A stretch of DNA of 54,434 nucleotides. It comes from an uncultured Opitutia bacterium (GTDB lineage: Bacteria > Verrucomicrobiota > Verrucomicrobiia > Opitutales > Opitutaceae). The stretch spans positions 1-54,434 of the forward strand of contig CAIJFT010000332.1 of NCBI GenBank assembly GCA_903820035.1. The letters run 5' to 3'. The position numbers and the translations under genes were made by a program. Positions 1 to 54,434 of the stretch are shown here, in pieces. The stretch's first letter is position 1. Every line of letters begins with the position of its first letter. The notes under the pieces are model-generated. The model saw only the letters and a list, made by a program, of their open reading frames with translations, was not told where the DNA came from and made no database searches.

Positions 1-1
1 C

Positions 2-3000
2 TCCCGGTCCGCCTGGTCGGGTTACGTGGAGTCGATGCTACCCTACGTGGATCGCGGCGTAATCGGCCTGGGTTATGCCCAGCGGATGCCCCGCGCCGAA
101 CTCGATGCGGCGGAGGCGCGACTCCGCGCGGGGGATGAGGCGAATGTCACCGTGGAGCGGGACGGCACCGCCCCGGATGTTTTTCTGGTTACGCACATCG
201 CACCCCTCGCCCGCAACGGAGGGGCGCTCGGCATGGACCTCGGCTCCGAAACCACGCGCCGGTTCGCGGCGGAGCAGGCGATGCTTTCCGGCGGGGCTGC
301 GATCACGGGGCGAATCGCGTTGATCGACGGTAACAGAAAAGTGCCGGGATGCCTGCTGATTTTGCCCGTTTACCGCTCCGGGGTTCCGGCGGGCGACGCG
401 GCGGCTCGGGAACGGGCGTTGCAGGGGTGGGTGTATGCCGCGCTGCAGGTGGACTTGATGCTGCGGGCGGTGATGCCGGTGGCGGAAGGTTTGCTGGACA
501 TGGAGGTTTTCGACGGCGACCAAGCGAATGGCGAGACGATGCTGTTCGATTCGGACTCCACGCTCAACATGGGCGATGCCCAATGGCGGGGTGACGACCT
601 GAACGGGGCGGGCCGCTTTGCGGAGACGATCAAACTTTCCCGGCACGGCCGCACCTGGTTGCTGCGCCTGCGCACCACGCCGGAATTTTTGCCGGGTACG
701 TTCGGGTGGTTGGATTCGTTCATGCCCAGCGGCGGAATTCTCGCGACCCTTTTGGCCGCGGCGCTGATGTGGATTCTCGTCAATTCGCGGCGGAGCGCGC
801 TGAAATATGCGGCTGACATGACGGCGAGCCTGCGGCGGGCCGAGGCCGAATCCCGCCGGCTGGCGCTCGTGGCGAGTCGGACGTCCAATATTGTGATCGT
901 GGCCGATGCCGACTGGCGCATCGAGTGGGTCAACGAGAGCTTTTCGCGGGTGTATGGCTATACCTTGGACGAGGTGCGAGGCCGGAGGCCCGCCGAGGTG
1001 TTGTCCGGTCCGGAGTCCGATCCGGTGGCCCAGACGGCGATGGCTCAGGCCGCGACCGACGTGGGGTCGTATCAGGGGGAGATCCGGAATTATGCCAAGT
1101 CGGGTGAGGTGCACTGGGTACGCGTCGACAACCAGCCGATCAAGGGCGAGGACGGCGTCGCCACGGGCTTTATTGCCATCCAGGTCGAGGTCACGGAGCA
1201 GCGCCGGATTCAGGAGGAGATCGCCCGGCAAGAGGCCGAGTTCCGCTTCATTTTCGAGGTGCTGCCGATCGGCGTTTCCTGGAAAAAAACTGCGCCGGAC
1301 GGGACGGTTACACGCCTCGTCAACGACGCGCACCTGCGCCTCTGCGGCCTCACGAGGGCGGAGATCGACGAGCCCGATGCGTTTGCCCGGGTGAGTATTC
1401 CCGAGGAATACGCCCAGCAGCAAAAGTTGCAGGCGCGTCTGGCTGCCGGGGAGATTCCCCAGTTTTCGATGGAGAAGCGCTACCGCCACCGCGACGGCCG
1501 GCTGGTCTGGGCGATGCTCACGGTGCAGCGCAAGCAGGTCTCGGGTTACGGCTACGAAGACCTTTCGACGTTTGTCGACATCACCGAGCGCAAGCAGGCC
1601 GAGGAGCGGTTGGCGCAGGAACAGACGCGTTTCCGCTCCATCTTCGAACTGGTCCCGGTCGGTCTGTCGTGGTTCATCGTCGGCCGGCAAGCGGAGACGC
1701 ACATAGTAAACACTGCGTTCGCGCGGATCACCGGTGTTCCGCTGGAGCGCTGTCGGGAAATCGAACTTTACGCGACGGCCACGCACCCCGAGGACCGGTC
1801 GCGGCACGAGGCCTTGCACCTGCGCGTGCAACGCGGGGAGATCGACCGCTTCGGACTCGAGCAGCGTTACGTCCATGTCGGCGGTCGCGAGCTCTGGGTC
1901 GTGATCAACACCCAGGTGTTCACTGATCCGGTCACGCAGCTGCGCCACCAGATTTCCTCGGTGGTCGACATCACCGAACTGAAGCGGCAGGCGCGCGAGC
2001 TGAGTTCAGCCAAGGAGGCTGCGGAATCGGCCAATCTGGCGAAGGGGCAGTTCCTCGCGATGATGAGCCATGAAATCCGCACGCCGATGAATGGCGTGAT
2101 CGGCATGACGTCGCTGCTGCACGATTCGCCGCTCACCCGTGACCAGCGTGATTTTGTCGACACCATCCGGGCGAGCGGCGACGCGCTACTTACGATCATC
2201 AACGACATCCTCGACTTCTCAAAGATCGAGTCGGGTAAATTTGAGTTGGAGCATATCCCGTTTGCGGTGCGCGACTGCATCGATGGCGTGCTGGATCTGC
2301 TGGTGCCCAAGTGCGACGAGAAGGGTATCCAGCTCCTCTACGAGGTGGCCGATACGGTGCCCCACGCGGTCCGCGGCGACCCCACCCGGTTGCGGCAGAT
2401 CCTCGTGAACCTGCTGGGCAACGCCGTCAAATTCACCGAAAAGGGCGAGGTGTTCCTGGCCGTGCGCGCGGAGGCCCTGCCGGATGGTCGCTTGGAGCTC
2501 GCGTTCTCGGTGCGCGACACCGGCATCGGGATTCCGAACGAGGCGATGAGCCGGCTCTTCCAGTCTTTCTCGCAGGTCGATGCCTCGACCACCCGGCGGT
2601 TCGGCGGTACCGGCCTCGGCCTGGTGATCAGCCAGCGGCTAGCGGAGATGATGGGGGGGAAACTAGGGGTGGAGAGCGAGGTCGGTAAGGGTTCGACCTT
2701 TTACTTCGGCGTGGTGGTGACGCCGCTCGGGGTGCAGCTTCGCGATTGGATTCCGCCGGTGAAGGGCAACCTGGGCGGTCACTCCCTGCTTGTCGTCGAG
2801 GACCACCCGACCAAGCGGCAGATCCTGCTCCAACTGGCGTCGGCCTGGGGCATGAAGGCGCAGGCCGTCTGCTCCGGCTCCGAGGTGCTGGCCCAATTGA
2901 GCGATCACGGTCCCTACGATATCTGCCTCCTCGGCGTCGATTTGTCCGAGGGGGAAGCGGTGGCGCTGCTGGACGAGATGAAAAAGTTGATCACACCGGT

Positions 3001-3583
3001 CGTCATGCCGATCGTCCGCCTCGTGAGCGCCGAGGGGCGGAACGTGCTGACGGATCCGGCGGCCTACGCCGCCGTGTTGTCCAAGCCGGCAAAACCGGAG
3101 GAGCTGCTCACTGCGTTTGCCGGCCTGTTCAAGGGCGAATCACACGTGCACCGCGCCATATCGAGCCATCCGTTTACCCCGCGGCCCGCGCAGGAGCGGC
3201 CGGAGCGGATGCTCCTGGCGGAGGATAATGCGGTCAATCAACGCGTCGCGCTGCTGATGCTGGGCAAGCTCGGCTTTCGGCCGGATGTCGCCGCCAACGG
3301 GCTCGAAGTCATGGCCGCCTTGGAGCGGCAGAAATACGATATTATCCTGATGGATGTACAGATGCCGGAATTGGACGGCATCGAGACCACGCGGGCGATC
3401 ATCGCGAAGTGGCCGGATCGCAAGGACCGTCCCCGCATCATCGCGATCACCGCCAATGCGATGATCGGCGACCGCGAGGCCTGCCTCGCCGCGGGGATGG
3501 ACGAGTATGTCAGCAAGCCGATGAAGACCATCGAGCTTTCGACGGCCATCGAACGGGTGAAGACGTCGCTGCCGTTGCAGTGA
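2..3583 (+). CDS. Hybrid sensor histidine kinase (CHASE-PAS-PAS-PAS-HisKA-HATPase-REC-REC), 5' end cut by window
   Basis: Membrane-bound hybrid two-component kinase. The frame is open to the window edge, so the true start lies upstream. Counting from the GTG at 26, residues 1-200 resemble an extracytoplasmic CHASE sensor, residues 236-253 are a membrane segment, and three PAS/PAC units follow at about 275-395, 404-530 and 537-660. The HisKA motif MSHEIRTPMNG carries the phospho-accepting His near 682. An HATPase_c domain with DTGIGI and GTGLGL boxes follows. The last receiver has the usual ED pair and LMDVQMPELDG, with phospho-Asp near 1110. The first receiver (about 920-1040) reads YDICLLGVDL, putting Gly970 where the Asp should be, so it is probably a pseudo-receiver. 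No HPt domain or separate response regulator gene is visible nearby. Architecture is certain; the ligand is unknown. Confidence 0.95.
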   Translation, partial: SRSAWSGYVESMLPYVDRGVIGLGYAQRMPRAELDAAEARLRAGDEANVTVERDGTAPDVFLVTHIAPLARNGGALGMDLGSETTRRFAAEQAMLSGGAAITGRIALIDGNRKVPGCLLILPVYRSGVPAGDAAARERALQGWVYAALQVDLMLRAVMPVAEGLLDMEVFDGDQANGETMLFDSDSTLNMGDAQWRGDDLNGAGRFAETIKLSRHGRTWLLRLRTTPEFLPGTFGWLDSFMPSGGILATLLAAALMWILVNSRRSALKYAADMTASLRRAEAESRRLALVASRTSNIVIVADADWRIEWVNESFSRVYGYTLDEVRGRRPAEVLSGPESDPVAQTAMAQAATDVGSYQGEIRNYAKSGEVHWVRVDNQPIKGEDGVATGFIAIQVEVTEQRRIQEEIARQEAEFRFIFEVLPIGVSWKKTAPDGTVTRLVNDAHLRLCGLTRAEIDEPDAFARVSIPEEYAQQQKLQARLAAGEIPQFSMEKRYRHRDGRLVWAMLTVQRKQVSGYGYEDLSTFVDITERKQAEERLAQEQTRFRSIFELVPVGLSWFIVGRQAETHIVNTAFARITGVPLERCREIELYATATHPEDRSRHEALHLRVQRGEIDRFGLEQRYVHVGGRELWVVINTQVFTDPVTQLRHQISSVVDITELKRQARELSSAKEAAESANLAKGQFLAMMSHEIRTPMNGVIGMTSLLHDSPLTRDQRDFVDTIRASGDALLTIINDILDFSKIESGKFELEHIPFAVRDCIDGVLDLLVPKCDEKGIQLLYEVADTVPHAVRGDPTRLRQILVNLLGNAVKFTEKGEVFLAVRAEALPDGRLELAFSVRDTGIGIPNEAMSRLFQSFSQVDASTTRRFGGTGLGLVISQRLAEMMGGKLGVESEVGKGSTFYFGVVVTPLGVQLRDWIPPVKGNLGGHSLLVVEDHPTKRQILLQLASAWGMKAQAVCSGSEVLAQLSDHGPYDICLLGVDLSEGEAVALLDEMKKLITPVVMPIVRLVSAEGRNVLTDPAAYAAVLSKPAKPEELLTAFAGLFKGESHVHRAISSHPFTPRPAQERPERMLLAEDNAVNQRVALLMLGKLGFRPDVAANGLEVMAALERQKYDIILMDVQMPELDGIETTRAIIAKWPDRKDRPRIIAITANAMIGDREACLAAGMDEYVSKPMKTIELSTAIERVKTSLPLQ

Positions 3584-3670
3584 CCTCGCGGCGGAACGCG
3601 TTTCCCCTCCGGGCCGGCGCCGCGACCGCCGCGGTCTCCGCCAGAGGAGGCGCGGGACAAGCCCCGCCGC

Positions 3671-4741
3671 CTACGCTGGTTTCTGCTGGGGGCGCGCCGG
3701 GGCCGCCGAGCCTTCGACTTGCGCGGCGACCTGACGCCAGAGTGCCTCGGCCTTCTCCGTGACGATTGCTCGGCACTTGTTGATCTCCGCCTCGCGGGCG
3801 ACGCGGTTTTCCTCGGCGATCTTGGCGAGGTCGTCGAGGTTGTAGAGAAACACGTTTTCGATACTGGCGACCGCGGGATCGACATCGCGCGGCAGCGCCT
3901 GGTCGATGAAAAAGAGCGGGCGGGCGGGGCGCTGCTGCATCGCGGCGAGCGTGGCGCTGATTGAAACCACGATCTCCGGGGCCGATGTCGCGCACACCAC
4001 GATGTCGTATTCCGCGAGGCGCGCCTCGCGCTGTTCGAAGGGCATCGCGCTCGCGCCGAGGGCCGTCGCAAGTTCCATTGCGCGTTCGAAACGGCGGCTG
4101 GCCACCGTCAGGGCGGCGGCGCCTCGGCTCTGGAAGGCCTTGGCGGTCTTCTCCCCGATTTCACCTGCGCCGAGCAGCAGGATCCGGGTGTCGGAAAGTC
4201 CGCCGAAAATCGTCTGTGCGAGCTCGACCGCGACGTTGGCCACGCTGACCTGACCCTCGGTGATCGCCGTGTTGGTGCGCACGTGCTTTGCGGCCTGGAA
4301 GCCCTTTTGGAAAACCCGGTTTAACACCGGGCCCGTCGAGCCGTGCGCCTGCGCCGCAGCGTAGGCCTCCTTCACCTGGCCGAAGATTTCCGTTTCCCCG
4401 AGCATCTGGGAGTCGAGCCCCGAGGAAACCTCCAGTAGATGGCGCACGACGTCGCGGTTGCGGAGGTCGAGCCGGATCTTCGCGAATTCGGCCGCGTCGA
4501 AACGCTGGCGGGCGCAAAACGCCGCGCTCACCAAGGCCGCCGCCTCGGCGTTGTCGGCTACGCCGTAGAACTCGACGCGGTTGCAGGTGTTGAGCACCGC
4601 GAACTCCCGCAGGCCGCTGATCGCGGCAAACTCGGCTTTCAATGCGGCCGCACCCTCGGCGCTGAGCGAGAGCTTCTCGCGCACCGCCAACGGCGCGCGG
4701 TGGTGCGTGGCGCCGATGACAAAGAGCCCGCTGCCGCTCAT
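3671..4741 (-). CDS. hemA: Glutamyl-tRNA reductase
   Basis: Reduces glutamyl-tRNA(Glu) to glutamate-1-semialdehyde with NADPH, the first committed step of C5-pathway tetrapyrrole synthesis, in the cytoplasm. The 356-residue protein starts with GATHHRAPLAVREKL and has the catalytic-cysteine motif VLNTCNRVEFY (Cys53). The substrate-binding segment GLDSQMLGETEIFGQVK and the NADPH loop LLLGAGEIG follow. At 356 residues it is shorter than the ~420 usual for the family, so the C-terminal dimerisation helix appears reduced. The ATG at 4741 overlaps the stop of the upstream hemX-like gene by 4 bp (ATGA), which fixes the start and suggests translational coupling. It converges on the kinase gene across an 87-bp gap in which I see no T-tract terminator. 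Confidence 0.95.
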   Translation of the reverse strand: MSGSGLFVIGATHHRAPLAVREKLSLSAEGAAALKAEFAAISGLREFAVLNTCNRVEFYGVADNAEAAALVSAAFCARQRFDAAEFAKIRLDLRNRDVVRHLLEVSSGLDSQMLGETEIFGQVKEAYAAAQAHGSTGPVLNRVFQKGFQAAKHVRTNTAITEGQVSVANVAVELAQTIFGGLSDTRILLLGAGEIGEKTAKAFQSRGAAALTVASRRFERAMELATALGASAMPFEQREARLAEYDIVVCATSAPEIVVSISATLAAMQQRPARPLFFIDQALPRDVDPAVASIENVFLYNLDDLAKIAEENRVAREAEINKCRAIVTEKAEALWRQVAAQVEGSAAPARPQQKPA

Positions 4742-5583
4742 GGCGTGCGTTTCTCCTCTTTCGGGACGGCGGTGTGGCGGCTCCGGTCTACCGGCCCGAG
4801 GGAAAGGAGGGCGGCGGCGAACAACGCCAGGCAGGTCCAGGCGAACCGGCTCGAAAGCAGCCGGCCGCGGAGCCGGAGTCCGAAAGTCACGACGTACGCC
4901 AGCCAGATGGCGACGGTCACCAGCAGCTTGGTCACATTCACCGACGAAAGGTCCTTGAGCCAGTACACCGAGCCGACGGCAAGCGAGACGGCGAGGACCG
5001 TGGCGCCGGCCCCGAGCAGCCGCACACCGATGTGGTCGAGGTCGCGGATCGAGGGTAGGAAGGAGAACCAGCCGCCGAGCTGCTTCGATTTGAGCGAATG
5101 GATGCGAAGGATGAACATCACCGACGTCAGTGCCAGCAGCGCGAATACGCCGTAGCTGAAGACGGCCAGCGCGGCGTGCAGTTCGATCCAGGGGTTATTG
5201 CCGAAAATCCGCGCGCGCTGCCCGCCGTCCCAGTGCGGAATCGCCAGTGAGGCGAGCGTGAGGGTCGCGGCGAGCGACGACGTGAAATAACCGAGGAGAC
5301 TCTTGCGAAACGTCACGCCGACGACGAGGTAGAGCGTGATCGCGGACCACGCGGTGAACTGGTAGATCTCGAACTGATTACCGAGGGGGCAACCACCCAC
5401 GATCCGTCCGCGCGCACTCAGCCCGGCGAGTTGCAGCGCGTAGCCGAGTGCGATCAGGATGTAGGTGGCGCCGCTGGCGGGGCGCCCGCGCTTCACCAGC
5501 ATGAAGGTGCCGAGGCCGAAGCCCGCGAAATAGAAGCCTGCGGCCAGCCAGAGCCAGGTGCGATCGGTCAGTGCGGCTAACAT
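4738..5583 (-). CDS. HemX/CcsA-family cytochrome c assembly membrane protein
   Basis: Integral membrane protein of 281 residues with about eight hydrophobic helices. It resembles the HemX/CcsA (cytochrome C assembly) family: CPLGNQFEIYQF in an early loop and WIELHAALAVFSYGVF in a central helix with a conserved histidine. I do not see the tryptophan-rich WWD haem motif of true CcsA/CcmC proteins. HemX is therefore the better match. In Bacillus, HemX adjoins hemA and modulates glutamyl-tRNA reductase level. Here the gene precedes hemA on the same strand with a 4-bp overlap, the same pairing. The start ATG at 5583 is the first Met before the hydrophobic region (MLAALTDRTWLWLAAG). Family assignment is firm; exact role is inferred from the neighbour. 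Confidence 0.85.
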   Translation of the reverse strand: MLAALTDRTWLWLAAGFYFAGFGLGTFMLVKRGRPASGATYILIALGYALQLAGLSARGRIVGGCPLGNQFEIYQFTAWSAITLYLVVGVTFRKSLLGYFTSSLAATLTLASLAIPHWDGGQRARIFGNNPWIELHAALAVFSYGVFALLALTSVMFILRIHSLKSKQLGGWFSFLPSIRDLDHIGVRLLGAGATVLAVSLAVGSVYWLKDLSSVNVTKLLVTVAIWLAYVVTFGLRLRGRLLSSRFAWTCLALFAAALLSLGPVDRSRHTAVPKEEKRTP

Positions 5584-5679
5584 GAAGGGGGGACGTTACG
5601 TGGCGCCGGGCAAGGGGCAAGTCCGGGGCTTGGGTGGGGGCGACGGCGGGAGCGGCACTGGGCCGCGATCGGGATGCCG

Positions 5680-5699
5680 CCCTGCGCGTCAGCGCAGGG
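5680..5699. repeat. Palindrome of the CCCTGCGC / GCGCAGGG type
   Basis: Perfect 8-bp stem CCCTGCGC / GCGCAGGG with a GTCA loop, in the spacer between the hemX-like gene start and the SGNH hydrolase stop. The same half-element appears at 18944-18963 and as full double elements near 21.6, 47.7 and 48.8 kb. No T-tract follows, so it is not a typical intrinsic terminator. Confidence 0.6.
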
Positions 5700-5749
5700 A
5701 AGATTTCCGAAGGGCAAAGGCCGCGGCGCTCACGCGCGGGCGACGCCGC

Positions 5750-6403
5750 TCAGCGTTTCAGCTGCGCCGCGACGATCGGCTTCCACAGGGCGTAGCCGGC
5801 CTCGTTCATGTGCAGCATGTCCTTGACGAATAACTCGGGCCGCGGATTTCCGGTCGCGTCCAGCATCACCGGATAAATGTCGGCGAACGCGAGGCGCGGG
5901 TCGGCTTTGCAGGTGGCGGCAATCCGTTCGTTCGCGGCGACGATCTTGTCCTTCAGTTTCCAGCGCGCCGGGCTCGGCTTGATCGCAATGTACACGATGC
6001 GCGCGGCGGGCAGGGCGGCGTGGATTTTAGCGCAGAAGGTTTCGAAATCGGCGTGCACTTTTTCCGGCGTCTTGCCCAGGCTCAGGTCGTTATCCCCGGC
6101 GTAGAGCACCACGACGCTCGGGTGCAGCGGGACCACGAGGCGTTCGGCGTAGAACGCGCTGTCGCCGAGTTCGGAACCGCCGAACCCGCGGTTGAGGACA
6201 TTTAATCCGGGGAAATCCTGCTTGAGGCTCGTCCACTTTACGATCGTCGAGCTGCCGACGAACACGATGCCGTCGCGGGTCGGGGGCTGGGCCAGGTCGG
6301 CCTGGACGAATTTATCGATGGCCGCCGTCCATTTTTCCGGGGCGGCCCAGAGCGTAGCGGTGGTTAACGCGAGGGCGCTGATTAAGAGGCGGCGGAGCAG
6401 CAT
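5750..6403 (-). CDS. Exported SGNH/GDSL-type hydrolase
   Basis: Serine esterase/lipase-like hydrolase of 217 residues. An N-terminal signal peptide (MLLRRLLISALALTTATLWA) predicts export. The four SGNH blocks are visible: IVFVGSSTIVKW with the nucleophile in GSS (Ser52; Ser replaces the Asp of GDS), NRGFGGSEL (block II Gly), VLYAGDNDL (block III Asn) and DMLHMNEAGY (block V Asp-x-x-His near 195-198). The start at 6403 was chosen because it begins the signal peptide; the frame stays open further upstream but there it runs into the divergent gene at 6512. Substrate is unknown; an acyl or acetyl group on a carbohydrate is plausible for this subfamily. It is divergent from the TMTC-like gene. Confidence 0.9.
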   Translation of the reverse strand: MLLRRLLISALALTTATLWAAPEKWTAAIDKFVQADLAQPPTRDGIVFVGSSTIVKWTSLKQDFPGLNVLNRGFGGSELGDSAFYAERLVVPLHPSVVVLYAGDNDLSLGKTPEKVHADFETFCAKIHAALPAARIVYIAIKPSPARWKLKDKIVAANERIAATCKADPRLAFADIYPVMLDATGNPRPELFVKDMLHMNEAGYALWKPIVAAQLKR

Positions 6404-6511
6404 GCGCGAAAGTGAAGGACGGGTTTCCGTGCCGGGGCAATGCGGGAGCACCGCGGGGCGGCGTTTTGTCGTTGCGCGCGGGCGGGGCGCCACCGGCAAT
6501 CGCGCTGCGTC

Positions 6512-8287
6512 ATGGCCCGTTCTCTTCGCCTCCCGCCGGCCCTGTTGCCGGCAAACCAGCGGCGTGTGCCGGAGTGGTGCCGCGGGGCGGGGCTGTTTGG
6601 CGTGACGCTGCTGGCCTACCTGCCGGCGTTGTCGGCCGGTTTCATCTGGAACGACAGCGATTATGTGACGGCCCCGGCGTTGCAGTCGTTCGCGGGCTTC
6701 TGGCGCATCTGGTTCGAACTCGGCGCGACAGAGCAATATTACCCGCTCCTGCACAGCGCATTTTGGCTCGAACACCGTTGGTGGGGTGACGTGCCGTTCG
6801 GCTACCACCTCCTCAATGTGCTGCTGCACTCCGGCGCGGCGGTCGTATTGGCGGCCGTCCTACGCCGTTTGGCCGTGCCCGGGGCGTGGTTGGCGGCCTT
6901 CGGCTTTGCGCTGCACCCGGTCGCCGTGGAGTCGGTCGCGTGGGTTTCGGAGCAAAAGAACACCTTGTCGTTGTTGTTCTACCTCGGGGCCGCGTGGTTT
7001 TTCCTGCGGTTCGACGCGGAACGGCGTGCGCGGGACTACGTCGCGGCGACGCTGCTCTTCGGCTGTGCGCTGCTGACCAAGTCGGTCACCGCGACCCTGC
7101 CGGCGGCCCTGCTGGTGGTGGCCTGGTGGCGGCGCGGTCGAATCGAATGGCGCGGGGATGTGCGTCCGCTGCTCCCGTGGCTCGGGCTCGGGGCGGCGAT
7201 GGGCCTCGTGTCGGCCTGGGTGGAGCGCGTGTACATCGGCGCGCACGGGGCCGAGTTCGAACTCGATTTTCTGCAGCGCACCCTGCTCGCCGGCCGCGGA
7301 GCGTGGTTTTATGCCGGGAAACTGCTCTGGCCCGCCGAGCTCATTTTTATTTATCCGCGTTGGACGGTGGCGGCGGCGGAGGCGTGGCAATGGATTTTTC
7401 CCGCCGGCGTGGTCCTCCTCCTCGGCCTGCTCTGGCGGCTGAGGACCTGGTCGCGGGCCCCGTTGGCGGCGGCGCTTTTCTTCGGTGGTTCACTCGTGCC
7501 GACCCTCGGCTTTTTCAACGTATACGCGTTTGTATTCTCGTTTGTGGCGGACCACTGGCAGTACCTGCCGGCGATCGGGCCCGTCGCGCTGGCCGCCGCG
7601 GGGCTTATGCTCGGGCTCCAGCGAGTGGGAGCGTCGGCCGGGCTCCGGTGTGGTTTGCCGGTGGTCGTGGTCGCCGCGCTCGGGGTTTTGACGTTTCAGC
7701 AGTGCCGCGACTATGCGGATCTGCGGACGTTCTACGCTGCGACGCTGGCGCGCAATCCCGCGGCTTGGATGGCGCACCACAATCTCGGCAATCTTTTGCG
7801 CGAGGCCGGAGAGTTGCCGGCGGCGCGGGCCCATTTCGAGGCGGCGTTGCGGGTGCGGCCGGATCTGTTCAAGGCGCACAACAACCTCGGTAGCGTGTTG
7901 CGCGACCTGAAGGACCTCCCGGCGGCGCGGGCGCACTACGAGCAGGCGTTGGTGATCAAGCCCGACTACCACGAGGCGCACAATAACCTCGGCAGCCTGC
8001 TGCGCGAGCAACGCGACCTGCCGGCGGCACTCCGGCACTTGTTCACCGCAGTGCGGCTGGAGCCCACCTCGGGTGACGCGCGCAACAACCTCGGGATGGC
8101 GTTGCGGGATGCTGGGCGCCCGAGGGAGGCCCTGGTGCAGTTTGAGCGCGTCGTGCGCGAGCAGCCCGCGATGGCCGCGGCGCGCTTGAATCTTGCGCTG
8201 ACGCTTTCGCTGCTCGGGCGCATGCCGGAAGCGATGGCGCATTACCGGGAAGCCCGCCGCCTGAACCCGGCGTTGCCGGAATTGTAG
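6512..8287 (+). CDS. TMTC-like polytopic membrane protein with C-terminal TPR repeats (5 TPRs)
   Basis: 591-residue inner-membrane protein. The N-terminal ~410 residues form many hydrophobic helices and carry family signatures: an acidic FIWNDSDYV loop after helix 1, FALHPVAVESVAWVSEQKN, and FFNVYAFVFSFVADHWQYLP. Five TPR units fill residues ~414-591, with NLG-x3-L and AHYEQAL cores. The layout matches TMTC-type proteins, which in animals are protein O-mannosyltransferases; a bacterial lipid-linked sugar transferase role is inference. The start ATG at 6512 is taken because it directly precedes the first helix; upstream codons have no protein-like character. A paralogue at 19084 has the same order with 11 TPRs. 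The stop codon overlaps a palindromic repeat. Confidence 0.85.
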   Translation: MARSLRLPPALLPANQRRVPEWCRGAGLFGVTLLAYLPALSAGFIWNDSDYVTAPALQSFAGFWRIWFELGATEQYYPLLHSAFWLEHRWWGDVPFGYHLLNVLLHSGAAVVLAAVLRRLAVPGAWLAAFGFALHPVAVESVAWVSEQKNTLSLLFYLGAAWFFLRFDAERRARDYVAATLLFGCALLTKSVTATLPAALLVVAWWRRGRIEWRGDVRPLLPWLGLGAAMGLVSAWVERVYIGAHGAEFELDFLQRTLLAGRGAWFYAGKLLWPAELIFIYPRWTVAAAEAWQWIFPAGVVLLLGLLWRLRTWSRAPLAAALFFGGSLVPTLGFFNVYAFVFSFVADHWQYLPAIGPVALAAAGLMLGLQRVGASAGLRCGLPVVVVAALGVLTFQQCRDYADLRTFYAATLARNPAAWMAHHNLGNLLREAGELPAARAHFEAALRVRPDLFKAHNNLGSVLRDLKDLPAARAHYEQALVIKPDYHEAHNNLGSLLREQRDLPAALRHLFTAVRLEPTSGDARNNLGMALRDAGRPREALVQFERVVREQPAMAAARLNLALTLSLLGRMPEAMAHYREARRLNPALPEL

Positions 8288-8360
8288 CCGCGTTGGAGCG
8301 CTGCGACAGCGTGGTGCTTTCGCCTGACCACGTCTTCGCCTCCGGCTCCAACGCGGCGAC
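8284..8360 (+). repeat. Dispersed double-stem palindromic element, family 1, copy A
   Basis: Perfect 13-bp inverted repeat GCCGCGTTGGAGC (8287-8299) / GCTCCAACGCGGC (8345-8357), enclosing an internal segment like the CGTGGTC...GACCACG stem seen in copy C. The TAG stop of the upstream gene (8285-8287) lies in its first bases. Related copies: 11635-11711 (minus), 45998-46070 (plus), 48941-49018 (minus) and a divergent one at 37501-37566 (minus). Confidence 0.8.
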
Positions 8361-8538
8361 GGAATGCCGCGGTTCGTCCCGGGGAGTGGGTCGACGCGTT
8401 TGCGCGCGCCGAACGCGCCACCTGCGCTCGCGAGCGGGTTGCCTTTCGGAACTTGGAATCGCAGCCCCAAGATATGGTTCATATTACACAACCGATGCGC
8501 AGTCGGGCGGGAACGTGCGTGGCACACTCAGGGTCTCT

Positions 8539-11500
8539 ATGAACCAAACCCTCTTACGCCAAAACCCGGCCCGATGGATTGCTCGGCTCTGGGCGGGCCT
8601 TGCGCTCCTCGTCCTCTCCGCCTCGCTCCTCCGCGCCCAGAGTACGGGAACGATTCAGGGTCGTGTCTTTAATCCGACGCTCCAGCAATACGTCCGCAAC
8701 GCCGAGGTGCGGCTGGAGGGTTCCGCGCAGATGGTGTCGACCGAGAGCGACGGTACGTTCCAATTTGCCCACGTTCCCGCGGGGCCCGCCACGATTTCGG
8801 TTTCCTATACCGGCTACGCCACGGCCACCGAAAAGCTCACCGTCGCCGCGGGGCAGACCGCCACCCGCGAGATCAATCTGACCAACTCGCTCGCGCCGGC
8901 GGCCAAGTTGGGCGAAATCGTCCGCCTCGAGGCGTTCACCGTCTCCACCGAACGCGAGGGCAACGCGAAGGCGATCATGGAGCAGAAGAAAAACATGAAC
9001 GTCACCACCTCGGTGGCGTCGGACATTTTCGGCGACGTCACGGACGGGAACATCGGCGAGTTCCTGAAGTTCCTGCCCGGTGTGGATGTCGATTACGTTG
9101 AGTCCGAAACCCGCGGTCCGCGCCTCGGCGGCATGGACGCACAGTACACGGCGGTGTCGTTCGACGGCGTTCGCCTCGCCAGTGCGGATGCCAACCGCAC
9201 GGGTGACCTCGGCCGCGCGACGAGCTTCGAGGCGTTTTCGATCAGTAGCATCGAGTCCATCGAGATCCACCGCACGACCAGTCCCGACATGGACGCGGAT
9301 GCCCCGGCGGGTACGATCAACATGAAGACGCGCCGGGCCTTCGAACGCAAAGGCCGCCGCATGGGCTACAATGCCAGCCTGAATATGAACTCCGATGAAT
9401 TTCACTTCAAGCGGACCTACGGCCCGGGTGGCGAGAAGACCTACAAGGCGCGGCCCAATTACAGTTTCGAATACTCGGAGTCGTTCCTGAATCAGCGGCT
9501 TGGCTTCGTCGCCAGCATCAACCACGTCGACTCCTACACCGAGCAATACCGGCACAATATCACGTACAACAAGTCGCCGACGGCCGCCGATCCGCGCGAG
9601 ATGGTTGCGACCGTCCTGAACTTCAAGGACGGCAATAAGAACATCGCGAAGGACACCTTCACGCTGACGACCGACTACCGGGTTTCCTCGCGCCTCGTCC
9701 TCTCAAACGCCCTGATTTATAACTACGCGCTCGGCCAGTTCTACAACCGCGAGGTCACGTTCAACTCGGCGCTGAACAACGCCAACGTGAACCTGGGCCG
9801 CGGCACGGTGCTCGGCGACGGCCTGACCACGGTCCGCACCAACGCCACCGTCGACGCCTCCCGCAACTCCGCGATGGGCGGCGGCAGCGCCAGCAAGCGC
9901 ACGCATACCGTCACCGTGGCCCCGCGTTTCGAATACAAGGTCGACAGCTGGGTCATTGACGGCGGAGCGGCGTATTCCCGCTCGTTTAACAATTACGAGG
10001 CGCTCGAGCAGGGCCACACCGCCAATGACCCGGTGAACAACATTACCAGCGGCTTTGTCGCCACGCGTCCCAGCATCACCTCGCACGAGTGGACCATCCA
10101 GCAGACGACCGGCGCGGATTGGTTTAACCTGGCGAACCGCACGAACCCCCGCATGGGCAACGAGGGGCGCTATGCCCGCACCGAGATCTACGCCGGCGAT
10201 GTCAACGGGCGCTGGGTCACGCCGCTGCAGCTCTTCCCGACGTCGGTTAAGTTTGGCGGCAAGTGGGCGGAGGAGGGCCGCAAGAACGGCAATGAGACGC
10301 CGTACTATAACTGGCAGTACATCGGACCCGGCGGTGGGGCCACCGGTAGTTGGGCGGAATTTCCCAACCGCAACGTCTGGGACACCGGCACGACGAACAT
10401 CCTGACCACGAAGAACTCCCTCGGGCAGGTGCTCTCCATCCCGCGTCCGGACTCGAACAAGATCGCGGACCTCTTCAACGCGCACCCCGAGCTGTTTCAG
10501 AATGTCGCCAACGCCGACGCCTACTACAACGCGATCATCGGCAACCGGCGCAACGTGGTCCAGACCGTGACGGCCGGCTACGGCATGGCGGATATCAAAG
10601 TGACGCCGAAACTCGCCGTCCGGGCCGGCCTGCGCTGGGAGCAGACTGAGAACGATTCCCGCGACTTCGACCCGAAGAAGCCGTCTGAAGTCACGGCGGC
10701 CGGCTATCCGGTCAGCACGGCGGGACGCCCCACCACGATTCCCGGTTATGCGTACCAGTACCTGACCAACCCGCTCGTCTCGCACGTCGTCACCTACGAC
10801 AATCTCTTCCCGATGGTCAGCGCGAAGTACAGTTTCACCCGGAACCTCCAGGTGCACGCCGGGTACAATCAGGCGATTTCTCGCCCGCCGGTCGACAGCC
10901 TCGCCGGCGCGTGGGTGATCAACGAGACGACCCACGTTGTCACGAGCCCGAATCCGAATCTGCTGCCTGAGTATTCGAAGAATTTCTCCGCTCGCGCCGC
11001 GTACTATTTCGAACCGGCCGGCCAGTTTTCCGTGACGGTGTCACAGAATACGATCCGCAATCTGCGTGAAACCCGCCGCGGCACTGCCGAGGAATTCGGC
11101 ATGGCGAACGATCCCGATTACGGCAGCTATGAGTTTCAGTCTCCCTTCAACGTCGCCAGCCCGCGCCGCTTCCGCAGCATGGAGTGGGCGTACAACCAGA
11201 CACTCCCGTTTACCCACGAGGCGTTGCGCGGTATTTCGGTGCAGACGGCCTACACGCGTTCGTATGCGGACTCCCGCCGCGGTGGCATGTTGCCGCACCG
11301 CTTCACCTCCAGTCTCGGGTATAGTTACAAGCGGTTTCGCGCCCGGGCCGGTGTGGTCTGGCGCGACAATACCCCGGACGGCAGCGCGACGACCGATTAC
11401 GGCCGCTTCCGCCGGCACGATACGAAACTGGATCTCGGGGGTGAGTTCCGGCTGACGAAGCACGCCTCCCTATTCTTCCAAGGTCGTAATATCTTCAACG

Positions 11501-11616
11501 GCGGTCAGACATGGATGGAAGGCCCGACCAATGCGATTGAAGGGCAGGGGGCGGCCGTCCGGGTGTATGAAAATTATGGAGCGAACTGGAACTTCGGTGT
11601 GAAAGGCACGTTTTAG
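8539..11616 (+). CDS. TonB-dependent outer-membrane receptor 1 of tandem array
   Basis: Outer-membrane active transporter of 1,025 residues. Signal peptide (WAGLALLVLSASLLRAQ), then a carboxypeptidase-regulatory-like beta domain starting GTIQGRVFNP and ending near residue 115. A TonB-box-like segment LEAFTVSTEREG follows, then the plug (DVTDGNIGEFLKFLPGV, RGPRLGGMDAQYTAVSFDG, PAGTINMKTRRAFERKG). A long beta-barrel ends in the aromatic FGVKGTF. The start ATG at 8539 begins the signal peptide; the frame is open further upstream but there it runs through a repeat element. Two paralogues follow directly (12288 and 15751). The transported substrate is unknown. Family confidence is very high from the N-terminal domain, plug and terminal Phe. 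Confidence 0.95.
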   Translation: MNQTLLRQNPARWIARLWAGLALLVLSASLLRAQSTGTIQGRVFNPTLQQYVRNAEVRLEGSAQMVSTESDGTFQFAHVPAGPATISVSYTGYATATEKLTVAAGQTATREINLTNSLAPAAKLGEIVRLEAFTVSTEREGNAKAIMEQKKNMNVTTSVASDIFGDVTDGNIGEFLKFLPGVDVDYVESETRGPRLGGMDAQYTAVSFDGVRLASADANRTGDLGRATSFEAFSISSIESIEIHRTTSPDMDADAPAGTINMKTRRAFERKGRRMGYNASLNMNSDEFHFKRTYGPGGEKTYKARPNYSFEYSESFLNQRLGFVASINHVDSYTEQYRHNITYNKSPTAADPREMVATVLNFKDGNKNIAKDTFTLTTDYRVSSRLVLSNALIYNYALGQFYNREVTFNSALNNANVNLGRGTVLGDGLTTVRTNATVDASRNSAMGGGSASKRTHTVTVAPRFEYKVDSWVIDGGAAYSRSFNNYEALEQGHTANDPVNNITSGFVATRPSITSHEWTIQQTTGADWFNLANRTNPRMGNEGRYARTEIYAGDVNGRWVTPLQLFPTSVKFGGKWAEEGRKNGNETPYYNWQYIGPGGGATGSWAEFPNRNVWDTGTTNILTTKNSLGQVLSIPRPDSNKIADLFNAHPELFQNVANADAYYNAIIGNRRNVVQTVTAGYGMADIKVTPKLAVRAGLRWEQTENDSRDFDPKKPSEVTAAGYPVSTAGRPTTIPGYAYQYLTNPLVSHVVTYDNLFPMVSAKYSFTRNLQVHAGYNQAISRPPVDSLAGAWVINETTHVVTSPNPNLLPEYSKNFSARAAYYFEPAGQFSVTVSQNTIRNLRETRRGTAEEFGMANDPDYGSYEFQSPFNVASPRRFRSMEWAYNQTLPFTHEALRGISVQTAYTRSYADSRRGGMLPHRFTSSLGYSYKRFRARAGVVWRDNTPDGSATTDYGRFRRHDTKLDLGGEFRLTKHASLFFQGRNIFNGGQTWMEGPTNAIEGQGAAVRVYENYGANWNFGVKGTF

Positions 11617-11634
11617 AGCGGTTCCACGATTCCT

Positions 11635-11711
11635 GTCGCTGCGTTTGAGCCAGAGGCGAAAACGTGTTCGCGCCTTAGTACCACGTTGTGGCTGCGCTCC
11701 ACCGCGGCTAC
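11635..11711 (-). repeat. Family 1 palindromic element, copy B
   Basis: On the minus strand it reads GTAGCCGCGGTGGAGCGCAG, then a CACAACGTGGT core, ACACGTTTTCGCCTCTGGC and AAACGCAGCGAC, aligning along its length with copies A, C and D. It lies 18 bp after the stop of receptor 1, in the opposite orientation to copy A. Confidence 0.8.
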
Positions 11712-11930
11712 AACGTTTCTGCAAACGCCGGCAGTCCTTTGCTTTTTTAGTCTGCGGGGGTTGGCCTCATGCCGTTGAGCGTTCGTCCTGAGGGCTGAGA
11801 GCAAAACCAACGGGTGGCTGCGCGTTCGAAGGTCCGTGTAACCCGAGTTTCCGCCGCGGATTGGTTACTCGACGCTCTGCACCTTGCTTCAAACTGCAGG
11901 ATCTCGGCTTAGCTGGAAATACCCGTGGCC

Positions 11931-12003
11931 AAAATCCGATGTCCCTCATCGGTTTTGGGCGCTGTGGTCGACCGTATGAAATCGCCCCATGGGGACATCT
12001 GGC
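11931..12003. repeat. Two GCCCGATG/GGACATC-type palindromes
   Basis: 11931-11956 pairs CCGATG with CATCGG, flanked by A4 and T4 runs, and could fold as a hairpin. 11984-12003 reads GCCCCATGGGGACATCTGGC. Similar motifs occur at 33174-33216 and at the window end (54415-54434). Confidence 0.45.
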
Positions 12004-12287
12004 TCCGCCTGACTTGAATCTTTTCGGTTTCGCGTAGGCTCGGATTCGCACTGGCGCCGTTCTGTAGGCGTGCCGCGCCACGATGGTGCCCTGGGCGATT
12101 AGTAACGCTGATTTCGCAGCAACCTCGCCTGAACTTCTTTGCTTGCGGATGCCGACAAATTTAATGGGATTCCGACCGCCGCGGCCAGTTTTCGGCCCGG
12201 TTCACACCCAAGCAACCCCGCAAAGTACCCTAGGCTGGAGCGATGCTGCGTCGCGCCGGCTTGGATCAACCCTCGGCCTGACAAATT

Positions 12288-15200
12288 ATGGAAGTCGCTC
12301 CCAAACCCCGACTGTTCTCGCTCCGTCATCTCGCTATCAGCGTATGCTGCTGGCTCGGCCTCGTGGCTTTCGCCCAGGCCCAATCTGGAGGCACCGGCTC
12401 GATTCAAGGCCGCGTGTTCAACCCCGTTGCCGGTGAGTATGTCCGCAACGCCGAGGTCAAACTCGACGGCACTCCGCGGGTCACCTACACGGAAAACGAC
12501 GGTGCGTTCTCCTTCACCGGAGTCCCCGCCGGAACCTCGTCGATTTCAGTGACGTTCTCCGGCTACAAGACGGCGACCGAGACGTTTACCGTTACCGCCG
12601 GCCAGACCGCGACGCGCGAAATTAATCTCCAAAGCTCCGTCGCGCCATCGGCGACGAAGGACGGCGTGGTGAAGCTCGACGCGTTCACGGTGTCATCCGC
12701 CCGCGAAGGCAACTCGAAGGCGATCATGGCCCAGCGCCGTGATATGAACATCATCACCTCGGTTTCCTCCGACATCTTTGGCGACGTGACCGACGGCAAC
12801 GTGGGCGAGTTCCTCAAGTATCTTCCTGGCGTCGACCTCGACTACGTCGAATCCGAGCCCCGCGGCCCGCGCCTCGGCGGCATGGACGGACAATACGTCG
12901 GCGTGGCCTTCGACGGTATCCGTACGGCCAGCGCCGACGCCAATCGCGGCGGTGGTTCCTCCTCGCGCGCGACGTCGTTCGAGGGGTTCTCGATCACGTC
13001 CGTCGATTCGGTTGAGATCAACCGTACGGCCAGCCCGGAAAACGACGCCGACTCGCCCGCCGGTGTGGTCAATATGAAGTCGAAGCGCGCCTTTGACCGT
13101 AAAGGTCGCGTGTTTACGTACAACTATTCGGCTAATTTCAACGGCGAGGAGTTTACGCTGAACAAGACGGTTGGTATTCAGGACGGCCGGGAAAATGCCA
13201 TGTCGTACAAATGGATGCCCAATTGGCAGGCCGCGTACGCGGAGTCGTTTTTTAACCAGAGGTTCGGCATTTTGCTCTCGGCGTCCCACTCCCAGTCCTT
13301 CACCGAGCAGCTTTCGGAAACGGTCAACTACTCCAAACCCGGTACGCTGACGGCGGCGGATTCGCGTCCGATGGTCGTCCGCCAGATCACCTTTGGTGAC
13401 GGACCGAAGTACATTATCAAGGACGCCCTGCTCCTCACCGCCGACTGGCGCGCCACCAAGAGCCTCGTGCTGTCGCTCAATATGAGCTACTCGTACTTTG
13501 AGGGCCACTTTTGGAACCGCAGCTTCGACTTCGTCGGCGCGAATGACAACGCCAACGTCAACAACGGCCGTCCTTCGGTCGGTGGCGACGGTGTGAACTC
13601 GGTGTCCTTCAACCGGGAAAACTTGGCCAATGTTTCGACGGTCAACAACGGTGGTGGCTCGTCCTCCAAGCTCTCCTACAACCGCCAGTTTGCTCCGCGC
13701 TTCGAATACAAGGCCGGCAACTGGGTGGTCGATGGTTCGCTCGCGATGTCTTTTGCGAAAAACAACTACGAGTCGCTTGAGCGGGGCTTCTCCAACTCGG
13801 AAGACGGCCGCATTCCCTCCGGTTTCATTGCCACCCGTCCGAACGCGCAATCCTGGGAGTGGACGATCAAGCAGACCTCCGGTCCCGACTGGTACGATCT
13901 GAAGAACTGGACGTTTGCCGATTCCCGCGCCGGCGGTACGCGCGTCAACAATGACAATCGCACGTGGGTGACGGAGAAGTGGACCGGGGCGCTCAACGCG
14001 GCTTGGAACGTGCCCTACTTGCAGCGTTTCCCGACCCGCATGAAGTTCGGTGCGAAGTGGGATGAAGAAACCCGCAACAACCGGACCGACTCCGACCTCG
14101 ACATCTGGTCCTACATCGGGCCGGGCGGCAACACCGTCGGCGTGAATCCGACGACGGGTGCGATCATCAATACGTCCTATGGCAACTGGGCCAATGTCGG
14201 ACCGCAGTTCGTTTCGCCGTTCCTGTTCGACATGGGCACGACGAATTCGATGACGGTCTACAACATCAATGGCGTGAAGGGCATGCCCCCGCGCGTCAGC
14301 CGCACCGAAGTCGCCAATCTCTTCCACTCGCGTCCCGATCTGTTCGTCAACACGGCGACTCCGGAAAATTTCTACACGGACATGTACGTCAACGCGCGCC
14401 ACTTCCGGCAGACCATGAATGCCGGTTACTGGCAGGCCGACACGCGCCTGGCCTCGCGCCTGATGATCCGCTTTGGTGTCCGCGCCGAGCAGACGAAGAA
14501 CGCCTTCCGTGAGTTTGATCCGCTGACCCGCGCGCAACTGCTGGCCAAGGGCGTTGCGCTCAACGCGCCCGCCACCAACGCGGGGCGACCGCTGACCGTG
14601 GCTGGCATGCGGAGCATGTTCGAAACCAACCCGCAGATTACCCGTAAGTCAGATTACACCGACTGGTTTCCCTCGATGGTGGTGAAGTACAACTTCACGC
14701 CGAACCTCGAGTGGCAGGCGGGTGTCAACAAGGGTATCTCCCGCCCCGGCATCGACAGCCTGACCGGTCTCTGGGTGCAAAACGACAACGCCAATCCGCC
14801 CACGGTGACGGCGCCGAATGCCGACCTGCAGCCTGAGCACCACAAGGTTTACCAGACCCGCCTCGCTTACTACTGGCAGGGGACCTCGCCCGGTCAGGTC
14901 TCGATTGCCTATATTCAGGACGAAGCGACGAACTTCATCGTTTCCCGGACCTACTCCGCCGAAGAGTTTGGGGTGACTGATCCCGACTTCTCAAACTACA
15001 ACTTCATTTCGACGACCAACACGGTCGCGTTGCAGCGGTACAAAAACTTCGACTTTAACTACAACCAGACCCTCGGTTTCCTCCCGAGTGAGTATCTGCG
15101 CGGCTTGAATGTCGGCGCCACCTATAGCCGCTCTTACGCCAACCAGCGTCGCAACAACCTCGCGCCGCACCGCGCGACGGCTCGTCTCGGTTACAACTAC

Positions 15201-15479
15201 CGCCGCTTCAGCGGTTCCATCGGCGCGATCTGGATCGACGACCGCCCGATCGACGGCGTCTACGGCCGCATTTGGGGCGCGATGACCAAGCTCGATATCT
15301 CGGCCAACTGGCGCCTGAACCGGTGGGCGACACTCTACGTCCAAGCCCGTAATCCGACGAACCAAAAAGACATCCGCTACGAGTCCCCGAACGGGGTTGA
15401 GGAAGGCAAGCAGAAGTACCTGCGCTTCCAGGAAACCTACGGCGACAACTGGGTCTTCGGTGTGAAGGGCCAGTTCTAA
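12288..15479 (+). CDS. TonB-dependent outer-membrane receptor 2 of tandem array
   Basis: 1,063 residues, same architecture as receptors 1 and 3. Signal peptide (CCWLGLVAFAQAQ), GSIQGRVFNPVAGEYVRNAE regulatory-like domain, LDAFTVSSAREG TonB-box-like segment, plug with SDIFGDVTDGNVGEFLKYLP and RGPRLGGMDGQYVGVAFDGI, and a barrel ending WVFGVKGQF. The ATG at 12288 is the first start before the signal peptide. The plug is nearly identical in wording to that of receptor 3, while the barrels differ more, as expected after duplication with ligand divergence. A strong intrinsic terminator follows at 15506. Its 671-bp upstream spacer suggests its own promoter. Confidence 0.95.
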   Translation: MEVAPKPRLFSLRHLAISVCCWLGLVAFAQAQSGGTGSIQGRVFNPVAGEYVRNAEVKLDGTPRVTYTENDGAFSFTGVPAGTSSISVTFSGYKTATETFTVTAGQTATREINLQSSVAPSATKDGVVKLDAFTVSSAREGNSKAIMAQRRDMNIITSVSSDIFGDVTDGNVGEFLKYLPGVDLDYVESEPRGPRLGGMDGQYVGVAFDGIRTASADANRGGGSSSRATSFEGFSITSVDSVEINRTASPENDADSPAGVVNMKSKRAFDRKGRVFTYNYSANFNGEEFTLNKTVGIQDGRENAMSYKWMPNWQAAYAESFFNQRFGILLSASHSQSFTEQLSETVNYSKPGTLTAADSRPMVVRQITFGDGPKYIIKDALLLTADWRATKSLVLSLNMSYSYFEGHFWNRSFDFVGANDNANVNNGRPSVGGDGVNSVSFNRENLANVSTVNNGGGSSSKLSYNRQFAPRFEYKAGNWVVDGSLAMSFAKNNYESLERGFSNSEDGRIPSGFIATRPNAQSWEWTIKQTSGPDWYDLKNWTFADSRAGGTRVNNDNRTWVTEKWTGALNAAWNVPYLQRFPTRMKFGAKWDEETRNNRTDSDLDIWSYIGPGGNTVGVNPTTGAIINTSYGNWANVGPQFVSPFLFDMGTTNSMTVYNINGVKGMPPRVSRTEVANLFHSRPDLFVNTATPENFYTDMYVNARHFRQTMNAGYWQADTRLASRLMIRFGVRAEQTKNAFREFDPLTRAQLLAKGVALNAPATNAGRPLTVAGMRSMFETNPQITRKSDYTDWFPSMVVKYNFTPNLEWQAGVNKGISRPGIDSLTGLWVQNDNANPPTVTAPNADLQPEHHKVYQTRLAYYWQGTSPGQVSIAYIQDEATNFIVSRTYSAEEFGVTDPDFSNYNFISTTNTVALQRYKNFDFNYNQTLGFLPSEYLRGLNVGATYSRSYANQRRNNLAPHRATARLGYNYRRFSGSIGAIWIDDRPIDGVYGRIWGAMTKLDISANWRLNRWATLYVQARNPTNQKDIRYESPNGVEEGKQKYLRFQETYGDNWVFGVKGQF

Positions 15480-15505
15480 GCCGCTTTAGCACGTCGATCT
15501 TTCCA

Positions 15506-15538
15506 AGCGCCGGCCGCAAGGCCGGCGCTCTTTTTTTT
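15506..15538 (+). terminator. Rho-independent terminator after receptor 2
   Basis: Perfect 10-bp stem AGCGCCGGCC / GGCCGGCGCT around a GCAA tetraloop, then C and eight T residues. It starts 26 bp after the receptor 2 stop codon and separates receptors 2 and 3 into different transcripts. Confidence 0.92.
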
Positions 15539-15750
15539 GCGGGAGTGAGGGCTAGGGGGGGCGAGATCGGGGCGCCCCCCCCGCGACGGCGGAGCATAGC
15601 CTCCCCGGCCGTTTTGCGGGCTTGCGGCACCGCGCCGAGGTGCTTCCGTGGTATGGGATTCGGCGTCGAGGACGGACGCCGGCTGCCATCCCTGACCGCC
15701 CCGACGTCCATTAACTTCACCGCGGAACTTTGTTCTGTGGCATCCCCCCG

Positions 15751-18700
15751 ATGAACTTGCGACTCCACCTCCTGTGCCGCTGCTCCACGCTGACCGCGGT
15801 CCTCGTTTTCGGCTTCGTTTGGATCGCCCCGCTGTGCGGTCAGAACTCCACCGTTGGTACGATCCAGGGTCGCGTCTACAACCCCGCGGCGCAGGAATTC
15901 GTCCGCAACGCCGAGGTCCGCCTCGAGGGTACGGCGCAGGTCATGTACACCGAAAACGACGGCACATTCCGCTTCCCGAACGTCCCCGGCGGAACTGCGG
16001 CCGTGACCATCACCTACACCGGTTACAACACCGTGCGCGAGTCGCTCACGGTGACTCCCGGGCAGGTGGCGATGCGGGAAATCAACCTGATCAGCACCGC
16101 GGGCGCCGCGGCGTCCAAAGACGGTGTCCTCCAACTCCAGGCGTACACGGTGTCATCCGAACGCGAGGGCAACGCCAAGGCGATCATGGAGCAGCGGCGC
16201 AACATGGACATCACGACGTCCGTGTCGTCCGACATTTTTGGCGACGTCACCGACGGGAACGTGGGCGAATTTCTGAAGTACCTCCCGGGCGTGGACCTCG
16301 ATTACGTCGAGTCCGAAGCGCGCGGGCCGCGGCTCGGCGGCATGGAAGGGCAGTATGTCGGCGTGTCGTTCGACGGTATCAAGACGGCGAGCGCGGACGC
16401 CAACCGCGGCGGCGGCGACGCTTCGCGCGCGACGAGTTTCGAAGGTTTCTCCATCACTTCGATCGAATCGATTGAGATCAGCCGTACCCGTAGCCCGGAC
16501 TCCGACGCGGACTCGCCCGCCGGCACGATCAACATGAAGACGCGCCGCGCGTTCGACCGGAAGGGTCGGCGCTTCGGCTTTAACTTCAGTCTGAATTTCA
16601 ACGCCGAGGAATTTACCGTGAATCGCGAGTGGGGACCCGATGAACACAAGAGGTTCAAGTGGAAGCCCAACCTCTCGCTCGAGTATTCGGAGTCGTTCCT
16701 CAACCAGCGCCTCGGTGTTTTGCTCAGTGCCAGCCGCGCGAGTTCCTACACGGAGCAGTATGCGTTCGCCAACACGTACAGCCGGAGTGCGAATGCGGCC
16801 GATCCGCGCCCGCTGGTTACGCGCGTGATCGATTTCAAGGACGGTCCTAAGTTCATCCAGAAGGACGCGATGATGCTCACCGTCGACTACAAGGCGACGC
16901 GCCGGCTCGTGCTCTCGTTGAACGCGATCTACACCTATACCGAGGGTGCATTCTGGAACCGGAGTTTCACGTTCACTGCGGCCAACGACAACGCCAACAT
17001 CAACAATGGCCGGCCCTCGATCAAGGGCGACGGCCTGACCACCGTGCAGACGTCGCGCGGCACCGCCAATACCGTCCCGGCCGTCGCGAACGGCGGCGGC
17101 ACGTCGACCAAGCTGACGTATACGCGCACCTTCGCCCCGAAGTTTGAATACAAGCTCGATGCCTGGACCTTCGACGGTGCGTTGTCGGTCTCGCGCTCGG
17201 TGAATAATTACGAGGCGCTCGAGCGCGGCTTCTCGGAGTCGGAGGCGCTCGGCAACACGGGTGACTGGATTGCTACGCGGCCGAGTCCCCGGTCCTGGGA
17301 GTGGCGCATCCAGCAGCGCTCCGGCGCGGATTGGACCCAGCTCGCCAACTGGACCGGCGGCACGCGGGTGGAGAACTCGGGCCGCGAATGGGTCACCGAG
17401 ATTTGGAACGCCCAGCTCAACGCGCGTTGGGTGCTGCCGTTTTTTCGGGCGTTTCCGACCGTCCTGAAGCTCGGCGGCAAGTGGACCGAGGAGAGCCGCG
17501 ACAACAACAATCAGGACGAGTGGAATATCTGGCGCTACATCGGGCCGGGCGGCGACGTCATGACCGGCCGCAACGCCACCACCGGCGTGCCGACGATCAC
17601 GACGAGCGGCAACTGGTCACGCCTCGGGTTTGTCGCGCCGCACTCCTTCGACACCGGCACCTCGAACGGCCTGACCTTCGTGAATCTCGCCGGTGCGACG
17701 GCGTCGCTGCCCCGCGCCGACCGCAACCGCATCGCCGGCCTTTTCCGCTCGAATCCGGAACTCTTCGTCCAAACGGCGACACCGGACAACTACTACAATT
17801 CCTTCATCTCGAATAAACGCGACTTCCGCCAGACGGTGACCGCGGGCTACGGGCAGGCGGACATCCGGGTGACCGCAAATTTCCGCGTGCAGGGCGGCGT
17901 GCGGTGGGAGCGCACCGATAACGCGCTCACCGAGTGGGATCCGCGCTTCCGCGAAGATGTTATCGCGAAGGGCTACCCGGTAAATGCCAACGGTCGCGCG
18001 ACCACGTTTGCGGGCATCCAGTATCAGTTCCAAACGCAGCCCCGGGTCACGCGCCGAGCTACCTATGACAACTTTTTTCCCTCGATCAACACCAAGTACA
18101 GCATCCTGCGGAACCTGGAGTTGCAGGCGGGCTTCAGCCGCGCGATCAGCCGGCCGCCGATCGACAGCCTGACGGGTTTGTGGACGATCGTGGAGGATGC
18201 CGCGGGGATCACGCAGCGGGTGGATGCGCCGAACCCGGAGCTGCAGCCGGAACGGATCAAGAAATACGACGTGCGGCTCGCGCACTACTTCGGCGGGCGC
18301 TCGCCCGGACAGGTATCACTCGGGGTGTCGCAGTTCGACATCGCGAATCTGCGCGAGACCTTCGACTACACCGCGGAGGAGTTCGGCGTGGATGATCCGG
18401 ATTTCGCCGGTTTCACCTTCCGCTCCACGCGCAACAGCGCACAGACGCGCCGGAGTCGGAACTTGGAATTCTCCTACCAGCAGACGCTGGGTTTCCTTCC
18501 GGAGAAATTGCGCGGCACGAGCGTTAACGTCGCGTACACACGTTCGTACGCCAGTGCCCGGCGGAACGGCCTGGCGCCGCACCGGATCACCTCGCGGCTC
18601 GGTTACGCGTATCACCGTTTCAACGGCTCACTCGGCATGGTGTGGATCGACGACCGCCCCGACGGCATCTATGGCCGCTACCGGCCGGAGCAGACGCAGT

Positions 18701-18888
18701 TTGATCTTTCGCTCAACTGGAAGCTCACCGCGCGCTACTCGCTGTACGTGCAGGGCCGCAATATCACGAACCAAGCCGTGCGGTGGATGGAGTCACCGGC
18801 CGGCGTGATCGAAGGCCATTCGGCGGCGATCCGCCAGTACCAGGAGTACGGCGCGAACTGGGTGTTCGGGTGCAAGGGGATGTTCTGA
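15751..18888 (+). CDS. TonB-dependent outer-membrane receptor 3 of tandem array
   Basis: 1,045 residues from the ATG at 15751 (MNLRLHLLCRCS), chosen over an in-frame TTG seven codons upstream because it begins the signal peptide. The protein continues with GTIQGRVYNPAAQEFVRNAE, the TonB-box-like LQAYTVSSEREG, the plug (SDIFGDVTDGNVGEFLKYLP; PAGTINMKTRRAFDRKG) and a barrel ending WVFGCKGMF. It is closest to receptor 2. Because a terminator lies upstream at 15506, it is probably transcribed from the 15539-15750 spacer. It is followed by short palindromic repeats and then the second TMTC-like gene. Substrate is unknown. Confidence 0.95.
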   Translation: MNLRLHLLCRCSTLTAVLVFGFVWIAPLCGQNSTVGTIQGRVYNPAAQEFVRNAEVRLEGTAQVMYTENDGTFRFPNVPGGTAAVTITYTGYNTVRESLTVTPGQVAMREINLISTAGAAASKDGVLQLQAYTVSSEREGNAKAIMEQRRNMDITTSVSSDIFGDVTDGNVGEFLKYLPGVDLDYVESEARGPRLGGMEGQYVGVSFDGIKTASADANRGGGDASRATSFEGFSITSIESIEISRTRSPDSDADSPAGTINMKTRRAFDRKGRRFGFNFSLNFNAEEFTVNREWGPDEHKRFKWKPNLSLEYSESFLNQRLGVLLSASRASSYTEQYAFANTYSRSANAADPRPLVTRVIDFKDGPKFIQKDAMMLTVDYKATRRLVLSLNAIYTYTEGAFWNRSFTFTAANDNANINNGRPSIKGDGLTTVQTSRGTANTVPAVANGGGTSTKLTYTRTFAPKFEYKLDAWTFDGALSVSRSVNNYEALERGFSESEALGNTGDWIATRPSPRSWEWRIQQRSGADWTQLANWTGGTRVENSGREWVTEIWNAQLNARWVLPFFRAFPTVLKLGGKWTEESRDNNNQDEWNIWRYIGPGGDVMTGRNATTGVPTITTSGNWSRLGFVAPHSFDTGTSNGLTFVNLAGATASLPRADRNRIAGLFRSNPELFVQTATPDNYYNSFISNKRDFRQTVTAGYGQADIRVTANFRVQGGVRWERTDNALTEWDPRFREDVIAKGYPVNANGRATTFAGIQYQFQTQPRVTRRATYDNFFPSINTKYSILRNLELQAGFSRAISRPPIDSLTGLWTIVEDAAGITQRVDAPNPELQPERIKKYDVRLAHYFGGRSPGQVSLGVSQFDIANLRETFDYTAEEFGVDDPDFAGFTFRSTRNSAQTRRSRNLEFSYQQTLGFLPEKLRGTSVNVAYTRSYASARRNGLAPHRITSRLGYAYHRFNGSLGMVWIDDRPDGIYGRYRPEQTQFDLSLNWKLTARYSLYVQGRNITNQAVRWMESPAGVIEGHSAAIRQYQEYGANWVFGCKGMF

Positions 18889-18941
18889 GGCCGATGGGGG
18901 AGCGGGGAGTGAGCGAATGAGGGAGTAAGGGTCGTTTCCGT

Positions 18942-18963
18942 AGCCCTGCGCGTGCGCGCAGGG
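18942..18963. repeat. GTAGCCCTGCGC-type half element
   Basis: TAG followed by a perfect stem CCCTGCGC / GCGCAGGG with a GTGC loop. It matches the left half of the double elements at 21588, 47706 and 48778. It lies 54 bp after the receptor 3 stop. Confidence 0.6.
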
Positions 18964-18975
18964 GGGATCGAAAGG

Positions 18976-19024
18976 GTGGGAGCGGATTTACCCCTCAACT
19001 GTCGGGGCCTAAAGCCCCTCCCAC
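18976..19024. repeat. GTGGGAG...CTCCCAC palindromic element
   Basis: Outer arms GTGGGAG (18976-18982) and CTCCCAC (19018-19024) enclose an inner hairpin GGGGC-CTAAA-GCCCC (19004-19018). It resembles REP-type double-hairpin elements and appears once in this window. Confidence 0.5.
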
Positions 19025-19083
19025 TGCCTGAGAGGCTCCCGTTCCCCGCTTGAAGTCGCGCGTCCGACTTCCGAGCGTGGCGC

Positions 19084-21492
19084 GTGCCTTCCCCGGTTCG
19101 ATCCGCCGTCCGACCGCTCGCCCTCGGCGTGCTGCTCGCCGCGCTGCTATTTGCGGCCTATGCGGGGTCGTTGCGCGGACAATTTCTCTGGGACGACGAC
19201 CTGCATATTACCGCGAACCCAACGATCATCGGTCCGCTCGGGCTGAAGGAGATCTGGACGACGGCGCGGGCCAACTACTTCCCGCTTGTGCTCTCCAATT
19301 TTTGGGCGCAACACGCGCTCTGGGGCCTCGAACCGGCGGGCTATCGCGTGGTGACGCTCGCGTTTCATATCGCGGCGGCGCTGCTGCTTTGGCGGGTGTT
19401 GCTCCGCCTGCGGGTGCCGGGCGCTTGGCTCGGCGCGGCCCTGTGGGCGCTGCATCCCGTGCAGGTTGAGTCGGTCGCGTGGATCTGCGAACTCAAGAAT
19501 ACGCAGTCGGCGGTGTTCTTCCTGGCGGCGATTTACTGCTGGGCAAGGTGGCTGGAGGGCGACTCCGGGGCGGTGCCCTCCCTCGCGGCCGCGGCGGAGA
19601 AGCTAGGTCGGACGGAGAGCTGCCCTCCGCAGAGAGCGAACACCTGGTACGCGGCGGTTGTGGCCTGCGCGGTCGCGGCGATCCTGAGTAAGCCGTCGAC
19701 GGTCATGCTGCCGGTGGCGTTGGGGCTTTGCACGTGGTGGCTCCGCGGCGCGATAGGTTGGCGGGATGCGGTGCGGCTGGCGCCCTTTTTTGCGCTTTCG
19801 GCGTTTGCCGCCGGCTGGACCATTTGGGAACAGAAATACCACTCCGGCGCGATCGGGCCCGAATGGTCGCAGACTTTGCCCGAGCGAGTCGCAATCGCGG
19901 GACGCGTGATCTGGTTTTACCTCGGCCAACTCGCTTGGCCGGAACCGCTCATGTTCATTTATCCGCGTTGGGAGCCGGGGGTGGCGGGTTGGGGCAATAT
20001 CGCGGCGCCGGTGCTGGCGCTGGTGGGATTGGCGATCCTCTGCCTTTGGGCGTGGCGGGTGCGGACGGTGGCGGCGCGGGCCGCTTTTTTCGCGGCGGCG
20101 TTCTTTGTCGCGCTGCTGTTTCCGGTGCTGGGCTTCTTCAACGTCTATTTTTTCAGGTATTCATTTGTTGGCGACCACTTCCAGTACCTCGCCAGCATGG
20201 GGCCGCTGGTACTCGCCGGAGCGGCGTTGTCGCGATTTGGTCCACGCGTGACCACGGTTGCCGGCTTAGCGCTCGTGGCGGTGCTGGGGCTGGCCACGGC
20301 GCGGCATGCGCGCGTGTTTCTCAGCAACGAGGCGTTGTGGCGCGATACCGTGACGAAGAATCCGCCGGCGGTGATGGCGTGGCTCAATTTGGCCGATACG
20401 TATGCGCGGGCCGAGCGCTACGACGAAGCGATTGCGACCTTCCGGCGCGCGGTAGAGATTAAACCGACGGATCCCGACGGCTGGAACGACCTCGGCAACG
20501 TGCTCGTACTGACGGGACGTCCGGCGGAAGCAGTGCCACACTTTGAACGGGCGATCGCCTTGAAGCCCGGGCTGGCGCCCGCGCACAACAACCTTGGCAA
20601 CGCGCTCCGCGAGCTCGGTCGTGGCGAGGAGGCCGCGGCGTGTTACCGGCGGGCGCTCGGACTCGATCCGACCTACGCCGGGGCGCTCAATAATCTCGGT
20701 GGCCAGCTTGCCGAACTGGGCCGGGCGGCGGAGGCGCGGCCGTTGCTGGAGCGCGCGCTGCAACTCAAGCCGGGTGATGCGGCGGTCTTGGACAACCTGG
20801 CGGGGGCCTTGCGCGACACCGGCGATCCGGCGGCCGGGCTCGTCCGACATGAGGCGGCGCTCAAGTCCGTGCCGTCGCGCGCGGAATACCAGGCGAATTA
20901 CGGCCGGACGCTGCTGGCCGCGGGGCGGACGGCGGATGGGTTGGCGGCGTTGGCGCGGGCCTTGGAGTTGAAACCCGCGCTGATCGCCGCGCGCAGCCGC
21001 TACGCGCTGGCGTTGGCGGACGCTGGCCGCCTCGGTGAAGCGATGGCGGTGCTGGAGCGCGGGGTGGCGTTGGTGCCGGAATCGGCCGAGGCGAGATTAA
21101 ACCTTGGTGCGGCCTTGGCGCAGCAGGGGCGCCCCGCTGAGGCCTTGGTTCACTTCGAGGTCGCGGTGCGGCTCCAGCCGGGATCCGCGGCGGCGCAGCT
21201 GAACCGCGGCAACGCGCTCGTGGCGCTGCGCCGGATCGACGAGGCGGTGGTCGCCTATGGGGCGGCGGCGGCGGCGCAGCCGGATTCATTCCCAGCGCGC
21301 AGCCAGTTGGCGGTGGTGCTCGTCAACACGGGAAAGCTCGGGGAGGCCGTGCCGCATTTCGAGGCGGCGCTGCGGTTGAACCCGCAGTCGGCGGAGTTGC
21401 ACCAGAATTTTGCGCAGGTGCTCGATGCGTTGGGCCGGCGCCGCGAGGCGTTCGAGCATTTTGAGGCCGCGGCGCGATTGCCGCGGCGGTAG
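19084..21492 (+). CDS. TMTC-like polytopic membrane protein with 11 C-terminal TPR repeats
   Basis: 802-residue paralogue of the gene at 6512. Residues 1-420 are hydrophobic helices with FLWDDDLHI after helix 1, ALHPVQVESVAWICELKNTQ, and FFNVYFFRYSFVGDHFQYL. Eleven consecutive TPR units occupy ~425-800. The acidic loop WDDD is more complete than the WNDSD of the paralogue, so this copy fits better as a TMTC-type glycosyltransferase; that activity is inferred. The start is GTG at 19084, directly ahead of the first helix. A ~25-residue stretch (GAVPSLAAAAEKLGRTES...) between two helices is absent from the paralogue and is bounded in DNA by an 8-bp direct repeat. The C-terminal TPRs probably hold partner proteins. 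Confidence 0.85.
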   Translation: MPSPVRSAVRPLALGVLLAALLFAAYAGSLRGQFLWDDDLHITANPTIIGPLGLKEIWTTARANYFPLVLSNFWAQHALWGLEPAGYRVVTLAFHIAAALLLWRVLLRLRVPGAWLGAALWALHPVQVESVAWICELKNTQSAVFFLAAIYCWARWLEGDSGAVPSLAAAAEKLGRTESCPPQRANTWYAAVVACAVAAILSKPSTVMLPVALGLCTWWLRGAIGWRDAVRLAPFFALSAFAAGWTIWEQKYHSGAIGPEWSQTLPERVAIAGRVIWFYLGQLAWPEPLMFIYPRWEPGVAGWGNIAAPVLALVGLAILCLWAWRVRTVAARAAFFAAAFFVALLFPVLGFFNVYFFRYSFVGDHFQYLASMGPLVLAGAALSRFGPRVTTVAGLALVAVLGLATARHARVFLSNEALWRDTVTKNPPAVMAWLNLADTYARAERYDEAIATFRRAVEIKPTDPDGWNDLGNVLVLTGRPAEAVPHFERAIALKPGLAPAHNNLGNALRELGRGEEAAACYRRALGLDPTYAGALNNLGGQLAELGRAAEARPLLERALQLKPGDAAVLDNLAGALRDTGDPAAGLVRHEAALKSVPSRAEYQANYGRTLLAAGRTADGLAALARALELKPALIAARSRYALALADAGRLGEAMAVLERGVALVPESAEARLNLGAALAQQGRPAEALVHFEVAVRLQPGSAAAQLNRGNALVALRRIDEAVVAYGAAAAAQPDSFPARSQLAVVLVNTGKLGEAVPHFEAALRLNPQSAELHQNFAQVLDALGRRREAFEHFEAAARLPRR
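19574..19628. repeat. TGCCCTCC direct repeat bounding an in-frame insertion
   Basis: TGCCCTCC occurs at 19574-19581 and again at 19621-19628. It frames a segment inside the TMTC-like gene that has no counterpart in the paralogue at 6512. It could be a small in-frame repeat insertion or simple divergence of a loop. Confidence 0.35.
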
Positions 21493-21503
21493 GACGACGA
21501 GGT

Positions 21504-21574
21504 GTAGGCCGGCCGGTGCCGGGCTTCACGTTTCGCCCGACGTTCGGAGGAGCCCGCCAAACGGGCCGGCCTAC
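21504..21574. repeat. TGTAGGCC-type palindromic element
   Basis: Perfect 11-bp inverted repeat GTAGGCCGGCC (21504-21514) / GGCCGGCCTAC (21564-21574), 11 bp after the stop of the TMTC-like gene. Related half-elements lie at 40957-40983 (inside a gene) and 49069-49096. Confidence 0.65.
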
Positions 21575-21587
21575 AGAAAAACCCGAT

Positions 21588-21662
21588 GTAGCCCTGCGCG
21601 TGAGCGGAACGAAGGTCCGTGTGCGGGACCGGTCCGGTCCCGCCGCTCACGCGGCGGGCTAC
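21588..21662. repeat. GTAGCCCTGCGC-type double element
   Basis: Begins GTAGCCCTGCGCGTGAGCGG and ends CGCTCACGCGGCGGGCTAC, an imperfect inverted repeat with an internal GGGACCGGTCC palindrome. It ends 6 bp before the stop of the RND pump gene on the minus strand, so it lies between two convergent genes. Confidence 0.65.
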
Positions 21663-21667
21663 GGGGC

Positions 21668-24600
21668 TCACTTCGCGGCGGCGGTCACGGCCTGACCTTC
21701 GCGCTCAAGTTCGTCGACGGACTTCGGCGTGAGATAGCGCGTGAAGCGTTCCATGTAGATGTAGAACACCGGCGTGATGTAGAGCGTCAGTAACTGGGAA
21801 ACCAAGAGGCCGCCGACCACGGCGAGACCCAGCGTGCGTCGGGCGTCGGCTCCGGCGCCCCAGCCGAGGGCGATGGGCAATGTGCCGGCGAGGGCGGCGA
21901 CGGTGGTCATCATGATCGGGCGGAAGCGGACAATGCAGGCCTCGTAGATGGCTTCCTCGGCGCTGCGGTGGCGCGTGCGTTTGGCGTCGAGGGCGAAGTC
22001 GATCATCATGATGGCATTCTTTTTCACGATGCCGATGAGCATGATGAGTCCGACGTAGCCGTAGATGTTCAGCTCTTGCTTGAAGATCAGCAGTGTCACC
22101 AGCGCGCCGAAGGTGGCGGAGGGTAGGCCGGAGAGAATCGTGAGCGGGTGGACAAAGTCCTCATAGAGCACGCCCAGCACCAGATAGATGACGAGCACCG
22201 CGATGAGGAGCGTCCAGCCGAGTCCGCGCAGTGAGCTGGTGAAGGCGGCGGCCGTGCCTTGGAAGGTGCCGTTGACGGTGGATGGCATCACTTCGCGGGC
22301 GATGCGTTCGATCTCCGCGGTGGCCTGACTGAGGGCGAAGTCCGGCAGGAGGTTGAAGGTGATGGTGACGGCGGGTACCTGACCCATGTGGGCGACCGTG
22401 AGCGGGCCGACGGTTTGGCGGATCTTCGAAACGGCCTCGAGCGGGATCTGCTTACCGTCGCGGTTGCGGAGGTAGAGCAGCGAGAGCGAGCTCGGGTCGC
22501 GTTGGTACTTCGGATCGAGTTCGAGGATGACCGAGTATTGGTTGGTGGGCGTGTAGATGGTTGAGACCTGCCGCGCGCCGAAAGCGCTGTAGAGGCTCTC
22601 CTCGACTTGCGAGGCGTTGAGCCCGAGCGACGACGCCTTGTCGCGGTCGATGTCGATGATGACCTGCGGGCTCGTGATCTGCAGGTCGGAGTTCACATCG
22701 ATGAGGCCGGGGATTTCCTTCACCCGGTCCAGCATCACCGGCGTCGCCTTGTACAATTCCTGGAGGTCCGTGCCGTAGAGCGTGTATTGATAGACCGAGG
22801 TCGAGCCGCGGCTGCCGAGGCGGATGCTCGGGGGGACCTGGGGAAATACTTTTACGCCGGGGATGCCTGCCGTGTCGTTGCGCAGCATCTGGGCAATCAC
22901 GGTCGCATTGGGACGCTTGTCGCGGTCAATGAGGCCGACGAACATGCGTCCGGTGTTGATGGAGCCGCCGCCGCTGCGACCGAAGCTCCCCATCATGGAC
23001 GAGCGGTCGGCGACGTAGGGATTTTTGGCCACGGCCGCCATGACGGCGCGCTGGTGGCGGACCATGGCCTCGAACGAAACATCCTGCGCCGCTTCGATCG
23101 AGACGCTAATGCGGCCGGTGTCTTCGGTCGGAATGAAGCCCTTCGGCAAGAGGACGAGCAGCCAGATCGTCAGGCCGACCGTGGCGAAGGCGACGAGCAA
23201 GGTTAGGCCGCGGTGGCGCAGCGCGGCCTTCAGGGTGATGTCGTAGAGCTTCACGCTGCCCTGCAGGAGGCTTTCAGTGGCGCGGTAAAACCAGCCGTGG
23301 GCGACCCCATGCTGGATTGGCCGCAGGAAGCGGCTGCACAGCATCGGGGTGAGGGTGAGGGAGACGAAGCCCGACACCAGGATCGCGGCGCTGATGGTCA
23401 CGGCGAACTCGAACAGCAGGCGCCCGAGGACGCCGCCCATGAACAGCACGGGGATGAAGACCGCGACGAGCGAGATCGTCATCGAGAGGATGGTGAACCC
23501 GATTTCGCGCGAGCCCTTGAGCGCCGCCGCCATCGGCGTTTCGCCGAGCTCGATGTGCCGGACAATGTTTTCCAGCATGACGATGGCGTCGTCGACGACG
23601 AAGCCCACCGACAGCGTGAGAGCGAGGAGGGAGATGTTATCGATGCTGAAGTTGCAGAAATACATCACCGCAAACGTACCGAGTACGGCGATGGGCATCG
23701 CGATACTGGGGATGAGGGTGGCGGCGGCGGAGCGCAGAAACAGGAAGATCACGAGCACCACGAGGATGATGGCGAGGATCAGGGTGAACTTGACGTCGTG
23801 CACCGAGTCGCGGATCGGAAGCGACTTGTCGCTGAAGATCTCGAGCCGGATCGCGGCGGGCAGTTGGGCGCGGAACGCGGGGAGCAGGGCCTTGATGCCG
23901 TCGACGACCTTGATCGTGTTCGTGCCCGGCTGGCGTTGGATCGAGAGCGTGATGGCGCGAACGGCCTTCTGGCCGCTGGCGAACGTCGGATCCTCTTCGC
24001 CGTCGACGAACCGCTGGTCGAACCAGCTGTAGGATTTTTCGTTTTCAATGCCGTCGATTACATTGGCGACATCGGCGAGGCGAACGGCGGAGCCGTTGCG
24101 ATAGCTGACGATGACCTTGCGGAAACCTTCGGCCGAGCCGAGTTGTCCGGTCGCGATCAACGTCGTGGACTTATGGGCGCCGTCGAGGGTGCCGGCGGGG
24201 AGGTTGACGTTGTTGGCGTCCAGGGCGCTGCGGACCTCGTCGATGCCGATGCCGCGGGCGGCGAGGGCGCGCGGATCGAGGCGCACCCGCACGGCATATT
24301 TCTGCGAGCCGTAAACGTTGACCTGGGAAACGCCGTCGACCGTCGAGAGCCGTTGGGCGAGGACCGTCTCGGCGTATTCGTTGACTTCCGAAAGCGAAAG
24401 CGTGTCGGACAGTAGAGCGAGCAGCAGCACCGAGTCTTCCGCGGGGTTGGATTTGCGGAAAGACGGCGGGCTCGGCATGTCCCGCGGCAGCCGGCGCTGC
24501 ACGGCGGCAATCGCCGATTGCACGTCCTGCGCGGCGCCGTCGATGTTGCGGTCGAGATTGAACTGCAGGGTGATCGATGTGCTCCCGAGCGAGCTGGTCG

Positions 24601-24844
24601 ACGTCATCGAGTCGATGCCGGCGATGCTCGAGAACTGTTGTTCGAGCGGCGTGGCGACCGAGGCGGCCATCGTTTCCGGGCTGGCGCCGGGGAGGCTGGC
24701 CGAGACGGAGATGGTGGGGAAGTCGACGTTCGGCAGATCGCTGACGGGCAGCTTTTCGTACGCCATCCACCCGAAGAGGGTGATGGCGGCGGTGACGAGC
24801 GTCGTCATCACCGGGCGGCGGATGAACTGTTCGGGAATGTTCAT
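21668..24844 (-). CDS. RND-family multidrug efflux transporter (MdtB/MdtC-like inner-membrane pump)
   Basis: 1,058-residue proton-driven efflux pump of the HAE1 RND family. It has the N-terminal cytoplasmic start FIRRPVMTTL, porter segments such as LPNVDFPTISVSASLPGA and TLQFNLDRNIDGAAQDVQ (an MdtB/C-like wording), and the proton-relay helix GFVVDDAIVMLENI with paired Asp near residues 410-415. The C-terminal half is a repeat of the first (GIVKKNAIMMIDFALDA; MMTTVAALAGTLPIALG). It overlaps the adaptor gene by 4 bp (ATGA at 24841-24844) and is second in the operon. No outer-membrane factor gene is nearby, so it must borrow a TolC-like partner. Substrates cannot be told from sequence. Confidence 0.95.
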   Translation of the reverse strand: MNIPEQFIRRPVMTTLVTAAITLFGWMAYEKLPVSDLPNVDFPTISVSASLPGASPETMAASVATPLEQQFSSIAGIDSMTSTSSLGSTSITLQFNLDRNIDGAAQDVQSAIAAVQRRLPRDMPSPPSFRKSNPAEDSVLLLALLSDTLSLSEVNEYAETVLAQRLSTVDGVSQVNVYGSQKYAVRVRLDPRALAARGIGIDEVRSALDANNVNLPAGTLDGAHKSTTLIATGQLGSAEGFRKVIVSYRNGSAVRLADVANVIDGIENEKSYSWFDQRFVDGEEDPTFASGQKAVRAITLSIQRQPGTNTIKVVDGIKALLPAFRAQLPAAIRLEIFSDKSLPIRDSVHDVKFTLILAIILVVLVIFLFLRSAAATLIPSIAMPIAVLGTFAVMYFCNFSIDNISLLALTLSVGFVVDDAIVMLENIVRHIELGETPMAAALKGSREIGFTILSMTISLVAVFIPVLFMGGVLGRLLFEFAVTISAAILVSGFVSLTLTPMLCSRFLRPIQHGVAHGWFYRATESLLQGSVKLYDITLKAALRHRGLTLLVAFATVGLTIWLLVLLPKGFIPTEDTGRISVSIEAAQDVSFEAMVRHQRAVMAAVAKNPYVADRSSMMGSFGRSGGGSINTGRMFVGLIDRDKRPNATVIAQMLRNDTAGIPGVKVFPQVPPSIRLGSRGSTSVYQYTLYGTDLQELYKATPVMLDRVKEIPGLIDVNSDLQITSPQVIIDIDRDKASSLGLNASQVEESLYSAFGARQVSTIYTPTNQYSVILELDPKYQRDPSSLSLLYLRNRDGKQIPLEAVSKIRQTVGPLTVAHMGQVPAVTITFNLLPDFALSQATAEIERIAREVMPSTVNGTFQGTAAAFTSSLRGLGWTLLIAVLVIYLVLGVLYEDFVHPLTILSGLPSATFGALVTLLIFKQELNIYGYVGLIMLIGIVKKNAIMMIDFALDAKRTRHRSAEEAIYEACIVRFRPIMMTTVAALAGTLPIALGWGAGADARRTLGLAVVGGLLVSQLLTLYITPVFYIYMERFTRYLTPKSVDELEREGQAVTAAAK

Positions 24845-26073
24845 GGCGCTTTGTTTTCCTGGTCCTTCTTCTTGCCCTTGCCTTCACCGGCGCTCTTGCC
24901 GCTTTTGCCGGCCTTGGGGCCGGAGGTGCCGGCGGGGTCCTTGACTTCGACGGGGCGGCCGGGGACCACGCGCAACTGGCCGTCGATGACGATCATTTCA
25001 CCTTCGGTCAGGCCCTTGGCGATGACAGCGTCGGCCTCGAAATTGCGCTCGACCACGATCGGCCTGAGCTCGGCGGTCTTGTCGGCCTTGATCACGTAGA
25101 CGTGCTGGCCCGACTGCGACGTTTGCAACGAACTGCTCGGTACCGTCAGAACCTCCGGGGTGGCGAGGGTCACCGAAACGGTGGCGAATTGCCCCGGCCA
25201 GAGCCGTTGCTGGGAATTGGGGAACGAGGCTTTGAGCTTCAACGTGCCGGTCGAAGAATCGACGGTGTTGTCCATGAAGGTGAGCACTCCTTCCTCGGGT
25301 TTTTCGTCGGGCCCCGGCGGCACCACCTTGACCTTGAGCGCGCCGGTCGCGCGGTAGCGCGAGAGGGTGCCGAGATACTGTTGGGGGATGCCGAACGTGA
25401 CGTAGATCGGATTGAGCTGGTTGATGGTCACGAGCAGGCCACCAGCCTCATTGGTGCGGACGAGATCGCCCTCGTGCACCGTCATGTTGCCGGTACGGCC
25501 AGCCATCGGCGCCCGGATCGAGCAGTACTCGACGTTGAGTTTGGCGGTGGCGAGCTTGGCCTCGTCAGCCAGGACCTCGGACTCAAGGCTACGGGCGGTG
25601 TCGGAGATTTTCTCAAACTGCTCCTTCGACACCATCTGATCGGCGGTTAAACCACGGTAGCGTTCGACTTGGCTGCGGGCGGTCTCGAGTTGCAGCTTGG
25701 CCTTCTGCAGGTCGGCTTCGGCCGACTTGAGGGCGTTGACGAATGGTCGTGGGTCGATCTCGAAGAGGAGGTCGCCTTCCTTCACGTCCTGACCCTCCTT
25801 AATGGCGATGCGTTGGAGCGTCCCGGTAACCTGGGAGCGCACCGCGGTGGTGCGGATGGGTTCCACGGCCCCGATCGCCTCGATCATGAGGGGCACGACC
25901 TTGCGTTGGACGGTGCCCGCGAGCACCGGGGCGGCGCCTCCGCCGCGACCGCCCTTGGCGCCCGCGCCCCCGCTCGCGGCCGGCTTCGCGTCGCCGCATC
26001 CGGTCAGGCCTAGGGAAAGTGACAGGAGGGCGAGGACGGAGAGCAGTCGATGGCAAGAAATGAGCGACATCAT
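24841..26073 (-). CDS. RND efflux periplasmic adaptor, lipoprotein (MdtA/AcrA-like)
   Basis: 410-residue membrane-fusion protein linking the RND pump to an outer-membrane channel. The signal ends in a lipobox (LGLTGC, Cys26), so it is probably lipid-anchored. It has the lipoyl/hairpin halves (VTGTLQRIAIKEGQDVKEGD and YCSIRAPMAGRTGNMTVHEGD) around a coiled-coil hairpin (about residues 110-165). The beta-barrel and membrane-proximal domains follow. A Gly-rich linker follows the lipobox and a Lys-rich tail (KAGKSGKSAGEGKGKKK) ends the protein; both are unusual additions. Two adjacent ATGs (26073 and 26070) could start it. It is first in the two-gene pump operon and divergent from serA. Confidence 0.93.
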   Translation of the reverse strand: MMSLISCHRLLSVLALLSLSLGLTGCGDAKPAASGGAGAKGGRGGGAAPVLAGTVQRKVVPLMIEAIGAVEPIRTTAVRSQVTGTLQRIAIKEGQDVKEGDLLFEIDPRPFVNALKSAEADLQKAKLQLETARSQVERYRGLTADQMVSKEQFEKISDTARSLESEVLADEAKLATAKLNVEYCSIRAPMAGRTGNMTVHEGDLVRTNEAGGLLVTINQLNPIYVTFGIPQQYLGTLSRYRATGALKVKVVPPGPDEKPEEGVLTFMDNTVDSSTGTLKLKASFPNSQQRLWPGQFATVSVTLATPEVLTVPSSSLQTSQSGQHVYVIKADKTAELRPIVVERNFEADAVIAKGLTEGEMIVIDGQLRVVPGRPVEVKDPAGTSGPKAGKSGKSAGEGKGKKKDQENKAP

Positions 26074-26193
26074 GGGATCGGGGAGGGGCTAAGTCCGGTA
26101 AACGCAAGAGGCGAAGCCCCTTGTTGGACGGGAACCGAGTGGGGGGGGGCGAAATGCTTTTGTCAAAGGTCTGCGGCTGGACGAAGCAAAAAT

Positions 26194-26235
26194 GGAAAAG
26201 GCCCGCGGTCTCGGCCCGGGGCCCAAAGCTTTTCC
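26194..26235 (+). promoter_or_regulatory. Hairpin in the serA upstream region
   Basis: Arms GGAAAAG (26194-26200) and CTTTTCC (26229-26235) surround a G+C-rich inner palindrome (GGCCC / GGGCC), ending 47 bp before the serA ATG. It could be a leader structure or a chance palindrome in the divergent spacer between serA and the efflux operon. It matches no riboswitch class I recognise. Confidence 0.3.
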
Positions 26236-26282
26236 TTGCTAGGGATGCGTGCGGGGATTTCCCTCGGAAGAATTTTTCTCTG

Positions 26283-27872
26283 ATGAAAGTCCTCGTAGCC
26301 GACAAGATCTCACCCAAGGGAGTAGCCTACCTGCGCCAGCAGCCCGGCCTCGAAGTCATTGAGGCCTACGGCTCGTCGCCGGAAAAGGTCCTTGAGCTCG
26401 TCAAGGACGTGCACGCCATCGCTGTCCGCTCGGAGACGAAGATTACGGCGGAGGTCTTCAAGGCCGCCCCGCTTCTTAAGGTTGTCGGCCGCGCCGGCGT
26501 TGGCGTGGACAACGTCGACGTCGAGGCCGCCACCAACCATGGGGTCGTCGTCATGAACACGCCCGCGGGCAACACCATCGCCACGGCCGAACTCACGTTC
26601 ACCCATATTCTCTGTGGCGCGCGCCCGGTGCCGCAGGCCGGCGCCTCGATGAAGACCGGCCAGTGGGATCGCAAGAGCTTCTCGGGTATCGAACTTTTCC
26701 GCAAAACGCTCGGCATCGTCGGCCTTGGCCGGATCGGCGGCGAAGTCGCCAAACGGGCCCAAGCTTTCGGGATGCGCGTGCTCGCTTTCGACCCCTATCT
26801 TGCACCCAGTCGCGCCAAGGCGATGCAGGTTGAAGGTGTCACCCTCGACGAACTGCTCACGCAGTCGGACTACATCACGGTGCACATGCCGCTGACCGAC
26901 GATACGAAGTACATGATCGACGAGGCGGCCTTCGAGAAGTGCAAGAAAGGTCTCCGCATCTTCAACTGCGCCCGCGGCGGCATCATCAAGGAGTCCGCCC
27001 TCATCGCGGCCCTCAAGAGCGGCAAGGTGGCGGCTGCCGGCCTTGATGTTTTTGAAGAGGAGCCTTTGGCGAAGGATAGCGAGTTCCGCTCGCTGCCCAA
27101 CGTCGTACTCACTCCGCACCTCGGCGCCTCCACGGCCGAAGCGCAGGAATCAGTCGGCATCGAGATTGCCGAGCAGATCGCCGACGTTCTCAACGGGGGC
27201 GTGATCCGCAACGCCGTCAACGTCCCCTCGATCGACGCCGCCGCACTGAAGATCCTCGGGCCCTACCTCGACCTCGGCACCAAGCTGGGCACCCTCGTAC
27301 AGCAGATTGCGCCCGCGCAGATCGCGCAACTGCGCATCACCTACTACGGCAAGCTCGTCGATCTCGACGCCAACGCCGTCACCCGCGCCATTGAACGCGG
27401 CTATCTGCGCCGGATCAGCGGCGAGCAGGTTAATTTCGTCAACGCCCCGGTGCTGCTCGAGCGGCTCGGCATTCGCGCGGAAGTGGTGAAGTCAACCGAC
27501 GACTGCGGTTACAGTGAACTCATCAAGGTCGAGGCGGTTGCGCCCGATGCACAGGTGTACTCGGCGGCTGGTACGCTCATCGGCAAGGGCAACCAGCCCC
27601 GCATTGTCAGCATCAACAGCCGCGAGGTCGAAGTCGCGGCCGACGGCAAACTGCTCGTCCTGGAAAACGTCGACCAACCCGGCATGGTTGGCACGATCGG
27701 CACCATCCTCGGCAAGGCGAACGTCAACATCGCCGACATGTCGCTCTCCCGCCTCACCCCCGGCGGCACCGCCTACATGGTGGTGCGCGTCGATACCGAG
27801 CCCGGCGAGGATGCGCGCAAGGACATCAAGGGCCATCCCGCCATCAAAATGGCCAAGTTTGTTCAGCTGTGA
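26283..27872 (+). CDS. serA: D-3-phosphoglycerate dehydrogenase
   Basis: Oxidises 3-phosphoglycerate to 3-phosphohydroxypyruvate with NAD, the first step of serine synthesis. It is a 529-residue long-form enzyme: substrate-binding domain, Rossmann domain (GIVGLGRIGGEVAKRA), catalytic Arg in NCARGGIIKE (about 230), Glu in DVFEEEPL (about 258) and His in LTPHLGAST (about 280). An intervening ASB domain follows (about 320-450). A C-terminal ACT domain (VLENVDQPGMVGTIGTILG) probably gives serine feedback. The ATG at 26283 starts MKVLVADKISPKG, the normal N-terminus; in-frame codons upstream have no homologous character. The segment CGARPVPQAGASMKTGQW is an unusual version of a region that normally reads like ARNIPQA. 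It heads the plus-strand biosynthetic cluster. Confidence 0.96.
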   Translation: MKVLVADKISPKGVAYLRQQPGLEVIEAYGSSPEKVLELVKDVHAIAVRSETKITAEVFKAAPLLKVVGRAGVGVDNVDVEAATNHGVVVMNTPAGNTIATAELTFTHILCGARPVPQAGASMKTGQWDRKSFSGIELFRKTLGIVGLGRIGGEVAKRAQAFGMRVLAFDPYLAPSRAKAMQVEGVTLDELLTQSDYITVHMPLTDDTKYMIDEAAFEKCKKGLRIFNCARGGIIKESALIAALKSGKVAAAGLDVFEEEPLAKDSEFRSLPNVVLTPHLGASTAEAQESVGIEIAEQIADVLNGGVIRNAVNVPSIDAAALKILGPYLDLGTKLGTLVQQIAPAQIAQLRITYYGKLVDLDANAVTRAIERGYLRRISGEQVNFVNAPVLLERLGIRAEVVKSTDDCGYSELIKVEAVAPDAQVYSAAGTLIGKGNQPRIVSINSREVEVAADGKLLVLENVDQPGMVGTIGTILGKANVNIADMSLSRLTPGGTAYMVVRVDTEPGEDARKDIKGHPAIKMAKFVQL

Positions 27873-27874
27873 GC

Positions 27875-27955
27875 GGTAGACGCTCAGGTTGCCCGGCGTT
27901 TACCGGCCGGAACTTGGCCGCAGCGGCCGCTGGTCCCGCCGTTCAGGCGGTGGGA
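27875..27955. repeat. Pair of G+C-rich hairpins after serA
   Basis: First hairpin: GGTAGACGC / GCGTTTACC (27875-27904, 8 of 9 positions complementary), 2 bp after the serA stop. Second: TCCCGCC-GTTCA-GGCGG(T)GGGA (27934-27955). Neither has a T-tract. The pair looks like a degenerate relative of the GTAGCCC-type double elements and may also slow transcription into plsY. Confidence 0.4.
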
Positions 27956-28003
27956 TACCGGCGCGGTCGGAGTGGCGCTGCGTAACCCAACGCCGTTTCT
28001 GTC

Positions 28004-28648
28004 ATGCTCGCTTCGCTCATCCTCGCTGCGGCGATCGGCTACCTCCTCGGGGCTCTGCCCTTTGGTTACCTGGTCGCGCGGGTGAAGGGCGTGAACATCT
28101 TCGAGGTTGGCAGTAAAAATCCCGGCGCGACCAACGTCCGCCGCGTGCTCGGCTCCGGTCCGGGCAACCTCGTGCTCTTTCTCGATGTGCTCAAGGGCGC
28201 GTTCGCGGCCGGTTGGGCGTTGGGTCCGTTCATGATCGGCGCCGGCGCCACGTCGCTGGAAATGGGCGTCACCGGACTCGTCGCCGCCACCCTCGGTCAC
28301 GGTTTCTCGTGCTTCACCGGCTTCCGCGGCGGTAAGAGTGTCGCGACGGCCGGCGGCGGCTTTGCGGTGCTGTTCCCCGCGGGCATCGGCATCGCGCTGG
28401 TCGTGTTTCTCGTGGTCGTCGGGACGTCGCGCTACGTTTCCCTTGGGTCTTGCCTCGCGGCCGCTTCGCTGCCGGTCACGGCGTTTTTCCTGCACCAGCC
28501 GACGCTGCTCGTCGTTTCCGCGGCCCTGGTTGCGTGCTTTGTCATTCTGCGCCATCGTGCGAATCTTTCCCGTTTGCTGGCCGGCACGGAATCCAAGATC
28601 GGTCAGAAGGCGGCCACCCCCGCCGGCAGCGTCCCACCGAAACCATGA
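28004..28648 (+). CDS. plsY: Glycerol-3-phosphate acyltransferase PlsY
   Basis: Transfers acyl groups from acyl-phosphate to glycerol-3-phosphate, giving lysophosphatidic acid, the first step of membrane phospholipid synthesis. The 214-residue inner-membrane protein shows the family motifs GALPFGYLVARVKGVN, EVGSKNPGATNVRRVLG (phosphate and substrate loop), LDVLKGAFA, and GHGFSCFTGFRGGKSVAT. It ends in a hydrophilic tail (about residues 180-214) beyond the usual family end. The stop overlaps the hom ATG by 4 bp (ATGA, 28645-28648), so the two are co-translated although metabolically unrelated. Confidence 0.96.
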   Translation: MLASLILAAAIGYLLGALPFGYLVARVKGVNIFEVGSKNPGATNVRRVLGSGPGNLVLFLDVLKGAFAAGWALGPFMIGAGATSLEMGVTGLVAATLGHGFSCFTGFRGGKSVATAGGGFAVLFPAGIGIALVVFLVVVGTSRYVSLGSCLAAASLPVTAFFLHQPTLLVVSAALVACFVILRHRANLSRLLAGTESKIGQKAATPAGSVPPKP

Positions 28649-29964
28649 GCGAACCCCTCCCTCTCAACATCGGCCTCTGCGGCTTCGGCACGGTCGGGCA
28701 GGGCGTTTGGAAACACCTCTCGGCCAACCTCGCCGAACTTGAGTCGCGTCTCGGCGCCAAACTCGTGCTCGCCCGCGCCTCGGTCCGCGACCTGAAGAAG
28801 AAGCGCGCAATTAAGGTTCCGGCCAAGGCGCTGACCGACGATCCGATGTCGATCGCGACCGACCCCTCGATCCAGATCGTGTGCGAACTCATGGGCGGCA
28901 CCACGCTTGCCCGCCAGGTCACGCTCGCGGCGCTCCGACGCGGCGCGGTCGTGGTTTCGGCGAACAAGGCCCTCATCTGCGAGCACGGTCCGGAGATCAT
29001 CGCGACGGCGCAGCGGCACGGCGGTCATTTCTTTTTCGAGGCGTCCGTTGCCGGCGGCATTCCGATCATCAAGGCGCTGCGGGAGGGTTTGGTCGCGAAC
29101 CGCTTTCCCCGGATCTACGGTATCCTGAACGGCACGTGCAATTACATCCTCACGCAAATGGAGGAGCGGGACGCGCCGTATGCCGCCGTTCTCGCCGAGG
29201 CCAAGCGGCTCGGTTACGCCGAGGCCGACGAGTCGCTCGATGTCGATGGCTGGGACACCGCCCACAAAGCCTCGGTCCTGACGTGGCTCGCGCACGGCGT
29301 CTGGGTCAAGACCGACCAGATGATCGTCGAAGGTATCTCGCGGATCACGCCGGCGGATTTCAAGAACGCCGCCATGCTCGGCTTCGGGATCAAGCTGCTC
29401 GCGATCATCACGCGCGACTTCGCCCGCAACGAGATCTCCGTCCGCGTGCACCCGACGCTGCTCCCCGAGGGTAACGTCGTTGCCAACGTCAGCGGCGTTT
29501 TCAACGCGGTCTCGGTCACGGGCGACGTCGTCGGCACCACCTTCTACAGCGGTCGCGGCGCCGGGCAGGATGCGACGGCGAGCGCGGTCATCAGCGACAT
29601 TGTCGACGCCGCCGCTCTCCTGAAGCACGGCAAGGGCGCACACCTGCTGGGCGAGGTCGCCGCGTCGCCGCGCAATCGCGGCAGGCTCGCGCCGCCGGAG
29701 AGTATTCGCTCGCGCTATTATCTCCGCCTCACCGTCAAGGATCAGCCCGGCGTCCTTGCCCGCGTTGCATCCGTGATGGCGAAACAGCAGGTCAGTATCG
29801 CAAGCGTGATCCAGAGCCCCGCCGATCAGCCCGGCGCCGCCTCGCTCGTCCTCACCACCCACGAAAGCAACGAACGGGCCATGGGCGCGACCCTGCGCCA
29901 ACTCCGCGCCCTCGCCGCCGTGCTCGACCAACCCGTGCTGCTGCGCATCGGGGACTTCGAATGA
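28645..29964 (+). CDS. hom: Homoserine dehydrogenase
   Basis: Reduces aspartate-4-semialdehyde to homoserine with NAD(P)H, the branch point to threonine and methionine. The 439-residue monofunctional enzyme has NIGLCGFGTVGQGVW (Rossmann), VVSANKALI, the catalytic-domain signature ASVAGGIPIIKALREGL, NGTCNYILTQM and DESLDVDGWDTAHK. A C-terminal ACT domain (VKDQPGVLARVASVMAKQQV) is the likely threonine feedback site. The ATG at 28645 is fixed by the 4-bp overlap with plsY. It is followed by a 125-bp spacer with a large inverted repeat and then lysC, so hom and lysC may be only partly co-transcribed. Confidence 0.97.
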   Translation: MSEPLPLNIGLCGFGTVGQGVWKHLSANLAELESRLGAKLVLARASVRDLKKKRAIKVPAKALTDDPMSIATDPSIQIVCELMGGTTLARQVTLAALRRGAVVVSANKALICEHGPEIIATAQRHGGHFFFEASVAGGIPIIKALREGLVANRFPRIYGILNGTCNYILTQMEERDAPYAAVLAEAKRLGYAEADESLDVDGWDTAHKASVLTWLAHGVWVKTDQMIVEGISRITPADFKNAAMLGFGIKLLAIITRDFARNEISVRVHPTLLPEGNVVANVSGVFNAVSVTGDVVGTTFYSGRGAGQDATASAVISDIVDAAALLKHGKGAHLLGEVAASPRNRGRLAPPESIRSRYYLRLTVKDQPGVLARVASVMAKQQVSIASVIQSPADQPGAASLVLTTHESNERAMGATLRQLRALAAVLDQPVLLRIGDFE

Positions 29965-29971
29965 ACGACCG

Positions 29972-30084
29972 GGTTGAGAGCTGAGGGTTGAGAGTTGAGT
30001 GACCGCACCAACTGTCCGCCTTCCTCCCTCTCGCTGCTTCACACCCGTTCGATTCTCTCAACTCTCAGCTCTCAACACTCAACT
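29972..30084. repeat. Large imperfect inverted repeat between hom and lysC
   Basis: Left arm 29972-30000 is built of GTTGAGAG and CTGAGG words. Right arm 30054-30084 is its near-complement, built of CTCAACTCTCAG and CTCTCAAC. The arms, about 29-31 nt each, are separated by ~53 nt of C+T-rich sequence with no open gene. The low-complexity TGAG/TCAG style recalls the ends of the four-helix-bundle element at 31335-31776. Confidence 0.7.
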
Positions 30085-30089
30085 GCATC

Positions 30090-31307
30090 ATGGCCCGAAT
30101 CGTCCAGAAATATGGCGGCACCTCTGTCGGTGACGTCGATCGCATCAAGAACGTCGCCGCGCGCATCAAGGCCAACCGCGATGCCGGCAACGAACTCGTC
30201 GTCGTCGTCTCCGCCCGCGCCGGCGTGACCAACGAACTGATCGCGCGCGCCAAGGCCGTGTGCGCGATGCCGAGCGAGCGCGAGATGGACCAGCTCCTCT
30301 CGATCGGTGAGCAGGAAACCATCGCCCTCACCGCGATGGCGCTGCACGGCATTGGCGTCGAGGCCGTGAGCTACACCGGCGCGCAGGCCGGCATTTTCAC
30401 CGACACGGTGCACACGAAGGCGAAAATCAAGACGATCAACGCCAAGCCGCTCATCAAGGATCTCGAGGCGGGCAAGGTTATCATCGTTGCCGGCTTCCAG
30501 GGGATCAACGACGACGGCCAGATCACCACGCTCGGCCGCGGCGGCTCCGATCTCACCGCCATTGCGCTCGCCGCCGCCATCCACGCCGACAAGTGCGAGA
30601 TCTATACCGATGTCGACGGCGTCTACACCGCCGATCCGCGCGTCGTGAAAGACGCCAAGAAACTTCAGGAAATCAGCTACGACGAGATGCTCGAGCTCGC
30701 CTCGCTCGGCTCCAAGGTCATGCAGACCCGCTCCGTCGAGTTCGCCTCCAAATACAACGTCGTTTTCGAAGTCCGCTCCTCTTTCAACAACAACCCAGGA
30801 ACCATCGTGAAACAAGAAGTCGCCTACATGGAAAAGGTCGTCGTCCGCGGCGTCGCGGTCGACAAGGACCAGGCCAAGGTCGTCGTGAGCAACATCGCCG
30901 ACAAGCCCGGCACCGCGGCCAAGGTCTTCCGCGCGCTCGCCGAAGCTAACATCAACGTCGACATGATCGTGCAGAACGTCGGCAAGGACGGCGTGGCGAA
31001 TCTCACCTTCACCGTGCCCCAGACCGAGACGCTCAAGGCCGAGCAGACGCTCGCGCCCGTGCTCAAGGCCATCGGCGGCAGCGTGACCCTTGACGACAAG
31101 ATCGCTAAACTCTCCGTCGTCGGCGTGGGCATGCGCACACACAGCGGCGTGGCCTCGACGCTCTTCAGCGCGCTCGCCGACGCCGGTATCAACCTCGAGT
31201 TGATCAGCACCTCCGAGATCAAGATTTCCGTCGTGATCGCCAAGGACAAGGCCGACGACGCGGCCCGTGCGGCGCACAAGGCGTTTCAGCTCGATCAGCT
31301 CGGCTGA
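30090..31307 (+). CDS. lysC: Aspartate kinase (monofunctional, two ACT domains)
   Basis: Phosphorylates aspartate, the first step to lysine, threonine and methionine. The 405-residue protein begins VQKYGGTSVGDVDRIKNVA (kinase motif) and has GRGGSDLTAIALAAAI and YTADPRVVKDA. Two ACT domains follow (about 265-400; DKPGTAAKVFRALAEANINV and SGVASTLFSALADAGINLE), the usual lysine/threonine sensing unit. Met247 (position 30828, MEKVVVRGVAVD) lies where Bacillus-type aspartokinases start an internal beta subunit, but a good ribosome site is not obvious. The last coding bases form one arm of a perfect 18-bp palindrome (31281-31321). Neighbours hom and thrC indicate service to threonine synthesis. Confidence 0.97.
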   Translation: MARIVQKYGGTSVGDVDRIKNVAARIKANRDAGNELVVVVSARAGVTNELIARAKAVCAMPSEREMDQLLSIGEQETIALTAMALHGIGVEAVSYTGAQAGIFTDTVHTKAKIKTINAKPLIKDLEAGKVIIVAGFQGINDDGQITTLGRGGSDLTAIALAAAIHADKCEIYTDVDGVYTADPRVVKDAKKLQEISYDEMLELASLGSKVMQTRSVEFASKYNVVFEVRSSFNNNPGTIVKQEVAYMEKVVVRGVAVDKDQAKVVVSNIADKPGTAAKVFRALAEANINVDMIVQNVGKDGVANLTFTVPQTETLKAEQTLAPVLKAIGGSVTLDDKIAKLSVVGVGMRTHSGVASTLFSALADAGINLELISTSEIKISVVIAKDKADDAARAAHKAFQLDQLG

Positions 31308-31321
31308 TCGAGCTGAAACGC
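31281..31321. repeat. Perfect 18-bp inverted repeat across the lysC stop codon
   Basis: GCGTTTCAGCTCGATCAG (31281-31298), a 5-nt loop CTCGG, then the exact reverse complement (31304-31321). The TGA stop of lysC is at 31305-31307. No T-tract follows. It may act as an mRNA 3' hairpin, or mark the junction with the adjoining four-helix-bundle element. Confidence 0.8.
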
Positions 31322-31334
31322 AGACGTCAGCACT

Positions 31335-31776
31335 CAGATGCCAGAGGTCAGAGAGCAGATGCCGGAACCCGTGGCGGGCAGGCCGGGGCCAATCCGGCAT
31401 TTCACCGATTTGATCGTCCGGCAAAAAGCGCACGCGGTGTCGCAGAAGGTCTTCCGCCTCTCGAAGACCTGGCCTGCGGAGGAACGTTACGCTTTGACCG
31501 ATCAAGTGAGGCGTTCCTCGCGATCCGTGGGTGCGAACCTCGCGGAGGCGTGGGGAAAACGGCGCTACGAAGCCGCCTTTGTGGCAAAGCTCGTCGATGC
31601 CGATGGTGAGGCACACGAGACGGAGCACTGGCTGATAAATGCCGAAGCGCACGGCTACCTGTCGCGAGATCGATTCGACGATTTGCGTTCGCGGCTGCAC
31701 GAAGTAGGCCGCATGCTGGGAAGTATGATCAACAAACCGGCGTCATTTGTCGCGAAGCGCTGACTTCTGGAATCTG
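31335..31776 (+). mobile_element. Candidate small element: four-helix-bundle gene with terminal inverted repeats
   Basis: Left end CAGATGCCAGAGGTCAG (31335-31351) and right end CTGACTTCTGGAATCTG (31760-31776) are inverted repeats matching at 15 of 17 positions. The left arm contains the ATG and the right arm contains the TGA of the enclosed gene, so the gene fills the element exactly. Further GAGGTCAG/CTGACCTC words continue outside both arms up to the thrC start. The layout recalls the 23S rRNA intervening sequences that encode S23-type proteins. Mobility is inferred; no transposase is present. Confidence 0.5.
31338..31763 (+). CDS. Four-helix bundle protein (S23/IVP family)
   Basis: Small 141-residue helical protein of the family first seen in intervening sequences of 23S rRNA genes; its molecular role is unknown. 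Recognisable features are IRHFTDLIVRQKAHAVSQKVF, the central RYALTDQVRRSSRSVGANLAEAWG (the most conserved family segment), and ETEHWLINAEAHGYLS. The ATG at 31338 lies inside the left inverted repeat; a second in-frame ATG at 31359 would give a protein without the repeat-encoded MPEVREQ and has a purine-rich GAGAG just upstream. It separates lysC from thrC, two genes normally adjacent in such clusters, which argues for insertion. Confidence 0.85.
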   Translation: MPEVREQMPEPVAGRPGPIRHFTDLIVRQKAHAVSQKVFRLSKTWPAEERYALTDQVRRSSRSVGANLAEAWGKRRYEAAFVAKLVDADGEAHETEHWLINAEAHGYLSRDRFDDLRSRLHEVGRMLGSMINKPASFVAKR

Positions 31777-31796
31777 ACCTCCGACCTCTGACCTCT

Positions 31797-33161
31797 ATGC
31801 AATTCCTCTCCACCCGCGGGCAGACGCCAACCCTCGGTTTTTCCGATGCCGTTGCCACCGGCCTGGCGCCGGACGGCGGGCTCTACCTGCCCGAATCGCT
31901 GCCGGATTTTTCCGGCCAGCTCGCACGCTTCGAGAAGCTCCCCTACGCGGAACTCTGTTTTGAATTTCTGCGGGTCTTTGCCACCGACATCCCCGCCGAC
32001 ACGTTGCGGGACCTCGTCGCGCAAAGCTATACGCGGTTCACCGATCCCTCGATCGCGCCGCTCAAGCCGCTCGGCAAAAATCTCTACGTGCTCGAGCTCT
32101 TCCACGGGCCGACGCTCGCGTTCAAGGACTTCGCCCTGCAGTTGCTCGGGAATCTCTACGCGCACCAGTGTCAGGTCCGCCGCGAGACCATCAATGTCCT
32201 CGGCGCGACCTCGGGCGACACCGGCGCCGCCGCGATCCACGGCCTGCTCGGCCGGCCGGGCACCGCGATCTTTATTCTCTATCCGGACGGTCGCGTCTCG
32301 CCGCTGCAGGAGCGGCAGATGACCTGCACGGGCGCGGACAACGTCTTCGCCCTCGCGGTCGACGGCACCTTTGATGACGCGCAGACCTCGATTAAAGAAA
32401 TCTTCGGGGATCAGGAATTCCGGCTGCGCCACCGCTTGTCGGCGGTGAATTCCATCAACCTCGCCCGCGTCCTCGCCCAATGCGTGTACTACCTGTACGC
32501 TTGGCTCAAGCTGCCGGCCAGCGAGCGCGGCAACGTCGAGTTCGTCGTGCCGACGGGCAACTTTGGCAATGTCCTCGCCGGTTGGATGCTCCAGCAGATG
32601 GGGGTGCCGATCCGCGGCTTCCGCGTCGCCACCAACCAGAACGACATCCTCTACCGCCTCTTCACCACCGGCGAATACCGCGTGGGCAACGTGCAGCCGA
32701 GCCTGGCCCCCTCGATGGACATCCAGGTCGCGTCGAACTTCGAGCGCTTCATCTACTTCGCCGTCGGCCGCGATCCGGCGCGCGTCCGCGAGGTCATGCA
32801 GACCTTCCGCGCCACGGGCGCCTATCAGTTCCAAAACTTCAATCGCGACTCGTTCTCCGCCTCGCGCACCAGTGACGCCGAGATCGCGAGCATCATCGCC
32901 CGCGTGTATCGCGAACATGGCTACGTTGCCGATCCGCATACGGCGTGCGGTTTCAAGGAGCTGAGCGCGGACCGGGTGAGCGTCATCCTCTCCACCGCGA
33001 GCCCGGCGAAGTTTCCCGACACGATCCGCCGCACAATCGGCGTGGAGCCGACGCACCCGAGCCTGGAGGCGCTCAAGTCGAAGCCGATCGTGAAGCACCG
33101 GATGAAGGCGCACCCCGATGTGATCCGCGCGTTCATCGACGCCCGGGCCGTACGGGCGTGA
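31797..33161 (+). CDS. thrC: Threonine synthase
   Basis: PLP enzyme converting O-phosphohomoserine to threonine. The 454-residue protein begins MQFLSTRGQTPTLGFSDAVATGLAPDGGLY, the typical N-terminus of the longer (yeast/E. coli-like) class. PLP lysine is Lys110 in HGPTLAFKDFALQLLG. Further motifs are LGATSGDTGAAAIHGL and FVVPTGNFGNVLAGWM. The start ATG at 31797 comes directly after the right-hand repeats of the four-helix-bundle element, leaving no room for a normal Shine-Dalgarno outside the repeat words. It closes the hom-lysC-thrC set; homoserine kinase (thrB) is not in the window. Confidence 0.97.
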   Translation: MQFLSTRGQTPTLGFSDAVATGLAPDGGLYLPESLPDFSGQLARFEKLPYAELCFEFLRVFATDIPADTLRDLVAQSYTRFTDPSIAPLKPLGKNLYVLELFHGPTLAFKDFALQLLGNLYAHQCQVRRETINVLGATSGDTGAAAIHGLLGRPGTAIFILYPDGRVSPLQERQMTCTGADNVFALAVDGTFDDAQTSIKEIFGDQEFRLRHRLSAVNSINLARVLAQCVYYLYAWLKLPASERGNVEFVVPTGNFGNVLAGWMLQQMGVPIRGFRVATNQNDILYRLFTTGEYRVGNVQPSLAPSMDIQVASNFERFIYFAVGRDPARVREVMQTFRATGAYQFQNFNRDSFSASRTSDAEIASIIARVYREHGYVADPHTACGFKELSADRVSVILSTASPAKFPDTIRRTIGVEPTHPSLEALKSKPIVKHRMKAHPDVIRAFIDARAVRA

Positions 33162-33173
33162 GGCTCCGCTCCC

Positions 33174-33216
33174 GGCGGGCCGGATGTCCGCATCGGGCTG
33201 GTTCGGACCGCCCGCC
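33174..33216. repeat. Palindrome after thrC, GGCGGGC / GCCCGCC
   Basis: Arms GGCGGGC (33174-33180) and GCCCGCC (33210-33216) enclose a segment that on the minus strand reads GCCCGATGCGGACATCCGG, matching the GCCCGATG/GGACATC motif at 11931-12003 and 54415-54434. No T-tract follows. Confidence 0.5.
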
Positions 33217-33263
33217 CACCTTTGGCTTGTCCGGTGCCCCCCTTCCTGAGCCAATCGCCGCGC

Positions 33264-36200
33264 ATGTTACCCTCGTTGCGCCGCCTCTCCGCGTGTGTCG
33301 TCGTCCTGCTCTGTTGCACCGCGCTCTTTCGTCCCTGTGCCGCCGCTGAACAGGCCGCAGCGCGGAAGCAGACCGGCGCCGGGAAGAAAGCCCGCGCCGG
33401 CGACCAGTGGTGGCGCGAAATCGACACCGGGCCGTTCCTCGCCGACACGATTCTTGCCGCTCCCGCGGGCTCCGTGGCCGCGCTGAAAGGGTTGGCGATC
33501 AAACTCGGCGACGCGCGCGACGTGTCTGTGGTGTTTGATACCGAGTTGCTCGCGTGGCGGGCGGGCTTTGGCGGCGCGCTGGTCCTCGATGGCACGCCGT
33601 GGAGCGGGACCCACGGCGGCAACTCCCACTACCCGGAGGGGGAGACGAACTTGTTTTTCCAGAATCCGGCCGGTCTCGGGGTGGCGCTCAACGGCGACTG
33701 GTCCGATCCACGCGAACAAAAAAATGGTCCGCTCCCGCACGCGCTCGGGCGCTACCGCGGACTCTATCGTCACGGCCAGCAGACGGTGCTGCATTACACG
33801 CTCGGCGGGGTCGAGGTCCACGAACTGCCCGCGCTGGAGCAGGTGGGCGGGGTCCGCGCGATCACTCGGACCGTCGCGGTCGCGGCCGCGGCCCCCGCCG
33901 AACTCGAGTGGGCCGTGACGGCGAAACCGGATCGGCGCGTGCAGGCGGCCGCGCGCGTCTACCTCGTCGGGGCACCCGCCGGAGTGACCCTGGTGACCGC
34001 GGCGGACGGCCGCCAGACTGTGGTGGTGGCGAAGGGCACGCCGCCCGCGCGCTTCAAGATTGTTTACGCGGAAAAGGCCCTCGATCCCGCGGCGGTGCCG
34101 CCGCCGGCCGACCTGGCGCCGCTGTTGCGTGGCGGGCCGGCCTTGTTTCCGCAGACCTTTGCCTTGAAGGGTCAGCTGGATCCCGACGCGGCGAAGAAGA
34201 CCTATGCCGTCGACGTGATCCCGTTGCCCGCGGACAACCCGTGGAAATCGCCGCCGCGTTTCGGCGGGTTTGATTTTTTCCCGGATGGCAAGCGCCTCGC
34301 GGCCTCGACCTGGAACGGCGACGTATGGATCGCCGAGGGTATCGACGGCGATCTCTCGAAGGTGACCTGGCGGCGTTTTGCGAGCGGCCTGTTTCAAACG
34401 CTCGGGCTCAAGATCGTCGACGGCGTGATCTACACGCAGGGTCGCGACCAGATCACTCGGCTCACCGATCTCCACGGCGACGGCGAGGCCGACCGCTACG
34501 AGTGCTTCAACAACGACGTGCTCATCACGGCCGGATTCCACGAGTTCAGCTTCGATCTGGAGACGGACCGCGAGGGGAATTTCTACTTCAGCAAGGCGAT
34601 GCCGGTGAACCAGGGCGGCCGCGGCTTCATGGCGTGGACGCCACACAACGGCGCCGTGCTCAAGGTCAGCAAGGACGGTTCGAAACTCGAGCGTGTAGCT
34701 TGGGGCCTGCGGGCGCCGGGCGGCGTCGGCGTGAGTCCGGACGGAGTGGTGACGACGGGCGAGAACGAGGGTACCTGGGTGCCAGTCTGCAAGATAACCT
34801 GGACGCGACCCGGCACTACGACCTTCAACGGCGTTGTTCCGAGCAAGTGGGAAAACAGGAATGTCTTCGCGGGGGTTTTGCCCGGCGCGCCGACGAGCTA
34901 CGACCTGCCGCTGTGCTGGATTCCGTACGCGGTCGACAACTCCAGCGGCAGCCAGACCTGGGTGCCGGAAAACACCGCGTGGGACCCGCGGCACGCGGGT
35001 GAGATGCTGCATCTTTCATATGGCAAGTCCTCGCTCTTCCGCGTGCTGCGCGAAGAAGTGAACGGCGTCGTGCAGGGCGGCGTGTACCGCCTGCCGATCG
35101 ATGTCAGCGCCGCGGTCATGCGCGCGCGGTTTCACCCGCAGAACGGTCAGCTCTACGTCGTCGGTTTTCGGGGCTGGCAGACGAACGGTCGTGATGCGCT
35201 GCAACGCATCCGCTACACGGGCGTGACCACGCCGGTGCCGGTGGAACTGCACGCGCACGAGAACGGATTATTGGTGCGGTTTTCCGCGCCGCTTGACGCC
35301 AAGACCGCCGGCGATCCGGCGCGTTACTCCATCAGCAAGTGGAATTATGTCTGGGGCCCGCAGTACGGCTCGGGCCGGTTCTCGATCGACCAGCGCGACG
35401 TCAAGGCCGAGGAGCGTGCGGTCACCGAGCCGTCAAAGGGTGCGCACAACGTGATCGACACCGTGCCGGTCGCCGCGGCGATGCTCCTCGAGGACGGGCG
35501 TTCGGTTTTCCTCTACATCCCGAAGATGACGCCAGCGATGCAGATGGAGTTGAAGCTCGATTTGCGCGACCCCAAGGGGGCGCTCGTGCGCGAGACGATT
35601 TATCACACGGTGCACGCCTTCGCGCCGGAATTTAAAACCGCGGGCGTGCGTTGGGCGGATGTGAAGGTAGTACCGTCGGCGCCGGCGGGTGAACCGGGGC
35701 TGGCGCTGAGTTTCAACGCCGAGATTACCGACACGCTACGCGTCGACCAACTTGCGTTGACGGTTCCGGCGGGCACGTCGCCCTCGGTGTTCATCACCCC
35801 GCGCAACGGCGCGTTTGGCGCGGCCTTCCAAGGTTCGCTGCTCGTGCCGGACCGCGACGACTACACGTTTTCCCTCGAAGGCGAGGGCGAGGTCTCGCTT
35901 GTGCTCGATGGCAAGACGATCGCGAGCGGCAAGCTGCCGCTCACGGCGCCGGCCGCGGTCACGCTGGCAAAGGGGCCGCACGCGATTTTTTGCAGCTACC
36001 GGAGCAAGGCCAACGGCGAAGGCCGGATTCGCCTGATGTGGAGCACCCCGGGGTTTAAAACCGAGCCCGTGCCGGCGGCGGCGTTCCGGCATTTGCCCGG
36101 CGCCGAGATGGCGGCGTGGAGCCAGGCGCGGGCGGGGCGCGAGGTGTTTGCGGCCGCGCACTGCATCAAATGCCATGTTCCGCGCGGCGGTTTGTCCACC

Positions 36201-37484
36201 GAGCTCGCGCCGGAAGTCCGGCAGACGGCGCCGGATCTCACGGCCGCGGGCGCTCGTTTCGACCGTGCCTGGTTGGAGCGTTGGGTGGCGGCGCCACAGG
36301 GGCACTGTCCGTCGGTGGCGACCGGCCGCGCCGCGGAGGTGGCGGCGTATTTGGCTAACCAACCCGCGGCCGGTCCGCTGGAGGAACGGGTGCCGACCGA
36401 CGCCGCGAGTGTGGCCGCGGGCGCGGCGTTGGCCGAGACCTTGCATTTGGGATTCTGGCTTGAGCCTCTAGCCAAAGAGCGGAGGCACACGGACGCGGGG
36501 CTCATCGGTTTTTTGCGGCAACCGGCGGCCCATCATCCGGACACGACCTTCCCTGATCTGCGCCTGAGTGCCGACGAGGCGCGGCAGTTGGCGGCGTTGG
36601 TGCGTTCGCGCCAGCCGGCGGCGGTGCCGGCTTCGTCGCGCGGCGATGCGGCCGCGGGTGGAGCCATTGTGTCGGCGAAGTGTGCGGCGTGCCATGAGGT
36701 GGCGGCGGCCAAGGCGATTGCCCCGGCGTTTGAGGAGGTTGTGCGCAGCGATTGGGCGGTGAAGGGGTGTGTGGCGCCGACGCGCGGCCTTGCTCCCGAC
36801 TTGCATTTGACGCCGGCGGACGTCGCGGCGCTGCTCGCTTTTCGCAACGCCGACCGCGATGTCGGCATCCAGTCGCTGCGGCGTTTCGCGCCGGCGGAAT
36901 ATGTCGCGGGCCAGATGAAGGCGTTGCAGTGCGGTCAGTGCCACGCGGCGGGCGGGGAGAACAAGTTGCCGGACCTGACCTTAGCGGGGGAAAAGTTTCA
37001 GCAAGCGTGGCTCGAGAAATTGTTTGCGGGCCAGGCGGGGCGTCTCCGGCCATGGCAGGAGTCGCGGATGCCGGCGTTCGCGAGTCGGGCCGCGGCACTC
37101 GCGGCCGGGTTGGCGGCGAAGCACGGGGTGCCATTGTCGACGCCGGCTCCGGCGAAACGCCCGGATTGGATCGAGATCGGCGGCAAGGTGGCGGGGGAGG
37201 CGGGATACTCGTGTGTGGCTTGCCACGATTCTGGCATGCGGGCGGCGTTGCAGGTGTTCGAAGGGCAGGGGCCCAACCTCCAGCTCGCGGGGCAGCGGCT
37301 CCGGTATGACTATTACCAACGCTGGGTGCACTGGCCGCAGCGCATCGCGCCGACCACCATTATGCCCCGTTACACAAAGGATCGCGAAAAGGCCCTGCTC
37401 GCCGCGCCGTTTGACGGGTCCGCCGCGCAGCAATTTGAGGCGGTCTGGCACTGGATGGGCAGTCTCGAACCGGGCCGGCCCTAG
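33264..37484 (+). CDS. Giant exported beta-propeller / PA14 / multi-haem cytochrome c protein
   Basis: 1,406 residues with a signal peptide (RRLSACVVVLLCCTALFRPCAAA); start ATG at 33264. An N-terminal domain (to about residue 330) resembles one seen in planctomycete and verrucomicrobial cytochromes (possibly DUF6797, from memory). A dehydrogenase-like beta-propeller follows (about 330-650; FFPDGKRLAASTWNGDVWIAEG, VISPDG-like blades). A PA14-like beta domain comes next (about 855-950; LLVPDRDDYTFSLEGEGE). Four CxxCH haem sites lie in the C-terminal third: CIKCH (~967), CAACH (~1140), CGQCH (~1223) and CVACH (~1317). It is probably a periplasmic or outer-membrane sugar-oxidising or electron-transfer protein. 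The reaction is unknown. It is likely transcribed alone. Confidence 0.85.
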   Translation: MLPSLRRLSACVVVLLCCTALFRPCAAAEQAAARKQTGAGKKARAGDQWWREIDTGPFLADTILAAPAGSVAALKGLAIKLGDARDVSVVFDTELLAWRAGFGGALVLDGTPWSGTHGGNSHYPEGETNLFFQNPAGLGVALNGDWSDPREQKNGPLPHALGRYRGLYRHGQQTVLHYTLGGVEVHELPALEQVGGVRAITRTVAVAAAAPAELEWAVTAKPDRRVQAAARVYLVGAPAGVTLVTAADGRQTVVVAKGTPPARFKIVYAEKALDPAAVPPPADLAPLLRGGPALFPQTFALKGQLDPDAAKKTYAVDVIPLPADNPWKSPPRFGGFDFFPDGKRLAASTWNGDVWIAEGIDGDLSKVTWRRFASGLFQTLGLKIVDGVIYTQGRDQITRLTDLHGDGEADRYECFNNDVLITAGFHEFSFDLETDREGNFYFSKAMPVNQGGRGFMAWTPHNGAVLKVSKDGSKLERVAWGLRAPGGVGVSPDGVVTTGENEGTWVPVCKITWTRPGTTTFNGVVPSKWENRNVFAGVLPGAPTSYDLPLCWIPYAVDNSSGSQTWVPENTAWDPRHAGEMLHLSYGKSSLFRVLREEVNGVVQGGVYRLPIDVSAAVMRARFHPQNGQLYVVGFRGWQTNGRDALQRIRYTGVTTPVPVELHAHENGLLVRFSAPLDAKTAGDPARYSISKWNYVWGPQYGSGRFSIDQRDVKAEERAVTEPSKGAHNVIDTVPVAAAMLLEDGRSVFLYIPKMTPAMQMELKLDLRDPKGALVRETIYHTVHAFAPEFKTAGVRWADVKVVPSAPAGEPGLALSFNAEITDTLRVDQLALTVPAGTSPSVFITPRNGAFGAAFQGSLLVPDRDDYTFSLEGEGEVSLVLDGKTIASGKLPLTAPAAVTLAKGPHAIFCSYRSKANGEGRIRLMWSTPGFKTEPVPAAAFRHLPGAEMAAWSQARAGREVFAAAHCIKCHVPRGGLSTELAPEVRQTAPDLTAAGARFDRAWLERWVAAPQGHCPSVATGRAAEVAAYLANQPAAGPLEERVPTDAASVAAGAALAETLHLGFWLEPLAKERRHTDAGLIGFLRQPAAHHPDTTFPDLRLSADEARQLAALVRSRQPAAVPASSRGDAAAGGAIVSAKCAACHEVAAAKAIAPAFEEVVRSDWAVKGCVAPTRGLAPDLHLTPADVAALLAFRNADRDVGIQSLRRFAPAEYVAGQMKALQCGQCHAAGGENKLPDLTLAGEKFQQAWLEKLFAGQAGRLRPWQESRMPAFASRAAALAAGLAAKHGVPLSTPAPAKRPDWIEIGGKVAGEAGYSCVACHDSGMRAALQVFEGQGPNLQLAGQRLRYDYYQRWVHWPQRIAPTTIMPRYTKDREKALLAAPFDGSAAQQFEAVWHWMGSLEPGRP

Positions 37485-37500
37485 CATTCTCGGCGCTTTT

Positions 37501-37566
37501 GTCGTCGCGCTTGGGCTGGAACCGAAAGCGTGGTGGTTCCCTCTGACGCCACCTTGGCGCTACCCT
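37501..37566 (-). repeat. Family 1 palindromic element, divergent copy E
   Basis: On the minus strand the 3' half reads ACCACGCTTTCGGTTCCAGC then CCAAGCGCGACGAC, aligning with ACCACGTTTTCGCCTCCGGC and TCAAACGCGGCGAC of the other copies. The 5' half is more diverged. It lies about 16 bp downstream of the giant cytochrome gene. Confidence 0.5.
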
Positions 37567-37756
37567 CGGCGCGGCGACCGTAACTAGGTCCGCCAAGACG
37601 GGCCGGAACCGGCATCCCAATTCAGCTTTGCAAAGATTCCGCTGCCACCCCTTTTGATTCTTGCAGGTCGCAACGGTCGATTCTTGGCTTCGCACCTCTG
37701 ATTTTCTGCGGCAGGGCCCGCGGAATACTCGCAACCCTAGCTCAACCCTACACCCT

Positions 37757-40700
37757 GTGAACTACCGCTCCCTCAACGGTGCCACGCGTCTGCTGCAAGC
37801 GGCGCTTTTGGCATTGTCCTTCGCCGGCGCTTGTCCGCCTGTCGCTCTTGCCGCCGATTCCGCTGCCGCTTCCGCCACGGGGGTCGTCTCCGGCATTGTG
37901 ACCAACAAGACCACCGGCAACGGTCTGATTGGCGCCCGCGTCGAGATTCCGGCCCTCAAGCTCAGTACGCTGGTCGACAACACCGGCCGCTATCTGCTCA
38001 ACGTGCCGGTCGGCACGCACGAGCTCGTTGTGACCTACACCGGCCTCGACACCGATAGCAGTGCCGTGGTGGTCAGCGCCGGGCAGCCGGCGATCAAGAA
38101 TTTCTCAATGAGCAGCCAAGTGCTGATGCTCGATGCCTTCAAGGTCGCGAGTGAAAAGGCCGGTCAGGCCTCGGCGCTCACGCAGCAGCGTAATGCGGAC
38201 AATCTGAAGAGCGTCGCCTCGATGGACGCGCTGGCCGACTTGCCGAACATGAACGCCACCGAGCTCGCCATTCGCCTCCCGGGGGTGACGTTCGCCGACC
38301 CCGGCGACGAGGTCGTGGAACAGATCAGCGTGCGCGGCATGGGCGCCGGCACGACCTCGATCACCATCGACGGCGGCGGCATGTCGTCGTTCAGTGCGCA
38401 AGGCCGCACGACGCGCATGACGGCCTTCACCGGTGCCATGTTCGAGTCGCTCGAGCTCACCAAGGGCCAGACGCCCGATCGCCCCGTCGATTCTCTCGGC
38501 GGCAGCGTAAATTTCAAAACCCGCTCGCCGCTCTCCATGAGCGAAAAGCGCCGCATGGTCTTTAACACCCAGGTGCGCATGGCACCGTGGTTCTCCGAGC
38601 AGGTGCCGATCCGCGAGGCCCGCCGCACCCATGGTCTGGCTAATTTCCAGTACACCGAGAAATTCGCCATCTTCGGCGCCGAGCGCGAGAATCTCGCCGT
38701 CTCAGTCAACGCCTTCTACAGCGAAAACGCCTTCGGGTACTTCCAGACGAACCGCGATTTCCAGCAGACCAACAACCAGCCGGCCTATGTCTGGGACTAC
38801 CGCACGCGGGATAATTTCAATATCCGGAAGCAGCGCAGCATTAGCAGCAAGTGGGACTACCGCCTGACGCAGAACGATCTGCTCAAGGTAAACATCGTGC
38901 TCAACAACGCCCCCGAGCCAATGCGCCGCCAGTACAATCAGCGCGCCTTTGCCGGTAGCCAGACCACGGTGCCGAACACGACCAACACCGGCGTGGTCCC
39001 GGGCTTCACCGATCGCATCACGACCATTCGCGCCGTGCCGACCGCATCCAACGCCACCTCCGGCACCACGGCCCCTGCGCTCATCGATCAAGGCACGTCC
39101 AATATCAACCGCGACCAGCGGCTGCGCCACTTCGACTTTGCCGGCGAGCACAAGGTGCTCGGCTTCCTCGAGGCCGACTGGGCCGCGCTCTGGAGCCGTA
39201 CCCGCTACCGCACGCTCGGCAACGAGGCGTCGCTCACTAACCGTATCGGCAATGTTCCGTTTGTCGGGCCGAACGGTCTCGTCGGCTCCGCGACCAACAA
39301 CGTCGTCGGACCGAACGGTGAAACCGGCGTGGGCTGGATCCTCGACCGCACGCAGTCCGACCTCTACCCGCGCTTCATCCAGAACGGCGGTCTTGATTTC
39401 ACCAACCCGAAAAACTGGCGCCCCTCGGTCAACGGTCTCAACACCGCGGCGGGCAACCTCGACGTCGACCTCATCCGCGAAGCGCGCGGCAACGTAAAGA
39501 TCAAGCTGCCGTTCCTCGAGGAGTTCCCGAGCTTCTTCAAAGCCGGTTACTCGATCCGCGACCACAACGTCGAGCTCTACCGCCAGAACCGCCGCTGGAG
39601 CTACATCGGTCGCGACGCGCTGCCGAATGATCCCTCGATCCTGACTTGGGACAAGGTGAAGACCGGTCGCAACCTGCCGTATTGGGACGGCGCCGCGGTC
39701 TTCAACCACGGTAAGCTGGTCGATCCGACGCTCTGGCAGGAAGACATGTACTACTATTACACGAACCGCCTGAACGCGAGCGTCCGGACCCACGAAATCA
39801 TCACCGGCTACTACGGCATGATGAACGGCAAGATCGGCCGCTTTGGTTACCTCGGCGGCGTCCGCCACGAGAACACCGAGACGATCGGCTACCTCAACGT
39901 CCGCTCGCGCACCCTCACGTCGGCCGCGCAGCAGACGGCCGATCCGTTGGGTTCCGCGATCAAGGACTATAACAACCCGACCCGGAATGACGGCGAATAC
40001 GCCCAGAACTTCCCCAGCATGCATACGTGGTACGACGTCACGGCGAACCTTCGCCTGCGTGCCGCGTGGAGCACGGGTATGTCGCGGCCTTCGCTCGCCA
40101 ACGCCGTCACCGCGCTTGGCATCAATGAGACCGCCCAGACCGTCACGTTCGGCAATCCCGCCCTGCGTCCGACCAAGTCCAAAAACTGGGACTTTGCCGC
40201 CGAGTACAGCTTCGGCACCGGGAGCTACGCGAAAGTCGGCTGGTTCCACAAGCGGATCGACGACTATATCCGCGGTGGTCAGCCGGTCGGCATCGTCGGC
40301 ATCGGCGCCGACAACGGTTTCAACGGCCTTTACGAAGGCTACGAAATCCTCGCGAACTCCAACGCGGGTTCGGCTTTCACGCAGGGTTGGGAGCTCGAGT
40401 ACTTCCAGCAGTTCCGCTTCCTGCCCGGCCTGCTGCGGACCCTTCGCCTCTCTGCCAACTTCACGCAGATCATGGCGCATGGCGACTACGGCACCCCGGG
40501 CGTTTATCTGACGACGGAAAAGGTGAATGGCTTCATTCCCTTCACCTCCAACGTGAATCTCAGCTGGGATTATAAAAAGTTCGGCGCCTCGGTCAGCTGG
40601 AATTATACCGACGGTAGCATCCGCGGCGGCGCCAATATCGCGGCTCCGTCCCGCGACCGTTACATGCTCCCGCGTGACCTCTTCAACCTGAACCTGCGCT

Positions 40701-40849
40701 ACCAGCTTCCGCGCAATGTCACGGTCAATTTCGGCGTGCAGAATATCTTCAATGAGCCGCAGCGCTACTACCGTGGCGTGCCCGATCAAATGGAGACCTT
40801 CCTGATCCAAGGCACGACGCTCACGCTGAGCGTTGAAGGCCGGTTCTGA
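37757..40849 (+). CDS. TonB-dependent outer-membrane receptor 4 (distinct subfamily)
   Basis: About 1,030 residues if the GTG at 37757 is used; this gives an N-terminus leading directly into the signal peptide (ALLALSFAGACPPVALA). An in-frame TTG at 37661 would add 32 residues without signal character. Domains: carboxypeptidase-regulatory-like (VVSGIVTNKTTGNGLIGARV), TonB-box-like LDAFKVASEKAGQ, plug (LADLPNMNATELAIRLPGV, ISVRGMGAGTTSITIDG, GGSVNFKTRSP) and a barrel ending LSVEGRF. The plug differs from the three tandem receptors, so it belongs to another subfamily and probably takes another substrate. A strong terminator at 40869 ends the transcript. The neighbouring amidohydrolase and namZ genes begin after it. 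Confidence 0.92.
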   Translation: MNYRSLNGATRLLQAALLALSFAGACPPVALAADSAAASATGVVSGIVTNKTTGNGLIGARVEIPALKLSTLVDNTGRYLLNVPVGTHELVVTYTGLDTDSSAVVVSAGQPAIKNFSMSSQVLMLDAFKVASEKAGQASALTQQRNADNLKSVASMDALADLPNMNATELAIRLPGVTFADPGDEVVEQISVRGMGAGTTSITIDGGGMSSFSAQGRTTRMTAFTGAMFESLELTKGQTPDRPVDSLGGSVNFKTRSPLSMSEKRRMVFNTQVRMAPWFSEQVPIREARRTHGLANFQYTEKFAIFGAERENLAVSVNAFYSENAFGYFQTNRDFQQTNNQPAYVWDYRTRDNFNIRKQRSISSKWDYRLTQNDLLKVNIVLNNAPEPMRRQYNQRAFAGSQTTVPNTTNTGVVPGFTDRITTIRAVPTASNATSGTTAPALIDQGTSNINRDQRLRHFDFAGEHKVLGFLEADWAALWSRTRYRTLGNEASLTNRIGNVPFVGPNGLVGSATNNVVGPNGETGVGWILDRTQSDLYPRFIQNGGLDFTNPKNWRPSVNGLNTAAGNLDVDLIREARGNVKIKLPFLEEFPSFFKAGYSIRDHNVELYRQNRRWSYIGRDALPNDPSILTWDKVKTGRNLPYWDGAAVFNHGKLVDPTLWQEDMYYYYTNRLNASVRTHEIITGYYGMMNGKIGRFGYLGGVRHENTETIGYLNVRSRTLTSAAQQTADPLGSAIKDYNNPTRNDGEYAQNFPSMHTWYDVTANLRLRAAWSTGMSRPSLANAVTALGINETAQTVTFGNPALRPTKSKNWDFAAEYSFGTGSYAKVGWFHKRIDDYIRGGQPVGIVGIGADNGFNGLYEGYEILANSNAGSAFTQGWELEYFQQFRFLPGLLRTLRLSANFTQIMAHGDYGTPGVYLTTEKVNGFIPFTSNVNLSWDYKKFGASVSWNYTDGSIRGGANIAAPSRDRYMLPRDLFNLNLRYQLPRNVTVNFGVQNIFNEPQRYYRGVPDQMETFLIQGTTLTLSVEGRF

Positions 40850-40868
40850 GCTTAATCTAATTGCTCGT

Positions 40869-40909
40869 CGGGTGGCTGGGGCGTAAGCCTCCGCCACCCG
40901 ATTTTTTTT
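40869..40909 (+). terminator. Rho-independent terminator after receptor 4
   Basis: Stem CGGGTGGC (40869-40876) / GCCACCCG (40893-40900), with further partial pairing inside the loop, followed by A and eight T residues. It lies 20 bp after the receptor stop and 15 bp before the next gene's ATG. Confidence 0.9.
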
Positions 40910-40923
40910 GTCCCCGTTCCGCC

Positions 40924-42372
40924 ATGTCGATCTCCGCCCGCCGTTTTTCTCCCTCGTGTAGGCCGGGCTGCCGGCCGGGCGCTTTGACCGCCTTCCGTTT
41001 TGTCTGCCCGGGTTTTGCCCTGCTCGCCCTCGCCCTCGTGCTGCCGCCGTGCACCCGCGCGGCCGAAGCCGCGGTCCCCGACGGCTGGAAGGCCGCCGCA
41101 CCCCGCGATGAAATCCGCCCGCGGCTTACTTACGATCCCAGCGGCGGTCTCGACGGTCAGGGGCGCCTCATCATCGAGGCGGATGCCCGCGAAGGATTGC
41201 ACGGTTTCTGGACGCGCACGTTTAGCGTCGAGGGCGGCCAACATTATGCGTTTCGGGTCCTGCGCAAGGCGCACGGTTTGCCGTTCGAACGACGCAACGC
41301 CGTCGTTCGCCTCCTCTGGCAGAACGCCGCGGGTAAACCCGTGCTCACCGACGAGCCGATGGTGAAGGGCTTCCTCCCCGGTTACACGCCCCGCGCCGAA
41401 CCCGAATACCCGGGCGAAACGACGCTTCGGCCCGACGGCTGGACCGAGGTTACCGCAACCTATCGGGCACCGCCCCAGGCCGCCCAGGCCGTGGTCGAAC
41501 TGCATTTGCAATGGGCGGCTAATGCGCGGATCGAGTGGACGGGCGCGGCGCTGACCACCACCACGCCACCGGCAGCCCGGCTCGCGCGGCTGGCGAGTGT
41601 GCACTATCGGCCGGTCGGCGGAAAGTCCCCCGCCGACAACTGTCGCGAGTTTGCCCCGCTCATTGCCGACGCCGCCCGGCAGCGTGCCGATCTCGTGGTG
41701 TTGCCCGAAACACTCACCTTTTACGGCCTGCGGCGCCCGTACGCTGACTGTGCGGAGCCCGTTCCCGGACCTTCGACCGAGTACTTCGGCACGCTCGCGC
41801 GTGAGCATAACCTCTACATCGTCGCCGGCCTGCTCGAGCGCGACGGCGCGCTGATCTACAACGTGGGCGCTTTGATCGGACCCGACGGCAAGTACATCGG
41901 CAAATACCGGAAGGTCGCCCTCCCGCGCGGCGAGGTCGAGGGGGGCATTCAACCCGGGCACGAGTATCCGGTGTTTGAGACCCGCTTCGGCAAACTCGGC
42001 ATTATGGTCTGCTACGACGGCTTTTTCCCGGAGGTGGCGCGGCAACTCTCCGCGCAGGGGGCCGAGGTGATCGCGTTTCCCGTCTGGGGCTGCAACCCGG
42101 GGCTCGCGAGCGCCCGCGCCTGCGAGAACCACGTCTTCGTCGTAAGCAGCACCTACACCGATGTCGCTTCGAATTGGATCACCACCGCCGTACTCGACCG
42201 CACGGGCCGGACGCTTGTGCAGGCGGAAAAGTGGGGCACGGTTGTCGTCGCCGAGGTGGACCTTAACCAGCGCTCGCTCTGGCCGAGTCTCGGTGACTTC
42301 CGCGCGGAACTGCCCCACCACCGTCCGGTGTGGGCCGGTGAGCCCGCCGTCCGTCCGTCGCCTGCCAAATGA
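40924..42372 (+). CDS. Exported carbon-nitrogen hydrolase (nitrilase superfamily) with N-terminal beta domain
   Basis: 482 residues. The catalytic triad is Glu262 (VVLPETLTF), Lys330 (KYRKVALP) and Cys363 (GIMVCYDGFFPE), so it should hydrolyse an amide or nitrile C-N bond. Residues ~60-215 form an added beta-rich, CBM-like domain (ITFSVEGG-type strands, YRAPPQAAQAVVELHLQW). A hydrophobic signal (FALLALALVLPPCTRAAEA) predicts export. The first 20 codons coincide with a TGTAGGCC-type repeat, and an in-frame TTG at 40984 directly after it would give a cleaner signal peptide. So the ATG at 40924 is uncertain. It overlaps namZ by 4 bp. Exported nitrilases acting on peptidoglycan-like amides would fit the neighbour; substrate is not shown by the sequence. 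Confidence 0.88.
   Translation: MSISARRFSPSCRPGCRPGALTAFRFVCPGFALLALALVLPPCTRAAEAAVPDGWKAAAPRDEIRPRLTYDPSGGLDGQGRLIIEADAREGLHGFWTRTFSVEGGQHYAFRVLRKAHGLPFERRNAVVRLLWQNAAGKPVLTDEPMVKGFLPGYTPRAEPEYPGETTLRPDGWTEVTATYRAPPQAAQAVVELHLQWAANARIEWTGAALTTTTPPAARLARLASVHYRPVGGKSPADNCREFAPLIADAARQRADLVVLPETLTFYGLRRPYADCAEPVPGPSTEYFGTLAREHNLYIVAGLLERDGALIYNVGALIGPDGKYIGKYRKVALPRGEVEGGIQPGHEYPVFETRFGKLGIMVCYDGFFPEVARQLSAQGAEVIAFPVWGCNPGLASARACENHVFVVSSTYTDVASNWITTAVLDRTGRTLVQAEKWGTVVVAEVDLNQRSLWPSLGDFRAELPHHRPVWAGEPAVRPSPAK
40957..40983 (+). repeat. TGTAGGCC-type repeat inside the nitrilase gene start
   Basis: TGTAGGCCGGGCTGCCGGCC then GGGCGCT. It matches the element at 49069-49096 (minus strand) apart from a few changes and resembles the left arm of 21504-21574. 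It encodes part of CRPGCRPGA in the predicted N-terminus. Confidence 0.6.
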
Positions 42373-43580
42373 AGCTCGGCGTCGATCTGCTTTTCGAAGC
42401 CCGCCTCGATCTGGTGCGTGGTCGGCGCGTCGGCTTGATCACCAACCCGACCGGCGTCGACGGCGCGTTGCGCAGCACGGTCGAGCGCTGCCGGTCGCAC
42501 CCCGGGGTAAAACTCGCCGCTCTCTACGGGCCGGAGCATGGCGTCCGCGGCAACGCGCAGGCCGGCGAGTTTGTCGACGCGTATCAGGATGAGCATTTCG
42601 GGTTGCCGGTCTTCAGCCTCTACGGGCAGGCGCTCCAGTTGCCGGACCGCCCGCTCGAGGACATCGATGCCACGATGCGCGCGTTCGACACGCAGCCGGC
42701 CGGCAAGACCGTCGAGCACGCCATGCTCCGCGGGGTCGATGTCCTGCTGTTTGATCTTCAGGACGTCGGCACGCGGGTCTACACGTATATTGCGACCATG
42801 GCTTACGCCATGCAGGCGGCCGCCGAGGCGGGCATCCCGTTCGTCGTGCTCGACCGGCCGAATCCGGTGAACGGCGTGACGCTGGAGGGTCCGATCCTCG
42901 AATACCCGCGGCACAGTTCCTTCATCGGCCTGTATCCGGTGCCGTGCCGCCACGGCATGACGGCCGGCGAGCTGGCGCGGCTGTTCAATGCGAAATTTCT
43001 CGCGCGCCACGTTGAACTCACCGTCGTGCCGATGGACGGTTGGCGGCGGACGGACTGGTTCGACCAGACCGGGCTGCCGTGGGTGTTGCCGTCGCCCAAC
43101 ATGCCTACACCCGACACGGCGACGGTGTATCCCGGGCAGGTGATCCTCGAGGGTACGAATCTTTCGGAAGGTCGCGGGACCACGAAGCCCTTTGAATGCT
43201 TCGGCGCGCCTTGGATCGACGGCTATCTGCTGGCGCGGGACTTGAATGCGCTCCACTTGCCGGGCGTCGCCTTTCGCGAAACCTGGTTCGCCCCGACGTT
43301 TTCGAAGTTCTCCGGCCAACGCTGCGGCGGCTGCCAGCTGCATGTGACGGACCGCGCTGCGTACGGCTCGGTGGTGACGACGCTCGCGATCCTTGCAGCT
43401 GTGCGGGCGCGGTATGGCGACCGGCTCGAGTTTCACGCCGACTATTTCGACAAGGTCCTCGGTACGTCGACCGTGCGCGAGGCGATGCTGCGCGGGGTCT
43501 CCGTAGCCAGCATCGCGGCCGGTTGGGCACAGGGACTGGAGGCGTTCGCGGCACTGCGGACGCCCTACCTCTTGTATTGA
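42369..43580 (+). CDS. namZ: DUF1343 / exo-beta-N-acetylmuramidase NamZ-like protein
   Basis: 403 residues of the DUF1343 family (GH171), whose characterised member NamZ removes N-acetylmuramic acid from the non-reducing ends of peptidoglycan fragments. Visible motifs: VGLITNPTGVD, LYGPEHGVRGNAQAGE, LLFDLQDVGTRVYTYIATM (the most conserved segment), DRPNPVNG and SPNMPTPDTATVYPG. The ATG at 42369 overlaps the preceding amidohydrolase stop (ATGA). I see no signal peptide in this start, so it appears cytoplasmic although many relatives are exported. Pairing with an exported C-N hydrolase suggests muropeptide or amino-sugar recycling; that is inference. Confidence 0.93.
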   Translation: MKLGVDLLFEARLDLVRGRRVGLITNPTGVDGALRSTVERCRSHPGVKLAALYGPEHGVRGNAQAGEFVDAYQDEHFGLPVFSLYGQALQLPDRPLEDIDATMRAFDTQPAGKTVEHAMLRGVDVLLFDLQDVGTRVYTYIATMAYAMQAAAEAGIPFVVLDRPNPVNGVTLEGPILEYPRHSSFIGLYPVPCRHGMTAGELARLFNAKFLARHVELTVVPMDGWRRTDWFDQTGLPWVLPSPNMPTPDTATVYPGQVILEGTNLSEGRGTTKPFECFGAPWIDGYLLARDLNALHLPGVAFRETWFAPTFSKFSGQRCGGCQLHVTDRAAYGSVVTTLAILAAVRARYGDRLEFHADYFDKVLGTSTVREAMLRGVSVASIAAGWAQGLEAFAALRTPYLLY

Positions 43581-43766
43581 ACCCTTGGCCTTCCGGAGGG
43601 CGCTTCCGGCAGGGCTGGCCTTTCCTTCGGTTGTGGCACCGTGCGGGCGCTGAACGGCGGACCCATTTTTAGCGCGGTTGACCCCGGCGCTTGTTGTCCC
43701 GAAGGTCGCGACTATTGCGCCGGTACCCCGCCGGATCTGTTAACGACCGCTTCCCCTCGTTTGCCC

Positions 43767-45953
43767 ATGAAACAGCCTTACCCCGTTCTGCTTGCTGTCG
43801 CCGCCGGCCTTCTGGTGTGCAATCCGTTATCCGCCGCCGGCCCGCGGGTTCTCGCGCCGGGAACGTTGCCCGATGATGTTCGGCTGGAGACGCCAAAAAG
43901 CCTCGACGGTTATTTCCCCTTCACGCCGGCGACGAACCAGGCCGCGTGGGCCGAGCGGGCGGCGCTGGTGCGCCGGCAGATTTTGGTTTCCCAGGGCTTG
44001 TGGCCGATGCCGACCAAGACGCCTTTGCAGGCGGTGATCCACGGGCGCATTGATCTGCCCGAGTACTCGGTCGAGAAGGTTTACTTTCAAAGTGCGCCCG
44101 GGTTCTACGTCACGGGTAATCTGTACCGGCCGAAGAACGTCACCGGCAAAGTTCCCGGCGTGCTCTTCGCCCACGGCCACTGGAAAGACGCGCGACTTTC
44201 CGAAGAAACCGACGCCAAGCTGCGCCAGGAAATCGCCACAGGGCAGGAACGTTTCGAGCAGGGCGGGCGCAGCCGCTTCCAGGCGATGTGTGTGCAACTC
44301 GCCCGCATGGGCTGCGTGGTGTGGCAATGGGACATGTTGAGTGATTCGGACTCGAACCAGTTTACAGCCGAGGTCGTCCATCGCTTCACGAAGCAACGCC
44401 CGGAGATGAACACGGCCGCGAACTGGGGACTCTACAGCGCGCAGGCCGAGGCGAATCTCCAGAGCATCATGGGCCTCCAGACGTGGAACGCGGTGCGCTC
44501 GCTGGATTTTCTGCTCAGTCTGCCCGAAGTCGACCCGGAGCGCACCGCGATCACCGGAGCGAGCGGCGGCGGAACCCAGACCATGCTGCTCGCGGCCATC
44601 GACCCGCGCATCAAGCTCTCCTTTCCCGCGGTCATGGTGAGTACCGGGATGCAAGGCGGCTGTACCTGTGAGAATTCGTCGCTGTTGCGGGTCAATACCG
44701 GCAATGTCGAGTTCGCCGCGCTGTTTGCGCCGAAGCCGCAGGGCATGACCACGGCCAACGACTGGACCAAGGAGATGGCGACAAAGGGCTTCCCCGAGTT
44801 GAAGCGGCACTACGCCTTCCTGGGGGCGCCCAACGAAGTGATGCTGCACCGCGGCGAGCACTTTCCCCACAACTACAACGCGGTTTCCCGCTCGGCCTTC
44901 TTCACGTGGCTCAATCAATATTTCAAACTCGGGCAAAAGACTCCGGTGCTCGAGCGGGACTTCACGCCGCTCACCCGCGAGCAGTTGTCCGTTTGGGACG
45001 CGCAGCACCCGGCCCCCAAGGCCGATGGTCCCGCGTTCGAGCGGCAACTGCTGCAGTGGTTCACGCAGGACGCGGCGCAGCAGTTGCGGGCCGCGGCGGC
45101 GGTGCCGGAAAATCTGCGCCGCACGGCCGGCGCCGCCGTCGAGGTCCTGATCGGCCGCACCTGGGCGGGGGCGGGTGACGGCGAATGGCAGCTCAAGGCC
45201 AAGGAGGATCGCGGCGACTACCTTGAGATGACCGGCCTGGTCACCAATCGTACCCACCACGAGCAGTTGCCGGTGGTGTGGCTGTATCCGAAAAAGGCTA
45301 ACGGTCGCGCCGTCCTCTGGCTCGACGACGACGGCAAGGCCGCGCTGTACGCCGCCGACGGAACCCTCAAGCCCGCCGTGCGGCAGTTGCTCGCCGCGGG
45401 CACGATTGTGCTCGGGGCCGACCTGCTGTCTCAGGGTGAATTCCTTGCCGATGGCCGCGCGGTCACCCAGACGCGCAAGGTCGCGAACCCGCGTGAATTT
45501 GCCGGCTACACCTTTGGCTACAATTCCGCGCTCTTCGCGCAACGCACCCAGGATGTGCTGACGTTGGTGAAATTCTTGCGGCAGGGCCGTGGTGGCACGC
45601 AGCCGAATCCGACGATTGTCGCCGTCGCCGGTTTTGGCGGAGCCGGTCCGGTCGCCGCGGCGGCTCGGGCACTGGCTGGCGGCGCGATCGACCGGGCCGC
45701 GGTTTCCACCGGTGGATTCCGCTTTGGCCAGCTGTTAGATTACCGCGACCCGCGCTTTCTGCCGGGCGGCGCCAAGTACCTGGACGTGCCCGGCCTGCTC
45801 GCGCTCGGGGCCCCGCACCCGCTATGGGTGGCGGGCGAGGGCGCGTCGCCGGGTATCGCATCGGACCTCTACCGGGCGAGCGCGCACCTCACCGCCTACA
45901 CCGGACCGGCCGAGGGCCGCGAAACCGCCGCCGCCACTTGGCTCTTGCAGTGA
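43767..45953 (+). CDS. Exported alpha/beta-hydrolase (acetyl xylan esterase / peptidase-S9-like)
   Basis: 728 residues with signal peptide (PVLLAVAAGLLVCNPLSAA); ATG at 43767. The N-terminal catalytic alpha/beta-hydrolase domain has an oxyanion-side LFAHGHWKD, nucleophile Ser266 in ITGASGGGTQTM, and a histidine in RGEHFPHNYN (about 364-370). The CTCENSSLLRVNTG segment after the nucleophile is characteristic of this verrucomicrobial/planctomycete esterase group. Residues ~440-728 form a second hydrolase-like half (GAGDGEWQL..., AAAARALAG) without an obvious serine motif, perhaps a degenerate copy. Likely a carbohydrate esterase. It follows namZ after a 186-bp spacer in which I see nothing specific. 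Confidence 0.85.
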   Translation: MKQPYPVLLAVAAGLLVCNPLSAAGPRVLAPGTLPDDVRLETPKSLDGYFPFTPATNQAAWAERAALVRRQILVSQGLWPMPTKTPLQAVIHGRIDLPEYSVEKVYFQSAPGFYVTGNLYRPKNVTGKVPGVLFAHGHWKDARLSEETDAKLRQEIATGQERFEQGGRSRFQAMCVQLARMGCVVWQWDMLSDSDSNQFTAEVVHRFTKQRPEMNTAANWGLYSAQAEANLQSIMGLQTWNAVRSLDFLLSLPEVDPERTAITGASGGGTQTMLLAAIDPRIKLSFPAVMVSTGMQGGCTCENSSLLRVNTGNVEFAALFAPKPQGMTTANDWTKEMATKGFPELKRHYAFLGAPNEVMLHRGEHFPHNYNAVSRSAFFTWLNQYFKLGQKTPVLERDFTPLTREQLSVWDAQHPAPKADGPAFERQLLQWFTQDAAQQLRAAAAVPENLRRTAGAAVEVLIGRTWAGAGDGEWQLKAKEDRGDYLEMTGLVTNRTHHEQLPVVWLYPKKANGRAVLWLDDDGKAALYAADGTLKPAVRQLLAAGTIVLGADLLSQGEFLADGRAVTQTRKVANPREFAGYTFGYNSALFAQRTQDVLTLVKFLRQGRGGTQPNPTIVAVAGFGGAGPVAAAARALAGGAIDRAAVSTGGFRFGQLLDYRDPRFLPGGAKYLDVPGLLALGAPHPLWVAGEGASPGIASDLYRASAHLTAYTGPAEGRETAAATWLLQ

Positions 45954-45997
45954 GTTGGCGGACCCTGACTGGATTCGCTAGCGTTTCCAGAATCAGG

Positions 45998-46070
45998 GTG
46001 GCCGCTTTGGAGCGCAGCGACCACGTGGTCCTCCGACGTGACCACGTTTTCGCCTCCGGCTCAAACGCGG
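45998..46070 (+). repeat. Family 1 palindromic element, copy C
   Basis: GTGGCCGCTTTGGAGCGCAG, then ACGTGGTC (46023-46030) and its complement GACCACGT, then TTTCGCCTCCGGCTCAAACG. The inner 8-bp stem is perfect, the outer stem imperfect. It lies between the esterase and the sulfatase. Confidence 0.8.
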
Positions 46071-46180
46071 GTACAAAGAGTTCGGCACCGCTCGAGTCGT
46101 CTTGCGGCGGGATGCTTGGCCGGCGGCGGCCGCGCCCCGGCATCGACAATCCGGTGTGCCCGGCAATGCTGCGTCGGATC

Positions 46181-47659
46181 ATGAAACAGATCCGCCCCTT
46201 CCTGTTGCTCGTGTCCCTCCTGCTGGCCGCCCGGTGCATGGCGGCGGACCGGCCCAACGTTATCTACATCCTCTCCGACGACGTCGGTTACGGGGACATC
46301 GGCTGCTACGGCGCCAATCAGGTCAAGACGCCGAACCTCGACCGGCTCGCCCGCGAAGGTCTCCGGTTTACGGATGCGCACGCCACCGCCTCGGTCTGCA
46401 CGCCGACGCGTTTCGCGTTCATGACCGGCCGCTACGCGTGGCGGCAGCCCGGCACCGGCATCGCCGCGGGCAATGCGACGCTGCTCATCCCCGTTGGCAC
46501 GCCGACCGTGGCCTCGGTGCTGAAGGCCGCGGGTTACCGCACCGGCATCGTTGGCAAGTGGCACCTCGGGCTCGGCGAGACGCCGCCCGACTTCAACCGT
46601 GAGATCAAGCCGGGCCCCAACGAACTCGGCTTCGACTACAGCTTCATCATTCCCGCGACCGGCGACCGGACCCCGTGCGTGTTCGTCGAGGATCGCTTCG
46701 TGGTCGGCCTCGACCCGAAGGACCCGATTGCCGTCAGTTACGGCCAGCGCATCGGGAGTGACCCGACCGGGGTTGAACGTCCCGATTTGCTCAAGATCAA
46801 GGCCGGCCCCGGGCACGGTCAGGCGATCATCAACGGCATCAGCCGCATCGGCTACATGACCGGCGGGCAAAAGGCGCGCTGGGTTGACGAGGACATCGCC
46901 GACACCCTGACGAAAAAGGCGGTCGCTTTCATCGAGCGCCAAAAAGCCGGACAGCCGTTCTTCCTCTACCTCGCGCCGCACGACATCCACGAGCCGATGG
47001 TGCCGCATCCGCGGTTTCGCGGCACCAGTGGCTGCGGCTGGCGCGGTGACGTGATTCACCAACTCGACTGGTCCGTCGGCGAAGTGCTCGCCGCGCTCGA
47101 TCGCCTTGGCCTTGCGCAGGACACGCTGGTGATTTTCACCTCCGACAATGGCGGTGCGATCAAGAACACGTACGACGACGGCACCAACGACCTGCACGCC
47201 AAGCAGCCGCCCAACGGCGTACTGCGCGGCTTCAAGGGTGCGCTCTATGAAGGCGGCAACCGCGTACCCTTCCTTGCGCGTTGGCCGGGGCGCATTCCGG
47301 CCGGCGGCGAGTCCGCGGCGTTGATGGCCCACCTCGATACGTTGCCCATGCTCGCGGCGTTGGCGGGCCAAAAGATTCCGGCGGGCGGCTCGCCCGATGG
47401 GGTCAACGTCCTGGCTGCGCTGCTCGGGGAAAAAGGGGCGAAGGGACGTGAGACCCTTGTGCTGCAGAACAACCACCAGGCGCCGCTCGCGCTGCGGGTG
47501 GGAACGTGGAAATTGATTCAGCGCCCCAACGGCTCCTCTGAGCTCTACGACTTGGCCTCTGACCTGAAGGAGGAGCACGACCTTGCCGCGCGGGAAACCG
47601 AACGCGTAAAGACGATGACCGCCCAACTCGCCGCCGAGCGCGCGAAGTCGGGCGGTTGA
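46181..47659 (+). CDS. Exported type I sulfatase (alkaline-phosphatase superfamily)
   Basis: 492 residues. Signal peptide MKQIRPFLLLVSLLLAARCMA; start at 46181 (an in-frame ATG at 46166 would add five residues). Sulfatase signature CTPTR with formylglycine-precursor Cys73 (ASVCTPTRFAFMTGRYAW). Metal-binding aspartates are in YILSDDVGYGD (Asp33-34) and TSDNGG. Also present are VGKWHLG and APHDIHEPMVPHP. It should cleave a sulfate ester, probably on a polysaccharide, after maturation by a formylglycine-generating enzyme or anaerobic maturase not seen here. Together with the esterase upstream it fits degradation of sulfated, acetylated glycans. Its upstream spacer is mostly repeat copy C. Confidence 0.95.
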   Translation: MKQIRPFLLLVSLLLAARCMAADRPNVIYILSDDVGYGDIGCYGANQVKTPNLDRLAREGLRFTDAHATASVCTPTRFAFMTGRYAWRQPGTGIAAGNATLLIPVGTPTVASVLKAAGYRTGIVGKWHLGLGETPPDFNREIKPGPNELGFDYSFIIPATGDRTPCVFVEDRFVVGLDPKDPIAVSYGQRIGSDPTGVERPDLLKIKAGPGHGQAIINGISRIGYMTGGQKARWVDEDIADTLTKKAVAFIERQKAGQPFFLYLAPHDIHEPMVPHPRFRGTSGCGWRGDVIHQLDWSVGEVLAALDRLGLAQDTLVIFTSDNGGAIKNTYDDGTNDLHAKQPPNGVLRGFKGALYEGGNRVPFLARWPGRIPAGGESAALMAHLDTLPMLAALAGQKIPAGGSPDGVNVLAALLGEKGAKGRETLVLQNNHQAPLALRVGTWKLIQRPNGSSELYDLASDLKEEHDLAARETERVKTMTAQLAAERAKSGG

Positions 47660-47705
47660 AAAGTGAGCTCTGTAGTCCATCGCATGATGCAACCCTGCGC
47701 GTGAT

Positions 47706-47776
47706 GTAGCCCTGCACGTGAGCGCAGGGACCTGATTGGGCATTCCATTGCTCCCTGCGCTCACGCGCAGGGCTAC
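47706..47776. repeat. GTAGCCCTGCGC-type double element, best copy
   Basis: Left arm begins GTAGCCCTGCACGTGAGCGC (47706-47730) and the right arm (47752-47776) ends CACGCGCAGGGCTAC. The two 25-nt arms are reverse complements at 24 of 25 positions, and each arm itself contains a shorter CCCTGCGC/GCGCAGGG hairpin. It lies between the sulfatase and ThuA genes. Confidence 0.85.
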
Positions 47777-47832
47777 AGGCCACGCGTCGGTCTTCCCCTT
47801 TTTTGCCGCTCAACCTTCAACTGCAGCTCCCC

Positions 47833-48774
47833 ATGCTCCGCTTCAACCGCTCTCTGACGCTCGCTGCGCTCGCCCTGGTGGGCGCGGCGGAACTTTTCGC
47901 CGCCGTGCCGATGACCAAGGTCATGCTCCTCACCGGGCAGTCCAGCAAGTACCACGACTGGACGAAAAGTGCTCCGCTCGTGAAGTCCTATCTCGACCAG
48001 ACGGGGCTCTTTGCCGTCGACGTCGTCACCACGCCGCCGGCCGGGGCGGACATGGCGGGGTTCAATCCGAAGTTCGCGGACTACGCCGCGATCGTGATAG
48101 TCTACGAGGGCGCCGAGTGGCCCGCGGCGACGAAGGCGGCCTTTGTTGCCTACATGAAGAAGGGCGGCGGCCTCGTCACGATCCATGATACCGACAACGC
48201 CTTTCCGTTCTGGCCCGAGTGGAACGAGATGATCGGCGTCGGCGGCTGGGGCATGAAACCCGACGGCGGCATCGGCGCGCGCAATGAGAGTTGGGGGCCA
48301 AAGCTCCGTTGGCGCGACGGGCAGGTGATCTTCGATGCGACCACACCCGGCAACGCCACGCATCCGGCCCGCCACGACTTTCCGGTTGTGACGCGGACTG
48401 CCGCGCATCCGGTGATGCAGGGGATTCCCGCGTCGTGGCTGCATGCCAACGACGAAATCTACAGCCAACTGCGTGGTCCGGCAAAAAACGTGCGCGTGCT
48501 GGCGACGGCGTTGGCCGACAAGACCCGTTTCCCAACGGCGACGGGTGAACACGAGCCGATGTTGATGGCGATCAGCTACGGCCAAGGGCGCGTCTTTCAC
48601 TCCACGCTCGGTCACGTCGGACCCAACGACAAGCCGCCGTACACCTCGCTGGTGTGTGCCGGGTTTATCGTGACCTTGCAGCGCGGCACCGAATGGGCGG
48701 CCAGCGGCACGGTCACGCAAACGCTTCCCGCCGACTTCCCGACCGCGGAGAAGACCTCGCTGCGGCTGAAATAA
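47833..48774 (+). CDS. Exported ThuA-domain protein (class I glutamine-amidotransferase-like fold)
   Basis: 313 residues with a signal peptide (SLTLAALALVGAAELFA); ATG at 47833 begins it. The ThuA fold is seen in VMLLTGQSSKYHDWTKSAPLVK, AAIVIVYEGAEWP, YMKKGGGLVTIHDTDNAF (the equivalent of the amidotransferase turn, without the catalytic Cys) and SYGQGRVFHSTLGHVG near the end. ThuA is required for trehalose/maltose-like disaccharide use in rhizobia, and the family is common next to sugar-oxidising dehydrogenases, sulfatases and cytochromes in this phylum. The exact activity is unknown. It lies just after the sulfatase, separated by a repeat. Confidence 0.9.
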   Translation: MLRFNRSLTLAALALVGAAELFAAVPMTKVMLLTGQSSKYHDWTKSAPLVKSYLDQTGLFAVDVVTTPPAGADMAGFNPKFADYAAIVIVYEGAEWPAATKAAFVAYMKKGGGLVTIHDTDNAFPFWPEWNEMIGVGGWGMKPDGGIGARNESWGPKLRWRDGQVIFDATTPGNATHPARHDFPVVTRTAAHPVMQGIPASWLHANDEIYSQLRGPAKNVRVLATALADKTRFPTATGEHEPMLMAISYGQGRVFHSTLGHVGPNDKPPYTSLVCAGFIVTLQRGTEWAASGTVTQTLPADFPTAEKTSLRLK

Positions 48775-48777
48775 GGT

Positions 48778-48858
48778 GTAGCCCGCGGCGTGAGCCGCGG
48801 GTCCTTGCGGAAATTGGGCTCCCTCACGGTCAGTCCCTGCGCTCACGCGCCGGGCTAC
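48778..48858. repeat. GTAGCCC-type double element after the ThuA gene
   Basis: Begins GTAGCCCGCGGCGTGAGCCG (48778) and ends GCTCACGCGCCGGGCTAC (48858). It starts 3 bp after the TAA of the ThuA gene. Inner hairpin CCCGCGGC-GTGA-GCCGCGGG is perfect. The 48775-49090 spacer holds only this element, family 1 copy D and part of a TGTAGGCC-type repeat. Confidence 0.75.
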
Positions 48859-48940
48859 GGGCGACCTGGGCTTTTAGGGTGGAGGCGGGCCAAACGTGAA
48901 CGGCCCGATATTGGCCCGCTCGACTGGATGGACTCTTCTC

Positions 48941-49018
48941 GTCGCCGCGTTTGAGCGGAAGGCGAAAGCGTGGACACGCGTCAGGACCACGTTGTCGCCG
49001 CGCGCCAACGTGGCTACG
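48941..49018 (-). repeat. Family 1 palindromic element, copy D
   Basis: On the minus strand it reads GTAGCCACGTTGGCGCGCGG, CGACAACGTGGTCCTGACGC, GTGTCCACGCTTTCGCC and then TCAAACGCGGCGAC, aligning with copies A-C over its whole length. It lies between two convergent genes. Confidence 0.8.
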
Positions 49019-49068
49019 ACATGGTTGAAATTGCGTTCGGTGGTTGGACTTTAAGGGATCGCTTATGA

Positions 49069-49096
49069 AGCGCCCGGCCGCCGGTCGGGCCTACAG
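49069..49096 (-). repeat. TGTAGGCC-type repeat at the DapA-like gene end
   Basis: On the minus strand it reads TGTAGGCCCGACCGGCGGCC then GGGCGCT. It contains the TAG stop (49091-49093) of the gene that ends here, so the last codon and stop are contributed by repeat sequence. Similar to 40957-40983. Confidence 0.6.
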
Positions 49097-50002
49097 CGGC
49101 AGTCGCTTCCGCTCGCGCAGCGCGGTGCGCAACACGGCTAAGGCGGCGGCCCGCTCCGCGCCGGCGACTTCCAGGCGCGGCGCGCGGACGGTCGCCGTGC
49201 CGGTGCCCGTTTCCGCCTGCACGAGTTTGATCAGCTGGACGAACTTCGGCACCGTATCGAGCCGCAGCAGGGGCAGGAACCAGCGGTAGATCGCGTCGGC
49301 CCGCGCGGTGTCGCCGGCCATGGCCGCGTTGAACAACGCCACCGATTCGACCGGGAACGCATTCACCAGCCCCGCGATCCAGCCCGTCGCGCCGACGCGG
49401 ATACCCTCGACAATTCCGTCGTCCATGCCGACCAGGAGCGTGAGCCGGTTACCGAGGATGGCCTTTAATGCGGTGACGCGGCGCGTGTCGCCGCTCGACT
49501 CCTTGACTGCGGCAAGGTTCGGGTGCGCCGCCGCCAGCTCAGCCACCTGCGCGGGCAGGAAGTCGGTTTTGTAGGCGGGCGGGTTGTTGTAGAGCATGCA
49601 GGACAACGGGGTCGCGCCGATGACGGCGGAGACGTGGGCCTTCATTTCGCGCCAGTCGGTGCTGTAGACGTACGGCGGCAAAACCATCAGCCCGCGGCAA
49701 CCAGCCTTCGCGCCGGCCCGGGCGAGGGCGACGGCTTCGCCGGTACTCAGCGCAGCGATGCCCAACACGACCGGAGCGCGCCGGCCGACTGCACGCACCG
49801 CGGTCGTGACGACGGCGATTTTCTCCTCGAAAGAGAGCGTGGCCGCTTCCCCGAGCGAGCCGCAGCACACGAGCCCGGTGCAGCCGCTGTCGATCATCCA
49901 GCGGCAGTGGCGGGCAAACGCCACCTGGTCGATCGCGCCGTTTGGACGCAGGTTCGTGGTGAGGGCGGGCAGGACACCGGTCCAGGTCATCGGGGAGGGC
50001 AT
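49091..50002 (-). CDS. DapA/NAL-family lyase, probable 1-pyrroline-4-hydroxy-2-carboxylate deaminase
   Basis: 303-residue Schiff-base aldolase-fold protein. The catalytic Lys167 lies in LAAVKESSGD and the Tyr138 of the proton relay in SCMLYNNPPAY. The GxxGE substrate motif reads GSLGE (residues 48-52). The family alone would allow many substrates. The hydroxyproline epimerase and FAD oxidase immediately upstream make it most likely LhpC, which deaminates and dehydrates pyrroline-4-hydroxy-2-carboxylate to alpha-ketoglutarate semialdehyde. Two in-frame ATGs (50002 and 49990) could start it. A 332-bp spacer separates it from the oxidase gene, so it may have its own promoter. Confidence 0.8.
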   Translation of the reverse strand: MPSPMTWTGVLPALTTNLRPNGAIDQVAFARHCRWMIDSGCTGLVCCGSLGEAATLSFEEKIAVVTTAVRAVGRRAPVVLGIAALSTGEAVALARAGAKAGCRGLMVLPPYVYSTDWREMKAHVSAVIGATPLSCMLYNNPPAYKTDFLPAQVAELAAAHPNLAAVKESSGDTRRVTALKAILGNRLTLLVGMDDGIVEGIRVGATGWIAGLVNAFPVESVALFNAAMAGDTARADAIYRWFLPLLRLDTVPKFVQLIKLVQAETGTGTATVRAPRLEVAGAERAAALAVLRTALRERKRLPL

Positions 50003-50334
50003 GGGCGGAAAGGGAGAAGGATGAGCGGGGGCAAGCGGGGGAACGAGCCTAGGAGATGATTCCGTCGCAGCCGCCGCGGCGATTTATTTTTCAAAAACGC
50101 GCAGGAGGCCAAACGGTGGGTTTTCGGCAAACAATGCCTTTGAAGGTAATTTCCGCCGTTGGCTCACCGCTCCTCCTCTCGCCGCCAAGGCGCCGCCGTT
50201 GACGTGAGCGCACGTGTCATTGCTAAAAAAAACACGCGAATGCGCGCAATGCGCGAAACCAATCCCTTCGCTTTCGCGCGCTTCGGGTCATCGCCTGACC
50301 TTCCTGTACAGGATCCAACCGCAGCGAGGCACGC
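50003..50334. other. 332-bp spacer within the hydroxyproline gene group
   Basis: No gene or clear terminator seen on either strand. There are A-rich and T-rich tracts around 50080-50096 and 50224-50231, which could belong to a promoter for the DapA-like gene, but I cannot place hexamers with confidence. Confidence 0.4.
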
Positions 50335-51594
50335 TCACGCGTAACGGTCGGGGCTCAACTGGCCGATCGAATGGGAGGGCGGCTCGCCGGCGATGATTTC
50401 GCCGACAAGTTGTCCGGTGATGGGCGCCAGGCTCAGTCCCATCATGGCGTGGGCGGTCGCGGCCGTGAGGTTGTCGTAGGCGGCGAATCGGCCGACATAC
50501 GGCAGGCCGTCGGGCGCACAGGGTCGCAGGCCGCGCCATACCGGCGCATCACGAAAATCCGCAGGCTTGAATTCCGGGAAGTAGTGCGGCACGGCCGCGA
50601 TGATGCCCTCAACGCGGTTGCGTTGAATCGATTCGTCGAGGCCTACGATTTCCATCGTGCCGCCGATGCGCAGGGTTGATCCCATCGGCGTCACCGCCAC
50701 GCGGGCTTCGCTGAAAATCGAACACAACTCCGGCAACTGCCGCGGACGTGTTAACGTGAGGCTGTAGCCCTTGCCGGCTTGCATCGGCAGTCGCAGCCGC
50801 AGCGGGCGGACCATCCCTGGCGACCAAGCGCCGCCCGCGAGTACGAACTCATCCGCCGACAGGTCGCCGGCGGGCGTCTGCGCGGCGATAATTCGGCGGC
50901 CCTCTGTGCGCCAGCCGGTGATTTCCGTCTGCCAGCGGAAGTCGACGCCGGCCGCGACGAGTGCGCGGGTGAGGGCGGTGACGAAACGGGACGGCGAGAG
51001 GTGCGCGTCGCGGGGGAAATAGATCGCGCCGGCGATGCTCATGCGCACGCCGGGATCGAGCTCGGCGGCGCGCGCTGCGGAGCAAACCTCCGCCGGTACG
51101 CCGAGGTCGCGCGCCCGCGCGGCAAACGCCGCTTCGTGGACGAGGGTTTCCTCGTCGCGGCACAACATCAGGAGTCCGCGCGGGACGAGCCCGAAGTCGT
51201 CGGGGAGTGTTGCGGCCAGTTGCACATAGCGTTCCCGGCTGGCGAAATTCAAATCGCGCAATAACGGCGCCGCGCGGGCAACGTGGCCCGCGTTGCAGGC
51301 TTGCATGAAGCGCAGACCCCAACCGATCAGCTCGGCGCTGAGCCGCGGGCGGATGTAGAACGGACTCCTCGGGTTGAGCATCCACTTCAACCCGAGCGCG
51401 ACCATGCCCGGTGCCGCCAGCGGTACGAAATGGCTCGGCACAATCATGCCGGCGTTCCCGAAGGAGCAGCCGTCCCGGTCGGCGGGGTTGCGCTCGACGA
51501 CGGTCACCGCAAAGCCGCGTTGCCGCAGCGAATACGCGCAGCACAATCCGATGACGCCCGCGCCGCAGACGACGACATGTGGGTTGCCGCTCAT
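50335..51594 (-). CDS. FAD-dependent D-amino-acid dehydrogenase, probable D-hydroxyproline dehydrogenase
   Basis: 419 residues of the DadA-like DAO superfamily. FAD-binding loop VVVCGAGVIGLCCAYSL (GxGxxG at 11-16), VVERN after beta-2, and a C-terminal FAD-contacting stretch (APVWRGLRPCAPDGLPYVG then AHAMMGLSLAPITGQLVGE) are visible. Its ATG overlaps the stop of the hydroxyproline epimerase gene by 4 bp (ATGA, 51591-51594). This is the basis for calling it the dehydrogenase that oxidises cis-4-hydroxy-D-proline to pyrroline-4-hydroxy-2-carboxylate, rather than a D-alanine or glycine oxidase. Electrons probably pass to the respiratory chain. Family is certain; substrate is inferred. Confidence 0.88.
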   Translation of the reverse strand: MSGNPHVVVCGAGVIGLCCAYSLRQRGFAVTVVERNPADRDGCSFGNAGMIVPSHFVPLAAPGMVALGLKWMLNPRSPFYIRPRLSAELIGWGLRFMQACNAGHVARAAPLLRDLNFASRERYVQLAATLPDDFGLVPRGLLMLCRDEETLVHEAAFAARARDLGVPAEVCSAARAAELDPGVRMSIAGAIYFPRDAHLSPSRFVTALTRALVAAGVDFRWQTEITGWRTEGRRIIAAQTPAGDLSADEFVLAGGAWSPGMVRPLRLRLPMQAGKGYSLTLTRPRQLPELCSIFSEARVAVTPMGSTLRIGGTMEIVGLDESIQRNRVEGIIAAVPHYFPEFKPADFRDAPVWRGLRPCAPDGLPYVGRFAAYDNLTAATAHAMMGLSLAPITGQLVGEIIAGEPPSHSIGQLSPDRYA

Positions 51595-52529
51595 GGTTGC
51601 GTCCGGATTCCCCAGCAGAACGGATCACGCGCGTCGAATAGCAGCGTCGCCTCCGCCATCACGTGCGCCGTGCCTGTAACGGTCGGCGCGATCTCGCCCT
51701 TGGTTCGGTCGTGCCAGCGGTAACGTCCGGTGAACGTGCTGCCGATAATGCTTTCCTGCACCCACGCGGCGCCCTCGGCGAGTTTGCCGTCGGCCGCGAG
51801 GCACGCGAGTTTCGCACTGGTGCCCGTACCACACGGCGAACGGTCGTAGGCTTTGCCGGGGCACAGGACAAAATTGCGGCAGGCGATGCCCGCCCGCGGC
51901 GACGGCGCGAATAACTCCACGTGGTCGACCGCCGGATAACCCTGCGTGTTGACCGCTTGGCGCACGCGCCAAGTGAAGTCGGTCAAGGCCTCGAGTGCGG
52001 CGAGCTCCAACGGCAGGCCGTGTTCCTCGACGAGGAAAAACCAGTTGCCGCCCCACGCGACGTCGCCTCGGACGGTCCCGTGGCCGGGTACGTCGATGGC
52101 GACCCCGCGGGCTTGTCGATACGCGGCCACATTATCCACGGAAACCGCGCCGTCGGGATGGAGTTCCGCGGACACGGCCCCGACCGGGGTATCGATTGCC
52201 ACGCGCCCCGGTTGGATTCGGCCGAGATGGGCGAGCGAGGCCATCAGCCCGATCGTGCCATGGCCGCACATGCCGAGGAGGCCGACGTTGTTGAAGAAAA
52301 TCACACCGAGGGTGCAACCCGCGCGGTCGGGTGGCACGAGGAGCGCGCCGACGATCGTGTCAGAGCCGCGGGGTTCGTTCACAATCGCGGAGCGATAGGC
52401 GTCGAAGTGGGTGCGGAAGCGCGCGGCGCGTTCCGCCAGCGGGCCGGTGCCGAGGTCGGGCCCGCCGTCGAGCACGAGGCGCGTCGGTTCGCCGCCGGTG
52501 TGGGAGTCGAGGACGCGGATCGATTTCAC
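51591..52529 (-). CDS. 4-hydroxyproline 2-epimerase (proline racemase family)
   Basis: 312 residues from the GTG at 52529 (VKSIRVLDSHTGGEPTRLVL, the normal N-terminus). Both catalytic cysteines are present: Cys88 in GMCGHGTIG and Cys233 in RSPCGTGTSAK. That indicates a racemase/epimerase rather than the hydroxyproline dehydratase relatives, where one Cys is replaced. It interconverts trans-4-hydroxy-L-proline and cis-4-hydroxy-D-proline, the first step of hydroxyproline catabolism. A longer in-frame start (GTG at 52646) would add 39 residues of poor character. A different frame just upstream encodes a signal peptide that runs into this GTG with a 4-bp GTGA overlap. A single-base change in a C run (G4 on the plus strand, 52530-52533) would fuse the two. 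Confidence 0.9.
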   Translation of the reverse strand: MKSIRVLDSHTGGEPTRLVLDGGPDLGTGPLAERAARFRTHFDAYRSAIVNEPRGSDTIVGALLVPPDRAGCTLGVIFFNNVGLLGMCGHGTIGLMASLAHLGRIQPGRVAIDTPVGAVSAELHPDGAVSVDNVAAYRQARGVAIDVPGHGTVRGDVAWGGNWFFLVEEHGLPLELAALEALTDFTWRVRQAVNTQGYPAVDHVELFAPSPRAGIACRNFVLCPGKAYDRSPCGTGTSAKLACLAADGKLAEGAAWVQESIIGSTFTGRYRWHDRTKGEIAPTVTGTAHVMAEATLLFDARDPFCWGIRTQP

Positions 52530-52624
52530 GGGGTAAACGAGAACGTCTGGCCGCTCGCCGGTGCGGCGACCGACGGCAGAAGGAGGCAGGCGAGGGAGCA
52601 AAGACGAGAAGAAGGCAGGGACAT
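52526..52624 (-). pseudogene. Orphan signal-peptide frame ahead of the epimerase (possible frameshifted N-terminus)
   Basis: ATG at 52624 opens a 32-codon frame beginning MSLPSSRLCSLACLLLPSVA and continuing APASGQTFSFTP, a convincing signal peptide with a cleavage-like Ala region. It ends in TGA overlapping the epimerase GTG (GTGA). Adding one C to the four-C run before the GTG would read TTT-ACC-CCC-GTG and join it in frame to the epimerase. It may be the real N-terminus broken by a one-base deletion or sequencing error, or a coupled leader peptide. Confidence 0.5.
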
Positions 52625-53015
52625 CGAGAGGTGTGACGATGGACACACTTTGGCCCAGTTCGGGAGGAAAAAGTGGCAGCGCGTGCGCGGTCGGATCGTG
52701 CCTCGTTGTTAACAGGCATGCCGCTGGATTCGCGCACCTCGCGTGTTCGCGTGAATCCAGTTTGGTTCGACGCCAGCGGTGAAAACCAGGAGCCGGGAGC
52801 GAGCTTCACGCGAAGCCGCGAAGATCGCGACGTTGAGGCAGGGGGTTTCCGCCCCGGCGGCCGCACCACGAACGGTGCAAGGCTGCGTTCTCGGGATCGG
52901 TTCCGGCGCCCGACGTAGGGCTTTGGACAGCCAGAGGCTTGAGTGCCGGATTGCGTCGTGCCGCGGGATCGCGACACTCTTTCAGCCGGCCGGCGCGTCG
53001 CGGGTCGGGATCTTT
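52625..53015. other. 391-bp divergent spacer upstream of the hydroxyproline genes and the DUF4832-type gene
   Basis: No convincing gene. An inverted repeat CTGGATTC (52724-52731) / GAATCCAG (52753-52760), with additional GCG/CGC pairing inside, lies about 100 bp upstream of the epimerase-side start codons and is a candidate operator or hairpin. I see no regulator gene in the window next to it. Confidence 0.4.
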
Positions 53016-54383
53016 ATGAAGTTACCATTCTGCGGGTTCTTCGCGGCGATCGTTAGTGGTTTCGGCGCCGGATTTCCGATCGTGCCGGTCCATGCCGCGG
53101 AGCCGACGATTCAGTACTTTCGCGAGGTCGACACCGTGTTCGCGAATCCCGGGCAGGGCTGGATGGCGGGAGCGCGGGTGCCGGCGACGGATCCGCGATT
53201 TCCGGCGTCGGTCGTTTACCTCCGCTTCGGCTGGGCGGACGTCGAGCCCGAGCCGGGTCGCTATGACTGGAAACGGATCGATGACGCCATCGCCGCGTGG
53301 GGCCCGCGTGGGGCGACGGTGGCGATGCGCGTGATGGCCACCAGCGCGCACAGCCGCGGTTACTACACGACGCCGAAGTGGGTCTTCGATGCCGGGTGTC
53401 GAGGTTTCGAATACGAAGTCGGTGGCGACGATCCGACGACCGGCGGCAAACGGATTCCGCGCATCGAGCCTGATTATGCGGATGCGGTGTTTCTCGCGCA
53501 GCACGGCGCATTTCTCGCCGCGCTCGGCCGGCGCTACGACGGACATCCGGGGATCGCGGTCATCGACATCGGTTCCTACGGCCAATGGGGCGAGTGGCAC
53601 ACCAAGCATCCGGTGGCGGTCGCGGTGCGGCGGCAGATCGTCGATCTCTACCTGAAGGCGTTTCGCCGGACGCCGCTGGTGTTCATGTCGGATGACGCCG
53701 AGGTGCTACCCTACGCGCTCGAGCACGGCACCGGGTTTCGCCGCGACGGCGTAGGTTCGCCCTGGCACGAGCAGAACTGGATTGGCTCGAAGAAGTACGC
53801 TGCGGTCGCCGCCATGGCTGACACCTGGCGGCGTGCGCCGGTCGTCTTCGAGTGGTATGGCGACTACGATTACCTGCAGCGTCGGAAATGGTCCTTCGAC
53901 GCGGCCGTCGAGTTCATGCTCCGGAACCATGTGACGCTGATCAACGACAACATCGGCCGTTTCCCGCCCGAGGCCCGGTCGCAGTTGGACCGGTTGGCGC
54001 GGCTGGCGGGCGCGCGCTTCGTCCTGCGCGCATTGACCCAACCCGGTGCGGTCAAACGCGGGGCCGGACTCAACCTGAACATGGCCTGGGCCAACACGGG
54101 TGTCGGCAAACTGCATCTGCCGTATCAACTGAGGTTCACGCTCGTCGATCGCGCCGACAAGGCTGTCGCGACCGGTTTCTCCAGAGTAGATCCGCGCGCC
54201 TGGTTGCCGGGCGAACACCGCGTGATGGAAACATGGACGGTCTCGGACGCCGTGGCGGCGGGCGATTACCGGCTGGTGATGAAGCTGGTGCGGACCGACG
54301 GGGAGTTCCCGCCGTTCCGTTTGGCGTTCGAGGCCCCGGAGGTGGACGGTGGTCGGGTGGTGGGGCGGGTTCGGGTGGAGTAG
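53016..54383 (+). CDS. Exported DUF4832-type TIM-barrel protein (glycoside-hydrolase-like)
   Basis: 455 residues from the ATG at 53016. The signal peptide (FFAAIVSGFGAGFPIVPVHAAE) predicts export. The catalytic-like barrel begins VFANPGQGWMAG and continues VVYLRFGWADVEPEPGRYDWKRIDDAI, the style of GH42/GH-A-like clan proteins and of the DUF4832 family. IDIGSYGQWGEWHT (about 187-200) carries a candidate acid-base Glu. A C-terminal beta domain (ALTQPGAVKRGAGLNLNMAWAN onward) ends at 54383. It may act on a glycan or a galactoside-like linkage; activity is unproven. The divergent hydroxyproline genes share its upstream spacer. Stop at 54381-54383. Confidence 0.85.
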   Translation: MKLPFCGFFAAIVSGFGAGFPIVPVHAAEPTIQYFREVDTVFANPGQGWMAGARVPATDPRFPASVVYLRFGWADVEPEPGRYDWKRIDDAIAAWGPRGATVAMRVMATSAHSRGYYTTPKWVFDAGCRGFEYEVGGDDPTTGGKRIPRIEPDYADAVFLAQHGAFLAALGRRYDGHPGIAVIDIGSYGQWGEWHTKHPVAVAVRRQIVDLYLKAFRRTPLVFMSDDAEVLPYALEHGTGFRRDGVGSPWHEQNWIGSKKYAAVAAMADTWRRAPVVFEWYGDYDYLQRRKWSFDAAVEFMLRNHVTLINDNIGRFPPEARSQLDRLARLAGARFVLRALTQPGAVKRGAGLNLNMAWANTGVGKLHLPYQLRFTLVDRADKAVATGFSRVDPRAWLPGEHRVMETWTVSDAVAAGDYRLVMKLVRTDGEFPPFRLAFEAPEVDGGRVVGRVRVE

Positions 54384-54414
54384 GGCTTCGCCGGCGCGCA
54401 CCATTCGCGGTGGG

Positions 54415-54434
54415 GCCCGATGTCCCCATCGGGC
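54415..54434. repeat. GCCCGATG palindrome at window end
   Basis: GCCCGATG-TCCC-CATCGGGC, a perfect 8-bp stem ending at the last base of the window. It matches the motif family at 11931-12003 and 33174-33216. The element may extend beyond the window. Confidence 0.55.

Follow-up and report, generated by a model that had tools for sequence, protein, structure and literature searches.

IS630-family transposition into TA dinucleotides, with duplication of the TA, is established, and ISY100 and IS630 are described as belonging to a transposase family that inserts in this way (PMC2170065). They are autonomous elements, whereas the repeat examined here is without a transposase. Among shorter repeats, RUP of pneumococcus, treated together with IS630-Spn1, is described as a 107-bp non-coding element with IS630-like ends and a TA target, for which movement in trans has been proposed, while ERIC and Correia/NEMIS are described as repeats of roughly 100–155 bp with terminal inverted repeats and 5'-TA-3' ends (PMC2229807). 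Our repeat resembles RUP in these respects, as compared by description and not by sequence, but differs in that its matching insertion sequence (IS) was found in relatives only and in that its interior is a two-hairpin GTAG core; the likeness to ERIC and Correia/NEMIS is one of kind only. GTAG REPs are a further parallel: the GTAG-15 dimers of Anabaena variabilis are described as lying inside TATAGGA...TCCTATA palindromes, with no such arms found there without REPs and, in the parts of that account compared here, no IS630 explanation (PMC3733652). What they have in common with our repeat is the pair of GTAG-tagged hairpins within palindromic arms ending in TA; the difference, as far as that account goes, is that there the REPs are inserted in palindromes, whereas here the arms match IS630-type repeats including the GTAGCC (PMC3733652). 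BOX of pneumococcus, which supplies the stop codon of neighbouring genes (36 CDSs; PMC3049150), is of another structure. Our literature searches did not find REPIN, RAYT and IS630 together, nor Opitutaceae with insertion sequence and IS630, nor Opitutus with repetitive extragenic palindromic.

The window analysed here is the whole 54,434-nt stretch of contig CAIJFT010000332.1 from an uncultured Opitutia bacterium. A preliminary description had recognised in it five copies of a palindromic element of about 75 bp. Four of these, at 8284–8360 (+), 11635–11711 (-), 45998–46074 (+) and 48941–49017 (-), are real and reach 98–124 bits with our profile R1, among whose 28 training sequences they are counted. 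The fifth, at 37501–37566 (-), is a probable but eroded copy that is absent from R1 training and scores 22 bits (E 3.7e-4, by a rough calibration). The length had been underestimated. In an alignment of 97 copies with 60-bp flanks (the kept part of 176 rows, the remaining 79, at 60 bits or less, being the opposite strand of the same places), conservation reaches 22 bp past the 77-bp core on either side and then falls to background. The conserved span opens at C-TA-nnGCG and closes at CGC-nC-TA-G, with sharp edges Y-TA and TA-R, and the 77-bp core is therefore the middle of an element of ~121 bp, which is too short to encode a transposase. The outer arms are imperfect inverted copies of each other. 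The interior consists of two inverted hairpins, each opening with GTAG (GTAGCCGCGTT..AACGTGG and GTAGCCGCGTTT..AAACGTGG); the core alignment (A5) takes in every third of the 97 own cores (33 in all) plus three from congeners, with L068, L069 and L073 omitted for their long interiors. A terminal TA, a dinucleotide with a frequency of 1.6% in the window, is present at the 3' end of 43 of the 97 copies and at the 5' end of 21 (both ends in 15, one end only in 34, neither in 48), far more often than chance would give. Where the TA is kept, R follows in 40 of 43 cases and Y precedes in 19 of 21.

Copy A (8266–8383, +) has an intact core at 8284–8360, with the perfect 13-bp outer stem already reported for it (GCCGCGTTGGAGC / GCTCCAACGCGGC), and outer arms that are unrecognisable (arm scores -8 and -2 bits). 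The TAG at 8285–8287, within its GTAG, is the stop of an upstream TPR/mannosyltransferase-like frame (6440–8287). Copy B (11612–11732, -; core 11635–11711) carries the window's best preserved IS630-type terminal inverted repeat (11614–11641, +; TAGAGCGGTTCCACGATTCCTGTCGCTG), and this right terminal repeat opens with the TAG (11614–11616) that ends a TonB-receptor gene (8293–11616). Copy C (45977–46097, +) is nearly full length, its core at 45998–46074 lying between arms at 45977–45997 and 46075–46097. Copy D (48918–49038, -; core 48941–49017) has diverged arms and lies in the spacer between a DHDPS-family gene (49091–50002, -) and a frame at 47773–48846 (-). The probable copy E spans 37478–37597 (-), and near its edge a TAG (37482–37484) is the stop of a frame at 33222–37484. 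Both orientations thus occur, as had been claimed; the accompanying statement that all positions are intergenic holds only loosely, the TAGs at 8285–8287 and 11614–11616 being stop codons of neighbouring frames. As to gene content, 8293–15479 and 37661–47659 contain several TonB receptors with carboxypeptidase-regulatory domains, an acetyl-xylan/glucuronyl-esterase-like frame and a sulfatase, and look like a polysaccharide-use region.

Further copies in the genome, whose absence would have spoken against a mobile family, are plentiful. R1 was built from 28 of 34 copies (alignment A2; L013, L021, L023, L025, L027 and copy E omitted), and in the own 6.05-Mb, 469-contig assembly all 150 scored candidates lie at E 7.7e-4 or better, that is, at least 150 places over many contigs, at least one of these rows (C281, +) being a reverse-strand echo of another. 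A blastn search with copy C returned at least 41 rows at E 2.4e-17 or better, query included, among the best 40 of 175 candidates scored. Across 57 genomes R1 is positive in seven, namely the own genome and six of 26 congeners, with none of the 30 genomes of other genera; under stricter filters a match is absent from the other 20 congeners. At E 0.001 the core-only model R2 detects 11 of 27 genus genomes, of which four (G006, G012, G019 and G020) have one marginal match each. Exact core patterns gave no matches in named-genome and viral scans, outside which the own genome possibly lies.

A 19-base arm pattern occurs at 31 places in the own genome (control 0), 25 of them inside R1 matches. Among the six places outside, L198, L200 and L202 are shortened but keep both arms, L199, L201 and L203 have one arm with little or no core, and none is a perfect solo arm palindrome. 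The shortened elements (L271 is another) retain only about one hairpin, as if the interior had been lost between the internal repeats CCGCGTT and CCACGTTTT. Elsewhere the element forms part of a longer, composite repeat that also contains tracts resembling CCGAAAGGGTCAGGGCGAAAC and CCGGCGCCGG (L031, G000:C98:4200–5580; also L032–L034), and C98 holds two element copies 170 bp apart.

The identity of the arms emerged from comparison with the IS complement of related genomes. The arms with the first core bases (TAGAGC...TGTAGCCG) align without gaps with the 28-bp terminal repeats of ~1.0-kb IS630 elements in congeners, whose ends read roughly TAGAGCGNTTYAARTAAWRCTRTAGCCG (L204, L206, L207, L208, L209). 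The majority terminal repeat of our 97 copies is TAGAGCGGTTCCAAGATTCCTGTAGCCG at the 3' end and TACCGCGTTTCCAGAAATAGCGTAGCCG at the 5' end. Ten IS ends from five congeners agree with this consensus, ungapped, at 17–22 of 28 positions for the 3' arm and 16–21 of 28 for the 5' arm; the corresponding control values, from seven ends of other IS630 types of the genus, are 7–14 and 9–10 of 28. With the TA excluded, the observed end match was reached by 0 (3' arm) and 5 (5' arm) per 200,000 shuffles, and a hand-chosen consensus, whose 5' end is non-majority at the third and fourth base, gave a nearly identical result. A profile made from 25 IS ends only, all from other genomes and containing no copy of the repeat, was compared with random window sites; 54 of the 97 5' flanks and 66 of the 97 3' flanks exceeded the 99th percentile of these. 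The end match and this IS-only profile together indicate that the GTAGCC opening the core doubles as the inner box of an IS630 terminal repeat.

Four of the congener IS630 elements measure 1005–1017 bp. The three 201-aa frames tested exceed the NCBIfam cut-off for IS630 family transposase, and the only upstream frame tested, that of L208, matches HTH_Tnp_IS630. In L204, L206, L208 and L209 two overlapping frames share the transposase between them, close to a YKK codon run, an arrangement that suggests programmed frameshifting. A wider search returned 80 IS630-related loci, the closest being mostly from Verrucomicrobiota. Of 31 measured, 29 have a terminal repeat of 16/28 or better and 17 have both ends of the TAGAGC...RTAGCY type, more distant loci differing inside; at L337, L339, L342 and L349 the script chose a TA inside the repeat as the end. 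The pattern TAGAGCNNTTNNANNANNNNTGTAGCC (one mismatch) occurs in 10 of 27 genus genomes (reversed control 0), and G002, G004, G005 and G011 contain short elements with the same ends and unrelated interiors. Judged from sequence, such sharing of ends between an IS630 and short elements is what an IS630 family with a number of MITEs would show, in line with the proposal for RUP and IS630-Spn1. At L258–L266 (G004, G005) the same IS630 ends enclose another GTAG hairpin (like GTAGGGGCGTGCCTCGTGCACGCCC), several as an inverted pair. A matching transposase was not found in the own draft genome, where PF13358 detects one IS630 fragment (C128), at a contig end and with a different end sequence. Since the assembly is in 469 contigs, a repeated IS could be absent from it.

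We consider it very likely that the repeat is a non-autonomous MITE of the IS630 (Tc1/mariner) type. Observed in its support are the common sharp ends, terminal repeats that match, with equal spacing, those of IS630 elements in congeners, Y-TA-R where ends are preserved, a high copy number, a patchy distribution and a short length. An IS630-family transposase would bind both ~28-bp terminal inverted repeats in trans; the element would then be cut out and joined into a TA within Y-TA-R (often CTAG), with duplication of the TA. The trans-mobilisation and the TA duplication are both steps that we infer. Insertion in the orientation that places the TAG end at a stop-codon TA would give the gene its stop back, and the two-hairpin GTAG interior would travel as cargo.

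The relation to stop codons can be seen in the frames that run into the element. Of 92 copies, 23 have a frame open for at least 100 codons whose stop falls exactly on the 3' terminal TA; the mean for other offsets (-90 to +60) is 0.42, and the next stop peaks are the element's own fixed inner stops (10 at d=32 on the 3' side and 11 at d=22 on the 5' side). After a coding-likeness filter derived from seven window genes, 17 of 97 copies, about one in six, keep a gene-like stop at the 3' terminal TA; the same side has 26 over 120 outside positions and 4 inside, and the inner stops d=22 and d=32 account for 1 each. On the 5' side the filter leaves no stop at the terminal TA, 41 outside and 5 inside, the last including two at GTAG. 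Of 158 directed Y-TA-R sites in the window, those of its own copies included, 8 are such stops. For copy B, whose terminal TAG at 11614–11616 is the TonB-receptor stop, the homologous genes in G023 and G013 terminate at the same codon position. The 3' end is mostly TAG and the 5' end mostly TAY, so that a single orientation restores a stop codon. As the right end reads TAG, insertion at the TA of a TAG or TAA stop returns TAG, which probably explains the 17 frames ending there. The excess may partly reflect survivorship, a TA within a stop codon being kept by selection; insertion preference and better survival at stop codons cannot be told apart in these data. To our knowledge, no IS630 ends are known for BOX. 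GTAG REPs, too, often supply a TAG stop (PMC3733652); new in comparison, as far as the descriptions of BOX and GTAG REPs compared here extend, are the exact stop at an IS630-type end and its one-sidedness.

We looked for the corresponding sites in relatives. An exact empty site for copies A, B or D was not found in the relatives' loci. At the copy A site G018 and G023 retain both neighbours without a core-model match, the spacers being too diverged for the join to be read. For copy D, nine relatives have loci holding the DHDPS gene, some of them cut by contig ends, and in none of these was the next gene found. At the copy B site G013 gave no match and the gene there ends in TGA, while G023 has an eroded copy after its TonB homologue (L257, G023:C25, 294–367; E 3e-5). 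Its offset and orientation are those of copy B, and the insertion may therefore predate the split of the two species.

Several observations count against an IS630 MITE: a matching transposase was not found in the own genome, an exact empty site was not found in relatives, 48 of 97 copies have TA at neither end, gene-like stops are absent from the 5' terminal TA, and over the 97 copies the core is conserved more than the arms. The usual MITE has the opposite pattern, its arms being conserved above its interior. With an arm profile built from the same 97 copies (leave-one-out and IS-ends-only versions were also run), at least one arm exceeds the 99th percentile in 90 of 97 copies, both in 76 and none in 7 (3 at the 95th percentile); with the IS-only profile the numbers are 78, 42 and 19 (11 at the 95th percentile). 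In the congeners G003, G016 and G024 the five clear copies scored (L066, L073, L069, L074 and L067) are armless with either profile and have GTAGCC...GGCTAC-like borders. Among nine copies of G023, the own profile finds both arms in L068, one in L072, L075 and L087 and none in five, and the IS-only profile both in L068 and one in L072. In G025 the own profile finds both arms in L065 and one in L071, neither exceeding the 99th percentile with the IS-only profile. Single hairpins of the core occur in G018 (L070) and G016 (L081).

IS630 alone does not explain the arm-less copies, which in sequence look like head-to-head dimers of GTAG REPs. These cores, together with the Anabaena dimers in TA-ended palindromes, allow for a REP dimer caught in an IS630-type MITE. 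We tentatively entertain, as a possible but not the probable history, a two-engine hybrid in which a GTAG-REP dimer, present and spreading by itself within the genus, became enclosed in IS630 terminal repeats and was then spread by an IS630 transposase independently of RAYT. The inner box GTAGCC of the IS630 repeat would here coincide with the REP tag, the MITEs of G004 and G005 may be another REP pair similarly enclosed, and the same history may explain the palindrome-enclosed GTAG-15 dimers of Anabaena variabilis.

The preliminary description had suggested a REP/MITE-like element and proposed a search for a RAYT elsewhere in the genome. On a REP account the repeat would be a GTAG-superfamily doublet (REPIN/BIME) that a RAYT tyrosine transposase spreads, and its arms would be secondary; we judge this improbable. 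The core does consist of two inverted GTAG-tagged hairpins, single hairpins (G018, G016) and arm-less doublets (G003, G016, G024) do exist, three gene-like stops lie at GTAG, and Y1 genes are common in the genus (PF01797 search, 57 genomes). GTAG REPs are also described as abundant in Opitutus terrae, often supplying the TAG stop (PMC3733652). Three observations weigh on the other side. First, gene-like stops lie at the outer 3' TA in 17 copies against 3 at GTAG. Second, a border at GTAG is found for the arm-less copies but not for most of the own copies, given the arms detected with both profiles. Lastly, neither hairpin, allowing up to nine mismatches, lies beside any of 59 scanned Y1/RAYT loci (56 distinct). 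These are part of the loci present in the own genome, six element-bearing congeners and ten other congeners; coverage was 3/3 in the own genome, 13/23 in G003, 8/16 in G016, 6/11 in G018, 1/2 in G023, 9/12 in G024 and 6/12 in G025. The own genome has three Y1 (IS200/RAYT-like) genes or fragments, one below the family cut-off. Their flanks contain other hairpins, such as the GTAGGYCCGGCC doublet at L120, and R1 at full sensitivity gives weak matches beside them (best 12.5 bits, E 0.044). Of the earlier characterisation, the mobilised, MITE-like part is supported and can be tied to a specific transposon family; a REP with a RAYT is not supported by the 59 loci scanned. At L120 itself (G000:C141, about 1480–1880) a Y1/RAYT-like fragment is flanked by a GTAGGTCCGGCCGGTGGCCGGGC...GCCCGGCCACCGGCCGGGCCTAC doublet, which probably represents a second hairpin family of this genome, one linked to a RAYT.

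The element had also been suggested to be RNA- or DNA-structured; that it is a structured RNA kept by selection, with a regulatory or mRNA-stabilising role, seems to us very improbable. Copy A folds at -47.5 kcal/mol (z -5.3), but for the remaining four copies in the window z lies between -1.9 and +0.4. ERIC, which is of comparable size, is described as altering mRNA stability (PMC2229807); the copies of our repeat occur in both orientations and Rfam gave no match at gathering score. Compensatory change, proposed earlier as the check on pairing, was mostly wanting. The helix CCACGTTT/AAACGCGG has 13 double changes against 6.0 in shuffles, a number reached by 0 of 300, but in the other nine of ten helices the observed number of double changes is equalled or exceeded in 38 to 189 of 300 shuffles. 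Three of these nine, CTA/TAG (8/300 shuffles), GCG/CGC (16/300) and CCGCGTT/AACGTGG (25/300), show a slight rise in the proportion of paired cells. The RNAalifold structures of R1 (14 pairs) and R2 (3 pairs) served the homology search only. The scarcity of compensatory change speaks against a role as RNA but does not bear on a mobile palindrome, and the folding and double-change results fit DNA palindromes decaying after insertion better than RNA under selection. With the repeat beside none of the 59 Y1/RAYT loci scanned and little compensatory change, both the RAYT and the RNA readings are thus unsupported. Chance or an assembly artefact, for which one could cite a GC-rich draft genome with 4.43% contamination, has practically no likelihood given four strong copies on one 54-kb contig, at least 150 scored places over many contigs, the absence of R1 from 20 of 26 congeners under the stricter filters and reversed-pattern controls of 0.

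Returning to the IS630-type MITE, we regard the repeat as a new family of this kind in the Opitutaceae with an unusual two-hairpin GTAG core; its mechanism would be ordinary, and its composite build and stop-codon docking are of some interest. A likely engine can now be named for a high-copy repeat of Verrucomicrobiota, and MITEs and GTAG REPs, repeat classes usually kept apart, are joined in one element. A TAG-reading end inserted at the TA of a stop codon suggests a simple route by which a mobile element can occupy genes harmlessly, and for any genome that carries this transposon family one can count the copies so docked.
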